From Marinobacterium stanieri (GTDB taxonomy: Bacteria; Pseudomonadota; Gammaproteobacteria; Pseudomonadales; Balneatricaceae): DNA of 64,000 bases. Made by a program: the position numbers and the translations under genes. This document shows positions 1 to 64,000 of this stretch, one piece after another (position 1 is the first letter of the stretch; each line of letters opens with the position of its first letter). The stretch is from NCBI RefSeq assembly GCF_900155945.1, contig NZ_FTMN01000012.1:1-64000 (forward strand), in the 5' to 3' direction. Under the pieces are notes generated by a model. That model was not told the DNA's origin, made no database searches, and saw only the letters and a program-made list of their open reading frames with translations.

Positions 1-286
<286 letters not shown>

Positions 287-289
287 GGC

Positions 290-1069
290 TTACTCCTGTC
301 GACGCCGTTCCAGCAGTGTACGCAACAGGCGCGCATAGGCATGCACACCGCGACTGCCCGCATCAAGCGACGACGGTACCAGCCCCTTGAGACTGGCATT
401 TCTGAATTTGGTATCGACCGGCACGACCGCATTGGAAACATGATCCGCATAATGATGATGCAGCTCACGCAAGCTGTTAACGGAGGCCTGGGTGCGGCGG
501 TCATAGAAGGTGGGGACGATGGTGTAGGCCAGTTTGTTGCGGCGTGCCCGATTGATCATTTCGATGGTGCGCACCATACGCTCCAGGCCTTTAAGCGCCA
601 GGAATTCGGTCTGTACCGGCACCAGCAGATGGTTGCAGGCTGCAAGCGCATTCACCATCAGTACCCCCAGTACCGGCGGGCTGTCCATAATGACGTAATC
701 ATAATCGGCCTGCAGGTGGCGCAGTGCCTTGGCCACCTGCAGCCCCATGCCTTCCTGTGCCACGGCCTTACGTTCAAGCGTGGCCAGTGCGGTAGAGGCC
801 GGAATCAGCTGGATGCTGTCATGGCTGGTATCGAGAATCAGCTGGCGTACCTGATCCTGCTCCACTTTTACCTGCTCAAACAGGTCATAGACGCTGTGTT
901 CCAGCTCATCAGGGTCATAACGGAAATAGCTGGTCATCGACCCGTGGGGATCCAGGTCGACCAGGAGCACCCGGTAGCCTACCTCCGCCAGAAGACCGGC
1001 CAGGGTAACGGCCGTGGTCGTCTTGCCCACACCGCCCTTCTGATTTGCAACTGCCCATACCTGCATCAT
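290..1069 (-). CDS. parC: ParA/MinD-family ATPase ParC, chemotaxis array positioning
   Basis: Deviant Walker A P-loop ATPase of 259 residues. The N terminus has the KGGVGKTT motif at about residues 11-18, followed by LLVDLDPHGS (Walker A' region) and a D-SPP Walker B segment near residue 130. In Vibrio and Pseudomonas this ParA homologue, encoded beside motCD and cheW genes, recruits chemotaxis arrays to the cell pole through ParP. The start is one of two adjacent ATGs (1069 or 1066); the first overlaps the motD stop as ATGA. The downstream CheW-type gene with a proline-rich N terminus supports ParC rather than a chromosome-partition ParA, and no parB or parS is visible. Confidence 0.85.
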   Translation of the reverse strand: MMQVWAVANQKGGVGKTTTAVTLAGLLAEVGYRVLLVDLDPHGSMTSYFRYDPDELEHSVYDLFEQVKVEQDQVRQLILDTSHDSIQLIPASTALATLERKAVAQEGMGLQVAKALRHLQADYDYVIMDSPPVLGVLMVNALAACNHLLVPVQTEFLALKGLERMVRTIEMINRARRNKLAYTIVPTFYDRRTQASVNSLRELHHHYADHVSNAVVPVDTKFRNASLKGLVPSSLDAGSRGVHAYARLLRTLLERRRQE

Positions 1070-1983
1070 TGTTGTTCCTGTTCTTGCTCCGGGCTTGCCT
1101 GTCGAAACAGAATCCCGGAGTCCGTTTCCACCTGTTCCAGTGTCGGTACCGACGGCGGTTCATCCACACCATCGATCAACAACGTATTTAGTGCATCCTC
1201 GCTGATGCGGTCACTGCCATAAGCTTCCACCGCACGCCGTACCTTGTGATCACGTGCTATCACGATCACGATGCGACGGTTGCGCTGCCGCCCCTCCGCC
1301 GTGCGATTGCTGTAGGCCGGCTGATACTGGCCATACCCCACCGCCGCCAGACGCTCAGGGGCAATACCCCGTTGCTGCAACAAGCGAACCACCGCAGCGG
1401 CACGTGCCGCAGAGAGCTCCCAGTTGGACGGAAAACGCGCTGTGCTGATGGGCTGACTATCGGTAAACCCTTCAACGTGCACGGGATTTTCCGCATCCTG
1501 CACCAGTTCAATCACCGGCTGCAAGAGCGCATCCGCTTCAATAACCGGAATGGCATCCCCGCTGGCAAACAGCAGACTGGCATTCAGCTCTATCGCTACC
1601 CAGAGGCGGTTGCCACTGACCTGCACCTGCCCCCTGTCGATCTGCTCAGCGAATATCTGTTCGGCTTGCGTCCTGATTGCGTCCAGTTGTTGGCTGACCA
1701 CAGGATCTGCCGGCTCAACTTGGGCTTCGGGCTCACTGATCGGCCGGGTTTGCCCTTCCAGAATACCCGGCCCCTGGGTTGGCGGTGTCAGTACCTGGCT
1801 GCCGCCTTCAGCGCGGAAAATCTGCGACAGTGATTCCGATAGCTGGCGGTACTTGTCTTCGTTCACCGAGGACAGTGCATACATCACCACAAAGAAGGCC
1901 AGCAGCAGCGTCACGAAGTCCGCCCAGGAGATCATCCAGCGGTCGGTTTTCAGATCGGTTTCAGGACGGCGTCGGCGCGGCAT
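1066..1983 (-). CDS. motD: Flagellar motor stator protein MotD (MotB family)
   Basis: Stator subunit that anchors the motor to peptidoglycan. The protein starts MPRRRRPETDLKTDRW, then has one transmembrane helix (about residues 15-35, WADFVTLLLAFFVVMYAL) that includes the conserved proton-carrying Asp of WADF. The C-terminal OmpA-like domain (about 170-285) carries the peptidoglycan-binding pattern GFTDSQPI...NWELSAARA...GYGQYQP...NRRIVI. An upstream in-frame start at 2046 was rejected because it would add 21 non-homologous residues and overlap motC deeply; the ATG at 1983 overlaps motC by 23 bases. It pairs with motC as the MotCD-type second stator set of pseudomonads. Confidence 0.9.
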   Translation of the reverse strand: MPRRRRPETDLKTDRWMISWADFVTLLLAFFVVMYALSSVNEDKYRQLSESLSQIFRAEGGSQVLTPPTQGPGILEGQTRPISEPEAQVEPADPVVSQQLDAIRTQAEQIFAEQIDRGQVQVSGNRLWVAIELNASLLFASGDAIPVIEADALLQPVIELVQDAENPVHVEGFTDSQPISTARFPSNWELSAARAAAVVRLLQQRGIAPERLAAVGYGQYQPAYSNRTAEGRQRNRRIVIVIARDHKVRRAVEAYGSDRISEDALNTLLIDGVDEPPSVPTLEQVETDSGILFRQASPEQEQEQQ

Positions 1984-2719
1984 CACTCGTATCCAGATAG
2001 CCTTGCAGCTTGAGCTGAACGCTCTTGGGCCCCTGGCCGTCAGCAATCATCAGCAACCCTTCCATCATCATTTCATGGTAGAGGCTGCGGCTGTCAATCA
2101 TTTGACGCAGCTTGGCCGCCAAGGGCAGCAGTAGCAGGTTGGCCACGCCAATACCGTAGATGGTCGCCACAAACGCCGTCGCGATGCCGCTGCCCAACTG
2201 GGACGGCTGATCCAAACGCACCATCACTTGTATCAAGCCCAGAACGGCGCCAATAATCCCCATGGTCGGCGCATAGCCGCCCATACTTTCCAGCACGCGC
2301 GCAGCCTGGTAATCACGCTGCTCACGGGTGATCAGTTCCACTTCAAGAGTGGCTCTGACAGCCTCCACCGGTTTACCGTCTGCCAATAATTGAAGTCCAT
2401 TGCGCACGAAACGATCCTCCACGGAGGAGGCTTCCTGCTCCAGCGCCACCAGCCCCTTGCGATGAGCCGTTATACACCAGTGGATCAACTGCTGGATGCC
2501 CTGATCATGTGACAGCGGCGTGCGTTGTGACAGGCTTAGCAGTTGGCCGGTACGGCGCAGAATCGCAGGCGGGGTTTGCACCATGACGGCCCCCAGTGTA
2601 CCGCCGAATACAATCAGAGCGGCCGGCAGGTTCACCAGCTGCAGCAAGCTTCCGCCCTCCAGCTGATTAGCGGCAACAATAGCTCCTACGCCCAGCAAAA
2701 GCCCGAGCAAGAGCCACAT
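1961..2719 (-). CDS. motC: Flagellar motor stator protein MotC (MotA family)
   Basis: MotA/TolQ/ExbB-family proton channel subunit, 252 residues. The sequence begins MWLLLGLLLGVGAIVAANQLEGG (TM1), continues with a second hydrophobic helix at 27-48, a cytoplasmic loop with the charged segment that contacts FliG, and two C-terminal TM helices (ESMGGYAPTMGIIGAVLGLIQV and GIATAFVATIYGIGVANLLLLPLA). The ATG at 2719 shares its A with the cheB stop (TGATG), which argues for translational coupling and against a longer reading frame start at 2848. Confidence 0.9.
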   Translation of the reverse strand: MWLLLGLLLGVGAIVAANQLEGGSLLQLVNLPAALIVFGGTLGAVMVQTPPAILRRTGQLLSLSQRTPLSHDQGIQQLIHWCITAHRKGLVALEQEASSVEDRFVRNGLQLLADGKPVEAVRATLEVELITREQRDYQAARVLESMGGYAPTMGIIGAVLGLIQVMVRLDQPSQLGSGIATAFVATIYGIGVANLLLLPLAAKLRQMIDSRSLYHEMMMEGLLMIADGQGPKSVQLKLQGYLDTSDAAPTPS

Positions 2720-3954
2720 CAGCGCGGTCCCCGATTCGCCAACAGGGGGCCGATGTCCTCCAGTGCCAGTACCGCATCTGCCAGATTTGCATTGACCACC
2801 GCCTGTGGCATGCCGTAAATGGTGCAGGTATCCCGATTCTGCGCCCACATGGTGGAACCGGCCTGTTTCAGCAGACGGGCACCATCACAGCCATCCGCGC
2901 CCATGCCGGTCAAAATCACGCCCAGCACCTTGCCGGAGTAGGTTTTCGCGGCAGAGGCATAGGTAACATCCACACTGGGTTTGTAGGTCAAACGCTCATC
3001 ACCGGGCAGAATGCGCACCCGGTCAGTCTGCTTGGGATCAATCATCATCTGCAGGCCACCGGGTGCCAGCAACGCCAGTCCCGGACGCATGCGGTCGCCG
3101 TCCTCGGCTTCCTTGACACTGATGTTGCACTGCTGATTCAAGCGCTCGGCAAATACCTGGGTAAAGGTTTTCGGCATGTGCTGCACCAGCAGGATCGGGT
3201 AGGGATAATTGGCCGGCAAGGCCGTCAATACCTTCTGCAATGCGGCCGGCCCGCCTGTGGAAGCGCCAATCACCACGAGTTTGCAATCAGGGAAGCGCAC
3301 GCGGCTTGCCGGCGTTGTAGCCGGGTCATTTTTACCTGATGAAACAGCAGGTGAGGCGACAGGTGGCGCCGTCTCGCGTGAACGCAGCGCGCTCGGCGCA
3401 GTGCGTGGAGCCGGGGTGGTGCGCGCACGAGGACTGGAAGTCGTTGCCGAAGTGGTGCTGCGTGGCTTCTCGGGCTCAGGCCTGAACACCATGGTGGTGC
3501 CCTTCTCGGCATGCCCCGGGTAGGAACGTTCGAAGGCGGTGCTGCGACGATGTCGACGGCTACGCCCCAGGGCCACCAGACGATCAATCAACTGGCTGCG
3601 GACACTGCTGCCCTTGTCCATCCAGGCACGAATATCCTTGGGCAGATAGTCGGCCGCGCCGGCCTCCAGCGCCTGCAGGGTGACGCGCGCGCCTTCATGG
3701 GTCAGCGAAGACAGCATCAACACGTTGGTTGGCGCCTCACGCATGATGATGCGTACCGCTTCAATGCCATTCATTTGTGGCATTTCCACATCCATGGTAA
3801 CGACATCAGGCTTGAGGCGCTTGGCCAACTCCACCGCTTCCTTGCCATTGACGGCGGTGCCTACCACGCTGAGACGGGGGTCATCCTTCAGCATCTCTTC
3901 GATGCGATGGCGGAAAAACCCCGAATCATCAACGATCAACACACTTACCGGCAT
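2719..3954 (-). CDS. cheB: Chemotaxis response regulator protein-glutamate methylesterase CheB
   Basis: Removes methyl groups from, and deamidates, chemoreceptor glutamates to drive adaptation. N-terminal receiver domain with acidic pair D9-D10, phosphoacceptor D55 (VTMDVEMP) and K106. C-terminal esterase domain with the catalytic triad S232 (GASTGG), H259 (QHMP) and D354 (GMGADG). The linker (about 140-220) is unusually long and rich in Pro, Thr, Ser and Arg, making the protein 411 residues against roughly 350 for enteric CheB. The ATG has a GAGGAAG site. It lies between cheA and motC in one transcription unit. Confidence 0.95.
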   Translation of the reverse strand: MPVSVLIVDDSGFFRHRIEEMLKDDPRLSVVGTAVNGKEAVELAKRLKPDVVTMDVEMPQMNGIEAVRIIMREAPTNVLMLSSLTHEGARVTLQALEAGAADYLPKDIRAWMDKGSSVRSQLIDRLVALGRSRRHRRSTAFERSYPGHAEKGTTMVFRPEPEKPRSTTSATTSSPRARTTPAPRTAPSALRSRETAPPVASPAVSSGKNDPATTPASRVRFPDCKLVVIGASTGGPAALQKVLTALPANYPYPILLVQHMPKTFTQVFAERLNQQCNISVKEAEDGDRMRPGLALLAPGGLQMMIDPKQTDRVRILPGDERLTYKPSVDVTYASAAKTYSGKVLGVILTGMGADGCDGARLLKQAGSTMWAQNRDTCTIYGMPQAVVNANLADAVLALEDIGPLLANRGPR

Positions 3955-3982
3955 AGTACTTCCTCTGTCACATCCGCCGTAC

Positions 3983-6097
3983 TCAGGTCGATGCGTAGTA
4001 TTTCAGCAAATTGGGAATATCAATAATCAGTGCAATGCGGCCATCACCTGTGATGGTGGCACCGGACAGACCCGGTGTACCGTGCAGAATGCTGCCCAGA
4101 GGCTTGATCACCACCTCTTCCTGACCCACGAGCTGGTCGACAATGAAGCCCACACGGGTGGTACCCACACTGACAATGACCACATGCCCCTGATCAGGCA
4201 ACTCGGCACCTGACTGCCCTTTCACCAGCCAGCGCTTGAGGTGGAACAGCGGCAGCGCCTGATCGCGCACAATGATTACCTGCTGACCATCGACGATGTT
4301 GGTCTTGGTCAGATCCAGGTTGAAGATCTCGTTCACGTTCACCAGCGGCAGCGCAAAGGCCTGACCTTCCAGCACAACCATCAGCGTCGGCATGATTGCC
4401 AGCGTCAGCGGTACCTGAATGGCGATACGCGTACCCTGCCCCAGAATGGAGTCGATGCTCAGGGTACCGTTAAGCTGGGTGATCTTGGTTTTGACCACAT
4501 CCATGCCCACGCCGCGGCCGGACACATCCGAAATCTCGGTTTTGGTGGAGAAACCGGCCTGGAAGATCAGGTTGAAACACTCCTGATCGGTAAGGCGACG
4601 GGCGGCTTCCGCATCCATCATGCCGCGCTTAACGGCCAAATTGCGCAGTTTTTCCGGATCCATACCGGCGCCATCATCCTGAATAATCAACAGGATATGG
4701 TCACCTTCCTGCTCGGCAGAGAGCAGAACATGACCTTCACGCGGCTTGCCACTGCTGGCACGCTGATCCGGATCTTCGATACCGTGGTCAACTGCGTTGC
4801 GCACCAGGTGGATCAAGGGGTCAGCCAGAGCCTCGACCAGGTTTTTATCCAGGTCGGTCTCTTCACCCCGCAACTCAAGACGAACTTCCTTCTTAAGGCT
4901 GCGAGAAAGGTCACGAATCAGACGCGGGAAGCGGCCGAATACCTTTTTCACCGGCTGCATGCGTGTTTTCATGACCGAGGTCTGCAGGTCGGCTGTCACC
5001 ATATCCAGCGTGCCCAGCGCCTTGGCCATCTCTTCGTCTTCACGGGTATTGCCCAGACGTACCAGACGGTTACGCACCAGTACCAGTTCACCCACCATAT
5101 TCATGATTTTGTCGAGCAGGCGTGTATCAACACGCACGTTGCTTTCGGCAGGTGGTTTATTGGCCTTGGCAGCCGCTTTGCTGGCTGTGTCTTTCGGTTT
5201 TTCCGGTTCAGCAACGACGGGTGCCGCGGCGGCGACCGGTTCAACCGGCGCCGGCTGAGGTTCAGGTGCTACCGGGGCCGGAGCAGGTGCGGCCGAGGGT
5301 GCTGCTTCATCATGCGGCAGGTGAGCAAAGGCTCCCTGGCCAGACGACTGCAGCTCATCCAGCAGCGCTTCAAACTCGTCATCGGTAATCAGGTCTTCGC
5401 CGGTACTGCCCGCCGCCGGTGCGTCACCAGACGCTTCGGGGGTGTGGACCGGCCCTTTACCCGGGCCATGCAGCTCGTCGAGCAGAGACTCGAATTCATC
5501 TTCGGTAATCAGGTCATCATCGCCGCCTGACGGGACATCGCCGCCTTCGGCATGACTGCCAGCCAGATCACCCAGCAGCATTTCAAACTCATCACTGGGC
5601 GTGTTGGGATTGCTGCTCGCGGCTTCAGCAGGTGCCTGAGGTGCCGGCGCTGGAGGCGGAGCTGCGGGAGCGGGTGCCGGCGCGGCAACCGGCGGCACTT
5701 CGCCACCCTTGCCTTCGGCATAGTCCTTCAGCGCCTGCAGCAGCTGGGGTGAGGCATGCTCAGGCTCGTCACCGGCACGCACACTCTCAAACATGGCATT
5801 GACAGAGTCCAGTGCCTGCAGCACTACATCCATCAAATTGGCGCTCACGGCCAGCTCGCCATTACGCAGCAGGTCGAACAGGTTCTCGGCCTTGTGGCAG
5901 CACTCAACCATTGCGTCCAGCTGCAGGAAACCGGCACCACCCTTAACCGTGTGGAAGCCCCTGAAAATCGCGTTTAGCAGATCCTTGTCATCGGGGCGCT
6001 GCTCCAGATCCACCAGCTGCTCCGAGAGCTGCTCAAGAATCTCGCCCGCCTCAACGAGAAAGTCTTCCAGAATTTCCTGATCGACATCCAAACTCAT
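3983..6097 (-). CDS. cheA: Chemotaxis histidine kinase CheA
   Basis: Cytoplasmic kinase that phosphorylates CheY and CheB in response to receptors. Hpt domain with phosphorylated H49 (FRGFHTVKGGAGF), a low-complexity Pro/Ala linker (about 130-320), a P3 dimerisation helix pair (VDTRLLDKIMNMVGELV), a P4 ATPase with N box (LVRNAVDHGIE), G1 (DDGAGM) and G2 (GRGVGMDVVK), and a P5 CheW-like domain at the C terminus. No P2 CheY-binding domain is evident; instead the linker carries three copies of a DEFE-x-LL-x-(D/E)L motif (residues 168-178, 197-209, 237-249). AGGAG precedes the ATG. cheZ is 12 bases upstream and cheB 28 bases downstream. Confidence 0.96.
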   Translation of the reverse strand: MSLDVDQEILEDFLVEAGEILEQLSEQLVDLEQRPDDKDLLNAIFRGFHTVKGGAGFLQLDAMVECCHKAENLFDLLRNGELAVSANLMDVVLQALDSVNAMFESVRAGDEPEHASPQLLQALKDYAEGKGGEVPPVAAPAPAPAAPPPAPAPQAPAEAASSNPNTPSDEFEMLLGDLAGSHAEGGDVPSGGDDDLITEDEFESLLDELHGPGKGPVHTPEASGDAPAAGSTGEDLITDDEFEALLDELQSSGQGAFAHLPHDEAAPSAAPAPAPVAPEPQPAPVEPVAAAAPVVAEPEKPKDTASKAAAKANKPPAESNVRVDTRLLDKIMNMVGELVLVRNRLVRLGNTREDEEMAKALGTLDMVTADLQTSVMKTRMQPVKKVFGRFPRLIRDLSRSLKKEVRLELRGEETDLDKNLVEALADPLIHLVRNAVDHGIEDPDQRASSGKPREGHVLLSAEQEGDHILLIIQDDGAGMDPEKLRNLAVKRGMMDAEAARRLTDQECFNLIFQAGFSTKTEISDVSGRGVGMDVVKTKITQLNGTLSIDSILGQGTRIAIQVPLTLAIMPTLMVVLEGQAFALPLVNVNEIFNLDLTKTNIVDGQQVIIVRDQALPLFHLKRWLVKGQSGAELPDQGHVVIVSVGTTRVGFIVDQLVGQEEVVIKPLGSILHGTPGLSGATITGDGRIALIIDIPNLLKYYAST

Positions 6098-6109
6098 ACG
6101 GAGCTCCTA

Positions 6110-6961
6110 TCAAAATCCCAGGCTGGAAAGCAGGTCATCCACATCATCCTGGTCACACACACTGTCCCCTTTGCCCGTCGGAAGTTGAGGGCCTTCCGCC
6201 CGGATAGGATCATGCTTGTCTTGTTTTTTATTGCTGCTGTCGGGTGTCGCAGGCTCTGCGGTCGGCTCGGTCGTAGCAACATCCGCAGCGGCGGGGCCTT
6301 CCAGGTTACTGAGGCGCTCCACCTTGGCGGCCATATCCATCAAACTGACCAGCTGGCCTTCCACCTGGGTTACCAGTGTGATGACACGGCGAATCAACTG
6401 CCCGGTTATGTCCTGTACCCCCTGGGAGACGAGGATATCGGTCAAGGTTGTACGCAGTTCTTCAATGGTTTTCTCGGATTCGCTCTTGAGCTTACAGGTA
6501 CGGTCATAAACTCCGTCCAGAGCCTTGAACTCGCCTTCAAGCTGACCTACCAGAAGCAACAGCTCCTTGAAGCGCCCGCTCTGCTGGTCCAGTTTGTCCA
6601 CCAGGCTGAGTGAGCGGTCGACCCGGTCCATGGTTTCATGGGCGCTTTTCTCCGTCAGCTCGATGACATAGCTCAAGCGGTCGGATGCATCCCCCATGGC
6701 CGACTGTACGTCGACTTCTGCCGTGGGCATCTGCCCGCCGACATCACTGGAAAAGGTTTTGATTGCCTCGTGCAGGCCGCGTGTCAGATGTCCTACTTCG
6801 TTGTAGAACACCTGGTGCCGAGCGAACTGCAGCTCGTTGATCAGCCCCATGGCCTCCGGCAGATTACCGGCTTCCAACTCGGACACCAAGGCTTTGGCCC
6901 TATCGCGCAGGAACTCGTCAAAACCGTTGAAATCCACTTTGCTGGCCGTTTGCGCTGCCAT
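6110..6961 (-). CDS. cheZ: Protein phosphatase CheZ
   Basis: Accelerates dephosphorylation of CheY-P. Long helical protein of 283 residues with the family signature QDITGQ at about 183-188, where Q183 corresponds to the catalytic Gln of E. coli CheZ. The C terminus ends in an acidic amphipathic peptide (DDVDDLLSSLGF), the CheY-tethering helix, joined by a charged Ala/Pro-rich linker. It is longer than enteric CheZ (about 214) but normal for pseudomonads. It sits between cheY and cheA. Confidence 0.94.
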   Translation of the reverse strand: MAAQTASKVDFNGFDEFLRDRAKALVSELEAGNLPEAMGLINELQFARHQVFYNEVGHLTRGLHEAIKTFSSDVGGQMPTAEVDVQSAMGDASDRLSYVIELTEKSAHETMDRVDRSLSLVDKLDQQSGRFKELLLLVGQLEGEFKALDGVYDRTCKLKSESEKTIEELRTTLTDILVSQGVQDITGQLIRRVITLVTQVEGQLVSLMDMAAKVERLSNLEGPAAADVATTEPTAEPATPDSSNKKQDKHDPIRAEGPQLPTGKGDSVCDQDDVDDLLSSLGF

Positions 6962-6984
6962 CTGCGACTCCCCGCTAACGCCTG

Positions 6985-7371
6985 TTAGCCATCAATACGT
7001 TCAAAGATCTTGTCGATCTTTTCTTTCAGCACGGCGGCGGTGAAGGGTTTAACAACATAACCGTTCACACCTGCCTGTGCCGCAGCGATGATCTGTTCAC
7101 GCTTGGCTTCAGCCGTGACCATCAGCACTGGAATCTGTGCCAGGGATGGATCGGCGCGCACGGTTTTCAACAGGTCGATACCGGTCATGCCGGGCATGTT
7201 CCAGTCGGTAATCAGGAATTCGATATGTCCCTGCTGCAGAATCGGCAACGCCGTCTTGCCATCGTCTGCTTCTTCCACATTGGTAAAGCCGAGATCGCGC
7301 AGCAGGTTCTTGATGATTCGTCGCATCGTCGAGAAATCATCTACGACAAGAATTTTGATGTCTTTTTTCAA
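6985..7371 (-). CDS. cheY: Chemotaxis response regulator CheY (TTG start)
   Basis: Single receiver domain of 128 residues that binds FliM to switch rotation. Acidic pair D11-D12, phosphoacceptor D56 (ITDWNMPG), T86 and K108 (VVKPF) are all present. The only usable start is TTG at 7371, preceded by a GGGAG site 8 bases away; there is no in-frame ATG upstream, and the next methionine (MRR, around residue 16) would delete the acidic pocket. The weak start may keep CheY levels low relative to CheA/CheZ. Confidence 0.95.
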
Positions 7372-7436
7372 GACACTTCTCCCAGTTCAAAAACATCTTT
7401 CAGAGTTGTCCGCCGATGGCTTGCGCCATCTGACGC

Positions 7437-8147
7437 TCAACGCCAATCCTTCAGCCGGCCTCTAAGCCGGAGGGCTGCCTGACTGTGAATCTGGCTGACG
7501 CGTGATTCACTGACACCCAACACCTGACCGATCTCTTTTAAATTCAGCTCTTCGTCATAATACAGCGACAGAACCAAACGTTCACGTTCCGGCAGACGAC
7601 CAATGGCATCAGCCAGCGCCTGACGGAAACCGCCATCTTCATGTTGCAGCCCGGGTCCCGGGTCTGCCGCTTCAAACTGGTCGCCAGGCGACTCGTCCGA
7701 AGACTCGGTCAATTGATCATAGCTGAACAGACGACTATCGACCGAGTCCTGCAACAAGGCATGGTAGTCGGTCATGGTCACCTGGAGCTCTGCAGCCACT
7801 TCCGCATCGGTGGCATCGCGCCCGGTACGGTGTTCAATCTGGTTGATCGCATCACTGACACGACGCGCATTCCGGTGCACGGAGCGCGGTGTCCAGTCGC
7901 CCCGACGCACTTCGTCAATAATGGCGCCACGGATACGAATGCCGGCAAAGGTCTCAAAACTGGCCCCTTTACTGGCATCGTAGCGCCGAGCAGCTTCCAG
8001 CAGCCCGATCATGCCGGACTGGATCAGGTCATCCAGAACAACGCTTGCCGGCAGCCGCGCCATCAGGTGATGGGCGATACGCTTAACCAGCGGCGTATAC
8101 TCCTGAATCAGTTCCTGGCCTGATTTAAACTCCAATTCGTTGTACAT
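7437..8147 (-). CDS. fliA: Flagellar sigma factor sigma-28 (FliA)
   Basis: Class III/IV flagellar sigma factor, 236 residues. Region 2 is seen as YDASKGASFETFAGIRIRG followed by DEVRRGDWTPRSV, and region 4 as the helix-turn-helix ELNLKEIGQVLGVSESRVSQIHSQA at the C terminus. The ATG is 11 bases after the fleN stop with a poor Shine-Dalgarno match, suggesting coupling to fleN. No anti-sigma flgM is in the window. The order flhF-fleN-fliA-cheY is that of Pseudomonas. Confidence 0.96.
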   Translation of the reverse strand: MYNELEFKSGQELIQEYTPLVKRIAHHLMARLPASVVLDDLIQSGMIGLLEAARRYDASKGASFETFAGIRIRGAIIDEVRRGDWTPRSVHRNARRVSDAINQIEHRTGRDATDAEVAAELQVTMTDYHALLQDSVDSRLFSYDQLTESSDESPGDQFEAADPGPGLQHEDGGFRQALADAIGRLPERERLVLSLYYDEELNLKEIGQVLGVSESRVSQIHSQAALRLRGRLKDWR

Positions 8148-8158
8148 ACACGCTGCTA

Positions 8159-8983
8159 TCAGGGAGCTCTTGTACCCTGGACAAGACGCTCAACAAAAAA
8201 CTCAAGGTGTCCGCGGGGGCTGTTGTTAACGGGCCAGCCATCAACCTTGTTGGCCAGCTGCCGATATGCCAGCGCAGCCTTGTCCCGGGGGTATGCCTTG
8301 AGAACCGCCTTCTGTTTCTGCACGGCCTTGCGTACCGTCTCATCATAAGGGATTGATCCCAGGTATTGAAGCGTCACATCAAGGAACCTGTCGGTAACTG
8401 TCAACAGTTTGTTAAACATGCTGCGTCCCTCGGACTCGGTTCGCACCATATTGGCCAGCACACGGAACCGCGTCATCTGGTAGTCGCGGTTGAGCAGTTT
8501 GATCAACGCATAGGCATCGGTGATCGAGGTAGGCTCATCGCATACCACCACCAGCACTTCCTGCGCCGCCCTGACAAAGCTGACGACCGAATCCGATATG
8601 CCCGCCGCAGTATCGATTACCAACACATCCAGCTCATCGGCAATATCGTTAAAGGCATGAATCAGCTCGGCGTGCTCGTGCGCGCTCAACGCCGTCATTT
8701 CCTGGGTACCCGATGCTGCCGGTACAATCCAGAAATTCTCACCGGCGCTGACCATCACATCCTTGAGAGTAGCCTGACCGGACAATACGTCCGCGATATT
8801 CTGCTTGGCTCTCAGCCCCAGCATCACATCCACATTGGCCAGCCCCAGGTCAGCATCCATCAATACGACACGCTGATTCATTTCGCTCAGGGCTGCAGCC
8901 AGGTTCACGGAAACGTTGGTCTTGCCAACACCGCCCTTGCCACCTGTGACTGCTATTACTTTTACCGGGTGGGTTTGCTTCAT
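8159..8983 (-). CDS. fleN: Flagellar number regulator FleN/FlhG (MinD-like ATPase)
   Basis: Antagonist of FleQ that limits polar flagella to one. MinD-type ATPase of 274 residues with GGKGGVGKT near the N terminus, DADLGLANVD (switch I) and VIDTAAGISD (Walker B). The start is set at the ATG at 8983 (MKQTHPVKVIAV) because an AGGAGT site sits 7 bases ahead of it; the longer frame beginning with TTG at 8998 would place that site inside the coding sequence. It follows flhF by 11 bases. Confidence 0.94.
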   Translation of the reverse strand: MKQTHPVKVIAVTGGKGGVGKTNVSVNLAAALSEMNQRVVLMDADLGLANVDVMLGLRAKQNIADVLSGQATLKDVMVSAGENFWIVPAASGTQEMTALSAHEHAELIHAFNDIADELDVLVIDTAAGISDSVVSFVRAAQEVLVVVCDEPTSITDAYALIKLLNRDYQMTRFRVLANMVRTESEGRSMFNKLLTVTDRFLDVTLQYLGSIPYDETVRKAVQKQKAVLKAYPRDKAALAYRQLANKVDGWPVNNSPRGHLEFFVERLVQGTRAP

Positions 8984-8994
8984 CCAACGACTCC

Positions 8995-10482
8995 TCAACC
9001 CGCCCTGAACAGGGACGCCGCCCCGTCATCCGAATGACCCGACGCTTTCTGCGCCGTGACAACTGCTCGACTGACCAGGTCGTTCCGGCTGGCGATACCA
9101 ATATCGTCCGGAATTTTCTGCCCATCGGTGATATAGGTCACCGGCAGCTGTTTTTCCACCGCCAGTGTCAACGCCTCACCCAGACTACCCGATTCATCCG
9201 TTTTACTGAGCACACAGCCGTGCAAGCCTAACGTAGAGTAGTTGTCATAGGCGCTGCGCATCAACTGCTGCTGACTGGAACAGGACAGTACCAGCAGTTT
9301 TTTCAGCCTTAACGTGACGCCTGACAACATCTGCATCTGCAGTTGCCCCTGAGGGTCACTGGCATTCATACCCGCCGTATCGATCAATACCAGGCGCTTG
9401 TTTCGCAAGCTTTGCAGCACTTCTTCCAGACTGTGGCTTTCATCGACCACACGCACCGGTACATCGAGGATACGGCCAAAGGTCTTGAGCTGCTCATGTG
9501 CCGCGATACGGAAGCAGTCCGTGGTTACCAGTGCCAGGCTGGAACTGCCATGCTGGAGCACATGACGCGCTGCCAGCTTGCCGATGGTGGTGGTTTTGCC
9601 CACCCCGGTGGGACCGACAAAGGCGATCATGCCACCGCGCTCAATCATCTCTTCGCCCAATACCGGCAAGGCGTCCGACAACCTCGACAAGGCATTACGC
9701 CAGGCCTTGTCCGGTGACAGGTCCGGCTCGACGCCACTCATCAGCTGGCGCACCAGCGCCTGGCCCAAACCCAGCTGCTGCAGTCGGCGTACAACCAGAT
9801 TATCCGCACCTGCCGTGTCTGGTTGAGAGGAGTACACAGGATTTTGCGCTGGCGCGGGGGTGGGTTGTGCATTTTGCTGGAGCAGAGAGCGCAGCTCCTG
9901 AATCTCGTGCTGCATGCTTTGCAACAGGCTGTCATCACCGATAGATGCCGTGTCCTGATGCGGCGGCTCATCCATCGGCAAGGATGCCGGCTCACGGGCC
10001 GGCGGCCTGGCGGGCGGGCGCTGTTCTTCCAGCTCGCGACGGCGATTTCGACTGCGCAGCGACTCCAGAATGGAGCGAAGATCTTCATCATCTTCGTCAT
10101 CAATCTGGCGGTTGGCATTGCGGTCTGCGGCCGGAGTAGGCTCCGTCATGCGACGGCTGGCTTCAGCGATACGGGCGCGGGTCTTGTTCAGCTCGGCCTC
10201 AAGGGCCGCATTGCGGCTGGCCTGCTCCGACTGGTGTGAGTGCCCTCCGGTGAGGATACGTACCTGTTCCTCACGACTGGAGCCGCCCGGTTTGGCTGCG
10301 GCAGCGCGGTTACGCTTGAGTTCCGCCTGCGCTGCCTCGTACTCATCTTCACGCGCAGCCACGACCTCCACCCCACCGGCAACGCGATGGTTGGAAATGA
10401 TGACCGCATCGGGTCCGATCTCTTCACGCACCCGGCGCATCGCTTGTCGCATGTCCGGTGCAAAGATGCGTTTGACTTTCAT
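8995..10482 (-). CDS. flhF: SRP-type GTPase FlhF, polar flagellum placement
   Basis: Signal-recognition-particle family GTPase that sets the polar site of flagellar assembly. An N-terminal basic region (MKVKRIFAPDMRQAMRRVREEIG), a long charged and Gln/Pro-rich B domain up to about residue 210, then the NG domain with G1 GPTGVGKTT, the DCFRIAA motif, DTAG (G3) and SKTDES (G4). Length 495 is normal for the polar-flagellate family. It lies immediately upstream of fleN, its usual partner. Confidence 0.95.
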   Translation of the reverse strand: MKVKRIFAPDMRQAMRRVREEIGPDAVIISNHRVAGGVEVVAAREDEYEAAQAELKRNRAAAAKPGGSSREEQVRILTGGHSHQSEQASRNAALEAELNKTRARIAEASRRMTEPTPAADRNANRQIDDEDDEDLRSILESLRSRNRRRELEEQRPPARPPAREPASLPMDEPPHQDTASIGDDSLLQSMQHEIQELRSLLQQNAQPTPAPAQNPVYSSQPDTAGADNLVVRRLQQLGLGQALVRQLMSGVEPDLSPDKAWRNALSRLSDALPVLGEEMIERGGMIAFVGPTGVGKTTTIGKLAARHVLQHGSSSLALVTTDCFRIAAHEQLKTFGRILDVPVRVVDESHSLEEVLQSLRNKRLVLIDTAGMNASDPQGQLQMQMLSGVTLRLKKLLVLSCSSQQQLMRSAYDNYSTLGLHGCVLSKTDESGSLGEALTLAVEKQLPVTYITDGQKIPDDIGIASRNDLVSRAVVTAQKASGHSDDGAASLFRAG

Positions 10483-10515
10483 ATGCTTCCCTTATCGGCA
10501 GCCAGTCGCCAAACC

Positions 10516-12627
10516 CTAGCCATTTTGTCCACCTACTGTGGCCACGATGGTGACTTTCTTGTTTTCAGGGATCTCCTGATAGGAGAGTACATGAATTTGG
10601 TGCTCACCATAACGCACAAATTTCGCCATCAGGGGACGCACCGGGGCCGCAACCAGCAGTACCGACGGCTTGCCTGCCATCTCCTGCCGTTGCGCTGTTT
10701 CAGCTAGGGATTTCTGCAGACGCTCAGCCATACCCGGCTCCAGCACCATGCCTTCATCCCCCTGGCCCTGCTGCATGGAGTTGAGCAGCATCTGTTCAAG
10801 TGCCGGTTCAAGGGTTATCACCGGCAGATCAGGATCGGAGCCATTGACGGTCTGAACGATCAGACGCGACAGGGCCACACGTACCGCCGCCGTCAATGCC
10901 AGCGGATCCTGGGTACGCTGCACCGCCTCGGCCAGCGCTTCGGCAATGGAACGGAAATCTTTCAGCGGCACCTGCTCCATCAACAGGTTCTGCAATACCT
11001 TTAACAGCGCACTGATCGACAGCTTCTTCGGAATAAGCTCTTCCACCAGTTTGGGACAGGACTTGGTCAGCAGATCCAGCAACTGCTGCACTTCCTCATG
11101 CCCCAACAGCTCATGCGCATGGTTCTGCATGATCTGGTTGATATGTGTGGCCACAACCGTGCTGGCATCGACCACCGTGTAACCCAGTGTCTGCGCCTGC
11201 TCTTTCTGGTTCTTCTCGATCCAGACCGCATCCAGACCAAACGCCGGATCCTTGACGGCAACACCCTTGAGATCGCCGAACACCTGCCCCGGGTTAATGG
11301 CCAATTCACGGTCAGGGTAGATCTCGGCTTCACCCGCAATCACGCCCATCAGGGTCACGCGGTAAGCCCCGGGCAGCAGATCCAGGTTGTCGCGGATATG
11401 CACCGAAGGCACCAGGAAGCCCAGATCCTGTGACAGTTTTTTGCGTACCCCTTTGATACGACCAAGCAGTTGACCACCCTGCATTTTGTCCACCATGGGA
11501 ATCAGCCGGTAACCCACCTCCAGGCCAATCATGTCCACCGGCATGACATCATCCCAGCCCAGTTCGCGCTGCTCTTCAGCAGGCTGTTCGGTTTCAACCG
11601 TCTGTTCCTGTTCTGCCGCTTCCGCAGCTGCCGCCTGGCGCTGCATTTCACGGCGATGAATCCACCAGGCACCACCGGCTGCCAGCGCTGCCAGGCCGAT
11701 AAAGGCGATGTGCGGCATGCCGGGCACAATGCCCATGATAAACAGTATGGCAGCCGCCACGCTGAGCGCACGCGGGGAGGCAAACATCTGGCGGAACACC
11801 TGGGCACCCATCGCTTCGGACGAGTTGGCTCGGGTCACCATCACCGCCGCCGCAGTAGACAGCAACAGAGACGGAATCTGTGCAACCAGGCCATCACCGA
11901 TGGTCAGCAGCGAGTAGTACTGCAGTGCCATATCAAAGCTGAGGCCGTGCTGAACCATGCCGATACCCAGACCGCCCAGCAGGTTGATCACCAGGATCAA
12001 AATACCGGCCACGGCATCACCGCGCACGAACTTGGACGCACCGTCCATGGCACCGTAGAAGTCGGCTTCCTGAGTTACTTCCTGACGCCGGGAGCGTGCT
12101 TCATCCTGATTGATCAGGCCTGCATTCAAGTCTGCATCTATGGCCATCTGCTTGCCGGGCATGGCATCGAGGGTAAAGCGGGCACTTACTTCGGAGATAC
12201 GGCCGGCACCCTTGGTCACAACCACGAAGTTGATGATGACCAGAATCAGGAACACCACGATACCGACCACATAGTTGCCGCCCACAACTACATCACCGAA
12301 GGCTTCGATCACCTTACCGGCTGCATCACCGCCCTCATGACCAAACAGCAGCACCACACGGGTCGAGGCCACGTTAAGCGCCAGTCGCAACAGCGTTGCC
12401 GCCAGCAGGATGGTGGGGAAAACGGCGAAGTCCAGCGGCCTCAGGGCATAGATGCTGACCAGCAGCACCACAATCGACAGCGCGATATTGAAGGTAAAGA
12501 ACACGTCCAGCAGAAAGGGCGGCATGGGCAGGGTGACCATGCCCAGAATAACCAGCAGCAGCAGCGGAATACCCAGATTCCCCTGTGTCAGGCCACGGAC
12601 ATTGTTCAGGATAACCTCGCGCTCCAC
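10516..12627 (-). CDS. flhA: Flagellar export gate protein FlhA (GTG start)
   Basis: Largest inner-membrane component of the flagellar type III export gate, 703 residues. About eight N-terminal TM helices with the conserved FHIPEP loop region (SARFTLDAMPGKQMAIDADLNAG), followed by a cytoplasmic domain forming the nonameric ring. Translation appears to start at GTG 12627, preceded by a GGGAGGGG site; no in-frame ATG lies upstream. It is separated from flhB by 145 bases that contain a sigma-54 promoter candidate, so it probably begins a transcript flhA-flhF-fleN-fliA. Confidence 0.96.
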   Translation of the reverse strand: MEREVILNNVRGLTQGNLGIPLLLLVILGMVTLPMPPFLLDVFFTFNIALSIVVLLVSIYALRPLDFAVFPTILLAATLLRLALNVASTRVVLLFGHEGGDAAGKVIEAFGDVVVGGNYVVGIVVFLILVIINFVVVTKGAGRISEVSARFTLDAMPGKQMAIDADLNAGLINQDEARSRRQEVTQEADFYGAMDGASKFVRGDAVAGILILVINLLGGLGIGMVQHGLSFDMALQYYSLLTIGDGLVAQIPSLLLSTAAAVMVTRANSSEAMGAQVFRQMFASPRALSVAAAILFIMGIVPGMPHIAFIGLAALAAGGAWWIHRREMQRQAAAAEAAEQEQTVETEQPAEEQRELGWDDVMPVDMIGLEVGYRLIPMVDKMQGGQLLGRIKGVRKKLSQDLGFLVPSVHIRDNLDLLPGAYRVTLMGVIAGEAEIYPDRELAINPGQVFGDLKGVAVKDPAFGLDAVWIEKNQKEQAQTLGYTVVDASTVVATHINQIMQNHAHELLGHEEVQQLLDLLTKSCPKLVEELIPKKLSISALLKVLQNLLMEQVPLKDFRSIAEALAEAVQRTQDPLALTAAVRVALSRLIVQTVNGSDPDLPVITLEPALEQMLLNSMQQGQGDEGMVLEPGMAERLQKSLAETAQRQEMAGKPSVLLVAAPVRPLMAKFVRYGEHQIHVLSYQEIPENKKVTIVATVGGQNG

Positions 12628-12752
12628 TTCCCCTCCCGAGCGTCAAAAAAACGACAGATGTAGCCTTGATGGCAGCTTAAACAAACTGCCAAGGATAATA
12701 ATGGGTGATAATGATGTTTTTCTGACGATTAACCGACACCCAGCAGGGTATT

Positions 12753-12769
12753 ATGCAAGATTCCAGCCA
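12753..12769 (-). promoter_or_regulatory. Sigma-54 (-24/-12) promoter candidate for flhA
   Basis: Minus-strand sequence TGGCTGGAATCTTGCAT has the invariant GG and GC elements exactly 10 bases apart and matches TGGCAC-G-N4-TTGCA apart from two positions. It begins four bases past the flhB stop and predicts a start near 12743, giving a leader of about 116 bases before the flhA GTG. A degenerate FleQ-like sequence (GTCGTTTTTTTGAC, 12642-12655) lies in that leader. Confidence 0.65.
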
Positions 12770-12772
12770 GAT

Positions 12773-13921
12773 TTACTCGGATTCCGGGTCGGCACGCAGG
12801 TCTTCAGGAATTTCGAAGTCATCTTCATGCAGCGGCTTCGGCGCTTCTTCCAGGTGCTGGCGTGAACGTTTGAGCTGAAACACATAAGCCAATACCTGGG
12901 CCACGGACTTGTAGAGGCCCGCCGGAATCTCATCACCGATCTCGCTGTTATGATAGAGCGCCCGCGCCAGTGCTGGAGCCGAAAGCAGGGGCACATCGTG
13001 AGCTTCGGCAACTTCACGAATTTTAAGCGCCACAAAATCTGCGCCCTTGGCAATGACACGCGGGGCACCACCACCCTGCTGGTCATATTTCAGCGCTACA
13101 GCGTAGTGGGTGGGGTTGGTAATCACCACATCCGCTTCGGGCACTTCCGACATCATCTTGCGCTGGGCGATTTCACGCTGCAGCTGACGAATACGGCCTT
13201 TCACCTCGGGCTTACCCTCGGTGTTTTTCATCTCGTCCTTCACTTCCTGCATCGTCATCTTCAGCTTCTTGTTGTAGTCATACAGCTGAAAAGGCACGTC
13301 CACCAGGGAGATGATGATGAGAGATAGACTCATGACCAGAAAGGACCAGCCGAGGATCTGCAGCGAGTGCGCAACTGCCGGCTCCACGGCTTCACGGGCC
13401 AGCGCGATCAGGTCAGGCCGGTCCAGCCAGAGCACCATGATGGCAAAGGACCCGACCAGCAGAAACTTGGCAAGCCCCTTCCCCAGCTCCATCAGTGCCT
13501 TGAGAGAAAACATGCGCTTGAGACCACTGAGCGGATTGATGCGACTGCCTTTGGGCTGAAGCGCCTGCCCACTGAAATTCCAGCCGCCCAAGGCAATCGG
13601 GGTCAGGAGCGCCGCCAGCAAGGTGAGCAGGAAAAACCCCCAAAGACTGAAGAAGCCTTCGTAAAGGGCTTCTCCGAGATGGGTAAACATGCGCGAGGTA
13701 TCAAACACATCCTGCCGGTCCAGGGTGAAGCTTTCTCGCATCACGCTCATCATGGTAAACGCCACATCTTCGCCAAACAGCAATCCTGCAGCCGCTGCAG
13801 ACAGCAGCAAGGCGGTTGAGCCCAGTTCACGAGAGCGCGGAATATCGCCTTTTTCACGCGCCTCTCGCAGGCGCTTCTCCGTTGGCTCTTCTGACTTTTC
13901 CTGACCTGTCTCTTCTGCCAT
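12773..13921 (-). CDS. flhB: Flagellar export switch protein FlhB
   Basis: Export-gate subunit controlling the change from rod/hook to filament substrates. Starts MAEETGQEKSEEPTEKRLRE, has four TM helices between about 35 and 215, and a cytoplasmic domain with the autocleavage motif NPTH (N269-P270). 382 residues, slightly extended at the C terminus. It follows fliR by one base (fliR stop at 13923). Confidence 0.96.
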   Translation of the reverse strand: MAEETGQEKSEEPTEKRLREAREKGDIPRSRELGSTALLLSAAAAGLLFGEDVAFTMMSVMRESFTLDRQDVFDTSRMFTHLGEALYEGFFSLWGFFLLTLLAALLTPIALGGWNFSGQALQPKGSRINPLSGLKRMFSLKALMELGKGLAKFLLVGSFAIMVLWLDRPDLIALAREAVEPAVAHSLQILGWSFLVMSLSLIIISLVDVPFQLYDYNKKLKMTMQEVKDEMKNTEGKPEVKGRIRQLQREIAQRKMMSEVPEADVVITNPTHYAVALKYDQQGGGAPRVIAKGADFVALKIREVAEAHDVPLLSAPALARALYHNSEIGDEIPAGLYKSVAQVLAYVFQLKRSRQHLEEAPKPLHEDDFEIPEDLRADPESE

Positions 13922-13922
13922 C

Positions 13923-14702
13923 TCAGCGCCCTGCCTTCAGCAATTGCGAGATATTTTCCAGCGCCTCAGCCGAGAACGTCTGGTAGTGGCTGAAGAAGCC
14001 GGACAGACTGGCCCAGACAATGAACAGGCCCATCAACATGGTGAAGGGAAAGCCGATGGCGAATATGTTCAGCTGGGGCGCCGCCTTGGTCATGATGCCA
14101 AAGGCAAAGTTCACCACCAGCAGCGCGGTGACTGCAGGCAAGGCCATCAGCAAAGCAGCCATGAACAGCCAGCCACCCGACAGGGCGACTTCCCAGAGGG
14201 TAATACGACTGACACCATCCAGCCCGACCGGCACCACATGGAAACTTTCCACCATGATCTCAATCAGCACCAGGTGGCCATCCATGCCCAGAAACAGCAA
14301 CATCACCAGCATCAGATAGATCTGCGAAATAATCACTACATTGACGCCGTTGGCGGGGTCGGTCATGGAGGCAAAGCCCAGACCCATCTGCATCGCCATG
14401 ATCTGGCCACCCGCAACAAAGCTCTGCAATAAAATAGTGGCAGCAAAGCCCAGCAAGCTGCCCAACACCACCTGCTGAGCAATAATGACCCAGCTTTGCA
14501 GTGAAATGGGATCAAATACCGGCATCGGCGGCAGGGAAGGCAGGATCAGGATAGTGACGATCAGCGCCAGCCCCAGACGAATACGGGCCGGCAACATCTG
14601 GGTGCCCACAATGGGCATGGCCATGAAAAAGGACATCACGCGGAACAGCGGCCACAAAAAACCACTGACCCACTGTTCAATCTGCATCAGGCCAATATCC
14701 AT
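13923..14702 (-). CDS. fliR: Flagellar export gate protein FliR
   Basis: 259-residue polytopic protein with about six TM helices (e.g. FLWPLFRVMSFFMAMPIVG and LPAVTALLVVNFAFGIMTK), the FliR/SctT family pattern PARIRLGLAL. Forms the FliPQR channel. Seven bases from fliQ and almost touching flhB, in the standard fliPQR-flhB order. Confidence 0.95.
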   Translation of the reverse strand: MDIGLMQIEQWVSGFLWPLFRVMSFFMAMPIVGTQMLPARIRLGLALIVTILILPSLPPMPVFDPISLQSWVIIAQQVVLGSLLGFAATILLQSFVAGGQIMAMQMGLGFASMTDPANGVNVVIISQIYLMLVMLLFLGMDGHLVLIEIMVESFHVVPVGLDGVSRITLWEVALSGGWLFMAALLMALPAVTALLVVNFAFGIMTKAAPQLNIFAIGFPFTMLMGLFIVWASLSGFFSHYQTFSAEALENISQLLKAGR

Positions 14703-14709
14703 GTCAGGC

Positions 14710-14979
14710 CTAGGAGATCAAACGCGGGATATTGAGGAACATATAGTTGAACAGGTCCGATATCTTGGTCACGATCCATGGACCTGCCCACATAACGGCC
14801 AGCAGCGTCACGATAAGACGTGGCAAAAAGCTGAGGGTCTGCTCGTTGATCTGGGTCGCGGCCTGAAACACGGAAATCATCAGACCCACGGCCAGCGAAG
14901 GCCCGACAATCACGGCAACAATCACCACGATCAACCAGAGCGCCTGGCCAAACAAGTCCAGTATGATGCCCGGATCCAT
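14710..14979 (-). CDS. fliQ: Flagellar export gate protein FliQ
   Basis: 89 residues, two hydrophobic helices (ALWLIVVIVAVIVGPSLAVGL and LIVTLLAVMWAGPWIVTKI) separated by the conserved FQAATQINEQTL segment of the FliQ/SctS family. Part of the FliPQR export pore. Short spacing to fliP (10 bases) and fliR. Confidence 0.95.
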   Translation of the reverse strand: MDPGIILDLFGQALWLIVVIVAVIVGPSLAVGLMISVFQAATQINEQTLSFLPRLIVTLLAVMWAGPWIVTKISDLFNYMFLNIPRLIS

Positions 14980-14989
14980 ATGCCCTCCG

Positions 14990-15727
14990 CTACATTCCGA
15001 AACTGGCGGCCAGGGTACCGATCACCATCGCCCAGCCATCTACCAGTACAAACAACATGATTTTGAATGGCAGCGAGATGATGATGGGAGACAGCATCAT
15101 CATACCCATCGCCATCAGGACACTGGCCACCACCAGGTCGATGACCAGGAACGGAATGAACAGCATAAAGCCGATCTGGAAGGCTGTTTTCAGCTCACTG
15201 GTGACAAACGCCGGTATCAGGATAGTAAAGGGCAGATCTTCGGCATTTTCCACTGGCGGCGTATCCGAAATGCGCATAAACAGATTCAGGTCACTTTCCC
15301 GCGTTTGCCGCAGCATGAACTCATGAAAGGGCACCCCGGCGGCCCGAAATGCATCCTCGGGCCCGATTTCCTCACTCATGTAGGGCTGGACAGCGTTGGC
15401 ATTCACCTCTTCCAGCACCGGCGACATGATGAACAGGGTCAGAAACAGGGAAAGGCCAATGATGATCTGGTTGGACGGTGTTTGCTGCAAACCCAGCGCC
15501 TGCCGGAGGATCGCAAATACGATGATGATACGAGCGAACGAGGTCATCATCATCAACATTGCCGGCAGGAACGTCAGCAACGTCATCAGCGCCAGGATCT
15601 GGATCGTGACGCTGTAGTTGGTGGTACCGTCTTCGCCCGTGACCAGTGTCACGGCCGGTATGCCGGTTTCAGCCCAGGCAGCAGGTGCCAGCAGGCATAG
15701 CAGTGGAATAAGGCCAAGCCATCGCAT
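14990..15727 (-). CDS. fliP: Flagellar export gate protein FliP
   Basis: 245 residues with a cleavable-looking signal peptide ([20 protein letters not shown]), then four TM helices and the FliP signature [18 protein letters not shown] and the C-terminal [16 protein letters not shown] at 15727 shares its A with the fliO stop (TGATG); a TTG one codon earlier is less likely. Forms the FliPQR core. Confidence 0.95.
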
Positions 15728-16170
15728 CAACGCTCAGCTCCACGCGACAGAACCTGCTGCAGGCGCTCGGCAAAAGCTGCACCGCGTATTTCTGCGCTGT
15801 CCAACACCGGCTCATCAAACTCGACCAACAGACTGACACGCCCCGGCGCCACGCCCAGCAGCATCTGCTGCTCACCCACCTGTACCAATACAGCACGTTC
15901 ACGCTGCCCCAGCGGCAAGGCGGCCAGAACTTTCATGCCTTGCCCGCCAGCCGGCACGCCATTGACGCGGCGGACCAGCCAGGCCAGCAACAGAATCAAG
16001 CCAACGACCAGCACCAGGCCCATGCCCAGCTGCCCAATGGCACCCCAGGACAGCGGATCCGGCATGGAGGGCCGCGCAGCGGCTGCATTCTTGGCCACAC
16101 CCTCTTCAGCCGCCTGGCTCAGCACCGGCAGCAGACATAACAGGGCACAGCTGATACGGGCAAGAATCAT
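15727..16170 (-). CDS. fliO: Flagellar biosynthesis protein FliO
   Basis: 147 residues: N-terminal signal-like segment ([20 protein letters not shown]), a short periplasmic stretch, one TM helix (about 47-67, [19 protein letters not shown]) and a cytoplasmic tail with the FliO pattern [27 protein letters not shown] (split at 56-87 in family terms). FliO is a chaperone-like factor for FliP assembly. ATGA overlap with fliN. Confidence 0.9.
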
Positions 16171-16625
16171 TTCAGACGACGAATCCGTTCCTGAGGGCTG
16201 ATAACATCGGTCAAGCGAATGCCGTAGCGGTCGTTCACCACAACGACTTCACCGTGGGCAATGAGCGTGCCGTTCACCTTCACATCCAGCGGTTCACCGG
16301 CCACACGATCCAGTTCGATCACCGAGCCCTGGCTGAGTTGCAGCAGGTTGCGAATGGCGATTTCGGTGCCGCCCACTTCCATTGTAAGAGTGACCGGAAT
16401 ATCCAGAATGACGTCCAGCTTGGGGTCATTAATGGGCCGGGAATCATCCTTCAGCTCATCCAGCTCAACCCCCTGCGCAGGTGGCGCACTGGGTGCCGCC
16501 TGTCCCTGAACATCATCCAGCAGCGCATCAGCATCGACACCGGCATCGCCGGTCTGCTGCTCAAGTGCCGCAGCCCACTCGTCTGCGAGCGCCTGTTGAT
16601 CCTGATCGTTGTTTTCGTCACTCAC
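16167..16625 (-). CDS. fliN: Flagellar motor switch protein FliN (GTG start)
   Basis: C-ring protein, 152 residues. A disordered acidic N terminus (about 1-70), then a SpoA domain with the FliN pattern DVILDIPVTLTMEVGG and LLQLSQGSVIELDR. Start at GTG 16625 with a GGAGAG site about 8 bases upstream; no nearby in-frame ATG. 21 bases after fliM. Confidence 0.95.
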   Translation of the reverse strand: MSDENNDQDQQALADEWAAALEQQTGDAGVDADALLDDVQGQAAPSAPPAQGVELDELKDDSRPINDPKLDVILDIPVTLTMEVGGTEIAIRNLLQLSQGSVIELDRVAGEPLDVKVNGTLIAHGEVVVVNDRYGIRLTDVISPQERIRRLK

Positions 16626-16646
16626 GTTTTACTCTCCGCGCGCCGG

Positions 16647-17633
16647 TCAGCTATTGCCCGGCTGCTTGATGGTATCTTTGATTTTAACGGCCAGATTGCC
16701 ACGTGAGGTCCCTAATTGACACTCAAACATGGGTACATTGTTGGCCTTGAGCTGCAGGCTGTCCGGCAACTCGATGGGGATAATATCGCCGGCTTCAAAT
16801 TCCATGACATCACGCAACGTCATCTCACGCTCGGCCACACGCAGATCCAGCTCCAGCGTGGCCATCATGATGTCACGCCGCAGGGCTGACAACCAACGCT
16901 CGTCCATCTGCTCTTCGGTGGTTTGCACACCCGATACCAGCAGGTCTCGGATAGGTTCGAGCATGGAATAGGGCATGGTGATATGCAAATCCCCCGAGCC
17001 CCCTTCAAGATCCACCTGGAAAGAACAGACTACGACCACCTCGGTCGGGTTAACCGCATTGGCCATGGCCGGGTTCACTTCGTGCCCCACATGCTCAAAC
17101 TGCAGGTGGGTAACCGGCTTCCAGGCTTCCTGCAAATCCTGGAACAACTGCTGCAGGGTACGGTGCACCACACGGGTCTCGGTGGGTGTAAACTCACGCC
17201 CTTCGATCTTGGCATGGCGGCCATCACCACCGAAGAACTGATCCACCAGTTTGAATACCAGACGGGCATCCATGATGAACAGCGCCGTTCCCCTGAGGGG
17301 ATGTACCTTCACCAGACTCATACTGGTCGGTACATAGAGCGTATGAATGTAATCCCCGTACTTCATGACCTGAATGCCACCCACGGTGACATCAGCGGTA
17401 CGGCGCAGCAGGTTGAACAGGCTGATACGGGTATGGCGGGCAAAACGCTCGTTGATCATTTCGAGCGTAGGCATACGCCCACGCACGATACGCTCGTGAC
17501 TGGCTAGGTCATAGGTGCGAATACCATCGGCATCTTCGCCACCCGCATCATCCTCGGTTTCAACATCTCCGTCGTCGACACCGTGCAGAAGTGCATCGAT
17601 CTCGTCCTGGGAGAGCAGATCCTTGACCGACAT
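16647..17633 (-). CDS. fliM: Flagellar motor switch protein FliM
   Basis: C-ring protein that receives CheY-P. The N-terminal peptide LSQDEIDALLHG is the CheY-binding motif, followed by an acidic linker, the middle CheC-like domain beginning near YDLASHERIVRGRMPTLEMINERF, and a C-terminal SpoA domain that pairs with FliN. 328 residues, standard length. Between fliL and fliN. Confidence 0.96.
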   Translation of the reverse strand: MSVKDLLSQDEIDALLHGVDDGDVETEDDAGGEDADGIRTYDLASHERIVRGRMPTLEMINERFARHTRISLFNLLRRTADVTVGGIQVMKYGDYIHTLYVPTSMSLVKVHPLRGTALFIMDARLVFKLVDQFFGGDGRHAKIEGREFTPTETRVVHRTLQQLFQDLQEAWKPVTHLQFEHVGHEVNPAMANAVNPTEVVVVCSFQVDLEGGSGDLHITMPYSMLEPIRDLLVSGVQTTEEQMDERWLSALRRDIMMATLELDLRVAEREMTLRDVMEFEAGDIIPIELPDSLQLKANNVPMFECQLGTSRGNLAVKIKDTIKQPGNS

Positions 17634-17641
17634 CCGGCCCC

Positions 17642-18151
17642 CTACTGCATCACGAGGTTAGTAAACAGAATCGTTTCGATCCCGGGCTGGCCCATCTTGT
17701 CCTGCATGATCGACTGCACCATGGCGGTCGCTTCAGCACGCAGGGCCTTTTTGCCTTCAATGCTCTGCAGTTCTTCAAAGTTTTGTGTGGAAAACAGGGC
17801 ATTCAGGCGCGACACTATGAGCGGCATATGCTTTTTCAGGGCCTCATCGACCAGCGGATCACGACTCTTGGCCTCAACAAAGGCCTGCATGTAATGGCGT
17901 TTGTTGTCAGCGGACTGCAACGTCGCGACAAAGGAAGGCTTACCCTCGAGGGTACGAATCTTGGTATAAATGGCTTCACGCTGAACCGGCTCGGCACTGG
18001 CCTCGGCGGCCGCCTCTTCCTCACCGGGCATCAGGAAAAAGTATGCTGCCCCTGCACCACCGCCCAGCAGCAATACAGCCCCCAGAACGATCAGGATAAT
18101 AAGCTTTTTCTTTGAACCCTTGCCTTCTTCAGGCGCTTCATTGTCTGCCAT
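17642..18151 (-). CDS. fliL: Flagellar basal body-associated protein FliL
   Basis: 169 residues with a lysine-rich cytoplasmic N terminus, one TM helix (about 17-37, LIILIVLGAVLLLGGGAGAAY) and a periplasmic stomatin-like domain (IYTKIRTLEGKPSFVATLQ...). FliL surrounds and stabilises stators. First gene of the tight fliLMNOPQR-flhB run, 74 bases after fliK. Confidence 0.93.
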   Translation of the reverse strand: MADNEAPEEGKGSKKKLIILIVLGAVLLLGGGAGAAYFFLMPGEEEAAAEASAEPVQREAIYTKIRTLEGKPSFVATLQSADNKRHYMQAFVEAKSRDPLVDEALKKHMPLIVSRLNALFSTQNFEELQSIEGKKALRAEATAMVQSIMQDKMGQPGIETILFTNLVMQ

Positions 18152-18176
18152 TCATGCCTCCGTAAAACTGTGCCTT

Positions 18177-18196
18177 ATCCCTGATAACAGGGTAAT
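18177..18196. other. Small inverted repeat in the fliK-fliL gap
   Basis: The sequence TTATCCCTGATAACAGGGTAA can form a short hairpin (CCCTG/CAGGG arms, ATAA loop) in the 74-base gap upstream of fliL. No T-run follows on the minus strand, so it is unlikely to be a strong terminator; it may affect message processing. I see no good sigma-54 element in this gap. Confidence 0.35.
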
Positions 18197-18225
18197 ATAA
18201 CACACTGTTTTTGGGGCTGAAGACT

Positions 18226-20157
18226 TCAGGCGTAGTAGTCGACCAGACCCACCGCGACGGCACTGCCCGGCAGCGACTCAGAATCCAGCTCACCAGTGCC
18301 TCCGCCGGCATATCCACCGGTTCGCCCCTCGGAGCCACCGCGGCTGTCAGAGCCCTGTCCATTACTGGACGAATCATCCGAGATGGCGCCTTCACTCAGC
18401 TCCAGCCCCTGTTCGGCCAACATTTCGCGAAGCCTGGGCATCTGTTGTTCCAGAGCATCTCTCACTGCGGGGTTAGGGCTGGTAAAACTGACACTGATCT
18501 GGTCCTGTCCCTGAACATGTACCCTAATCTGCATGGAACCCAGCTCTGGCGGGTCCAGCTGGATTTGGGCGCTGCGCGGGCCATGCTGAGCCATCATGAT
18601 CATGCGCTCGCCTACCGCCTGCCCCCAGCGGGGTGTCAGCAACTGCGGATGCGCATTGAACAGTTGTTGAGCCTGGGCCTGGGCAGCCTGAGGGTTACGC
18701 GGCTGAGCCGCCTGCGTATTCTGGGTGGTACCTGACTGGGTACCGGAGTCCTGTCGCTGACTGCCACTGTCACCGCTCTCTGACCCCATACCGCCGGCAC
18801 CACCGCCCCCAGTGTTCAAAGCACTCACATCCACTCGACCGCCGGCTTCAGCGCCGCGTACCTGAGCAGGATCAAGCTGAGCCTGTCGCGCCGATGCGTT
18901 GTCAGCAGGGACGGAAGGTGCAACCAACTGCGTAGGGGCTCGATTCTCGCCACTGCCTTGCTGGGTCTGCTTTGCCTGAACCGCATCCTGACTGGCCAGG
19001 ATAGTAACAGGGTCAGGCGCCGCCTCAGCACCCGCTTGGGCGGTTGCTGCCCCATTGGCTGCAGTTTGAGACGCCGGGGTAGCCGATGCCGAGGTTTGCC
19101 CGGCACTCACGGGCACCTTGGCATCTCCTTCAAGTGTTCCAGCCTGACCACCCTGTGCTGTTTCAGCATTGGCCGTTCCACTCAAGGGATGGGGCTGGGC
19201 AGATGCGTTATCCACCGCGCCATTGGCCGCAACCCTTGCTTGCGCCTCTACACGCGCCTGCTCGGCTGCGCTTGCAGGTAGCTGAGTGCGATTCTCACGC
19301 CCCTGATCTTCTGGAGATATTCCGGGTTGTTGAGTCTGAGTTTCAGCCATTAGCGACTGAGCCTTGGCAGCAGTTTGCTGCTGAGTCGCTTGACGTGCAT
19401 CTTGCTGAGCCTGGTTGCGCAGCTGTGACTCTGTCAGTTCCTGCTGGCCTGCCTGCTTTTGTTGAGCGCTCTGCTGAGCCTGCTGTTTTGTACGCTGCTG
19501 AGCTTGTTGCTGAGTTTGCATCGCCTGCTGCTCAGCCGTTTGCTGAGCTTGAGCCTGCTGCTCAACCTGAGTCAGCGCCTGCTGTCCCGCTTGCGTTTGA
19601 GCAGCCAACTGCTGCTGATTCAAAGCAGACTGTTCAGGAGCATTCCCGTTAACACCCGCCGCTCCGGACGCTGCATTGGTGGCTTGAGTGCTTTGCTGAA
19701 CCGGTCGAGACTCTTGAGGTGGCTGCTGGCCCGCCGGCAGCTGTGCAGATTGCACTTGGCCCGATACGGTAGATGTGGGCTTGGTGTCGGTTGTTTGCGC
19801 CTGACCAGCGGCACCCTGAACAGAAGCCTGTGCAGTCCCCGCTTGCGGAGGCATACCATTCAGGTTGCCGGCATCCTGTTGACCCGTTTGCACATCAGCA
19901 GCGGCTGCGCCATCTTCAGTATCCGCCTCCGCGCTATCCACCGGCAATCGGCCTGGCAAGTTTTCGCCCTCGGCAGGCAAAGTCTGGCCGTTTGCCGCCA
20001 CTTTGCCCTGTGCTTGCAAGCTGCCCTGAAACAGCAGTTGGAAACTGCCGGGAGCCGCGCCCTGAGCGCCAGCAGCCATGCCATTGACCGGCGTCTGCAT
20101 TGAACTGAGATCAAGCAAGGAGGGACTGGTTTGACTGGGTGCTTTAACAATGGCCAT
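18226..20157 (-). CDS. fliK: Flagellar hook-length control protein FliK (Gln-rich)
   Basis: Secreted ruler that measures hook length and triggers the FlhB switch. 643 residues. The N-terminal half is extremely rich in Gln and Ala (about residues 130-280), consistent with a disordered ruler. The C-terminal FLK domain is recognisable: GERMIMMAQHGPRSAQIQL (read as residues about 530-550), DPPELGSMQIRV and PAVRDALEQQMPRLREML. The ATG at 20157 (MAIVKAPSQTS) has AGGAGT 6 bases upstream; the longer TTG start at 20184 has none. Substantially longer than enteric FliK (about 400). Confidence 0.92.
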   Translation of the reverse strand: MAIVKAPSQTSPSLLDLSSMQTPVNGMAAGAQGAAPGSFQLLFQGSLQAQGKVAANGQTLPAEGENLPGRLPVDSAEADTEDGAAAADVQTGQQDAGNLNGMPPQAGTAQASVQGAAGQAQTTDTKPTSTVSGQVQSAQLPAGQQPPQESRPVQQSTQATNAASGAAGVNGNAPEQSALNQQQLAAQTQAGQQALTQVEQQAQAQQTAEQQAMQTQQQAQQRTKQQAQQSAQQKQAGQQELTESQLRNQAQQDARQATQQQTAAKAQSLMAETQTQQPGISPEDQGRENRTQLPASAAEQARVEAQARVAANGAVDNASAQPHPLSGTANAETAQGGQAGTLEGDAKVPVSAGQTSASATPASQTAANGAATAQAGAEAAPDPVTILASQDAVQAKQTQQGSGENRAPTQLVAPSVPADNASARQAQLDPAQVRGAEAGGRVDVSALNTGGGGAGGMGSESGDSGSQRQDSGTQSGTTQNTQAAQPRNPQAAQAQAQQLFNAHPQLLTPRWGQAVGERMIMMAQHGPRSAQIQLDPPELGSMQIRVHVQGQDQISVSFTSPNPAVRDALEQQMPRLREMLAEQGLELSEGAISDDSSSNGQGSDSRGGSEGRTGGYAGGGTGELDSESLPGSAVAVGLVDYYA

Positions 20158-20208
20158 GCGGGACTCCTGGTATCCGATAGCCAAGTAAAAGCAATTAAGA
20201 TGCCAACG

Positions 20209-20655
20209 TTAGATATATTGCGGCCTGCGATGCTGGGAACGTTCGTCGATTTCCTGCTGCAGCTGCTTGTCAGCCTGACGCACTTCGGTTTCACGCGCCT
20301 TGCGAATCAGCTCTTCAATGCCCTTCTCCTTGGCATAGGCCTGCTGCCAAAAGGCACGTACCTGCTGCAACTGGTCCCGCGCCTGCACCAGCGCCTGTTC
20401 TTGTACCTGGATCGTTGAGTTGATCTTTTGCAGGAAGGATTGCTGTGCGTGCAGGGTACCGATATTCATGCCCTGCTGACCCACCTGGGTATACTGCTGC
20501 TGGTATTCCCCCAGGTATTGCTGCAACTGATCAATACCGCGCTCGCCCTGCTCGACCCGCTGCTGGGCTTCGGCAAGATAGCGCTCGGCTTCACGGCGCT
20601 TTCGCTCCGCCACTGCCAATACCACTTCCAACCTTTGAGATCTTGGTTTCGCCAT
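20209..20655 (-). CDS. fliJ: Flagellar export chaperone FliJ
   Basis: 148 residues, almost entirely a coiled coil of charged and Gln residues (LAVAERKRREAERYLAEAQQ onward), as expected for the FliJ stalk that inserts in the FliI hexamer. AGGAG lies 7 bases before the ATG. It follows fliI by 14 bases. Confidence 0.9.
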   Translation of the reverse strand: MAKPRSQRLEVVLAVAERKRREAERYLAEAQQRVEQGERGIDQLQQYLGEYQQQYTQVGQQGMNIGTLHAQQSFLQKINSTIQVQEQALVQARDQLQQVRAFWQQAYAKEKGIEELIRKARETEVRQADKQLQQEIDERSQHRRPQYI

Positions 20656-20669
20656 CCATTACTCCTGTA

Positions 20670-22067
20670 TCAGGGTACCCGCCGAATGCCCGGCTGCCCT
20701 GCTTTTGGCTGCGCACCAGCCTGGGCATTGCCCTGCTGCGGCGGTGTACTCATCACCATGGCCAGCGCCTGCATGGACCGTTGCAGGGGCATGGGTTCAT
20801 TCATGCTCTGCTGCAAATAAGCCTTGATGGTCGGCATCATATCAATGGCACGGTCGGTTTCAGGGTCGCTGCCACGGGCATAGGCCCCCACCGAGATCAA
20901 GTCGGCATTCTGACTGTATCGTGAGTACAGGCGTTTGAACTGCAGTGCCAGACTCAGCTGGGAATCATCCACAATCTGCGGCATGGCACGGCTGATCGAG
21001 GCTTCGATATCAATGGCCGGATAATGCCCCTGTTCTGCCAGGGAGCGAGCCAACACCACATGCCCATCCAGAATAGCACGCGCCGAGTCGGCCACTGGGT
21101 CCTGCTGGTCATCCCCTTCCGTGAGCACCGTATAAAAGGCGGTAATGGAGCCACCACCCGTCTCGCCGTTACCGGCACGTTCCACCAGCTTGGGCAGCTT
21201 GGCAAACACCGATGGCGGATAGCCCTTGGTGGCCGGCGGCTCTCCCACGGCAAGCGCGATTTCACGCTGCGCCTGGGCATAGCGTGTCAGCGAATCCATC
21301 AGCAGCAGTACATTTTTACCCTGGGCACGAAAGTATTCGGCAATTCGCGTGGTCAGCTGCGCCGCGCGAAGGCGCATCAAAGGGGAATCATCGGCCGGTG
21401 AGGCCACCACGACCGAGCGCGCCATGCCCTCAGCCCCCAGGCTGTGATCGATAAATTCACGCACCTCGCGGCCACGCTCGCCAATCAAGCCCACGACAGT
21501 GATCTCCGCTTCGGTAAAGCGCGTCATCATCCCCAGTAAGACCGACTTACCGACACCACTACCTGCAAACAGCCCCAAACGCTGCCCCCGGCCCACCGTC
21601 AGCAAGCCGTTAATGGCGCGCACACCCACGTCGAGAGTTTGTTCTATCGGGTGACGGTGCAGCGGGTTGATGGTTTCGCCGGACAGCGTCACCAGATCAT
21701 CGGGCGCCAGCGGCCCTTTACCATCCAGCGGCCGCCCTATGCCATCGATGACACGCCCCAGCAGACCGAACCCGACCGGCACCAGGCTGGCACCGACTCG
21801 CGGGCGCACGGCCGCACCGGGGGCAAGGCCATCTACGCTGTCCAGAGGCATCAGATAGATGCGATCACCGGCAAAGCCGACCACTTCCGCTTCCACCTCA
21901 CCCTCGTCCTGCAACGACACCAGGCAGTAATCTCCCAGCGCCACTTTGAGCCCTACGGCTTCCAGGGTAAGGCCGATCAAACGGGTAACCCGCCCTTCCA
22001 CTTCCGGGCGCGGCGATTCGTAATCGATATGACGGTAGCGGTTGAGACGGTGAGCCAGATCCGGCAT
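20670..22067 (-). CDS. fliI: Flagellum-specific ATPase FliI
   Basis: Export ATPase related to F1 beta subunits, 465 residues. Walker A GSGVGKSV at 169-176, the family PLDGKGPL and [11 protein letters not shown] segments, Walker [17 protein letters not shown] and the [20 protein letters not shown] stretch are present. The C terminus has an extra Gln/Ala/Pro tail. Placed between fliH (its regulator) and fliJ. Confidence 0.96.
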
Positions 22068-22079
22068 GAGACAGCCTCG

Positions 22080-22829
22080 TTATTGGGAAGAAGAATCGGG
22101 CGTTTTGATCAACCGGGCTCGCAGCTGTTCCGCTACCTGAGCGAAACGCTGCTCCACCTGATAGTCGACGCGGCAGTTGCCACTTTCCAGCACACAGCTA
22201 CCCGGCTCCAGCTCGGGGTCAGGTTTGAGCTTAAGTGCCAAATCACCCAACAGCGGTTCCAGCGGTGCCACCTGGTCCGGCGCAATACGCAGGCTGAGAC
22301 TGCCTTCACCCTCGGGCAGCTGTTCCAGAGCGTCATGGACACTGCGCGCAAGCACGTCAATATTTTGACTAAGCTCTGCCTTCACGGTGGCCTGGGCAAG
22401 CTCGATCACCAGATTCACCAGCGCCTCTTCCAGCGCCTCCCGCTCGTGTTCCAGCGGCTTCTGTAACAACTCGATGAGTCCATCCAGGCGCTGCAGGCGT
22501 TCATTTATCTGCGCCTGTCCCGCTTCCAGTCCCTGTTGCAGCCCCTCCTGGTAGCCTTGCTCACGCCCCTGGGCCATGCCCTCGGCATGCCCTTCTGCCT
22601 GACCTTCACGGCGGGCTTCTTCACAGATCTCTTCCCACTGCGTAAGCGTCAGCTTTTCGGCAAAAATCTCTTCTTCAACGACGGAGACATCGACATCTTC
22701 GAGGGGGGATGGCGGCTTGCGGGCCAGTGCCTGTACCACCGGGGCTTCACCGCCCACATCAGGGGGCAACCAGGGCTTTACGGCATCCGCGTCACTGGCA
22801 CGGATACGTATGGGCTGATCCTTTTTCAT
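22080..22829 (-). CDS. fliH: Flagellar assembly protein FliH
   Basis: Regulator of FliI, 249 residues. The central part has the GxxxG-like Gly/Gln/Glu-rich helix typical of FliH (GQAEGHAEGMAQGREQGYQE), and the C terminus has the V-type ATPase E-subunit-like fold (LSLRIAPDQVAPLEPLL...). ATG shares its A with the fliG stop (TGATG). Confidence 0.93.
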   Translation of the reverse strand: MKKDQPIRIRASDADAVKPWLPPDVGGEAPVVQALARKPPSPLEDVDVSVVEEEIFAEKLTLTQWEEICEEARREGQAEGHAEGMAQGREQGYQEGLQQGLEAGQAQINERLQRLDGLIELLQKPLEHEREALEEALVNLVIELAQATVKAELSQNIDVLARSVHDALEQLPEGEGSLSLRIAPDQVAPLEPLLGDLALKLKPDPELEPGSCVLESGNCRVDYQVEQRFAQVAEQLRARLIKTPDSSSQ

Positions 22830-23833
22830 CAGATCATCTCTTCACCGGAGCCACCCAGCATAATCTCGCCATCATCGGCCAGACGGCGTGCCACGGTAAG
22901 AATCTCTTTCTGTGCCTCTTCCACTTCAGACACGCGTACCGGCCCCTTGGCTTCAAGGTCGTCACGCAACAGTTCCGCGGCACGCTTGGACATGTTCTTG
23001 AACACCTTCTCCTGCAGCGCATTATCTGCACCCTTAAGTGCCAGCACCAGGTTGTCGGTGGAGATTTCGCGCAGGATCACCTGAATGCCACGGTCGTCCA
23101 CATCAATCAGGTTGTCGAATACGAACATGAGATCGGAGATTTCGGTTGCCAGGCCTTCGTCGTTGTCGCGAATACCATCCATGAGTTCCGCCTCCAGGTT
23201 GGAGTCGAGGAAGTTCATGATATTGGCGGCAGAGCGCACGCCGCCGAGGGTACGCGACTGGCTGGCCTTGCTGCCGGTGAACTGGGATTCAAACATGTCA
23301 TTGAGCTCCTGCAGCGCCTGCGGCTGGATACGATCCAGCGCGGCAATACGCATGAGGATATCAAGACGGGACTTTTCATCGAAGTAGGTCAGTACAACCG
23401 AGGCCTGATCCGGGTCAAGGTAGGCAATCACGACCGCCTGAATCTGCGGGTGCTCATATCGCAGCATCTCCGCCACCTGGCGCGGGTCCATCCAGCGCAA
23501 CGTGTCCAGACCCGAGGTGTTGGTACTGAAGAGAATACGGTCGATCAGTGTTTTGGCTTTCTCTTCACCCAGCGCCTGATTGAGCATGGCGCGGATATAG
23601 CGGTCATTGTTGATACCAATGCCGGTCTGGTCACTGACCACGTTCATGAAGTCAGCCACTACCGCTTCAACACGGGACTGGGGCACATTGTCGAGCTGGG
23701 TCATGGCCTCGCCGATCTTCTGTACTTCCTTCGGCCCCAGGTGCTTGAGGATTTCAGCGGCATCAGACTCACCCAGGCTGATCAACAGAATCGCTGCTTT
23801 CTGGATGTCGTTCAGTTCAGCATCACTGCTCAT
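22829..23833 (-). CDS. fliG: Flagellar motor switch protein FliG
   Basis: Torque-generating C-ring protein, 334 residues. N-terminal FliF-binding domain (KAAILLISLGESDAAEILKHLGPKEV as a run from about residue 12), the middle EHPQ motif (YEHPQ at about 128) and the C-terminal charged torque helix (DDRGIQVILREIS). The start overlaps the end of fliF by 11 bases, which favours coupling of MS-ring and rotor synthesis. Confidence 0.96.
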   Translation of the reverse strand: MSSDAELNDIQKAAILLISLGESDAAEILKHLGPKEVQKIGEAMTQLDNVPQSRVEAVVADFMNVVSDQTGIGINNDRYIRAMLNQALGEEKAKTLIDRILFSTNTSGLDTLRWMDPRQVAEMLRYEHPQIQAVVIAYLDPDQASVVLTYFDEKSRLDILMRIAALDRIQPQALQELNDMFESQFTGSKASQSRTLGGVRSAANIMNFLDSNLEAELMDGIRDNDEGLATEISDLMFVFDNLIDVDDRGIQVILREISTDNLVLALKGADNALQEKVFKNMSKRAAELLRDDLEAKGPVRVSEVEEAQKEILTVARRLADDGEIMLGGSGEEMI

Positions 23834-25514
23834 TATCGATTACCCACTGACGAACGGCCTGGGCCACTTTTTCCGGATCTTCCGCAACCATACTGCGGAT
23901 GGCATTAAGCTGATAATCAAAACTCTCATTGGGCGTTGGCAAAATGCCGCGATCGCCGCCGGTACCCAAAGTAACCTTGTCCTCGGATACATCAGCACCT
24001 TCCAGGCCTTCCAGGTCTGCCGAGATTTCACCCGCCGGCCCCAGTGAGACTACATCCTTGGTTTTACCGGCATCGGCCAGACTGCGCAGGATGGGGCGCA
24101 ATACAAAGAATACCAGAATCAGGACAAACAGCGCGGCCATCACCTGTTTAAGCAGATCCCAGAACCAGTCCTGCTCCCAGATGGCAGGATCTTCCATGCT
24201 AATCGGCTCGTCCGGTACAAACGGCGAGTTGATCACGGTCACGCTGTCGCCCCGCACCGCCGAGTAACCCACGGCATTGCGTACAAGGGTTTGCAGCCGC
24301 TGCAGCTCGTTTTCCGACCAGGTCATGCGCTGAGCTTCGCCGCTTTCAGGGTTGGTCGTCGTCAAATCATCCACCACGACAGCGACGCTAAGACGTTTGA
24401 TCACGCCAGTTTGGTGACGGGTATAACTGAGAGTGCGGTCCAGCTCGTAGTTGCGCACCGCCTGCTCACGGCTGGAGCCGGTACCTGTGGCGCCGGCAGC
24501 ATTGGCAGCGCCAACCGTGCCGGGCTCGATCTGCTCGGGAACTTCATTCGGGCCTGGCGGCTGGTTGGTCAGCGCACCAGGCACACCTCGGGCCAGCTCA
24601 CCCGCGGCACGCTTTTCTTCCAGCGTTTTCTCACTGCGCAGGGCCGGCAGGTCCGGGTTATAGATTTCATCGGCCTGCTCTACCTGGGTGAAATCAATAT
24701 CGGTGGATACTTCTGCACGGAAGTTACCCAGCCCGACCACCGGCTGCAGAATGCTGTTGATGCGGTTAACCAGGGTCTGCTCGACCTGACGGGTGTACTC
24801 CAGCTGCTTGGCCGCCAGCACCACATCTTCATCCTGATCGCGAGTATTAAGCAGACGCCCCTTCTGATCCACAACGGTGACATCATCCACCGCCAATTCA
24901 GGAATGCTGGACGCGACCAGATTGGCAATGGCCGCAACCTGATCACGGGCCAGAGTACGGCCGGAAAACATTTCGATAAAGACAGAGGCGCGGGGTTTGC
25001 GCTGGTCGCGCACAAACACCGACTCCTTGGGCAAGGCCAGGTGCACGCGAGCGGACCGAACCGCCAAAAGACTGCTGATAGTACGTGCCAGCTCACCTTC
25101 CAGGCCACGCCGGAAGCGCGCATTCTCCATGAACTGACTGGTGCCCAGACCCTGTTCCTGCTCCAGCAGTTCAAAGCCAACGGTCTTGTCAGCGGTAAAA
25201 CCCTCGGAGGCCAGTTTCAGGCGCGCCTGGTGCACATGCTCTTCCGGTACCAGAATGGCGCGGCCGTCGGTATCAAACTTGTAGGGAACGCTGTACAGCT
25301 TGAGTTGCTCGATGACTTCATTGGCATCGGCAAAGTTGAGATTGGAGAACAACACCCGATAGTCAGGCTTTTGCGACCAGAGCACCACGGCAAAACCGAT
25401 GGCAATACTGGCAGCCAAACCGATCATAAGACCGAGCTGCCGCAGGATGCCCAGGCTATTGAAGCCGGTCATCAGACTGCCCTTGCCGCTTAATTGTGCT
25501 GCCGTGTTATCCAT
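23823..25514 (-). CDS. fliF: Flagellar MS-ring protein FliF
   Basis: 563 residues. TM1 at about 27-47 (LGLMIGLAASIAIGFAVVLW), two ring-building domains (YRVLFSNLNFADANEVIEQL; ARVHLALPKESVFVRDQRKP), an extended periplasmic insertion with Gly/Ala, TM2 near 450 (VMAALFVLILVFFVLRPI) and a C-terminal FliG-binding tail. 23 bases after fliE. Confidence 0.96.
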   Translation of the reverse strand: MDNTAAQLSGKGSLMTGFNSLGILRQLGLMIGLAASIAIGFAVVLWSQKPDYRVLFSNLNFADANEVIEQLKLYSVPYKFDTDGRAILVPEEHVHQARLKLASEGFTADKTVGFELLEQEQGLGTSQFMENARFRRGLEGELARTISSLLAVRSARVHLALPKESVFVRDQRKPRASVFIEMFSGRTLARDQVAAIANLVASSIPELAVDDVTVVDQKGRLLNTRDQDEDVVLAAKQLEYTRQVEQTLVNRINSILQPVVGLGNFRAEVSTDIDFTQVEQADEIYNPDLPALRSEKTLEEKRAAGELARGVPGALTNQPPGPNEVPEQIEPGTVGAANAAGATGTGSSREQAVRNYELDRTLSYTRHQTGVIKRLSVAVVVDDLTTTNPESGEAQRMTWSENELQRLQTLVRNAVGYSAVRGDSVTVINSPFVPDEPISMEDPAIWEQDWFWDLLKQVMAALFVLILVFFVLRPILRSLADAGKTKDVVSLGPAGEISADLEGLEGADVSEDKVTLGTGGDRGILPTPNESFDYQLNAIRSMVAEDPEKVAQAVRQWVIDNEQ

Positions 25515-25537
25515 TCAATCCTGACCGCTGCCGAGTG

Positions 25538-25891
25538 TTAGATCGGCATCTTCATAACATCTTCATAAGCTGTGACCAGACGGTTGCGCACCTGGGTCAT
25601 TGCCTGAAACGAAACTGAGGCTTTCTGCGCCTGAATCATCACCTGAGGCAGGTCTACCGAGGGGTCACCCTTCTCGTAGGCCGTGCGCAGACGGGATGCT
25701 TCAGACTGATGTTCGTTAACCTTGTCCACAGCGCTTTTGAGCAGATCGGCAAAGCCGCTGCTGTCGGCCTTGCTGATCCCGGACACCTGATTCAGCTCCG
25801 GTGCCTGCACGGGCGCCACGCCCTGCTGCATCTCCTGCCGAATCGTCCGCATCTGCGACAGCAGGCTGTTGATATCAGCACGTTCAATCAT
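25538..25891 (-). CDS. fliE: Flagellar hook-basal body complex protein FliE
   Basis: 117-residue rod adaptor joining the MS ring to the rod. C-terminal FliE pattern VDLPQVMIQAQKASVSFQAM and a terminal LVTAYEDVMKMPI. AGGAG lies 9-10 bases before the ATG. First gene of the block running left; the 184 bases upstream hold the regulatory elements listed separately. Confidence 0.95.
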   Translation of the reverse strand: MIERADINSLLSQMRTIRQEMQQGVAPVQAPELNQVSGISKADSSGFADLLKSAVDKVNEHQSEASRLRTAYEKGDPSVDLPQVMIQAQKASVSFQAMTQVRNRLVTAYEDVMKMPI

Positions 25892-25923
25892 GCTATACCT
25901 CTCCTGTGCGGCAATATTTTGAC

Positions 25924-25951
25924 ATTATAGAGCCTGGCCTAACCTCATCAA
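25924..25951 (-). promoter_or_regulatory. Sigma-70-like promoter candidate upstream of fliE
   Basis: Minus strand carries TTGATG (25951-25946), a 16-base spacer and a perfect TATAAT (25929-25924), 33 bases before the fliE ATG. It could give basal fliE transcription independent of sigma-54, or be chance in AT-rich leader. Confidence 0.3.
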
Positions 25952-25970
25952 GCCGGATAGTACACAAACC

Positions 25971-25984
25971 GACAATAGATTGAC
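25971..25984. promoter_or_regulatory. FleQ-box candidate in the fliE leader
   Basis: GACAATAGATTGAC matches the published Pseudomonas FleQ consensus GTCaNTAAAtTGAC at 11 of 13 defined positions and differs by one base from the perfect palindrome upstream of fleQ (45214-45227). It would lie at about +26 to +39 relative to the predicted sigma-54 start, and FleQ is known to act from downstream sites at fliE in P. aeruginosa. Confidence 0.6.
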
Positions 25985-26019
25985 GATATGTCGGAAAAAG
26001 GCTCCTGCCCTGTGATGCA

Positions 26020-26035
26020 AGCAAAAAACGGGCCA
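26020..26035 (-). promoter_or_regulatory. Sigma-54 (-24/-12) promoter candidate for fliE
   Basis: Minus-strand TGGCCCGTTTTTTGCT fits TGGCACG-N4-TTGCW with one mismatch and has GG and GC 10 bases apart. The predicted start is near 26010, giving a leader of about 118 bases for fliE. The element coincides with the 3' arm and T-run of the terminator of the upstream exonuclease gene. Confidence 0.7.
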
Positions 26036-26045
26036 TACGGCCCGT
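26023..26045 (-). terminator. Rho-independent terminator of the exonuclease gene
   Basis: On the minus strand ACGGGCC-(4-base loop)-GGCCCGT is followed by six T residues, about 30 bases after the exonuclease stop. It should end the symporter/DUF294/exonuclease transcript before fliE. Confidence 0.85.
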
Positions 26046-26075
26046 TCTCTCAATTCAATATACAGGATTTGCCGC

Positions 26076-26705
26076 TCAGTAGATATTTTTCGGTGTTTCA
26101 CCGTACTTCAGACGGACATACATCAAGGCAACCGTGATCGCATCACCCAACGCAGTATGTCGTTCGAGGATGGGGATATCCAATTTGCCGGCAATGGTAT
26201 CGAAGCGCAGGTCCACGTCGCCACCGACATGCTTCCACTTGATGATGTCGTGGTAGACGTGGGACAGCTCAACCGCCTTGTTGGGCAAACCGAACCCCAA
26301 CTGGGGACGCAGAAACTTGTCCAGCACACGTACATCAAAGTTGACGTAATAGCCCAGAATGGGTCGGTTGCCAACAAACTCCAGTACCTGTTTCAACGCA
26401 TCTTCAAGCTCGATACCATCAACCAGATCCTGCGCCCTGAGCTTGTGAATCTTGATGGAATCGCCGCTTAGACTCGCCGGCGGCTTGAGTTTTATATCCA
26501 GGCGGTCACTGGTAATGACCTTGCGGCCCTTAATCCGTACTGCACCGATCGACAGGATCTCGGCCTTTTTCACATCCAGACTGGTGGTTTCACAATCCAG
26601 GGATACGACCTCGTCACCCTTGTAAGGTTCGAACAGCTCCGCCCAGGGCCCTTCCCGATGCTCCTTGCGTTCCTTATAGCGCCGTATCGAGCGCGGAATG
26701 ATCAT
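26076..26705 (-). CDS. DnaQ-like DEDDh 3'-5' exonuclease
   Basis: 209-residue RNase T/DnaQ-superfamily exonuclease. Exo I is SLDCETTSLD (D37 and E39 metal ligands), Exo II GYYVNFDVRVLDK, and Exo III HTALGDAITVA with the His/Asp pair. The N-terminal 30 residues are basic. It resembles the epsilon-like exonucleases often encoded beside DUF294 proteins in acs loci of pseudomonads and vibrios; its substrate is unknown. ATG at 26705, 5 bases after the DUF294 stop, followed by a strong terminator. Confidence 0.85.
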   Translation of the reverse strand: MIIPRSIRRYKERKEHREGPWAELFEPYKGDEVVSLDCETTSLDVKKAEILSIGAVRIKGRKVITSDRLDIKLKPPASLSGDSIKIHKLRAQDLVDGIELEDALKQVLEFVGNRPILGYYVNFDVRVLDKFLRPQLGFGLPNKAVELSHVYHDIIKWKHVGGDVDLRFDTIAGKLDIPILERHTALGDAITVALMYVRLKYGETPKNIY

Positions 26706-26710
26706 CTGTA

Positions 26711-28543
26711 TCAGCCTCCGAGGTGGTAGCGTGTTGCCAGGTGCTTCTTGAATCCCTTCACCACATGAAGAGCGTCGCGCAGCAGGTCACGTTCGAGCTT
26801 GTTTAACTGCTGCAGGTCAATCTGGTTGGGCGTGGGGTCCAGGCCATCTTCCTGCTCCTCCGCCCGACGGATCTGCTGACGCAGGCGCAGCTGGATAAAC
26901 AGGGCCAGCGCCTCGGACAGATCACTGCCATGTTCGGCCTGCATGACCTTCTGCTCCACCAGAGTTTCAATGCGCTGAAAAGTATTGGTCTTGAGAATAC
27001 GGTGCTCCAGTGCCAGGGTGCGCACGCCATGCACAATCGGGAAGATGCCGCCCTTCTTGATATCCAGCTGTCCCTTGTCCTTGAGGTTGCCGAAAAAGGT
27101 CAGCGGCGTATCAAACTCCACGGCAGCACGGGCAAAGTGGGAGAAGAACACATCATTGTTGCGCAGGTGGCGCAGGAACCAGTTGCGCGCCACCTTGAAC
27201 AGGGCTTCGTTGCCCGCTACAGGCTTTGCATCCACGGCAATGGCCAGGTTCATCTGGGCGTTACCTTCACAGGTGTCGGCCCAGTCACTCAGGTGCTGGG
27301 TCCAGTCCCCCACGGAGTTCACCCACTCCGGGTTGGATACCATGATATTGCCCGGGCAGGGTGGAAAACCGAACGAAATCAGGTTCTCGCTGAACCGGTT
27401 CAGGGTCTCCTGCATGCCGGGCCAGACCAGGTTTTCGCGGTAGATCAGGGCGTTATCCTGGTCGGTTTTCATGATCTGCTCACCACGCCCCTCCGACCCC
27501 ATCACGATCAAACACACATGAGGCTGCATGTCTGCCGGAATAATCAGATCGAACAGCTTGGAAATAATACGGCCGTTCATGGCCGCCAGCAGATCCATGG
27601 TGAAGCGGATCTTCACTCCGGCGGAAATCAGCGCCTTGATCAGCTCGTTCAGGCCCTGAGCCGCTTCGCGCAACTGCTCGATGGTACCGGCGCGCTCGAT
27701 ACGCAAACCGATCACGTGGGAATGGCTGGAGAAATAACTCAGTACATCGGTCAGCTCAACAACCCCGACCATGGACTGGCCATCCATTACCACGACCCTT
27801 TCAATCTGCTGCTGGGTCATCATGACCAGTGCATTGAACAGGTAATCTTCGTGATCGATGGTGATCAAGCGGAAGCTGGCCACATCGATGATATCGGTAT
27901 CCAGCGGTTTCTCATTGATCACCACCGCATCCAGCAGGTCGGTGCCGGTCACCATGCCGTAACGGCCGCCTCGGCGTGCCAGCAGACAGTCGGACTTGTG
28001 CTGACGCATCAGCTCGGTCGCCTGCTTGATGCTGGTTCCCTGCTCCACCACCAGCGGCTCACGCACAGTGGCATCCGTGATGCGAGCCAGCATGAACTCG
28101 GCCATGTCCTGGTTGCCGCCGTGTTGCGCGACAATCTCGCTTTTTACGGCCAGGTTCTGCTGGAAGTAATCGGCAAACTGGGCGTTGCTGGCGATCAGGT
28201 CCAGCAGAGTCCGCGTGGGCAGGATATGGCAGATGGTTTCTTCGTCCGCCACAAAGTTGTGAATGGCCGTGCCGCGCACCGCTGACCAGCCACCAAAGTA
28301 ATCTTCATTCTCGTAGTGAACAAAAATGTGCTGGCCACCACCTTCTTCACCCTTATCAGCCGCCTCGCTTTCGCTAACCCGGCCCTTGAGGATGATAAAC
28401 AGCCCTTCGGGCTTTTCACCTGCCGTAATGATCGCTTCGCCCTGCTGGAAGTATCCGATATCCAGATTCTTACCCAGCAGCGCCTGTTCGTCCTCATTCA
28501 GCAGGCTGAAGGGGATGTTGTCCATGTTAAATGCATCTGGCAT
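26711..28543 (-). CDS. cNMP-binding/CBS-domain DUF294 nucleotidyltransferase-like protein
   Basis: Predicted cytoplasmic signalling protein of 610 residues. Domains in order: cyclic-nucleotide-binding fold (about 15-125), two CBS motifs (about 150-270, VREPLVVEQGTSIKQATELM and DVASFRLITIDHEDYLFNAL), a DUF294 nucleotidyltransferase-like domain with MGSEGRGEQ and TDQDNALIY (near 350-365), and a DUF294 C-terminal helical domain. Related to GlnD-type transferases, but the reaction is unknown. ATG 28543 has AGGAGA 6 bases upstream; an earlier in-frame GTG (28558) would absorb that site. Likely cotranscribed with the symporter upstream. Confidence 0.85.
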   Translation of the reverse strand: MPDAFNMDNIPFSLLNEDEQALLGKNLDIGYFQQGEAIITAGEKPEGLFIILKGRVSESEAADKGEEGGGQHIFVHYENEDYFGGWSAVRGTAIHNFVADEETICHILPTRTLLDLIASNAQFADYFQQNLAVKSEIVAQHGGNQDMAEFMLARITDATVREPLVVEQGTSIKQATELMRQHKSDCLLARRGGRYGMVTGTDLLDAVVINEKPLDTDIIDVASFRLITIDHEDYLFNALVMMTQQQIERVVVMDGQSMVGVVELTDVLSYFSSHSHVIGLRIERAGTIEQLREAAQGLNELIKALISAGVKIRFTMDLLAAMNGRIISKLFDLIIPADMQPHVCLIVMGSEGRGEQIMKTDQDNALIYRENLVWPGMQETLNRFSENLISFGFPPCPGNIMVSNPEWVNSVGDWTQHLSDWADTCEGNAQMNLAIAVDAKPVAGNEALFKVARNWFLRHLRNNDVFFSHFARAAVEFDTPLTFFGNLKDKGQLDIKKGGIFPIVHGVRTLALEHRILKTNTFQRIETLVEQKVMQAEHGSDLSEALALFIQLRLRQQIRRAEEQEDGLDPTPNQIDLQQLNKLERDLLRDALHVVKGFKKHLATRYHLGG

Positions 28544-28580
28544 CCGTCGTCTCCTCACCCGGTTATTGCATCAGAGAGTA

Positions 28581-28601
28581 CCGGGGGCATCACGCCCCCG
28601 G
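28581..28601 (-). other. GC-rich stem-loop between symporter and DUF294 gene
   Basis: CCGGGGGC-(5-base loop)-GCCCCCGG forms an eight-pair stem 17 bases after the symporter stop. There is no following T-run on the minus strand, so it may be a processing or stabilising element that gives differential expression within the operon rather than a full terminator. Confidence 0.55.
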
Positions 28602-28617
28602 CTGATCCGTATCAGGC

Positions 28618-30390
28618 TCAGTGTGCGTGCGCCTGGGCAGCACCCCGGGGAATACGAATGTCCTCGATGATGGACTGGATTTCCTCCGGCGGCTCCGGCG
28701 TCATGGACGCCACCAGCATCGCCACCACAAAGTTCAAAAGCATGCCGACAGTACCGAAGCCTTCCGGCGAAATACCAAACAGCCACTGATCAGGCGTGCC
28801 GCCCATGAACTTGAAGTAAATAATATAGGCCATGGTGGACCCCAGCCCCACCAGCATGCCGCTGACGGCACCCTGAGTGTTCATGCGGGTGCTGAAGATA
28901 CCCAGCACGATGGCAGGAAATACCGAGGAAGCCGCCAAGCCAAAGGCCAGTGCGACCACCTGCGCCACAAACCCGGGCGGATTGATCCCGAAGTAGCCGG
29001 CAATGATGATGGCCACAATAGCCGCCAGGCGAGCGTACGTCAGCTCCTGCTTGTCGGTGATATTCGGGTTGATACTTTTCTTCATCAAGTCATGCGAGAT
29101 CGAGGTCGAAATCACCAGCAACAGGCCCGCTGCAGTCGACAGGGCTGCGGCCACGGCACCCGCCGCCACCAGCGCAATCACCCAATCCGGCAGGTTGGCA
29201 ATTTCCGGGTTCGCCAACACCATGATGTCACGATCAACATACACCTCATTGGCGCTGCTGGAGGCGTTTTCGGTCAAACGCTCGCCGTAATCACCACGCG
29301 AATCGATAAAGGCCGGTTTACCACCGTCAAACGCGGCGCCTGCCTGGTATTGCACCTTGCCATCGCCGTTCTTGTCGGCCCAGGCAATCAGGCCCGAGGA
29401 CTCCCAGTTTTTGAACCAGCTGGGCATCTGGGTGTACTCAACACCGGCATTGTCAGGACCATTGATGGTTTCGATCAGGTTCACGCGACCAAAGCCCGCT
29501 ACTGCCGGCACAGTGGTGTAAAGAATAGCGATGAAGATCAGCGCCCAGCCAGCGGAGATACGTGCATCCTTTACGCGCGGCACGGTGAAGAAGCGCACGA
29601 TAACGTGAGGCAGGCCCGCCGTACCGCACATCAGTGCAGCGGTCATGAAGAACATATCGATGGTGGTCTTGTTGCCCTGGGTGTACTGGTCAAACCCAAG
29701 CTCTGACGAGAGTTCATTCAGGGTCACTAGAACCGAACGCCCATCTTCCAGTGTTGCACCCAGGCCGATCTGAGGCAGGAAGTGACCGGTCACTTGCATG
29801 GACAAGAAGAAAGCCGGCACCATAAAGGCCATGATCAGCACACAGTACTGCGCCACCTGAGTGTAGGTAATGCCTTTCATGCCGCCCAAAACAGCATAGA
29901 AAAATACGATCACCATCCCGACGATAACCCCGGTATTGATATCAACGTGCAGATAGCGCGAGAACACGATGCCGACACCGCGCATCTGCCCGGCGACATA
30001 GGTAAAGGAGATAACGATGGTGCAGATAACGGCGATATAGCGCGCCGTTTTGGAGTAGTAGCGGTCGCCCACGAAGTCGGGCACGGTAAACTTGCCGAAC
30101 TTGCGCAGGTAAGGTGCCAGCAACATCGCCAGTAATACGTAGCCGCCGGTCCAGCCCATCAGATAGGCGGCCCCATCGCGACCAATGAAAGAGACAATCC
30201 CCGCCAGGGAGATAAAAGAGGCCGCAGACATCCAGTCCGCAGCAGTCGCCATGCCGTTGGCAACGGGCGGCACACCGCCCCCGGCAACATAGAATTCAGT
30301 TGTAGACCCGGCACGGGCCCAGATCGCAATGCCGATATAGAGGGCAAAAGAGCCACCTATAAACATGTAGGTCAGCAAATCGAGACTCAT
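28618..30390 (-). CDS. Sodium:solute symporter large subunit, copy A (VC_2705-type)
   Basis: Inner-membrane transporter of 590 residues in the SSS family, near ActP/acetate permease. Thirteen or so TM helices; the start MSLDLLTYMFIGGSFALY and the GSTTEFYVAGGGVPPVANGM and TAADWMSAASFISLAG segments match copy B (31410-33164) almost word for word. The periplasmic loop near 320-400 contains an EF-hand-like D-x-N-x-D-x-K stretch (WADKNGDGKVQY). Start at ATG 30390 with AGGAAG upstream, one codon inside a GTG. It follows a DUF4212 small-subunit gene by 27 bases. Acetate or another small carboxylate is the likely substrate, inferred from acs and CrbS/R nearby. Confidence 0.87.
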   Translation of the reverse strand: MSLDLLTYMFIGGSFALYIGIAIWARAGSTTEFYVAGGGVPPVANGMATAADWMSAASFISLAGIVSFIGRDGAAYLMGWTGGYVLLAMLLAPYLRKFGKFTVPDFVGDRYYSKTARYIAVICTIVISFTYVAGQMRGVGIVFSRYLHVDINTGVIVGMVIVFFYAVLGGMKGITYTQVAQYCVLIMAFMVPAFFLSMQVTGHFLPQIGLGATLEDGRSVLVTLNELSSELGFDQYTQGNKTTIDMFFMTAALMCGTAGLPHVIVRFFTVPRVKDARISAGWALIFIAILYTTVPAVAGFGRVNLIETINGPDNAGVEYTQMPSWFKNWESSGLIAWADKNGDGKVQYQAGAAFDGGKPAFIDSRGDYGERLTENASSSANEVYVDRDIMVLANPEIANLPDWVIALVAAGAVAAALSTAAGLLLVISTSISHDLMKKSINPNITDKQELTYARLAAIVAIIIAGYFGINPPGFVAQVVALAFGLAASSVFPAIVLGIFSTRMNTQGAVSGMLVGLGSTMAYIIYFKFMGGTPDQWLFGISPEGFGTVGMLLNFVVAMLVASMTPEPPEEIQSIIEDIRIPRGAAQAHAH

Positions 30391-30417
30391 CACTCAGCTT
30401 CCTTGACTTGGTGATTG

Positions 30418-30678
30418 TTATTCGTGGACGTCGTATTTTTCGTCGAGGCGGTTCATGCTGAACACATAGGCCCAGATCAAACCGATAAAGACATAAATTG
30501 CGCCCTGCTGGGCGAACCAGAAGCCAAGCGGGAAGCCGAAGAATTGAATCTGGTCAAGCGCATCCACGAATAGAATGCCGCAGCCGTAGGAGACCGCAAA
30601 CCAGATCACCATATAGGTGAAGATGATACGCAGGTTTTCGCGCCAGTAAGCGCGCGCGCTGTCCGGTTGGGAAGACAT
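30418..30678 (-). CDS. DUF4212 symporter small subunit, copy A
   Basis: 86 residues, two TM helices (FTYMVIWFAVSYGCGILF and FWFAQQGAIYVFIGLIWAYVF) and the family signature GFPLGFWFAQQG...MNRLDEKYDV. Such small proteins are always encoded just ahead of a VC_2705-type symporter and are thought to be its partner subunit. Copy B is 33168-33428. Confidence 0.87.
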   Translation of the reverse strand: MSSQPDSARAYWRENLRIIFTYMVIWFAVSYGCGILFVDALDQIQFFGFPLGFWFAQQGAIYVFIGLIWAYVFSMNRLDEKYDVHE

Positions 30679-30749
30679 AACACCATCCTGTTGTTTTTAT
30701 TTAAGGTGAGGTTCACCTTTGAATCTAACAAACAGGACAGGGTAAATAT

Positions 30750-30766
30750 GCCCCGACTTTAGTCGG
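30750..30766. promoter_or_regulatory. Shared acetate-locus element, site 1
   Basis: GCCCCGACTTTAGTCGG lies 72 bases upstream of the copy A small-subunit gene. Gene-wise it reads CCGACTAAAGTCGGGGC. The first 14 bases are identical at site 2 (33505-33518), and CTTTAGTCG recurs at site 3 upstream of crbS. The core CGACT-TT-AGTCG is palindromic, as expected of a LuxR-family dimer site, so CrbR is the obvious candidate binder. Confidence 0.5.
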
Positions 30767-30810
30767 AGCATTACGTGTAAAAACAGGTGTTTACCAAGGA
30801 TTGTAAATAC

Positions 30811-31317
30811 TTAGCGACACACCATCTGATACAGCGGAGCTGCCTGCACGACTTCACGCAAACTGCCGGCCACCATAGCCTTTTGCTCATTCAGCTCGAC
30901 CATCTCGCCCTTTTCACAGTTGAGCAGATGAACACTGTGTTCAACATGATCGGTATAGCTGCGCTCAAAGCGGTACAGCACCAGCTGCGCCAGAGTGCCA
31001 TCGTCCGTGACCTGGTGCGCCACACTGTTGCGATCCAGCACAGTGAAGGTATCGGTCATCGGAAACAGGAAAGTCCAGGGACGCCAGATCATGCTGTTGG
31101 CTTCGTATGAGACAACCACTGAGCCTTCCGGCAGTTGGCTGGTCTTGAACTCGAACCAGGTATATTCGTTGTAGATCGAATACCCCAGCATTCCCAGACC
31201 GGCGGCGGCCGGCACGATCCATTTGGGCAGTTTTTTTCGGGTCAGAGAGCGCAGGATCAGAGCGATACCCGCCGCGCCCAGGCCGGCAAAAACAGTGGCA
31301 ACCAGATTCCAGACCAT
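30811..31317 (-). CDS. Conserved hypothetical two-helix membrane protein
   Basis: 168 residues. TM1 at about 3-23 (WNLVATVFAGLGAAGIALIL) and TM2 at about 34-50 (IVPAAAGLGMLGYSIYNEY), followed by a soluble domain (about 55-168) with three Cys-poor beta-rich stretches and the pattern SMIWRPWTFLFPMTDTFTVLD. I do not recognise a function. It sits between the two symporter modules, immediately downstream of the copy B terminator and about 130 bases upstream of the copy A small subunit. Confidence 0.7.
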   Translation of the reverse strand: MVWNLVATVFAGLGAAGIALILRSLTRKKLPKWIVPAAAGLGMLGYSIYNEYTWFEFKTSQLPEGSVVVSYEANSMIWRPWTFLFPMTDTFTVLDRNSVAHQVTDDGTLAQLVLYRFERSYTDHVEHSVHLLNCEKGEMVELNEQKAMVAGSLREVVQAAPLYQMVCR

Positions 31318-31331
31318 ACTTCTACTTCCTG

Positions 31332-31362
31332 AAAAAAGTCGGGCTTCCAGTTGGAAGCCCGA
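31332..31362 (-). terminator. Rho-independent terminator after symporter copy B
   Basis: Minus-strand TCGGGCTTCC-(4)-GGAAGCCCGA followed by CTTTTTTC, about 48 bases after the symporter stop and just before the start of the two-helix membrane protein gene. It separates the two modules transcriptionally. Confidence 0.88.
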
Positions 31363-31409
31363 GGTGGTTCAACTTGTGACAGTCAGGCTGTCTGTTGAGT
31401 CATTATGAC

Positions 31410-33164
31410 TTAGTGGTCAACGGCAGATCCAGCACCTTTCGGGTAACGCACGCTTTCCACCAGTTCCTGAATCTCAACCGGCGGCTCTTCAGTTGCATTG
31501 GAGACAACGAAGGCCACTGTGAAGTTGATGATCGCACCGATTGCACCGAAGGACAGCGGGGAGATACCCAGGATCCAGTTATCAACGGTGTCCGGCAGGT
31601 TGGCAGTACCCGGGATGAAGAACCAGCCCTTGTACATGAAGATGTACACCAGGGTAGTGATCAGACCGGCCAGCATGCCTGCGATAGCGCCCTTGTTGTT
31701 CACGCGCTTGGAGAAGATACCCATCATCAGTACCGGGAAGATGGAAGCAGCCGCGATACCGAAGGCCAGTGCCACCACCTGGGCCGCAAAGCCTGGCGGG
31801 TTCATACCCAGGTAGGTTGCCACTACGATCGCTACGGTCATGGATGCACGTGCCGCCATGAGCTCGCCCTTCTCGGAGATATCCGGATTGATGGAGTTCT
31901 TGATCAAGTCATGACTTACCGCAGAGGAGATTGCCAGCAACAGACCTGCCGCAGTGGACAGTGCCGCCGCCAGACCACCGGCTGCGATCAGACCGATAAC
32001 CCAACCCGGCAGCTGTGCGATCTCGGGGTTCGCCAGTACCAGGATGTCGCGGTTGTAGGTCAGCTCGTTGCCTTCCCAGCCCTTGTCGGACATGTCGGCT
32101 TTATCGTTGTAGAACTGGATACGACCGTCATTGTTCTTGTCTTCGATGGTGATCAGCTTGGTTTCTTCCCAAGTTTTCATCCATTCCGGACGCTCATCGA
32201 TCTGGATTGACGGAGCATCAGTACCGTTCGGGTAAACAGTGTCGATCAGGTTCATACGAGCCATGGACGCAACCGCCGGAGCAGTCAGGTACAGCAGCGC
32301 GATGAAGATCAGCGCCCAACCGGCAGACCAGCGCGCATCAGCTACCTTCGGTACAGTGAAGAAGCGGATGATAACGTGCGGCAGACCAGCAGTACCGATC
32401 ATCAGCGTCAGGGTGAACAGCACCATGTTCAGCTTGTTCGGCACATCAGCGGTGTAAGCGGCAAAGCCCAGCTCCTGAACTACCTGGTCCAGTTTCGCCA
32501 GCAGCGGCATGCCGGATGCAGTGTGATCACCGAACAGGCCCAGCGCCGGAATCGGGTTACCGGTCAGCTCCATGGAAATGAAGATAGCCGGGATAGTGTA
32601 GGCCACGATCAGTACGCAGTACTGAGCCACCTGAGTGTAGGTGATGCCCTTCATACCGCCGAGTACGGCGTAGAAGAATACAACCACGGACGCGATAACC
32701 AGACCAGTATCCTTGTCCACTTCCAGGAAGCGGGAGAAGGCGATACCGGCACCCGCCATCTGGCCGATAACGTAGGTAGTGGACGCAACGATCAGACAGG
32801 CCACAGCGACCAGACGCGCCGGCTTGCTGTAGAAGCGATCGCCGATGAAGTCAGGTACGGTGAACTTGCCGAACTTACGCAGGTAAGGTGCCAGCAGCAT
32901 CGCCAGCAGCACGTAACCACCTGTCCAGCCCATCAGGAAGGTAGAGTTGGCATAACCACCGGCGGCAATCAGGCCCGCCATGGAAATGAAGGACGCTGCA
33001 GACATCCAGTCAGCAGCCGTTGCCATACCGTTAGCAACCGGGTGTACACCCCCGCCTGCTACGTAGAACTCTTTGGTGGAACCCGCACGGGCCCAGATTG
33101 CGATGCCGAAGTAGAGAGCGAAGGACGCGCCTACGAACAGAAGGTTGATATAAAACTGATCCAT
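31410..33164 (-). CDS. Sodium:solute symporter large subunit, copy B (VC_2705-type)
   Basis: 584 residues, SSS family. The N terminus (MDQFYINLLFVGASFALY) and the GSTKEFYVAGGGVHPVANG and TAADWMSAASFISMAG segments align with copy A at most positions, while the central periplasmic loop differs (NGTDAPSIQIDERPEWMKTW). GGAGGAG lies ahead of the ATG. It overlaps no other gene and follows its DUF4212 partner by 3 bases. The pair arose by tandem duplication; distinct loops suggest different affinity or substrate. Confidence 0.87.
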   Translation of the reverse strand: MDQFYINLLFVGASFALYFGIAIWARAGSTKEFYVAGGGVHPVANGMATAADWMSAASFISMAGLIAAGGYANSTFLMGWTGGYVLLAMLLAPYLRKFGKFTVPDFIGDRFYSKPARLVAVACLIVASTTYVIGQMAGAGIAFSRFLEVDKDTGLVIASVVVFFYAVLGGMKGITYTQVAQYCVLIVAYTIPAIFISMELTGNPIPALGLFGDHTASGMPLLAKLDQVVQELGFAAYTADVPNKLNMVLFTLTLMIGTAGLPHVIIRFFTVPKVADARWSAGWALIFIALLYLTAPAVASMARMNLIDTVYPNGTDAPSIQIDERPEWMKTWEETKLITIEDKNNDGRIQFYNDKADMSDKGWEGNELTYNRDILVLANPEIAQLPGWVIGLIAAGGLAAALSTAAGLLLAISSAVSHDLIKNSINPDISEKGELMAARASMTVAIVVATYLGMNPPGFAAQVVALAFGIAAASIFPVLMMGIFSKRVNNKGAIAGMLAGLITTLVYIFMYKGWFFIPGTANLPDTVDNWILGISPLSFGAIGAIINFTVAFVVSNATEEPPVEIQELVESVRYPKGAGSAVDH

Positions 33165-33167
33165 CGA

Positions 33168-33428
33168 TTACTCCTCCAGTCCCATCTCTGCATCAAGCTT
33201 GTTCATGCGCCAGGCGTAGAAGAAGATGATACCGATGAAGGTCAGAATTGAGCCCTGCTGAGCGAACCAGAAGCCCAGATCGGTGCCGCCGACAGTGATG
33301 CCGGACAACAGAGGACGGAACAGGATGCCGCAGCCGTAGGACACGAATGCCCAGACGACCAGGCTACCCAGGATCAGACGAAGGTTCGTCGACCAGTATA
33401 GAGCAGCTTTGGATTTATCATCTGCCAT
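33168..33428 (-). CDS. DUF4212 symporter small subunit, copy B
   Basis: 86 residues, start MADDKSKAALYWSTN at ATG 33428 with a GGAG site; the longer frame start at 33560 adds 44 unrelated residues and was rejected. Two TM helices (LGSLVVWAFVSYGCGILF and FWFAQQGSILTFIGIIFFYAW) and the same GTDLGFWFAQQG signature as copy A. Confidence 0.87.
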   Translation of the reverse strand: MADDKSKAALYWSTNLRLILGSLVVWAFVSYGCGILFRPLLSGITVGGTDLGFWFAQQGSILTFIGIIFFYAWRMNKLDAEMGLEE

Positions 33429-33504
33429 GGTGTTTCTCCGTTTTCTTGTTATTGGAGCCGGGAAGATACGAGATGATCTTGCATAAAGAACCGAAGCAAG
33501 AAAA

Positions 33505-33518
33505 GCCCCGACTTTAGT
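33505..33518. promoter_or_regulatory. Shared acetate-locus element, site 2
   Basis: GCCCCGACTTTAGT, identical to 14 bases of site 1 and at almost the same distance (76 versus 72 bases) from the start of the paralogous small-subunit gene. Confidence 0.5.
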
Positions 33519-33655
33519 AGAACTCAAAGGTTCAACTTTCTTATAAAACCAAATAATCACTATTAATCAACAAGTTACATAATAGCGTCAAAAACATGAC
33601 CCAGCTCATGTAATACAATAGTCAAGTACCGTTCATGATTTTAAACGGCCACTTT

Positions 33656-33664
33656 CGACTAAAG
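33656..33664. promoter_or_regulatory. Shared acetate-locus element, site 3 (crbS side)
   Basis: CGACTAAAG, in the same orientation relative to the downstream gene as sites 1 and 2, 4 bases ahead of a TATACT hexamer. Only nine bases match, so this is the weakest of the three. Confidence 0.35.
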
Positions 33665-33737
33665 ATGTATACTGTGATGCCGGACTTTTCAGCGGTACAC
33701 TCTATATCTGTCCCAACACTGATATGAGAGCCTCCTT

Positions 33738-36700
33738 ATGCTGTCTGGCTGGTCCATCATTCTGATCTCACTGGCTTACCTGGGCCTGCTGTTTGCCATC
33801 GCCTATTTCGGCGACAAAAGCAGTGCCGGGAAGCAATGGGCCAGCAACCCGGTGGTCTATTCACTGTCACTGGCCGTGTACTGTTCCAGCTGGACCTTCT
33901 ACGGCGCCGTGGGCCGTGCGGCCTCTACCGGCTGGGAGTTTCTGGCTACCTATCTGGGGCCTGCCATCGTATTCATGCTGGCGATCCGGGTGATCGAAAA
34001 AGTCTTTCTGGTCAGCAAGCAGCAGAACATCACCACCATTGCCGACTTTATCTCCTCGCGTTACGGCAAGAGCCAGGGACTGGCGGTTCTGGTCACCATC
34101 ATTGCCGTTATGGGCACCATTCCCTACATCGCGCTGCAGCTGAAAGCCGTCGCCATCAGCTATAACGCCCTGGCGCCCGGCGCCACCGAAGCCATGAGTA
34201 ACGGCAGCGATACGGCGCTGTTTGTGGCACTGGTAATGGCAGTATTCGCCATCCTGTTCGGTACCCGCCATATCGATGCCACCGAGCATCATGAAGGGCT
34301 GGTATTGGCCGTGGCCTTTGAATCCCTGATCAAGCTTACCGCTTTTGTCGGCGTGGGTCTGTTTGTGGTCTTTGGCCTGTTTGACGGGGTCGAAGAAGTC
34401 ACCAATCAGGTTATCGCCCAGCTGCGCCACAACGAGAACTTTGATACCGCTCTTAGCAGCGGCTTTCTGACCGAGATTGTACTGGCCTGCGCTGCCGCTA
34501 TCTGTCTGCCGCGCCAGTTCCACGTCAGCATCGTGGAAAATACCCGTCAGCGTAACCTGCTGACCGCACGCTGGCTGTTTCCCACGTATCTGCTGCTGAT
34601 GGCACTGTTTGTACTGCCCATCGCCACCGGCGGTATTACCTACTTCAGCAACACCGGTGTTGATGCCGACACCTATGTCCTGATGCTGCCTCTGGCCACA
34701 GGCTCCGAACACCTGGCGACGCTGGCCTTTATCGGCGGTTTGTCGGCGGCGACCAGTATGGTGATTGTGGCCAGTATCACTCTGGCCACCATGGTGTGTA
34801 ACGACATCATCATGCCCCTGCTGTTCCGTATCTCCTGGCTGCACCTGTCGCAGTCGAAGGATCTGGGCGCCCTGCTGCTGCGGGTACGACGCATCACCAT
34901 TATCTGCCTGCTGCTGATGGGCTATTTCTACTACCGCATTCTGGGTGAACAGGGGCCACTGGCCTCCTTTGGCTTGCTGGCATTCGTCGCAGCCATCCAG
35001 TTCCTGCCCGCCATTCTGGGCGGTATCTATTGGAAAGGCGGCACCCGTCACGGGGTGCTGGCGGGTCTGCTGGCCGGTTTCCTGCTTTGGCTCTACACTC
35101 TGGTGCTGCCCACACTGAACTCGGCCCGCCTGATCCCCTATGAATGGCTGCCACAGCTGACCGGCAACGAAGGCTGGCTCAGCCCCACCGGCCTGATGGG
35201 TATTGACGGTATGGACCCGCTTACCCACGGGGTGGTCTGGAGCCTGGGCGTAAACCTGCTGCTGTTTGTGATCGTCTCGCGGCTGGCAACACCGCGCCTG
35301 GTCGACCGCATTCAGGCCAGCGCCTTCGTCAACATCACCGCCAAGGGCATCACCGACCCCTCCCGTCACCTCGGGCAGGTTACCGTCGGTGACCTGCAGA
35401 TGCTGAGCGAGCGCTTCCTTGGCATGAGCCGCACCCGACAGGCGTTCAGCACCTTTGGCCAGCAACGTGGCGAAGGCCCACCCATGGCGGCGGAAAAAGC
35501 CACACCCGAGCTGATTCAGTACACCGAGCGCCTGCTGGCCGGTGCCATCGGTGCATCCTCCGCCCGCATCGTGATGGACTCCACCCTGCGCGGCAAGGAG
35601 ATGGAGATTGGTGACGTGGTCACCATTGTGGACGAGGCGTCTCAGGCACTGCGCTTCAACCGTTCACTGCTGCAATCCACCATCGAGAACATCAGCCTGG
35701 GCATCAGCGTAGTGGACCAGCAGATGCGGCTGGTGGCCTGGAACCAGCGCTATGTGGATATGTTCAACTACCCTGAAGGACTGATCTGCATCGGCCGCCC
35801 CATTGAGGAGGTGTTCCGCTATAACGCCATCAAGGGCGAGTACGGCCTGGGTGATGTGGAGCAACAGGTGCGCATGCGCCTGGACACCATCAGCTCCGGC
35901 GATCCTCACTCCTACGAACGCTTCCGACCCGATGGCACCGTGCTGGAAGTGCGTGGCAACCCCATGCCCAACGGCGGCTACGTCAACACCTACATGGATA
36001 TCACCGAGCACAAGCGCATTGAAGAAGCCTTGCGTGAGAGTGAGCAGAACATCCGCATCTACACCGATAACGTGCCGGTGCTGATCGGCTACCTGGACCC
36101 GGACAAACGCTTCCTGTTTATCAACAAGGCCTATGCCGATGCCTTTGGCCTGGACCGGCACAACATTGCCGGCATGTCGGCGCTGGAAGCCCTGCCGGAA
36201 GAGGAATACCTGCACAGACGTCAATATATTGACAAGGTATTGCGTGGTGAGCGCCAGCGCTTTGAAACCCGGCTGCCGACTCATGATGGCAGCGTTCGTT
36301 TTGCCGAGGTGACCTATATCCCGCATATTGGCGAATACGGCGATGTGCTGGGCTACTTTACCCTGTATCAGGACATCACCGAGCGCCGTAAGGCCGAGCA
36401 GGCCCTGCAGGAGACCAACGAGAACCTGGAGCAACGTGTGCGCGAGCGCACCCATGCCCTGTCCGTTGTGAACAAGGAGCTGCGCAAGGAGAACACCATC
36501 CGCGCCCTGATGGAGGACGAGCTGCGTCAGGCCAAGTCGGATGCGGAGGCCGCCAACTTCGGCAAGACCCGCTTCCTCGCAGCAGCCAGTCACGACCTGC
36601 TGCAGCCCTTGAACGCGGCCCGTCTATTTACCTCGGCACTGGCTCAGCAGAGCCACAGCGACGAAACCAGCCAGCTGGTGGAGAACCTGGACGGCTCACT

Positions 36701-37691
36701 CAAGGCTGCCGAAGAGCTGATCACCGCGATTCTGGATATATCCAAACTGGATGCCGGCGCACTTGAGCCGACGCTGACCCACTTCTCGCTGGAAGGCCTG
36801 TTCCAGACTCTGAACACCGAGTTCAGCGCACTGGCACGGGAGAAAGGCCTCAAATTTGATACCGTCGACTGCAAACAGGTGGTGTACTCCGACCAGCCGC
36901 TGCTGCGCCGCATCATGCAAAACTTCCTATCCAACGCCATGCGCTATACCGCCCAGGGACGCGTCCTTATGGGTGCCCGCCGAGAGGGGCGCCAGCTGCG
37001 TCTGGAAGTCTGGGATACCGGTGTCGGCATTCCCGACAACAAGCTGCGCGAGGTATTCGAAGAATTCAAACGCATCGACAACCCCAAACACAGTCAGGTG
37101 AAAGGCCTCGGCCTGGGCCTGGCCATCACCGACCGTATCGCCCGCATGCTGGGACACCAGCTCCATGTGCGCTCCTGGCCCGGGCAGGGCACGGTGTTCA
37201 GCATCACCCTGCCGCTGGGTGACCCGGCGTTGGCACAGAAGTCGCGCCCCGAAAAGCGTGGCTGGATTCGCAGTAAAGGCCTCAACGGCGTACGTGTGCT
37301 GGTGATCGATAACGAGCCGAAGATTCTGGAAGGCATGGGTGCCCTGCTCAAGGGCTGGTCCTGTGAAGTGGCGGTTGCGCTGTCTGCCGATGATGCTCTG
37401 GAGGAGTTGGAAAGCCTTGGCTGGACGCCGGATATCATCCTGGCCGACTACCATCTGGGTGAGACCGATACCGGGATCATGGCGCTGCAACAGCTGGCCA
37501 GCCTGCCGGGGCAGACAGAGGGCGCCGAATACTTCAGCCCGGCCATAGTGATTACGGCTGACCGTACCGATGAAGTCAGGGACGAGATTAGTGCTGCCGG
37601 TGCACAGCTGCTAACGAAGCCGGTCAAGCCCGCTGCACTTAGAGCGATGATCAACAAGATCATGGCGAACCTGAAAGCGGGACGGGAGTAG
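33738..37691 (+). CDS. crbS: Symporter-fused hybrid histidine kinase CrbS
   Basis: Membrane sensor kinase of 1317 residues that with CrbR controls acetate use. Domains in order: an SSS-like transmembrane domain of about 13 helices (1-500), a short STAC-like linker region, two PAS domains (about 640-755 and 770-880), a coiled coil, a HisKA domain with H952 (AAASHDLLQPLNA), a HATPase with DTGVGIPDN and GLGLGLAI, and a C-terminal receiver with D1237 (LADYHLGETDTG). Fusion of a symporter-like module to a kinase is the defining trait of the CbrA/CrbS group. The presence of acs, CrbR and related symporters nearby decides for CrbS over CbrA. Only convincing plus-strand gene in the window. Confidence 0.9.
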   Translation: MLSGWSIILISLAYLGLLFAIAYFGDKSSAGKQWASNPVVYSLSLAVYCSSWTFYGAVGRAASTGWEFLATYLGPAIVFMLAIRVIEKVFLVSKQQNITTIADFISSRYGKSQGLAVLVTIIAVMGTIPYIALQLKAVAISYNALAPGATEAMSNGSDTALFVALVMAVFAILFGTRHIDATEHHEGLVLAVAFESLIKLTAFVGVGLFVVFGLFDGVEEVTNQVIAQLRHNENFDTALSSGFLTEIVLACAAAICLPRQFHVSIVENTRQRNLLTARWLFPTYLLLMALFVLPIATGGITYFSNTGVDADTYVLMLPLATGSEHLATLAFIGGLSAATSMVIVASITLATMVCNDIIMPLLFRISWLHLSQSKDLGALLLRVRRITIICLLLMGYFYYRILGEQGPLASFGLLAFVAAIQFLPAILGGIYWKGGTRHGVLAGLLAGFLLWLYTLVLPTLNSARLIPYEWLPQLTGNEGWLSPTGLMGIDGMDPLTHGVVWSLGVNLLLFVIVSRLATPRLVDRIQASAFVNITAKGITDPSRHLGQVTVGDLQMLSERFLGMSRTRQAFSTFGQQRGEGPPMAAEKATPELIQYTERLLAGAIGASSARIVMDSTLRGKEMEIGDVVTIVDEASQALRFNRSLLQSTIENISLGISVVDQQMRLVAWNQRYVDMFNYPEGLICIGRPIEEVFRYNAIKGEYGLGDVEQQVRMRLDTISSGDPHSYERFRPDGTVLEVRGNPMPNGGYVNTYMDITEHKRIEEALRESEQNIRIYTDNVPVLIGYLDPDKRFLFINKAYADAFGLDRHNIAGMSALEALPEEEYLHRRQYIDKVLRGERQRFETRLPTHDGSVRFAEVTYIPHIGEYGDVLGYFTLYQDITERRKAEQALQETNENLEQRVRERTHALSVVNKELRKENTIRALMEDELRQAKSDAEAANFGKTRFLAAASHDLLQPLNAARLFTSALAQQSHSDETSQLVENLDGSLKAAEELITAILDISKLDAGALEPTLTHFSLEGLFQTLNTEFSALAREKGLKFDTVDCKQVVYSDQPLLRRIMQNFLSNAMRYTAQGRVLMGARREGRQLRLEVWDTGVGIPDNKLREVFEEFKRIDNPKHSQVKGLGLGLAITDRIARMLGHQLHVRSWPGQGTVFSITLPLGDPALAQKSRPEKRGWIRSKGLNGVRVLVIDNEPKILEGMGALLKGWSCEVAVALSADDALEELESLGWTPDIILADYHLGETDTGIMALQQLASLPGQTEGAEYFSPAIVITADRTDEVRDEISAAGAQLLTKPVKPAALRAMINKIMANLKAGRE

Positions 37692-37710
37692 TCAGGAAGG
37701 CTTTAGAGTC

Positions 37711-38061
37711 GCTCTGTTGCCGAGGTATTCGTGCGCAGAGCGCACTCCCACAGATTTACCTAGATTCAGGCAGGTTGAGCACTGCTGTAGTGCAATAATG
37801 CTGTGGGAAGTTTAGCTGTGGGAGGCTACTTTGTAGTCTGAAGTTCGCGCACAGAGTGTGCTCCCACAAGGCTGGCCAAAGCTTGCAGACATTTGATGGC
37901 TAACATGTGGAAGGCAGCTCTGTAGCCTAAGGTTCGCACACGGAGTGCGCTCCCACAAACCCAATCAAAGCCCGGGCAGGTGCTTGGATATTGGTGTGGG
38001 AGGCTGCCATGTGGGAGGCCGCTCCGCGGCCGAATGCTTCGCGCACAGGGTGCGTTCCCAC
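37711..38061. repeat. REP-like imperfect repeat cluster (about four units)
   Basis: Three near-full units of 50-51 bases (37818-37867, 37907-37956, 38011-38061), one 5'-truncated unit (37711-37751) and a fragment (37995-38009). Full units begin GTGGGAGGC and end with CTCCCAC or TTCCCAC, so their ends are inverted; inside, arms such as GGCCG/CGGCC and GCGCAC/GTGCG can pair. This is the layout of REP elements in the intercistronic space of convergent genes. No transposase (RAYT) is in the window. Confidence 0.8.
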
Positions 38062-38063
38062 AA

Positions 38064-38103
38064 TTCCACAATTCCACAATTCCACAATTCCACAATTCCA
38101 CAA
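38064..38103. repeat. Octanucleotide tandem array, 5 x TTCCACAA
   Basis: Five perfect TTCCACAA copies, preceded by the one-base-longer TTCCCACAA at 38055-38063 that forms the end of the last REP-like unit. The array seems to have expanded from that end. Together with the REP cluster it accounts for most of the 476-base gap (37692-38167) between the convergent crbS and crbR; I see no clear terminator there. Confidence 0.9.
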
Positions 38104-38167
38104 CACAGTCTGCAGCTAACTGACTGACAGAAGATCTACAGCACTGAAAATAAAGAGCTGTTTTGTT

Positions 38168-38830
38168 TCAGACTTCTGTCTTGGGCGGTTCTACACCCAG
38201 GCGCTGTGCAGCGATCACGGCCTGGGTACGGCTGTGAACACCCAATTTGCGCAGGATAGCAGTCACATGGGCTTTGATGGTCGCTTCAGACACGCTGAGT
38301 TCATAGGCGATCTGCTTGTTGAGCAGACCTTCGGTCAGCATGGTCAGTACGCGGAACTGCTGGGGAGTCAGGGATGCCAGAGCAGCGGCAAACTGCTGGT
38401 CTTCTTCGCTGACCTCATCCATGTTGTCGGTCAGTTCCTGCGGCAGCCACTCTTCGCCTTCCAGTACGGCAGTAATGGCCTCGGACAGGGTTTCCAGCGG
38501 CGCGGACTTGGGAATAAAGCCTGAGGCACCATAGTCGATGGCGCGCTTCATCACATGCGGCTCTTCACTCCCGGAGACAACCACCACCGGCACGCCGGGG
38601 TGCTGGCCACGCAGGAACACCAGGCCGGAGAAGCCGTGGGTGCCGGGCATGTGAATATCCAACAGCACCAGATCAGCATCGTTATGCTTCTCGACCGCTT
38701 CTTGCACCGCTGCCAGGCTGTCGGCTTCGACGATGTCGATACCAGGCACGGCCTGCGTCACGGCCTGACGGAGCGCCGCACGGAACAGAGGGTGGTCATC
38801 AGCGATTATGATCTTGTGTGCCAGTTGCAT
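38168..38830 (-). CDS. crbR: LuxR-family response regulator CrbR
   Basis: 220 residues. Receiver domain with acidic pair D11-D12, phosphoacceptor D58 (LVLLDIHMPG) and a C-terminal LuxR/NarL helix-turn-helix (LTPQQFRVLTMLTEGLLNKQ, then IAYELSVSEATIKAHVTAIL). Homologous to CrbR of Vibrio and ErdR of pseudomonads, which activates acs on phosphorylation by CrbS. A TATAAT hexamer (38956-38961, minus strand) upstream is a plausible -10 with a leader of about 119 bases. Confidence 0.9.
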   Translation of the reverse strand: MQLAHKIIIADDHPLFRAALRQAVTQAVPGIDIVEADSLAAVQEAVEKHNDADLVLLDIHMPGTHGFSGLVFLRGQHPGVPVVVVSGSEEPHVMKRAIDYGASGFIPKSAPLETLSEAITAVLEGEEWLPQELTDNMDEVSEEDQQFAAALASLTPQQFRVLTMLTEGLLNKQIAYELSVSEATIKAHVTAILRKLGVHSRTQAVIAAQRLGVEPPKTEV

Positions 38831-38955
38831 GCATCGTTCTCCCAGGAGCTGTTTTTAACTGGGCCATCGACCCTGAGGCCAAGGCAGACCGTTTTCCGGC
38901 ACAGCATAATAGCACTTCTCGCTATACAAAACCGCAACCGGAGCAGGTGTTAGTG

Positions 38956-38961
38956 ATTATA
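38956..38961 (-). promoter_or_regulatory. TATAAT hexamer, candidate -10 for crbR
   Basis: Perfect TATAAT on the minus strand in the 212-base gap between acs and crbR. No good -35 lies 16-18 bases upstream, so the promoter may need an activator or be spurious. Confidence 0.3.
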
Positions 38962-38984
38962 GGGGTTTTCAGCGGACAGACGTG

Positions 38985-39015
38985 AAAACGCCCGCGGCCA
39001 GAGGTCGCGGGCGTT
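38985..39015 (-). terminator. Rho-independent terminator of acs
   Basis: Minus-strand AACGCCCGCG-(9)-CGCGGGCGTT followed by TTC, starting 28 bases after the acs stop. Ten-pair GC-rich stem; the T-run is short. Confidence 0.8.
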
Positions 39016-39042
39016 CGTGAACCAGAGTGTAAGGCGTTGGAA

Positions 39043-41001
<1,959 letters not shown>

Positions 41002-41185
41002 GGTGATGCCCTTAACTTGCGATTTGTTTTTATACCTTGGTCACGCCGCTCTTGGTTATAGTCGCTATTGTCGGCGCATGCGAGTTACCTAGGGAGGTTA
41101 TACCGAAGCGCCTCCGTCCCCCTGAATTAGACATTGGTCTACTCGGATCACTACAAAAGTCTCAAACTCCAAGGTAAGCAAGTAT

Positions 41186-42568
41186 TCACTTACCTGCTAA
41201 CATCGACTCCAGATCAATTCCCTCTTCACGCATTCGGGCGAGCTTATACCTTAGTGTCCTGGGGCTGATCCCCAGCTTCTCGGATGCATCCTTGCGACTG
41301 CCATTGGTTGCCCGCAAGGCTTCCACAATCAGCTGGTATTCATGCTGCTTGAGATCATTCCCCAGCAGACCATCCGGCTCGGTTTCTGCCGGCTCATCAA
41401 TACTTGCGGATGTCTGTGTCTGCATCTCGCCCAGCGGGATCGCCTGGCCGCTCAGGTGCAGGTCTTCGGCACGGATCAGCGCGCCACCCTGCAGAATCAG
41501 CGCCCGCTGCATCACGTTATCCAGTTCACGCACGTTGCCGGGCCAGGCATAGTCACGCAACTGCGCCACGGCCGCAGGCTCAAGACGCGCCAGCGTGCGA
41601 CCCATCTTACGGCAATGATGTTGCAGCAACTTCAGGGCCAGCGGCTCTATATCCTCCTGGCGCTCGCGCAGCGGCTGCCACTGCAGCGGGAATACATTGA
41701 GGCGGTAATAGAGGTCTTCACGGAATTTGCCTTCAGATACATAGGCTTCCAGCTTGCGGTTACTGGTGGCCAGCACACGCACATCCAGCGGAATCACCTT
41801 ACGCCCGCCGATGCGCTCTACTTCCTGTTCCTGCAGCACACGAAGCAGTTTCGCCTGCAGGCCCAAGTCCATTTCGCTGATTTCGTCCAGCAACAGCGTG
41901 CCGCCGTTAGCCTGCTCAAACTTGCCGGGCTGACTGCCGATGGCACCGGTAAATGCGCCCTTTTCATGGCCGAACAGGGTCGCTTCCAGCATGCTCTCGG
42001 GAATGGCGGCGCAGTTGATGGCGATAAAAGGTTTGGATTTGCGCGGCGAGTGCTGGTGGATATACCGCGCCAGCACCTCCTTACCCGTACCTGACTCGCC
42101 GGTGATCAGTACGGTTGAATCGGTCGTCGCCACACGCTGGGCCAGTTGTAGCAGATGGCGACTGCCCGGTGCTTCCGCAATGGGCGCTTCACTGTCGGCT
42201 TCAACCCGCCCCTCCGCATGGGTGCGGATCAGCGTCACTAGCTGTTCAGGTTCAAAGGGCTTCATCAGATAATCGACGGCGCCGTTGCGGATCGCCTCCA
42301 CCGCCTTACTGACCTGACCATAAGCCGTGATCAGCGCCATGGGCAAAGCCGGATACTGTTGCTTCACCTGAGCCAGCAGTGCATGACCGTCCATGCCCGG
42401 CATATTGACGTCGGAGACCACCATATCGACCCGATTGCTCTGCAGGCACTCCAGCGCCTCTTCACCACTGCCCGCCTGCAGATAGCCGATATTGGCCAGC
42501 TCCAGAGTGTCGGCAATGGCTTCTCGCAGATCCACATCATCTTCAACGATCAATACCGTAGCGGTCAT
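41186..42568 (-). CDS. fleR: Sigma-54-dependent response regulator FleR
   Basis: Activator of middle (rod, hook) flagellar genes. 460 residues: receiver with E9-D10-D11 and phosphoacceptor D53 (VVSDVNMPG), AAA+ domain with Walker A GESGTGKE, the sigma-54 contact loop GAFTGA and Walker B LLLDEISEM, and a Fis-type helix-turn-helix (GSRKDASEKLGISPRTLRYK). ATGA overlap with fleS. No clear terminator follows; a weak hairpin (AGGTAAG/CTTACCT) overlaps the 3' end. Confidence 0.94.
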   Translation of the reverse strand: MTATVLIVEDDVDLREAIADTLELANIGYLQAGSGEEALECLQSNRVDMVVSDVNMPGMDGHALLAQVKQQYPALPMALITAYGQVSKAVEAIRNGAVDYLMKPFEPEQLVTLIRTHAEGRVEADSEAPIAEAPGSRHLLQLAQRVATTDSTVLITGESGTGKEVLARYIHQHSPRKSKPFIAINCAAIPESMLEATLFGHEKGAFTGAIGSQPGKFEQANGGTLLLDEISEMDLGLQAKLLRVLQEQEVERIGGRKVIPLDVRVLATSNRKLEAYVSEGKFREDLYYRLNVFPLQWQPLRERQEDIEPLALKLLQHHCRKMGRTLARLEPAAVAQLRDYAWPGNVRELDNVMQRALILQGGALIRAEDLHLSGQAIPLGEMQTQTSASIDEPAETEPDGLLGNDLKQHEYQLIVEALRATNGSRKDASEKLGISPRTLRYKLARMREEGIDLESMLAGK

Positions 42569-43683
42569 GGGTGTCCTTCATCAGTTTTCAGCAGGGGTAA
42601 ACGGAAACAGGCACGGGTGCCTTGCCCCGGTGTAGAGCTCAGTTCAAATTCGCCATGGTGCGCCTTGGCCATCACCTGGGCGATGGCAAGCCCGAGGCCG
42701 GTGCCATGGGAACGGGTGGTGTAAAAGGGTTCTTGCGCGCGCTTGAGTGTTTCGGCATCCATCCCCGGCCCCTGGTCGACTACCTCAATCTGCAGTCGAT
42801 CTGCCGACTGACTCAAGCGTAGCTTCAGCTCGGCGCCCTCGCCACAGGCCTGGAGCGCATTGCTGACCAGGCTCAACACAGCGCCCAACAGGGCCTCCAG
42901 GTTACACTGGATTAGCGCCTCTGGGGCTTCGTTAATGCAATCACAGTCGGCGTCATACTGAGTCAAAGGCTGGTCCAGCAGGTCTTCAAGACGCGCCATC
43001 AGGGTACGGCCATCGACGCGGTCCTCCAGCTTGGTCTCGCCACGGGCGAAGATCAGCATATCGCGAACCTGCTGCTCCAGATGCGTCAGGCGTGACTTCA
43101 CCTTGCCGGCAAAACGGATGCGCTTGTCATCGTCCAATTGCGGCGCCATCAAATGGCTGGCATAGAGCAACGCGGCCGATAGAGGCGTACGCACCTGATG
43201 CGCCAACGAGGCCATCATACGGCCCATCTCGGAGAGGCGCTGGTAATGGTGCAGCTGCTCCTGCAAGGTGCGCGTATGAGTCTGGTCGGTAAGGAACACC
43301 AATTGCCCCGGCTCGCCTTGCAGAGATTGGGTCGACAGGCTGACACGGCGGCCATTTTTCAGCGACACCTCATGGCCATCATCGGGCCGGGGCGCAAAGC
43401 AGGCGTTGATCACTTCGAGCCAGGTCTTACCCGCCAGCGTTATCCCCAGCAGCGCTTCTGCTGCCGGGTTATGCTCGGTCACCTGGCCATTTTGCCCAAT
43501 AACCAACACCCCGCCGGGCATGCGATCAATCAGGCGTTGCAGGCGGTCTTTGCTGAACTCAATACCTTCATTATTGCGCTGAAGACTCTCATTGGTTCGC
43601 TGAAGGCTCTCATTCTCGTGCTCAAGCTCAGCGACACGGGCTTCCAACTCGGCAATACGTGCCTGTGTATCCGGTGAGCTCAT
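42565..43683 (-). CDS. fleS: Flagellar sensor histidine kinase FleS
   Basis: Soluble partner of FleR, 372 residues, with no TM helix. N-terminal coiled coil of short near-repeats (NESLQR twice, AELE twice), a PAS domain (about 55-150), a HisKA domain with the phospho-His in [11 protein letters not shown], and a HATPase with GPGMD and [12 protein letters not shown] overlaps on both sides (fleQ stop, fleR start). Confidence 0.93.
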
Positions 43684-45158
43684 TGACGTTCAATTCCGTA
43701 TTTGCGCATCTTTTCGACCAGCGTGGTACGGCGAATCTGCAGTAAACTTGCCGCACGGGAGACCACCTGATTACTTGCTGCAAGCGCCTGCTGAATCAAG
43801 GTTTGTTCCTGGTTTTCCAGCCAGGCTTTCAAATCCAGCCCATCGGCCGGTAGCCCTGCCTGTTCTGATATGGCTACAGGCTGAGCGGGGTGAGTAGCGG
43901 TTTCGAGGGGCGCGGTTTCATCCACAGGTACGCTCGCTTCATCCAATTCCAGCGCCTGTTGATAATGCTCCGGGTTGGGCTCGGGCAGGTGACGGAATTT
44001 CGCCGGCAGCTCACTGACGCCGATTACGCCGCCGGGGTGGATGATGCTGAGCCGCTCAACCAGGTTGGCCAGTTCCCGCACATTGCCCGGCCAGGGATGG
44101 CGCTTGAGTGACTCCAGCGCGGCCGGATGAAACTGCAAACGACCTGCATCCTGATCATCCAGCTGCTCGCAGAGGTTATGGATAAGCAGCGGCAGGTCTT
44201 CCAGCCGTTCGCGCAGAGCCGGCATCTCAATGGGAAAGACATTCAGGCGGTAGTACAAGTCTTCTCGGAACTGACCATCCTGAATCATCAACTCCAGGTT
44301 CTTATGGGTGGCGGCGATGATACGCACATCCACATTCAGCGTTTTACTGCCACCTACACGCTCAAACTGCTTCTCCTGCAGAACACGCAGGATTTTTACC
44401 TGCATCGGCAGCGGCATATCGCCGATTTCATCGAGAAACAGCGTGCCGCCATTAGCCAGCTCGAAACGACCTGGCCGGCTGGAGATCGCGCCGGTAAAGG
44501 CCCCTTTCTCATGGCCGAAGAGTTCACTTTCCAGCAACTCGGAGGGTATAGCACCACAGTTTACGGGCACGAAGGGCCCATTGGCACGGCCGGAGTGCTC
44601 ATGCAGGCAGCGCGCGACCACTTCCTTACCCGTGCCCGACTCCCCTGTCACCAATACACTGATATCGCGTGGCGCAACCTGGGAAATGAGATGACGAATG
44701 GTCCACACCGAACGGCTTTGGCCGACAAAGCCGGGCATATCGGGCAGGTCTTGCCAGTGCTCTGGCGCCTGTTCATTCAGAACGGTGCACTGATGCAGCC
44801 AATCCATCAGCTGTGGATAACGATAGGGAGCCTCCAGCACACCCAGAATCAGATGACGGGAAAAGTCGGCCCGTTCAAGCTCCGGCCATTCGCAGGTAAG
44901 TAACTTGGGGATACGTCGGGATTGATCCAGGTCCGAGATCAGCTTGCCAAGGGCGATTGGCAGCGTGCTTTCACCAATCAACACCAAGCCAACATCGGCA
45001 AGCGACAGCTCCTTGCCTTGCTGCAGCCAGGTTACAAAGTCAAAAACATGACACTCACGCTCCAGCAACTCGAAAACAGCCTGAAGACTGTCGCGCCGCT
45101 GGGGGTCGTCATCCAGAATCAGTATATCTAACGCAGCGGGGTTACCCTTTCCTTGCAT
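43680..45158 (-). CDS. fleQ: Flagellar master regulator FleQ
   Basis: Sigma-54 enhancer-binding protein at the top of the polar-flagellum cascade, 492 residues. Degenerate receiver-like N domain (about 10-125) lacking a canonical phospho-Asp set, AAA+ domain with GESGTGKE (172-179), GAFTGA and LFLDEIGDM, and a Fis-type C-terminal helix-turn-helix ([19 protein letters not shown]). Residues 140-143 read DMPG where P. aeruginosa FleQ has the c-di-GMP-binding LFRS; R183 of the second site is kept but the neighbouring Asn is Cys. A palindromic FleQ-type box lies 55 bases upstream. Confidence 0.94.
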
Positions 45159-45213
45159 GATCGGATCCGAGACTTGTCAGGATTCCGTCAAAGGTACCGG
45201 AAGCGGGTGGTAT

Positions 45214-45227
45214 GTCAATAGATTGAC
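45214..45227. promoter_or_regulatory. FleQ-box candidate overlapping the fleQ -35
   Basis: GTCAATAGATTGAC is a perfect inverted repeat (GTCAAT-AG-ATTGAC) matching the FleQ consensus at 12 of 13 positions. On the minus strand it overlaps a perfect -35 TTGACA (45218-45213), with TACCTT (45196-45191) as a weak -10 after 16 bases. Binding there would be expected to repress, so autorepression is the simplest reading. Confidence 0.6.
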
Positions 45228-45356
45228 GCCGGATGGATTCCCGCTTCACGGCTTTAGGCCAAACAGCAGCTCTTTCAGGCTGAAATCTTATGCGGAAAGG
45301 AGGTATGTGTCTGGTGAAGACTGTTAGCAAGTACAACAGCAAATGCTTACGGGCAC

Positions 45357-45740
45357 TCAACAAATCCCCTTTACTTTTTTACAGCATGCTTCATCACACA
45401 CCCTGACAAAACGTCGGTCCTTACTTTCAAAGTTGCCTACTCCACCCGCACGTATGATCCATGAAAAAAACTCTCCATTTATCTTCATAGTCCCAGTAGA
45501 GTTGCAGGGGAAAATATTATAATCATCATGGACCTCTCGCTCATTACTCAACCGAGATTCCAGGACATAGTCCGCGACCTGTTCTTTCGTTAAATGAAAG
45601 GTCTTACACATCTCAATTACTTCAACACTTTCTTCTATGCTATTACCTTGTGTCAAAATATTAATATCAGTAATTAAAACATCCGAAAAACAATGGACTG
45701 AATAGAGTGAGGCAAATAATAAAAAGAAAAACTTCTTCAT
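45357..45740 (-). CDS. Exported small Cys-rich protein; candidate immunity to the amidase
   Basis: 127 residues with a clear signal peptide (MKKFFFLLFASLYSVHCFSD), AT-rich codons and several cysteines in the mature part (CK near 45, C79, then CDEACCKKVKGIC at the C terminus), suggesting disulfide bonding in the periplasm. Its ATG overlaps the amidase stop (ATGA). Position downstream of a cell-wall amidase that lacks a signal peptide and the periplasmic targeting fit a T6SS effector/immunity pair. I do not recognise the family. Confidence 0.65.
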   Translation of the reverse strand: MKKFFFLLFASLYSVHCFSDVLITDINILTQGNSIEESVEVIEMCKTFHLTKEQVADYVLESRLSNEREVHDDYNIFPCNSTGTMKINGEFFSWIIRAGGVGNFESKDRRFVRVCDEACCKKVKGIC

Positions 45741-46408
45741 TTATAGTTCTCCTTAAGCCAATCAAGAGCCGTAGAACCTTCATTTATTTTCTTTCTTGCA
45801 ACTGCGCCATGGGCATATACATCATCTGATAGAGAAAGCTTGTAATACTCAAGCAGTTTAGTAACAAGCCACAGAAAGCTAGAAGCTTGATCAGCCGTTA
45901 ACTCTTCGAATAGGCCTTTATCACTTGTACTACTCCCAAGATATAAACCGACTATCTCAATACCAATAGAGTCACTATTCATAGGGTATCGATCTGGATA
46001 GTCTTTTTTCCTTTCATGCTGCAATACTTCCTTGAACTTCTCGGACCAGCGACCGCTGCCATGCAGAATACCCTTTATAATTTTTCCATCTTCTTCTGTA
46101 CAAGAAGCCTCAAGTCTGCACCTTGAAACAACATACCCCATATGCCAGCATTTTTTATCAAGCCTTGCTGTTTGATAAATCTTACCATTTTTATCAATTA
46201 AAAAATGGGCCCCTGACTTTTTCGTTTTCCATGCATTCAAGGTAGATTGCGCCGTGCTGGCAGCTGTTCTATGAACAACGATAGAGTTAACTTTGGATAG
46301 AGCGCCATGCTCAATATTACTTATAATTTTCAGTTCTACCTTATCTGGATGATTCTTTACTTCACCATTGAGAACGGAAAAAACATTTTCATCTTCTTTT
46401 AGATTCAT
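45737..46408 (-). CDS. N-acetylmuramoyl-L-alanine amidase (Amidase_2 fold), T6SS effector candidate
   Basis: Peptidoglycan amidase-like protein of 223 residues without signal peptide. H46 (VVHRTAAS), the AHFLIDKNGKIYQ strand (68-79), E151 and H200 (YAHGAVARKK) match the zinc-binding amidase_2/PGRP pattern; H46 and H200 are probable zinc ligands and D217 a less certain third. Lack of export signal, AT-rich sequence, the T6SS island and an exported partner immediately downstream support delivery by T6SS rather than a housekeeping recycling role. It could alternatively be a phage-type endolysin remnant. Confidence 0.7.
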   Translation of the reverse strand: MNLKEDENVFSVLNGEVKNHPDKVELKIISNIEHGALSKVNSIVVHRTAASTAQSTLNAWKTKKSGAHFLIDKNGKIYQTARLDKKCWHMGYVVSRCRLEASCTEEDGKIIKGILHGSGRWSEKFKEVLQHERKKDYPDRYPMNSDSIGIEIVGLYLGSSTSDKGLFEELTADQASSFLWLVTKLLEYYKLSLSDDVYAHGAVARKKINEGSTALDWLKENYK

Positions 46409-46774
46409 ACTACCACTTCCATGTAGGTAAAATAATACTTATAAATTTATTAGCTTTATAAAAAGCTTTTCTGTATCACTATGCACAAAATAACAAACAA
46501 GTTGGATATAGTTTCACGTTAAAAGCTTTACACTCAATTAAACCAGATATACCCTTTAGCACATTCCCGTATCCAGAAAACAACATCACCTCCCAAACTG
46601 ACTGAAAGACAACCGTCCTCATAAAGATTTAGGACCTTAAATAAATTAGAAAAAATTCATAAATCATCCTTATTAATAACATAAAATGTAAATTTCATAA
46701 CGAACGGATACTATCCAATTACAGAAAAAATCCGACCTTGGGTTAATAGATTTTATTTATTTTAAAAAACCAAA
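46409..46774. other. AT-rich 366-base spacer between effector modules
   Basis: No open reading frame, RNA gene or promoter that I can defend. Strongly AT-rich (long A/T runs near 46680 and 46740). Such spacers often hold scars of displaced toxin tails or immunity genes in Rhs loci; nothing recognisable remains. Confidence 0.6.
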
Positions 46775-47236
46775 TCAGCCTATTTTCAAAACATCCCCCA
46801 ACGGCCTAAACAAAATAGCCTCTTTTCTTTGCTTACTCTCAGGAATAACTATCGAACAATCATCTTCTATAGCAAGAAAATCATCCCAATAGAGAATAAA
46901 GTCTTTCCATTTGACCTTGAATACAATTTTTCTCTTAGCAAAAAAATTAACAAAACCATCTTCTGGCCAATTAACCGAATCTCGAAGAATTTTTGAGACC
47001 GCATAGTTATCATCATCATTGTATGCCTCTAACCAATCCCCAATTCGAACTGAGTCACTTGATATAAGCCAGCAGTCATCGGGCAAGTCAAAGTATGATG
47101 ATGTACCAATATTAATTGCATGATCCCAAGCACTTTCGGCTATCTTTACATCAAGTAAAAAAACCTTGTTTTTCAATGTTTTTTTAAAATAATCAGCATA
47201 GCCAGTTTCTTGAACGCAAATTAATTCCTTAGACAT
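46775..47236 (-). CDS. Putative immunity protein to the Rhs toxin
   Basis: 153-residue cytoplasmic-looking acidic protein with no signal peptide (MSKELICVQETGYADYF...). Aromatic/acidic segments such as DLPDDCWLISSD and KWKDFILYWDDFLAIEDD are typical of single-domain immunity proteins. It starts 9 bases after the rhs stop, where the cognate immunity gene is always found. No family assigned by eye. Confidence 0.65.
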   Translation of the reverse strand: MSKELICVQETGYADYFKKTLKNKVFLLDVKIAESAWDHAINIGTSSYFDLPDDCWLISSDSVRIGDWLEAYNDDDNYAVSKILRDSVNWPEDGFVNFFAKRKIVFKVKWKDFILYWDDFLAIEDDCSIVIPESKQRKEAILFRPLGDVLKIG

Positions 47237-47245
47237 GGTAAGCTC

Positions 47246-47581
47246 TTAATTAGGTTTACTATAGTAAATATGGCCACCAGATCTACCATCTTTCCATTTC
47301 AAATGCTGTAAATCATTACCTGCATCAAGCTCTCTTGAGTTTTGGACATTGTGACTTTCATAACCTTTCTGATAGCCATTATTGGAATAGTTTCTATAGC
47401 GGTTCATATTACCTCTCGCCTCTATTAACAGCGCTTGAGCATCTGTAGCAGATTCAGTTCTCACATTTAGCTTCCCTTTACCTAATCCTCTTATTGCATC
47501 TACAGCCTCTTGCCACTGCTTGGTTCCAGCCTTAACTACGGGCAGGTCTGTTGCATTTTTAACCTTCCCACAACTACCCTG
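47246..47581 (-). other. Variable C-terminal toxin tail of the Rhs protein
   Basis: Codons after the DPLGL motif. GC content falls at this point while the core upstream is GC-rich, the usual mark of toxin-tip exchange. The tail is Lys/Arg-rich with conserved-looking segments DAQALLIEARGNM, GYQKGYESHN and GNDLQHLKWKDGRSGGHIYY; the His, Glu and Lys/Arg residues suggest a nuclease-like active site, but I cannot assign a family. Confidence 0.65.
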
Positions 47582-50500
47582 CAATCCCAACGGGTCAACC
47601 CAGTTAACCGGGTCAGACACATACTGGGATAGCTGCTCGCCACCTACTAAACCAACCGGGTCCTGACTGGTATATTGCCCGCTGCTAGGGTCATAGTAGC
47701 GGTATCGATTGTAGTGCAGGCCGACTTCACTGTCTTCGTACTGACCGAGGAAACGGATGGGGTTATCGATACTTGCGTTCACAACCTTGGCACGGCCAAA
47801 CCCTCGGTACTGAGCTTGCCAGACGACACGCCCTTCAGCGTCGGTCAATTCCTGAGGCGTTCCCAGATGGTCCAGATGGTAATAGTACACCTGGTCAGCT
47901 GAGTTACTGTTTACGCCCGTATTACGCAGCTGTAACAGCGGGCGGTAGCTGTTGGGCTCATGCAGATAAATAACACGTTCATGAGGCGCCGATGCCGCTA
48001 CTGATGTACGTTCACTTTTGTCAGCCAGAGCCTGCCGGTCTTCCTGTAAGAGTACATCACCGCTCCAGAGATAGTCGGTGCGCACATGGCTCTGCAGCCG
48101 ACCGCCTTCAGTCGTGTATTGCCAGCTCTCCTTTTGGCTTCGGCGGCCCAGTGGGTCATATTCATAGCGTATACGTGTACTGCGGTGGGGCGTTTGCTCA
48201 ATAACCTCTATCAGTTCGTTTTTGAGGTTGTATCGATATTGAGTGCTGATAGCACCGCCGCGCCCGCGCAGACGCTGGATGCGGTTGCCGCGGGCATCAT
48301 AGAGGTATCGAGCATCACCCGAGTGCGTTAACCGACCCTGCTGAACCAGGCCCTGGGGCGTTGTCACACCGGGAGACTGCTGTAGACTGCTGTCCTGCGC
48401 TTCTTCCTTTACGCCGATCAGCTGGCCAGCCGGGTCGAACAGGTACTCACCCTGTTGATGACCCGTTTGAGGATGCTGACTATCCCAGGCAACCAGTTGC
48501 TGGCGAACATCATAGTGGTATCGCTGGCGACCACGGGCCAGGTCATCCTGCTCAATCAATTGATCGGACTGGTTGTATCGATACTGCCGAGCCACCACCG
48601 GGGCCTGTGTTGTACGGCCAGCCCGTTGACGTACCAGACGATCCAGTGGGTCATAGTCGTTCAGCAGAGTGAGGTGGCCGCACTGGCGTTGTCGCTCACG
48701 CCCCCACACATCGTATTGGTGACGGCTCAGAATCTGGCCGTCCAGACTCAGCTCACGTAGTTGATGCTGTTCGTTGTGCTCGAAGGCGAGTGTGCGTCCA
48801 TCCGGCAATCGGGTGCTGTGCCTCAGCCCGGATGCGCTATAGGCGTGCTGAATGCAGGTATTGTCCTGCCATTCCTCCAGCAGATCCCCTGCCTTGTTAT
48901 ACCGGTAGGACAAACGTCGATTGCCGTTATCCGCTTCCAGCAAGCGACCGAGGGGGTCATACACAAAAGAGACGTGTTCGGCCGTTTGTTCCAGTGGAGT
49001 GCCATCGTTATCAACAAGCCGGTATAGCGCTTGAGTAACACGGTCCATCGGGTCGCGGGTCAACTCGACCAAGCGGTCTTGATCCTGCCATTCAACCAGC
49101 TGTCCCTTGTCATCATAACGATAACGTTGTTGCCGACCATCGAAACCAGTTTCACCGACTAGGCGTTCGTTCTCATCGTACTCCAGCCGATAAGTTTCAC
49201 CTCGTTCATTAACTAACGCAACAAGGTTGTGGTCGGTGTCGTACTGGTAATTGAAGTGGCTACCGTCCGGGTTGATGCGTCGGTACACCAGGTCGCCAAG
49301 ATATTGCCACTCCAGACGCGTGCCGTCGGCACGTTGGTGGCTCCTTAAATGGCCTTCCGCATTATAACTCCAGTGTTGTTCCTGACCGTCTGATCGCGAA
49401 CTGCTTATGCAGCGCCCCATGCCATCGTAATTGAATCGGGTTTCTACACCGTCACGGTAGTGGCACGACAACAAACCCAGATGATTGTACTCAAAGCGCT
49501 CTTGCCCTCCTTGAGGGTGGATAATGGAGGCTAACTGCTGCGCTGCATTCCACTGATACCGAACCCATTCTCCATGTGCATCCTGAATGGCCTGTACTAA
49601 ACCGGTTTCAGCATCTCTCAAGTAACGTGTATGCCGCCCCTCAGGATCAATGTATTGAACCAGATTACCTTTATCATCACGGCTGAAGAGATGGTCGGCT
49701 CCATCCGCTGTAGTGAGGGTATTGAATTGGTTATAGGGCTGGGGGATATGCTGGTGAATGGTTGCAACCAAGTAACGGTATTCGGTTTGAGCCTGATCCG
49801 GCGCAACGCTCAGGACAAGGCGCCCTAGCTCATCGTGACCATAGGTTGTTTCACCTGAGGGCGTGCGCAGGCTAACAAGCAGGCCATCGGCATCATAGCT
49901 GTAGGTATTTTTGTCACCGTTGGGTTGTATCTCTTTATGAACATACCCCAACTCGTTACCGATATAGGTCATCCAGGTACCGCGCCCGTCCAGGACATCA
50001 GTACGCCGTTCATCCGGGGTGTATGCCAGCTCACGGTAAAAATGGGGAACCTTGTTATCCCCCCCCCAGGTTTTGGTACACCGCGCTGTTAGAGGAGAGG
50101 ATGTTTGATCCCACTGAAACCAGTAACAAAACGCATCTCTGCGCTTTTCTTCCGTAATCAGATGGTTGGTGTAGGCAAAGAATTCAGTTGCTTTTTCTGC
50201 GTCCGTTATCGAGACGAGATCAGACAGGCCGTCTGGAGTTTGTTGGTAGCCATAAGACACCAGCGGATGATCCGCTTCTCCCCCCGCTCCGCGCAGAACG
50301 ACCGAGGTGATGTGCCTGCCGCACGAACTGCGCAGGATATCCAGACAACGCCCTGTGCCATCCTTCATGTGCAGTAATTGCCCGAATTCATTGCGTCTCA
50401 ACGCAATACGATTTCCTTGCAGATCGGTAATGGCATCCAGCATGAAATCAGGCGCTGAATGTTCCGACAGACGGCGTAAAAAATGATAGCTTCGCCCCTC

Positions 50501-51610
50501 GAAATCATCCATTCGATAGCCGTCTTGCACACGGTGCAGAACAAGCTGCTCGGCCCTGTTGAATGCAGGTTTGGATTCCCAAGGCTCAGGGAAGGCTACG
50601 ATGCGACCATCTTGCAGCCGCACACCAACCACTGCTTCCGGCGCACCTTTCAACTCAGAAAGAGCCATGTCATACGGGTGGTGCCAGCCACTGCCAAGCT
50701 CACCCTGGTGTGTTGAGGAGGATAACCATACTCGATGCCATTCAATCGGAATTGGACCTGGCAGAACAAAATCCGTGCGCTCGGTTAGCAAAGCGCCTGT
50801 TACAACATCAACCGGATGCCCGGAAAAGGTCCGGTTACCCAATTTTCCGCCGCTAAGCCCACCCAGCAGACTCCCCGCTAACTTACCGACTTCTCGCCCT
50901 GTTTCCCCAAAAATGCGGTAGCCGATTTCGCCTCCAACTTCTGACCCTGCGGCCGCTCCCACCTCTCCCAGTGCGACGGTACCGGCAAATCTGGTGAGCC
51001 CACACACCCCTTTGGCAATGAATGCAGCGCCACCAAAGCCAAGCAAAGCAACCGACCCTCCCACCGTCATCATCCAGTCAGCTGTAGATGACATCCATTG
51101 CGGGATTTCAGAATCAATTTCAAGATATGTTTCAGCTTCAGCACCGAAGAAAACATCCGGACTGCCTTCAGATATGACAGCTCCGCACTGTATTTTGTCG
51201 CCTTTGCGTGCGGCGGGATAACTCTCAATGAAAACTGTGCCACTACCCTGAGCAATATTCTTTATTTTATTGACATGCTTGCTGCATATGACTTTGTCAA
51301 TGACGGCACGGTTTGATTGGATACCATTTACAAACACCGTACTGGCGCCGGTAATGGTTTTGCCCGTCACATCGCCCTGAATGGTTGCGCCTATAGCCCC
51401 CCCCCTAGAAGCACCTGCGCCAGTTGTCGCCACCCCTGCACCGACGGCAGAAATAACCAATAAAGCTCCACCGCCAGTCGCAACGGTTGCAGCAACAACA
51501 GCAACCCCAACAGCTAAACCAGTAACTGCACCAACGATAAACCCGGAAAGGGCATTTGAATGTTTTATGGGGTCGCCGATCCGTGCGGCAGCCATTGCAG
51601 CAGAACTCAT
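47246..51610 (-). CDS. PAAR-Rhs polymorphic toxin (T6SS effector)
   Basis: 1454 residues. A prePAAR motif (A-A-R10-x-x-D13-x-x-x-H17), TM region 1 (about 22-62), a PAAR domain (about 75-155, with H112, C109 and C142 as likely metal ligands), TM region 2 (about 180-255), RHS N-terminal part starting GHPVDVVTGALL (265), many YD repeats, and a core end with two DPxGL motifs, the second at 1339-1343. After it lies a 111-residue variable tail (1344-1454; 47246-47581) that is more AT-rich and ends GGHIYYSKPN. The tail is of unknown family. The two TM regions predict the need for the EagR chaperone encoded just upstream. Confidence 0.9.
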   Translation of the reverse strand: MSSAAMAAARIGDPIKHSNALSGFIVGAVTGLAVGVAVVAATVATGGGALLVISAVGAGVATTGAGASRGGAIGATIQGDVTGKTITGASTVFVNGIQSNRAVIDKVICSKHVNKIKNIAQGSGTVFIESYPAARKGDKIQCGAVISEGSPDVFFGAEAETYLEIDSEIPQWMSSTADWMMTVGGSVALLGFGGAAFIAKGVCGLTRFAGTVALGEVGAAAGSEVGGEIGYRIFGETGREVGKLAGSLLGGLSGGKLGNRTFSGHPVDVVTGALLTERTDFVLPGPIPIEWHRVWLSSSTHQGELGSGWHHPYDMALSELKGAPEAVVGVRLQDGRIVAFPEPWESKPAFNRAEQLVLHRVQDGYRMDDFEGRSYHFLRRLSEHSAPDFMLDAITDLQGNRIALRRNEFGQLLHMKDGTGRCLDILRSSCGRHITSVVLRGAGGEADHPLVSYGYQQTPDGLSDLVSITDAEKATEFFAYTNHLITEEKRRDAFCYWFQWDQTSSPLTARCTKTWGGDNKVPHFYRELAYTPDERRTDVLDGRGTWMTYIGNELGYVHKEIQPNGDKNTYSYDADGLLVSLRTPSGETTYGHDELGRLVLSVAPDQAQTEYRYLVATIHQHIPQPYNQFNTLTTADGADHLFSRDDKGNLVQYIDPEGRHTRYLRDAETGLVQAIQDAHGEWVRYQWNAAQQLASIIHPQGGQERFEYNHLGLLSCHYRDGVETRFNYDGMGRCISSSRSDGQEQHWSYNAEGHLRSHQRADGTRLEWQYLGDLVYRRINPDGSHFNYQYDTDHNLVALVNERGETYRLEYDENERLVGETGFDGRQQRYRYDDKGQLVEWQDQDRLVELTRDPMDRVTQALYRLVDNDGTPLEQTAEHVSFVYDPLGRLLEADNGNRRLSYRYNKAGDLLEEWQDNTCIQHAYSASGLRHSTRLPDGRTLAFEHNEQHQLRELSLDGQILSRHQYDVWGRERQRQCGHLTLLNDYDPLDRLVRQRAGRTTQAPVVARQYRYNQSDQLIEQDDLARGRQRYHYDVRQQLVAWDSQHPQTGHQQGEYLFDPAGQLIGVKEEAQDSSLQQSPGVTTPQGLVQQGRLTHSGDARYLYDARGNRIQRLRGRGGAISTQYRYNLKNELIEVIEQTPHRSTRIRYEYDPLGRRSQKESWQYTTEGGRLQSHVRTDYLWSGDVLLQEDRQALADKSERTSVAASAPHERVIYLHEPNSYRPLLQLRNTGVNSNSADQVYYYHLDHLGTPQELTDAEGRVVWQAQYRGFGRAKVVNASIDNPIRFLGQYEDSEVGLHYNRYRYYDPSSGQYTSQDPVGLVGGEQLSQYVSDPVNWVDPLGLQGSCGKVKNATDLPVVKAGTKQWQEAVDAIRGLGKGKLNVRTESATDAQALLIEARGNMNRYRNYSNNGYQKGYESHNVQNSRELDAGNDLQHLKWKDGRSGGHIYYSKPN

Positions 51611-51642
51611 TACATATCCCTATGCACTGTCTATCTAGACTA

Positions 51643-52080
51643 TTAATTAATCCAGGAAAAACTGTTTTCAATATTACTAAAAACAGGCAGATGCTTTTCA
51701 AAATCTTCCGCTGCAGCTGTAAAAACCATGCTTACGATTTGATCATTGTCTTGAAGTATGAAAAGCTGCTTTTGCTTCAGCCTTTGATTACTGGCTTTCC
51801 ATGTAAACAAAATTTCTTTTGCAGGCACATTTTTAAATGTAACTTCTTTTTGATATTCTATTTCAAGATCTTCTCCTTTATTCAGGAGCTCTTTCATTTG
51901 CATACTTACAAAAGAGGATAAATCTTTCCCTTCGGGCATTTCCTCTCGCATAACGACTATATTTGGCGCCACCTGGGAGTCTGCAGAAGGCGGCGCACTC
52001 CAAATTTGCATACTTTTATCGACCCATTCAACAGGTACGTCAATGCTGAAACTTCTGGTAAATATTCCCGTTTGCATCAT
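51643..52080 (-). CDS. EagR-type chaperone (DcrB/DUF1795 family)
   Basis: 145 residues with no signal peptide. DUF1795 pattern: SFSIDVPVEWVDKSMQIW, then NIVVMREEMPEGKDLSSFV and a terminal FSNIENSFSWI. Such proteins hold the TM segments of Rhs effectors that carry a prePAAR motif and help load them on VgrG. It lies between vgrG and rhs, the position of every known eagR gene. Confidence 0.85.
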   Translation of the reverse strand: MMQTGIFTRSFSIDVPVEWVDKSMQIWSAPPSADSQVAPNIVVMREEMPEGKDLSSFVSMQMKELLNKGEDLEIEYQKEVTFKNVPAKEILFTWKASNQRLKQKQLFILQDNDQIVSMVFTAAAEDFEKHLPVFSNIENSFSWIN

Positions 52081-52118
52081 AGTTTAAATACCCTCATAAA
52101 ATATTTATGATCTTAGCA

Positions 52119-54122
52119 CTAATTCAAATCGATTTTCTTAGAAGTTACTTGAACATGATCATCACCGGAAATATCAATATTGACGCCTTTAATCACTATA
52201 TTTCCGTTGCTTTCCATTTTAATTAGAGATTTCCCGCAACAGATCTCTATAGTTTCACCAACATTTATCTGCAATGTTTTTCCAACCGTCAGTTGATCAC
52301 TTTCACCAACAGCTGTCAGTCTCGACACCCCGATTAAATTTTCCTGAGCAGCACCAACAGAATTGGTTTCGTTAATGCCAACGCTGTGCACTCGGACCGT
52401 CCCAACAGTTTTGATTTCTGTAAGATTAGTGGTATGAACCCGGTGACTTTTGACTGTTACTGTTTCGTTGTTATCCACAGTCTCCGTGCGATCATGTTTA
52501 ACGTGCACGGTTTCATCGTTGTCGATGGTTTTGGTACGGTCGCGGCCAACCCAATGGGTTTCGTCGTTCTCGACTTCAATGTCCTGGTTTTTCTCGGCAT
52601 GGATAAAGAGTTGTTCTTCACCTTTCTTGTCTTCAAACCGTATCCAGTTGGCATTGGCAGCGCTGCCGCCCTTACTGGAACGGGTTAGAATGCCGCTCTG
52701 TGTCTTATTGGCCGGCAGGCTCCAGGGTGGCATCTGGTCGGCGTTGTATACGCGGCCGGTAATCAATGGTCGGTCAGGATCGCCGTCCATGAAATCGACG
52801 ATCACTTCCTGTCCTATACGCGGCAGAAAAATACCGCCCCAGTTTTTACCGGCCCAGTTGTGGCTTACACGGACCCAGCAGGAGCTGTTTTCGTTGTACT
52901 TGCCATAACGGTCCCAGGGGAACTGGATTTTGACGCGGCCATATTCGTCGGTGTAGATCTCTTCACCCGGTGGGCCTACCACCATGGCATTTTGCGGCCC
53001 CTGCATTTGCGGCCAGCCTGTCAGCAATGGCGGTCGGTACACCGTGCTGGCGGGAATACAATGGAAGCTGTTGCTGTAGGACTTTTCATCTTCATCATTG
53101 ATGGTGTGCGAGTAATCCTGCGCATCGTGCTCGACACCCAGCAAGACATACTCGGCCATCTCTTCAGGCGCGTCGTCATGGCGCTTCAGGGTAAAGCGGT
53201 GGCCACTGGTGAAGGTGCGACAGCCGCTGTGACCATAAACAACATCATGCGCCGCTTCGTCGGCCTCCACTCGCAGGCGGGTAAGGGTGTCACCCAATCC
53301 TTTTTCTTCATACCGGCCGGGGTATTCAAAGTGCTCGTACTTGGTTGTTCCCGGCACTTTCATGCTGGCGGTTTCACCCGTTTGCAGTCGATCACGCGGC
53401 TTTTTGAAGTCATAGTCCCGACGTGCCTGCTTGCCGGTACGGTATAGATAGTTGTGGTGCCAGGCATGGATACTGTGAGCACTTATAGTACCGGCGCGGT
53501 ACTCGACCGCCGCTTCGCCACACTGACCGTAGCCACCCACATGATCGCTCAGCACCAGCACATGCTGACCGGCCTGATGTTCGAAGTAGTAGAAAATACC
53601 TTCCTCTTCAAACAGGCGGGACAGAAACTGGAAGTCTGTTTCTTTATACTGGACACAATATTCACGGACAGGATGTGATCCCACCAGACGAAACTGAAAG
53701 TCGGTAAAACCGTTTTCGCTGAAAATGCTGGAGGCGATTTCCTTGACGGTCTTGAACTGGAACACCTTGCAATCACTGGTCTGCGTCAGAAACCAGAACC
53801 AGGGGACGATGACTGCGGTGTACGCACGCAAGTCCTGCAGATGCCGCCCTTCCTGACGGAAGCTTTTGACGTAACCGTTGATATAGCGATAACTACCCGG
53901 CGTCATAAAACCCAGGTCATCAGCCCGCGTGATACGCACTGTGACGTTTTTGCCCACGATTTCGGCTGGGGCGATGCTCTTACGCAGAGAATAGGCCTCA
54001 ACTTCAAACTCGAACAGGCTTGAAACGGCCTCTTCCCCTTTCAGCCGAGTCATCAACAGCGTATCGGCCCCCAGCGGGGTGTCTATCGCCAGCAGGCGGT
54101 TTTGTTGCGAAAAATTAGCCAT
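52119..54122 (-). CDS. vgrG: T6SS spike protein VgrG (TssI)
   Basis: 667 residues. gp27-like base from the start (MANFSQQNRLLAIDTPLG), a gp5 OB domain with GRVKIQFPWD and SCWVRVSHNWAGKNWGGIFL, and a C-terminal beta-helix of repeated V-x-x-N-E-T strands (about 540-667). No enzymatic extension follows, so it carries cargo through the PAAR protein. The ATG at 54122 starts the conserved sequence; a TTG at 54146 would overlap the upstream gene. Confidence 0.94.
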   Translation of the reverse strand: MANFSQQNRLLAIDTPLGADTLLMTRLKGEEAVSSLFEFEVEAYSLRKSIAPAEIVGKNVTVRITRADDLGFMTPGSYRYINGYVKSFRQEGRHLQDLRAYTAVIVPWFWFLTQTSDCKVFQFKTVKEIASSIFSENGFTDFQFRLVGSHPVREYCVQYKETDFQFLSRLFEEEGIFYYFEHQAGQHVLVLSDHVGGYGQCGEAAVEYRAGTISAHSIHAWHHNYLYRTGKQARRDYDFKKPRDRLQTGETASMKVPGTTKYEHFEYPGRYEEKGLGDTLTRLRVEADEAAHDVVYGHSGCRTFTSGHRFTLKRHDDAPEEMAEYVLLGVEHDAQDYSHTINDEDEKSYSNSFHCIPASTVYRPPLLTGWPQMQGPQNAMVVGPPGEEIYTDEYGRVKIQFPWDRYGKYNENSSCWVRVSHNWAGKNWGGIFLPRIGQEVIVDFMDGDPDRPLITGRVYNADQMPPWSLPANKTQSGILTRSSKGGSAANANWIRFEDKKGEEQLFIHAEKNQDIEVENDETHWVGRDRTKTIDNDETVHVKHDRTETVDNNETVTVKSHRVHTTNLTEIKTVGTVRVHSVGINETNSVGAAQENLIGVSRLTAVGESDQLTVGKTLQINVGETIEICCGKSLIKMESNGNIVIKGVNIDISGDDHVQVTSKKIDLN

Positions 54123-54142
54123 AGACTTCCATGTTCCTTGGT

Positions 54143-54589
54143 TCAAGAGGCGCCGATACAGCGCAATGTCTCGGGTACAGCTTGCCAGGCCTGTGTCTCT
54201 TCATCGAGCTTCAGGTTGAATTCAAAACCGTATTGCCAGGGCGATTCCGGGTCGGATACCTCAAACTGGACACGCACTTGAATCGGTGCCGGATGCTCCT
54301 GCAGCCAGGTTTGCTCAGTGCGAATGCGGCCCGATTCTTCCTCTGCAATTACGCCCAGGTAGTGGCTGAACACGTCGGCCACCGTTGCATCATCCATGCT
54401 TCCCGCATATCGGCAGGATTCAATTGCACGTGTATCCACGGCCTGAAGTGTCAATAAATGCTTGAACAGCTTTCCTGCTGACTGCTCAACACCATCAGCC
54501 CATGTATGCATGGGTGTTAACAGCACGCACGCCGACACGAGCCAGGCCGGTATGTTAAGTCGTAACAAATTTTCCATAAAAGACTGCAT
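54143..54589 (-). CDS. Exported protein; candidate periplasmic immunity to the NlpC/P60-like protein
   Basis: 148 residues from ATG 54589 with a signal peptide (LRLNIPAWLVSACVLLTPMHTWADG). The mature part has two cysteines (CRYAGSM and the final CIGAS) and a beta-rich C terminus (IQVRVQFEVSDPESPWQYG). The longer frame from 54712 was rejected because its first 41 residues lie over the upstream gene and look non-coding. It overlaps the end of the upstream candidate peptidase by 35 bases, suggesting coupled synthesis of toxin and antidote. No family recognised. Confidence 0.65.
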   Translation of the reverse strand: MQSFMENLLRLNIPAWLVSACVLLTPMHTWADGVEQSAGKLFKHLLTLQAVDTRAIESCRYAGSMDDATVADVFSHYLGVIAEEESGRIRTEQTWLQEHPAPIQVRVQFEVSDPESPWQYGFEFNLKLDEETQAWQAVPETLRCIGAS

Positions 54590-55022
54590 ATCCTGTACCT
54601 GAATAATGTCTGGAGAATTGATCCGGCGTCTGTTTAACCACTTTGTCCCGGGAATTGGAGTAGTGATATATGTGCCCATCGCAGAATATTCCGATATGTT
54701 TCCGCGGCACATTACTCATTACTCTTCGTTTCAGGTCCACATTGGTTTTTTTAGTAATAAACGCCAGGCATTTTTTCAGTGCGGCAGGCTTATCAGCCCA
54801 GAGCCCTACCTCAGGGCAGCGTGCAAATACTTCCTGAACGCGAATAGTAGACCCTTCACCCGCAGAATCGGTTTGATTGCCACATTGATAGCCAAATTCA
54901 TAACCAAGTTCATGAGAAACGTAGTGCGCACAATGATTAAGATTGTCTGCTGTCATACCCTGTTCACAATGATCAGAAATATGCGTATCCAATGAATCTT
55001 CCAGTGTTTCTTTTGTAATCAT
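54555..55022 (-). CDS. NlpC/P60-like cysteine peptidase candidate, probable T6SS effector
   Basis: 155 residues without signal peptide. C31 in NHCAHYVSHELG and H109 in RKHIGIFCDGHIYHYSN sit in the order and contexts of the catalytic Cys and His of NlpC/P60 and CHAP enzymes (compare DCSGFV and HVGIY patterns). The family looks familiar as a short conserved protein beside vgrG in several proteobacteria, but its activity is not something I can state. Just upstream of a signal-peptide protein and vgrG, hence an effector/immunity pair is the favoured reading. Confidence 0.65.
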   Translation of the reverse strand: MITKETLEDSLDTHISDHCEQGMTADNLNHCAHYVSHELGYEFGYQCGNQTDSAGEGSTIRVQEVFARCPEVGLWADKPAALKKCLAFITKKTNVDLKRRVMSNVPRKHIGIFCDGHIYHYSNSRDKVVKQTPDQFSRHYSGTGYAVFYGKFVTT

Positions 55023-55081
55023 AGCGCGCTCCTTTATCCCTTAAAAATACATTAAAAAGCATATGATATATAATTTACTGG

Positions 55082-55684
55082 TTACTTTAGACCTAACGAA
55101 TTTGAACAAAAACCAATCTGGTTTCTTATAAAACTATCGATCTCACTTTTTTGATCAAAATTGTCTTGTCTCAACTCATATGCTAGTGAATACCCACTCC
55201 CATCCAATGAAAATAGACATTCATGAACATACTCATACCCCAGGCTACAGCTTCCGTTAATGAGAAAGCCCTGACTAATTTTCTCTGCAAGATTCCAACT
55301 CATTTCGCTTCCATCGACAGAAATTTTGTAAAGCTCTGGCAGTTCAGAATATTTTTCAAAATCACCTTTCACCACTTCCCTATCAAATGGCTTATAAAAA
55401 TGGAGTGAAAGGTTTTCCTTGATAGTCGATGATCCAAACGTCGTCTCATTTATATAATCAGGAATATAAAAGCTAACAACTTCAGCAGGAACTGTAATGG
55501 TAAAATCAATCAAATCATCACTACTATCAAAGTTGATATCAGTTGAAGATAGATTAGATAGTTCTTCAATTACATATTGATCAATGAAGCAATGTCCATT
55601 ATTTTCAAGATCATTCGCTTCTTTACCAACAGCCGTGCTGGACATTATTATTAATGATAAAGCCGCTAGCTCTAAAGCTTTCAT
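55082..55684 (-). CDS. Exported hypothetical protein, AT-rich
   Basis: 200 residues with a signal peptide (MKALELAALSLIIMSSTAVG). Mature domain acidic with four cysteines that could pair (C near 32, then CSLGYEYVHEC and FCSNSLG). No function recognised. It lies between hcp and the NlpC/P60-like gene and has no obvious effector of its own, so it may be an orphan immunity gene or a periplasmic accessory protein. Its base composition is the most AT-rich of the vgrG cluster. Confidence 0.6.
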   Translation of the reverse strand: MKALELAALSLIIMSSTAVGKEANDLENNGHCFIDQYVIEELSNLSSTDINFDSSDDLIDFTITVPAEVVSFYIPDYINETTFGSSTIKENLSLHFYKPFDREVVKGDFEKYSELPELYKISVDGSEMSWNLAEKISQGFLINGSCSLGYEYVHECLFSLDGSGYSLAYELRQDNFDQKSEIDSFIRNQIGFCSNSLGLK

Positions 55685-55870
55685 CTAACATTCCCTTCAA
55701 AACCATCATTTGAATCACCGTCATGACAATAAAGAGCCCCATAGATCTTAAACTCTATCTTATCGAGTGTTTTTTGAATCCGGTTTCCCTTGAGCTAACG
55801 ACAGCCTCTCGCCATATAAAATTGCATATAATGAAGCCATAGCACACCTCCTTGTTATGAAACATCCATA

Positions 55871-55905
55871 TAAAATACCCATGCAGGAGTAACTCCCGCA
55901 TGGGT
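55871..55905 (-). terminator. Rho-independent terminator of hcp
   Basis: Minus-strand ACCCATGC-(13)-GCATGGGT followed by ATTTTATAT, 8 bases after the hcp stop. It explains high monocistronic hcp expression. The rest of the 228-base gap to 55685 shows nothing else I can support. Confidence 0.8.
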
Positions 55906-55912
55906 GTGTCTT

Positions 55913-56389
55913 TTACAGACGGATACCGGTAGCGATATCGTAACCAGCAGGCACACTGCCTTCCGGCTGGTGCTCTTCGTTCCAGCTGGTGTACTTCATC
56001 TCTATCTTCGTGAAGTTCAGAGAAATTGCTTCAACCGGACGGTCACCATTGCTCATCATGTTATAACCGCTGATCAGGGTATTGGTCAGGGTGTATTCCA
56101 TGTACGTTTCGATACCATTAGGCGTGGTCTGAACCAGGTGAATCTGGGCTGTTTTACCCTGACCAACACAGGACTCCGCGAAAAACAGCGGGGAGGTTTT
56201 GTCCATTTTGGTTGTCAGTGTCACTTCGCCCACAACAGCAGTCGACGATTCACGGTCTTTGCCCTGGCCCGGCTTGGTTGTCAGACTACGGTTGACGCTC
56301 CACTCCATGGAGTCACATTCAACCCAGTTTTCATGTCCGGCAGCTGTAACGTCACCGTCAATACCGTCAATTTTCAGATAGATTGCCAT
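55913..56389 (-). CDS. hcp: T6SS inner-tube protein Hcp (TssD)
   Basis: 158 residues. Typical Hcp start MAIYLKIDGIDGDV, then WVECDSMEWSVNR and a beta-barrel ending KIEMKYTSWNEEH. Stacks as hexameric rings in the tube and binds small effectors. Monocistronic, with its own terminator. A short palindrome in the leader is listed separately. Confidence 0.95.
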   Translation of the reverse strand: MAIYLKIDGIDGDVTAAGHENWVECDSMEWSVNRSLTTKPGQGKDRESSTAVVGEVTLTTKMDKTSPLFFAESCVGQGKTAQIHLVQTTPNGIETYMEYTLTNTLISGYNMMSNGDRPVEAISLNFTKIEMKYTSWNEEHQPEGSVPAGYDIATGIRL

Positions 56390-56423
56390 ACGTTTTACAC
56401 ATCCTTATTAAAACAAATTAATA

Positions 56424-56437
56424 TGGGAAACTTCCCA
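56424..56437. promoter_or_regulatory. Palindrome in the hcp leader
   Basis: TGGGAA-AC-TTCCCA, a perfect inverted repeat 35 bases upstream of the hcp start. It could be an operator or a leader hairpin. Function unknown. Confidence 0.35.
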
Positions 56438-56596
56438 CGCTTAATCACTATTCAGCCACACTGCAAGAAGCTGCATAGTAGATTCCCTTTAGATGTCGCT
56501 TGATATTCGAACCAAAACGACTCCGTATAGCAACAGCGTGCTAGTACGTTCTATAACTCGAACTTAATATCGATAAATACATGGGAGGTTGATATA

Positions 56597-56640
56597 AAGC
56601 CCTCCTTTAAACGGATTTTTACCGCTTTAAAAGAGGGCTT
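56597..56640 (-). terminator. Long hairpin after the clpV-linked gene, probable terminator
   Basis: Minus-strand AAGCCCTC ... GAGGGCTT with further pairing of TTTTAAAGCGG against CCGTTTAAAG, then TTTATAT. It lies 175 bases after the stop of 56815-57471 and could end the tssFG-kinase-clpV message. Confidence 0.55.
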
Positions 56641-56814
56641 AAAATAGGAATGTCTCCAAATAGACACTTATTTCAAATAAAGAAATATGACGCTAATTTG
56701 GAACATGAACGAACACATCCAGTTCAAGACATCCTTATCCAGTCTCGCATGTGTATTTTGATCTATTGGGATGGAATTCTATCAAAAGAAAACCATTATT
56801 TGTCCCTATTTTTC

Positions 56815-57471
56815 TTATTTTTCAGTGAACAATTCGTTAACCAAAGCGCCTTCCTCTCCACAGTCAATTCCTTTGGTGCAGAGCCCACTATTAAACAAAT
56901 ATTTGTCAAACCAATGAATTTCCGGACGCTTGAATGTATGGTCTTTATTCTGAGACATATTCAAGTGACTAATAAAATAGCCTCCACTTTCCGACAAAAA
57001 CATTCGCCCTCGTTCAAACCGATACTGAGCTGAATCTGACTTCAGCTGGCAACTGGTCCACCAGTTAATGCGAATGCCTCCGTTGCGCTTTCGGATCTTG
57101 CCTGAGTCCAGCGTGTACTCAGTACAATTTTTCTGTAACTCGGTATCGAGCACCAGATTCAAGAATTCACGCGGTTTGCTCGGGGCCAGCGCTGCCAGTG
57201 CCTCTGGATAGTAGTCCGCCAAGTAGGTTTGCAGATGGAGGATACGTTCACCTGGGTCTGCTACATCCTCAGGTGCAAAGGTAACACTGCCCCCTTGCAA
57301 GGATGGGATAACACTATGCTCAACCAGAACATAGTGCTGAGGTACGGCAAAACGGAAACTTTCCTGGCTCGGAGCAGCAGGCTCTTCAGCCCAGGCAGGC
57401 AACTGAACGCTGCTCAGAACCATCAGACAGGTGCTGGTCATGGCACAGCGTGTAAAGACATTACTGCTCAT
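56815..57471 (-). CDS. Exported T6SS-linked protein of unknown function
   Basis: 218 residues with signal peptide (TCLMVLSSVQLPAWAEE). Mature domain has four to five Cys (NCTEYTL, TSCQLK, LCTKGIDCG) and conserved-looking segments GGIRINWWTSCQ and GGYFISHLNMSQN. The start overlaps the clpV stop by 11 bases, which ties it to the structural T6SS operon rather than to cargo. No family recognised; a periplasmic accessory factor is one possibility. Confidence 0.65.
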   Translation of the reverse strand: MSSNVFTRCAMTSTCLMVLSSVQLPAWAEEPAAPSQESFRFAVPQHYVLVEHSVIPSLQGGSVTFAPEDVADPGERILHLQTYLADYYPEALAALAPSKPREFLNLVLDTELQKNCTEYTLDSGKIRKRNGGIRINWWTSCQLKSDSAQYRFERGRMFLSESGGYFISHLNMSQNKDHTFKRPEIHWFDKYLFNSGLCTKGIDCGEEGALVNELFTEK

Positions 57472-60106
57472 CCTGAACTCCTCTAATCAGGGTATATGTG
57501 AATTGGCTATTCTCATCCACATCGACTTCTACTGCAGTCAGCTCCACTTGCTCTCCCATACTCTCCAGAATACGCAGGGAAATTTCGGGAAGCAGACTGC
57601 GGTTAATAATGTGAATTGCATTTCGGGCCCCGGTGTCGACTTCCTGGCAGCGCGCGGCAATCGTCGTGACAACCATATCCGAGAAGGTGAACTGAGCCTG
57701 ATACTGTTCACTCAGACGCTCCCCTACACGTGCCAGTTGCAACCGGATAATGCCGGCCATGACGTCATCATGAAGCGGAAGGAAAGGAATCAAGCGACTA
57801 CGTCCCAGAAATGCGGGGCGGAAATGGGTCAGAAGTTCATCCTTGACCAGTGTTTCCAGTTTTTCAGCAGCCGGCTTGGTATCCGGGTCTGCGCACACAC
57901 GTGAAATAGTCTCGGTTCCCGCATTGGTCGTCATGATGATAAGAGTATTGCGGAAATCGATATCCCGCCCTTCACCATCTTTCATGGAGCCTTTGTCGAA
58001 TACCTGATAGAAAATGTCTTGTACGCCGGGGTGCGCTTTTTCCATTTCATCCAGCAGAATCACACTGTAAGGCTTGCGGCGAACGGCCTCCGTCAATACG
58101 CCACCTTCACCGTAGCCGACATATCCCGGAGGAGATCCCATCAGAAGTGAAACCTTGTGTTCTTCCTTGAACTCGGACATGTTGATGACCGTGAGGTTTT
58201 GCTCTCCTCCATACAACAACTCGGCCAATGCCAGCGCGGTTTCGGTTTTACCTACCCCGCTGCTGCCACAGAACATGAAGACACCAATCGGCTGTCTTGG
58301 ATCACGCAGTTTTGCGCTGGAAATACGAACACTTTGACTCACAGCTTCGAGTGCATGATCTTGCCCGATGATGCGCTCCTTCAGTGCGTCCTGCACACCC
58401 AGCACTTTCTGTATTTCACTGGACACCATGCGACCGGCCGGAATACCGGTCCAGCCGGCAATAACTTCAGCCACAACCTGGCTATCCACGTGGGGGCGCA
58501 CCAGAGGCTGCTCGCCTTGAACCTGTGCCAACTGCCCGCGCAGATCATCCAGCTTGCCGCGCATGACTTCATCCTGGCTTTCAGCCTGCTCACTAAGGGT
58601 CAGGCGCAGCTCAAGAATCTGTTCAACCAGTTGTTTTTCCTGCTGACACCGCGCCTCCAATGCGTGCTGCTGTTCCTGCAAGGCAGCAATTCGCTCCACA
58701 AAGTTATCAATATCCTGATCATCTCCCCCGTAAGCCCTGTGCTCACGACGCGCACTATCCAGTTCTTTCTGATACTGGTCCAGACGGGCTTTAATATCTT
58801 CAAGGGCGGCAGGTGCGTTGCGCTGTTCCAGGTTCACTCGGGAGCAAGCTGTGTCCAGGACAGATACGCATACATCCGGTAGCTGCCGACCGGATATGTA
58901 TCGTTTTGATAGCAGCACTGCATCACGCACTGCCTCATCCAGTACCATCACTTGATGGTGCTCTTCAAATGCCGGCTGCAATGTTCTCAGCATGCGCATT
59001 GCCTGTTCCGGCTCTGGTTCATCGACCCTGATGACCTGAAAGCGCCGGGTCAGCGCTGCATCTTTTTCGAAGTATTTTTTGTACTCCGCCCAGGTTGTCG
59101 CTGCGATAGTGCGAAGCTCACCCCGTGCCAGTGCTGGCTTGAGAATATTGGCTGCGTCACCCTGCCCTCCGGAATTACCGGCCCCAATCAGTGTATGGGC
59201 TTCATCGATAAACAAAATGATGGGGCGACTCGACTGCTTGACCTCTTCAATCACGCTTTTGAGTCTGTTCTCAAACTCCCCGCGAACACCTGCGCCCGCT
59301 TGCAGAAGCGTCAAATCAAGAATATGAATCTCGACGTCTTTCAAGCTATCCGGAACCTCCGCATCGACAATGCGAGACGCCAGACCTTCGACAACCGCCG
59401 TTTTGCCCACCCCGGCTTCGCCGGTCAAGATCGGGTTATTCTGGCGACGACGGCAAAGAATATCGATCATCTGCCGAATCTCAGGCTCCCGCCCGACGAC
59501 AGGGTCAAGCTTTCCTTCGCGCGCCTGGGCCGTCAGGCACTGTGTATATGCACTCAGAGCTGAAGGGCGACCGGTAGAGGCTGGAGCCGCTTCGGTCGCA
59601 GCCTGCTCGGTTGCTTGAGTTCCCGGTTCGCCGGCCGATTCCTGCTCCAATCGAATTAAACGCGCGCCATTACGGACAAAGGCATCACTGTCTATCATTG
59701 CAAGGCTCGGCAGATGACTAAACAGCGGCAGACTAAACGCTTCTTCCTTGAAGACAGCAACGAGTAAGGCGATGCCTGTCACTTCGCCTTCACCGTATTC
59801 CAGACTGGAAAGAAGCCACGCCTTACGAATCATTTCTATTACATTCGGCGAAAATGCCGGGGCACTGCTGTGGCCACGGTCAAATACCTCAAAGCATGCC
59901 ACCAGTTCATTTTCCAGGCGTTCGGTATCAACACCATGACGGTTCAATGCCCTCCGTACGCCTGTTGCTTCATGCTGAGTCAGCGCCAGCAACAGATGTT
60001 CAGGCTCAATAGCGTAATGACGTTGGCTGACCGCCAGCGCGGCTGCCTTTTCAAAAGCGACGCGGCTGGTATCCGAGAGTTTGCCTATCAGGGCACGCAT
60101 ATTCAT
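57461..60106 (-). CDS. clpV: T6SS sheath-disassembly ATPase ClpV (TssH)
   Basis: AAA+ unfoldase of 881 residues that recycles the contracted TssBC sheath. N-terminal Clp-N repeats (about 1-150), AAA1 with GEAGVGKT and [13 protein letters not shown], a short middle coiled coil (about 430-540) and AAA2 with GSSGVGKTE and the [12 protein letters not shown] Walker B. The spacer near 160-185 is Thr/Ala/Glu-rich. ATGA overlap with the kinase gene upstream. Confidence 0.95.
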
Positions 60107-61752
60107 GTAACATCCTCTGTTTTCTTGATAACAACTGTCCTGTCTTCGGTTTCTTGAATATCCGATTCGGGCAGTGCCTCTTTTTCAATATCGGGATCGG
60201 ACTCCCGGATGAAGGATTCCATCTGTTCGGCCAATTCATTGAACTGACGTCTGGCATGACCAATCTCGTCAATGCGCGTCACATCCAGCCGGGTATAGTA
60301 GTTGCCGACGTACAGGCTTTGCAGAGCTCGCGCCAACTGTTTGAATTGCCCGGCAAAAAAACGGCACAGGTAATACACCACAACCGTGATCAATACACAG
60401 GCCAAAATCACAAAGGCTCCGAGTGACCATGCGGTGCTATCCCACACATCATCGATCGAACCTGCAGACAGCCCCATAACAACAGCACCGATCTGCTTTT
60501 CATTGAATATGATGGGAGAAGTCATATGGTAGAGACGTTCCCCGTCCATCTGACGTTCGAAAATGCTGACGTTCTGGCTTTCTTCGAGTTTTTCCAGTTC
60601 AAGCGGTGGACGATACAATTCGCCAACACGCTCGCTATGACTTGCGGCTACGATTTGATGCTGATGATCGGTAATAATCAAATACGCAATCTCAGTGTTC
60701 GTAGACATGCGCTCTACCGTAATGCCCAGATTGAGCTCGTCACCAAGCAACAGGGCTTCATCAACCTGCTCTCGGGTTTGTTGCACCAGCATGCGTCCAT
60801 AACTACTGAGCACGCCTGACAAGTTGCCGGAAAGGTCATTAAGAGTCAGCACCAGCACACCCATCAACAACACACTGAGCGTGGTGGCAACAATAGCGGT
60901 ATAGCGCCAGCTGGCATTGATTTTTTCGCTCCAGCTCGGGTCCTGCGCCGACAATTCGATTTCCAGCGCATCCAGCTGCTTGATCAGCTCAGCAGCGCTT
61001 GGATAACGAAAGGAGGTTTTTTTATGCAGGAGACGCTGTATGACCTTTTTGATGGCATGTGGACAGCGTGAGGTGGACAGGTCAACATCCGACTGCTGAA
61101 TCAACGCCATCAGGTCTCGAATACTGGAGGCTTCAAACGGCAACTGTCCAAAGACCATCTGGTAGAACACCACGCCTAACGAGTACAGATCACTGCGACG
61201 GTCGGGCGAGTGTCCAGCCAGTTGTTCTGGCGACATGTAAAACGGTGTACCCACGATGGCTTCTCCACAGCCGACTTCGGTGTGTTCATGCAGATATGCC
61301 ACGCCAAAATCTGTCAGCCGTACCCGGCCACTGGGCTCTATCAGGATGTTACTGGGCTTGATATCGCGGTGAATAATGCCCTTTTCATGTGCATATTCCA
61401 GCGCCGAAGCTATCTGTGAAACGATATCAATCGTTGTATCCAGCTCGAGCTCCGACTGCTCCCGAATCCAGTCGTCCAGGCTCTGGCATTCGACATACTC
61501 CATAACGATAAACGGCATGTTGTCGACCTCACCCACATCGAAAATGTGGACGATATTCTGGTGATTCAATTTGCCGGATACTTGTACCTCATTGAGAAAG
61601 AACCTCAGGCGTTCTTTATCTTCAGCAAACTCCGGCCGCAATACTTTGATCGCCAGTGTGCGCTGCAAAACCGGATCATAAGCCTTGTACACCTGCGACA
61701 TTGCGCCTTCGCCAATAATCCCTTGCAGCTTGTAACGTCCAAGTTGGTCCAT
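60103..61752 (-). CDS. Membrane Ser/Thr kinase with extracytoplasmic sensor (PpkA/Stk-like)
   Basis: 549 residues. N-terminal Hanks kinase (about 7-265): glycine loop GEGAMSQVYKAY, the ATP Lys in LAIKVLR, the HRD motif GIIHRDIKPSN, DFG in LTDFGVAY and the APE-like YMSPEQLAG. Then TM1 (about 288-308), a periplasmic sensor (310-435; cache-like, ending IIFNEKQIGAVVMGL), TM2 (about 445-467) and a HAMP-type helical segment (468-520). T6SS Hanks kinases such as PpkA and Stk1 activate secretion by threonine phosphorylation of an FHA protein; a HAMP after the sensor is unusual for them. Confidence 0.87.
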   Translation of the reverse strand: MDQLGRYKLQGIIGEGAMSQVYKAYDPVLQRTLAIKVLRPEFAEDKERLRFFLNEVQVSGKLNHQNIVHIFDVGEVDNMPFIVMEYVECQSLDDWIREQSELELDTTIDIVSQIASALEYAHEKGIIHRDIKPSNILIEPSGRVRLTDFGVAYLHEHTEVGCGEAIVGTPFYMSPEQLAGHSPDRRSDLYSLGVVFYQMVFGQLPFEASSIRDLMALIQQSDVDLSTSRCPHAIKKVIQRLLHKKTSFRYPSAAELIKQLDALEIELSAQDPSWSEKINASWRYTAIVATTLSVLLMGVLVLTLNDLSGNLSGVLSSYGRMLVQQTREQVDEALLLGDELNLGITVERMSTNTEIAYLIITDHQHQIVAASHSERVGELYRPPLELEKLEESQNVSIFERQMDGERLYHMTSPIIFNEKQIGAVVMGLSAGSIDDVWDSTAWSLGAFVILACVLITVVVYYLCRFFAGQFKQLARALQSLYVGNYYTRLDVTRIDEIGHARRQFNELAEQMESFIRESDPDIEKEALPESDIQETEDRTVVIKKTEDVT

Positions 61753-61764
61753 AGTATTGCCCCG

Positions 61765-62793
61765 TTAACGACTCACTTCGTGCACTGTGTCTTCCAAATC
61801 CACCAACGATGGCCCTGTCGCCAGCCAAAGTCCCTCACCCAAACCAAACGCCTTAGATGTATCCGTCGCCCCAGACATGACTAAATCGGGTCTCTCACGA
61901 CCTTTAAGCACCACTTGAAGGTCTATGTAGTAATCCTGCCCCAAATACAGCTGAACCAATTCCTGTAGCTGCACAAAGCGGGGCTTGCCCGGTTGCAATG
62001 CTGCAAACAGACTCAAGTTGACCGGCTCAGTACGAATACGAATACTGCAGGCACCTTCGTACACTGCGCTGCCAATGACAAAATCACGCCCCAGGGTGCT
62101 GTTGCACTGCCCGGTGATGTGTACCTGATCATCATCAAGGTCAAACCAGCGAGCGTGAAATTGCTGAATGCTGACAGCACATCCAAGTGCATTGGCGATA
62201 ATCCGCTTTAGTCCCAAAGCATGTCGTGGCCGCTTACTGAAGAAGCCTGAGAAATAGAGTGCCTTGGCTTCACTCTCGGTACTCACCGCGCTTACACCCG
62301 ATTCATTTCTCAGGCCTGAATAACCCAGAAGCACACGGTGCCCAGTACCTTTTTCGTGCCCTTGCCCCGGTTGCAACTGCTGCTCTTCCCCCAAAGGAAG
62401 GCGATTCTTGCGCCAGGCCCGATACATAAAACTGATCGCGCGTGAATTAAAGCCATCCAGCAAACGAATAAAGGCAGCATCTTTAAGCCGATGACGCTCT
62501 TTCAACAGTTCGGTGTAGTGGACCGGGAGCACACCGGCCGGACCGGTAAGCCCGAAACAGGCCACATGTAAAAGGTTCTTGGTGTACCCCTGCGACTGCA
62601 AGGGTTCCAACCTGACACAGGCCGCATGAGGGAAATCCAGGCTTTGTAAGACCCTGAATTCTGCGAACTCACTGTGCAGTGGATAGTCACGCCCTATGGG
62701 TGCAGCATTCCGGCCAACCCTCAGAGCATCGACTTCCAGCCGCCGGAGCAGTTGAAAGAAATGCGTATTCGGCAGTCGTGCTTTCGCAGTCAT
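61765..62793 (-). CDS. tssG: T6SS baseplate protein TssG
   Basis: 342 residues. TssG pattern: FFQLLRRLE, then FGLTGPAGVLPVHYTELL and the FHARWFDLDDDQ/LG segments near 215. Forms the TssEFGK baseplate wedge. ATGA overlap with tssF, 12 bases before the kinase gene. Confidence 0.93.
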   Translation of the reverse strand: MTAKARLPNTHFFQLLRRLEVDALRVGRNAAPIGRDYPLHSEFAEFRVLQSLDFPHAACVRLEPLQSQGYTKNLLHVACFGLTGPAGVLPVHYTELLKERHRLKDAAFIRLLDGFNSRAISFMYRAWRKNRLPLGEEQQLQPGQGHEKGTGHRVLLGYSGLRNESGVSAVSTESEAKALYFSGFFSKRPRHALGLKRIIANALGCAVSIQQFHARWFDLDDDQVHITGQCNSTLGRDFVIGSAVYEGACSIRIRTEPVNLSLFAALQPGKPRFVQLQELVQLYLGQDYYIDLQVVLKGRERPDLVMSGATDTSKAFGLGEGLWLATGPSLVDLEDTVHEVSR

Positions 62794-64000
62794 ATCAGCG
62801 CCTGCTCTCCTGCCCGGGCGGGCCAGACCTTGAGCGGTGTTTCCTCACCATCCAGTTCGACACTAAGCTGGATGAACGCATTTACATGGGTGTACAACCC
62901 CAGGAAACGCTCCAGGACAGAGGCAAACAGGAAAGGGCTATTCCCGGAAAAACGGGTAGAATCAATGCCAAGACTGACGCGACTGCCGCGACAGAAAAAG
63001 GGTATCCCGCGCTCATCAACCATGCGCATGGTAGACGGAGCGACACGACTGACTCTAACTGCATCAGCTGCATTGGCATTTTCCCGACTGCGACTGCTGT
63101 TGTAGAGGCTCAGCATTTTGCGCAACACCAAAGTACCAGCTTCATCTGCGGAGAGAGACACGTAGTTCAGATTGAGATGTGAAAGCAGGTTCCAATAAGT
63201 GTCGTCACCCAACTGGGGGCGGACCACATCACTGAACGAGGTTTCCATCAAAATTTTACCAACAGCTGAAGAACCGCTGCTGAGTACTAAAGGTGGCTGG
63301 CTCCACGTCTGGCTCAACCGCTTGGGCAGGTTTCCGTTGAAGCATTTCAAGCGTGTGAGTACGACCGCTTCCTCCTGCTGCGCCATGAGTTCGTCGCTAT
63401 TGATTAACGACAGGAATACCTGGCTACGCGTATTGCCGGTATCCCTCTCTTCGCGACGCGAGTGCCAACTGGCACAAGATTGTTGACTTACATCCCAGCC
63501 ATGGATGCCGAAAAAAGGCCGTACCGTTTCGATTTGACTTTGGTCAGCACTCACCGAAACACTATCAATGCTGTACACCTCCACGCTGTCCGGGTGGCGT
63601 GCATCCGCAATTACCGGATACTCATATTCCTGGTGTGTCAGGCGGGTTGGCTCTGCAAACTGTTCATACAGGTTAAGCAGGGGCGTCGCATTCAGTACAA
63701 AGTTACCGGCATCAACAGTTGCTTCAATATCCGGGAGGCTTTTGTTGAAATAGAGAAATACATCAAATGCCTGGCCGTTCAACTTGGCTTGAGCCGCGTC
63801 ATCAAGTTCAATATCAAAAAACAGAAACTTATCCGTGTAATTGAAGTACTCCGTCAACAGCCGGTACCCCAGAAACGACTGCTCCGGATAGTCAAAAATG
63901 CCCTCGTGCTCGCTGAATCCCACTTGTTGAATGGCATTGCTCGCATCCATGAACACGGCATTGGCATCGTATTGATTATCTGCAACCCCAACCGTCAGTG
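62790..64000 (-). CDS. tssF: T6SS baseplate protein TssF, C-terminal part (runs off right edge)
   Basis: The open frame continues past the right edge without a stop (LTVGVADNQYDANAV at the edge), so about 400 residues of an expected 590 or so are visible. Features include FDYPEQSFLGYRLLTEYFN near the left end of the visible part, RPFFGIHGWDV, and the C-terminal GSRVSLGID and FASVLERFLGLY segments of TssF. A GTG at 63956 is internal, not the start. ATGA overlap with tssG. Confidence 0.93.
   Translation of the reverse strand, partial: LTVGVADNQYDANAVFMDASNAIQQVGFSEHEGIFDYPEQSFLGYRLLTEYFNYTDKFLFFDIELDDAAQAKLNGQAFDVFLYFNKSLPDIEATVDAGNFVLNATPLLNLYEQFAEPTRLTHQEYEYPVIADARHPDSVEVYSIDSVSVSADQSQIETVRPFFGIHGWDVSQQSCASWHSRREERDTGNTRSQVFLSLINSDELMAQQEEAVVLTRLKCFNGNLPKRLSQTWSQPPLVLSSGSSAVGKILMETSFSDVVRPQLGDDTYWNLLSHLNLNYVSLSADEAGTLVLRKMLSLYNSSRSRENANAADAVRVSRVAPSTMRMVDERGIPFFCRGSRVSLGIDSTRFSGNSPFLFASVLERFLGLYTHVNAFIQLSVELDGEETPLKVWPARAGEQALI

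Follow-up and report, generated by a model that had tools for sequence, protein, structure and literature searches.

A candidate toxin family at the end of a type VI secretion Rhs protein of Marinobacterium stanieri and its predicted DUF2947 immunity protein

Results

The Rhs locus

The window analyzed here is a stretch of 64,000 nucleotides from Marinobacterium stanieri (contig NZ_FTMN01000012.1, positions 1 to 64,000), and the genes described from it all lie on the (-) strand. Upstream of a large rhs gene is a type VI secretion system (T6SS) cluster that begins with the C-terminal part of TssF (62790..63956; profile positions 228-608 of 608, the gene probably running past the window end) and continues with TssG (61765..62793), a serine/threonine protein kinase (60103..61752), a AAA+ ATPase with AAA/Clp domains that we call ClpV-type from its position (57461..60106), Hcp (55913..56389), a VgrG spike recognized by its domain matches (52119..54146), and a DcrB-domain protein (51643..52080; PF08786, E 1e-15) for which the name EagR, denoting a chaperone, is taken from the domain and the position. 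The Rhs protein itself (47246..51610, 1454 aa) carries prePAAR_I (PF25799, E 4e-12) and PAAR (PF05488, E 2e-13) in its N-terminal region, followed by DUF6531, RHS repeats, an RHS core, and a C-terminal tail, and hydrophobic 19-mers (mean hydropathy > 1.6) are found in the N-terminal region at residues 25, 49, and 187. In its domain order and gene neighborhood it corresponds to the class I prePAAR Rhs effectors, and it is almost certainly an effector of the T6SS.

Two aspartyl autocleavage motifs, DPVGL (residues 1317-1321; 47648..47662) and DPLGL (residues 1339-1343; 47582..47596), are separated by 17 residues, with the cut predicted directly after the second from the motif logic given in the available text of PMC8636562; the spacing is that of the cleavage motifs of Photorhabdus laumondii Rhs1 in the same text. 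Translation of the reading frame leaves 111 residues behind DPLGL (residues 1344-1454; 47246..47581 with the stop codon), as a preliminary description of this DNA had stated, and they end in ...GNDLQHLKWKDGRSGGHIYYSKPN. This tail is the variable part of the effector. The sharp drop in GC reported for it is also real, as the last 336 nt of the gene have a GC content of 0.405 (40.5%) versus 0.539 (53.9%) for the rest, lower than in any of 308 windows of the same length elsewhere in the gene, for which the minimum is 0.461, and the GC3 is 0.312 in the tail versus 0.532 elsewhere. The basic, histidine-containing character described for the C terminus is reflected in a net charge of +6 and three histidines. 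The next gene (46775..47236, GC 0.348) starts 9 bases past the rhs stop and encodes 153 residues, both figures agreeing with the earlier account; its product is acidic and has no hydrophobic stretch at the N terminus that would resemble a signal peptide.

Two other gene pairs deserve mention in their own right. At 45357-46408 (-), downstream of the 153-codon gene, a gene for an Amidase_2 protein of 223 aa (PF01510, E 5.1e-19) overlaps one for a protein of 127 aa whose start resembles a signal peptide. Each has a GC content of about 37-38%, and together they have the look of another effector/immunity pair of the T6SS, directed against peptidoglycan. Between the genes for VgrG and Hcp (54143-55022, (-)), a gene whose 155-aa product has Cys/His motifs (CAHYVSHELGY, HIGIFCDGHIYHYS) is overlapped by an ORF of 189 aa containing an internal hydrophobic stretch; neither product had a significant match in Pfam or NCBIfam, and the two are possibly a further cell-wall effector/immunity pair.

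Family searches with the tail and the neighboring protein

The preliminary description had placed neither protein in a known family and had proposed profile searches of both. For the tail this assessment stands, as no described toxin family was matched in Pfam, NCBIfam, PADLOC, or PHROGs, and no significant match was found in these libraries or in the PDB. With the threshold relaxed to an E value of 10, the tail produced a single NCBIfam row (E 0.086) that we take as chance, and its relatives, described below, produced rows with E values of 0.063-0.34; by sequence, no PDB row was better than E 0.23, the value of the best one, EspG, which was likewise judged to be chance. Ntox47 was considered for its conserved D, RT, PH, H pattern (Table 2 of PMC3482391, in the part of that survey available to us) and was set aside: none of the four tails had it among the hmmscan rows at E 10, and no Ntox47 member was found in 114 genomes or in 14 control genomes. 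The candidate toxin family that the tail represents has no model in any of these libraries; a broader protein database might yet tie the tail to a family already described.

For the neighboring protein the assessment has to be revised, since it matches DUF2947 (PF11163) at 45.1 bits, well above the curated cut-off of 25; the family is thus a named one, albeit without a stated function. Among 369 genomes of the class, DUF2947 was found in two, the window's own being one of them. In the available portions of the open literature, searched under the names DUF2947 and PF11163, the family appears in a list of deleted genes, with no link to toxins there, and no immunity role for it was found; accounts under other family names could escape such a search. 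A scan of 45200-47700 found two promoter-like sites (7.4 in shuffles) and four terminator-like sites (1.5 in shuffles), none of either kind between the rhs and DUF2947 genes.

Rarity and relatives of the tail

The RHS core is matched with an E value of at most 1e-20 in 14 of 116 genomes of the family (own included), at 28 places in total. The Rhs C-terminal regions at the remaining 27 places, delimited by a simple motif search and including one (L033) that ran off its locus, yielded no relative of the tail (best E 0.72), and the tail itself was found in its own genome alone among both the 116 family genomes and 369 genomes of the class. The window's genome has two more RHS core matches (G000 contig C20, 40556-42735; L038 and L044), and these carry different tails. 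Across 398 genomes of the phylum, profile A1 found just the window's own tail below E 0.01. At E <= 0.1 it matched nine genomes, and the eight besides the window's own (E 0.0105-0.0718) were judged to be chance, the three inspected (L014, L018, L019) being unrelated genes. Two further candidates were rejected: the second match of a search of 240 genomes, in G1034 (E 9.7e-4), which contains four internal stops in a region that looks by eye like an AMP ligase gene, and a second match in G485 (E 0.5). Profile A5 found G1124 alone among 21 genomes of its genus.

Mobile elements and viruses yielded nothing comparable. Neither the tail nor the window's DUF2947 protein had a relative among plasmids and phages, nor did the distant tail P0012, and queries P0009 and P0008 had none in plasmids. 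Pattern scans of viral contigs matched 2, 28, 94, 14, and 5 stretches, none a relative, and one further scan had no match; a DNA-level search of E. coli genomes likewise found no relative.

A peptide-pattern scan of 84,980 species genomes matched 51 stretches, two of which encode relatives of the tail; the scan requires exact matches to short peptides, and more distant relatives can escape it. On a contig of a Rubritalea MAG, a verrucomicrobium (L004), a tail with 60% identity to that of the window forms the end of a 473-aa protein (4897-6315) whose N terminus is hydrophobic and whose very basic body is rich in Lys, Arg, and Pro; neither an RHS nor another delivery domain was recognized in it. 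Ten bases past this gene is one for a DUF2947 homologue of 152 aa (68.1 bits, cut-off 25), which is 39-41% identical to that of the window. In a Cellvibrionaceae MAG (L005), a tail with 57% identity ends a 1381-aa Rhs protein, and the gene behind it is not DUF2947. Around a stretch of ten A this gene appears in two frames (6319-6790) and may be split, and from about 6761 onward the beginning of rhs is repeated, as though rhs had been duplicated. A profile search of 144 Cellvibrionaceae genomes added a more distant relative (L049, E 3.5e-5) on an Rhs-like fragment at a contig end, recognized by a YD-shell match alone and below threshold. This tail is 30-35% identical to the others, with alignment scores that no shuffle reached in three comparisons of 2000 shuffles each, and is followed by a gene for a 124-aa protein that has a weak likeness to the L005 neighbor (E 3e-4, a single comparison) and no similarity to the two DUF2947 proteins (E 3.7 and 4.0).

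Identity between the window tail and that of L004 is 0.69, 0.82, and 0.42 at codon positions 1, 2, and 3, and with that of L005 it is 0.63, 0.73, and 0.41. Conservation is higher at positions 1 and 2 than at position 3, in the tail and in the DUF2947 gene alike, as purifying selection predicts. Given this pattern and the amino acid identity of 57-60% at two other loci, the tail is more than a chance reading frame. Rhs tails do often decay, and a decayed or non-toxic tail would be in keeping with that general experience, but the open frame, the codon-position pattern, and the invariant polar residues described below argue against it, and we consider decay most unlikely here.

The reading of the two genes as toxin and immunity, already put forward in the preliminary description, is well supported by comparison: the order is the same in two phyla, with gaps of 9 and 10 bp, on two unrelated carriers. 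Since DUF2947 is uncommon (2 of 369 genomes, a frequency counted in the window's class), this adjacency is unlikely to have arisen by chance at both loci. The charges are also opposed, the tails ranging from +4 to +10 and the four partner proteins from -6 to -11 (for L005, one open piece). The DUF2947 protein could instead be a bystander, with the true immunity gene elsewhere, a view that would draw on the two of four tails with another partner behind them and on a DUF2947 gene found without a recognized toxin gene adjoining it (L006:1459-1920; it may be an orphan immunity gene). The adjacency kept across two phyla at such short gaps, in a family this uncommon, runs counter to this view and makes it very improbable. 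From the comparison of these loci, the tail and the DUF2947 protein are very likely toxin and immunity protein.

Conserved residues and predicted fold

Twenty residues are invariant in all four tails in A3 (window numbering): K21, A26, G34, G36, A48, L52, R56, N58, Y65, G73, E75, H77, N81, L91, H93, K95, D98, G103, H104, and I105. Of these, E75, H77, H93, K95, D98, and H104 are retained as invariant in A5, which is cut to the core, and they delimit a predicted active-site stretch (47270..47359, (-)) in which the span from E75 to H104 may have a catalytic role. An AlphaFold2 model of the tail from three sequences (pLDDT 75.9, pTM 0.76) has the order a-b-a-b-b-b, with helices at 21-32 and 45-56 and strands at 38-42, 73-77, 91-98, and 101-108, the last two separated by a turn of two residues. 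A hairpin pairing of these two strands would place H93, K95, and H104 on one face.

Fold searches with this model gave no significant match, the weak rows including VOC/glyoxalase, teneurin, Rel synthetase, and pol-beta nucleotidyltransferase entries. The Rel/SpoT chains among the PDB fold matches listed, together with 7 of the best 50 of 416 BFVD rows being nucleotidyltransferase, pol-beta-like, poly(A) polymerase, RelA/SpoT, or polymerase X entries, would suit a different enzyme within the same toxin/immunity pair, namely a RelA/SpoT-like or other nucleotidyltransferase, an ADP-ribosyltransferase, or an NAD glycohydrolase, and RelA/SpoT-like and ADP-ribosyl toxins are known from polymorphic systems in the available text of PMC3482391. 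All of the RelA/SpoT fold rows were weak, and in a comparison by eye with a Rel sequence no invariant Asp was seen at the expected strand. We regard this group of activities as unlikely.

A nuclease of some kind is the probable identity of the tail. The pattern of two conserved histidines is tied to RNase A-like, metal-independent RNase toxins by Zhang et al. 2012, in the part of that survey available (PMC3482391), and an RNase is favored because the tail has conserved histidines without a metal motif, as those toxins do; this narrower assignment is tentative, at somewhat short of an even chance, and the lack of any significant match in the fold searches counts against it. The same pair might alternatively contain a metal-dependent DNase or RNase in which the three invariant histidines, with D98 and E75, could hold the metal, and a basic tail with an acidic partner suits any nuclease. 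Yet no invariant (D/E)xK that would mark a PD-(D/E)xK enzyme is found in A3 or A5 (four sequences); with respect to HNH/EndoVII enzymes, both have the three histidines isolated, with no HH-type or [DE]H...N...H motif, and neither the tail nor its relatives have a Pfam nuclease match, so that a metal-dependent enzyme seems rather unlikely.

The metal-independent RNases also invite comparison with the BECR-fold toxins (EndoU, Ntox19, Ntox50, Ntox47). As far as the available descriptions of these go, the tail resembles them as a small alpha+beta domain with helices ahead of a C-terminal sheet and conserved histidines. It differs in having no profile match, no significant fold match, and an extra strand between the two helices of the model; no BECR entry was recognized among the best 50 matches listed in each of two fold searches, and across the four tails the last strand has no invariant Ser/Thr but does have the invariant H104. 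In BECR enzymes, whose N-terminal helices are followed by a four-stranded meander, strand 4 has Ser/Thr or, in some clades, His. For the DUF2947 protein, the CdiI of the E. coli A0 34/86 CDI complex (PDB 5T86 chain I) appeared at Foldseek rank 23 (E 2.1, below the level of trust), from a model with a low pLDDT of 61.7 and with no sequence match.

Discussion

On balance, we favor the reading that this locus encodes a toxin delivered by an antibacterial T6SS and acting in the cytosol, most likely as a metal-independent ribonuclease, that is neutralized by its DUF2947 neighbor. For delivery, the EagR-type protein would hold the prePAAR and transmembrane part of Rhs, VgrG would serve as its carrier, and the 111-aa tail would be enclosed by the Rhs shell until its release by aspartyl autoproteolysis after DPLGL. 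In the cytosol of an unprotected neighbor, the basic tail would then, most likely, cut RNA without a metal, using H77, H93, and H104 together with E75 and K95, and the acidic DUF2947 protein, kept in the cytosol, would bind the tail and block it. A cytosolic target is most likely because the DUF2947 protein has no hydrophobic start. The pairing of the two proteins and the delivery are well supported by comparison, and the enzyme class is the part that we infer, since the fold searches had no significant match. What the sequences show are the gene order, the domains, the cleavage motifs, the charges, the conservation, and the recurrence of the pair in a second phylum; secretion, cleavage, toxicity, binding, and RNase activity are predictions.

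The comparison is with RhsA of Pseudomonas protegens and Rhs1/Tre23 of P. laumondii. In the available text of the reports on these systems (PMC8636562, PMC8765631), genes for VgrG, an Eag-type protein, Rhs, and an immunity protein lie together as they do here, and prePAAR/PAAR, an Rhs shell, two DPxGL motifs 17 residues apart, and a cytosolic target are combined as we propose. The toxin domains differ, since the tail is unrelated in sequence to those of RhsA and Tre23 as far as family searches show, and Tre23 is, in the same text, an ADP-ribosyltransferase. The delivery system and the toxin/antidote logic are already known, and what is new is a toxin family of a known kind. In a more far-reaching view, the tail would be the founding member of a new toxin superfamily, with a fold of its own and an active site of three histidines. 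T6SS Rhs proteins would carry it in Proteobacteria and a non-Rhs secreted carrier in Verrucomicrobia, two or more immunity families that have no detectable similarity to each other, DUF2947 among them, would counter it, and stand-alone DUF2947 copies would be orphan immunity genes. We hold this possibility to be doubtful.

If the favored reading is true, an undescribed family with named candidate active-site residues would be added to the polymorphic toxins, and DUF2947, whose members at the window (45.1 bits) and in Rubritalea (68.1 bits) belong to a family without a stated function, would gain one as an antidote. The same cassette would then be found in two phyla on unrelated carrier proteins.
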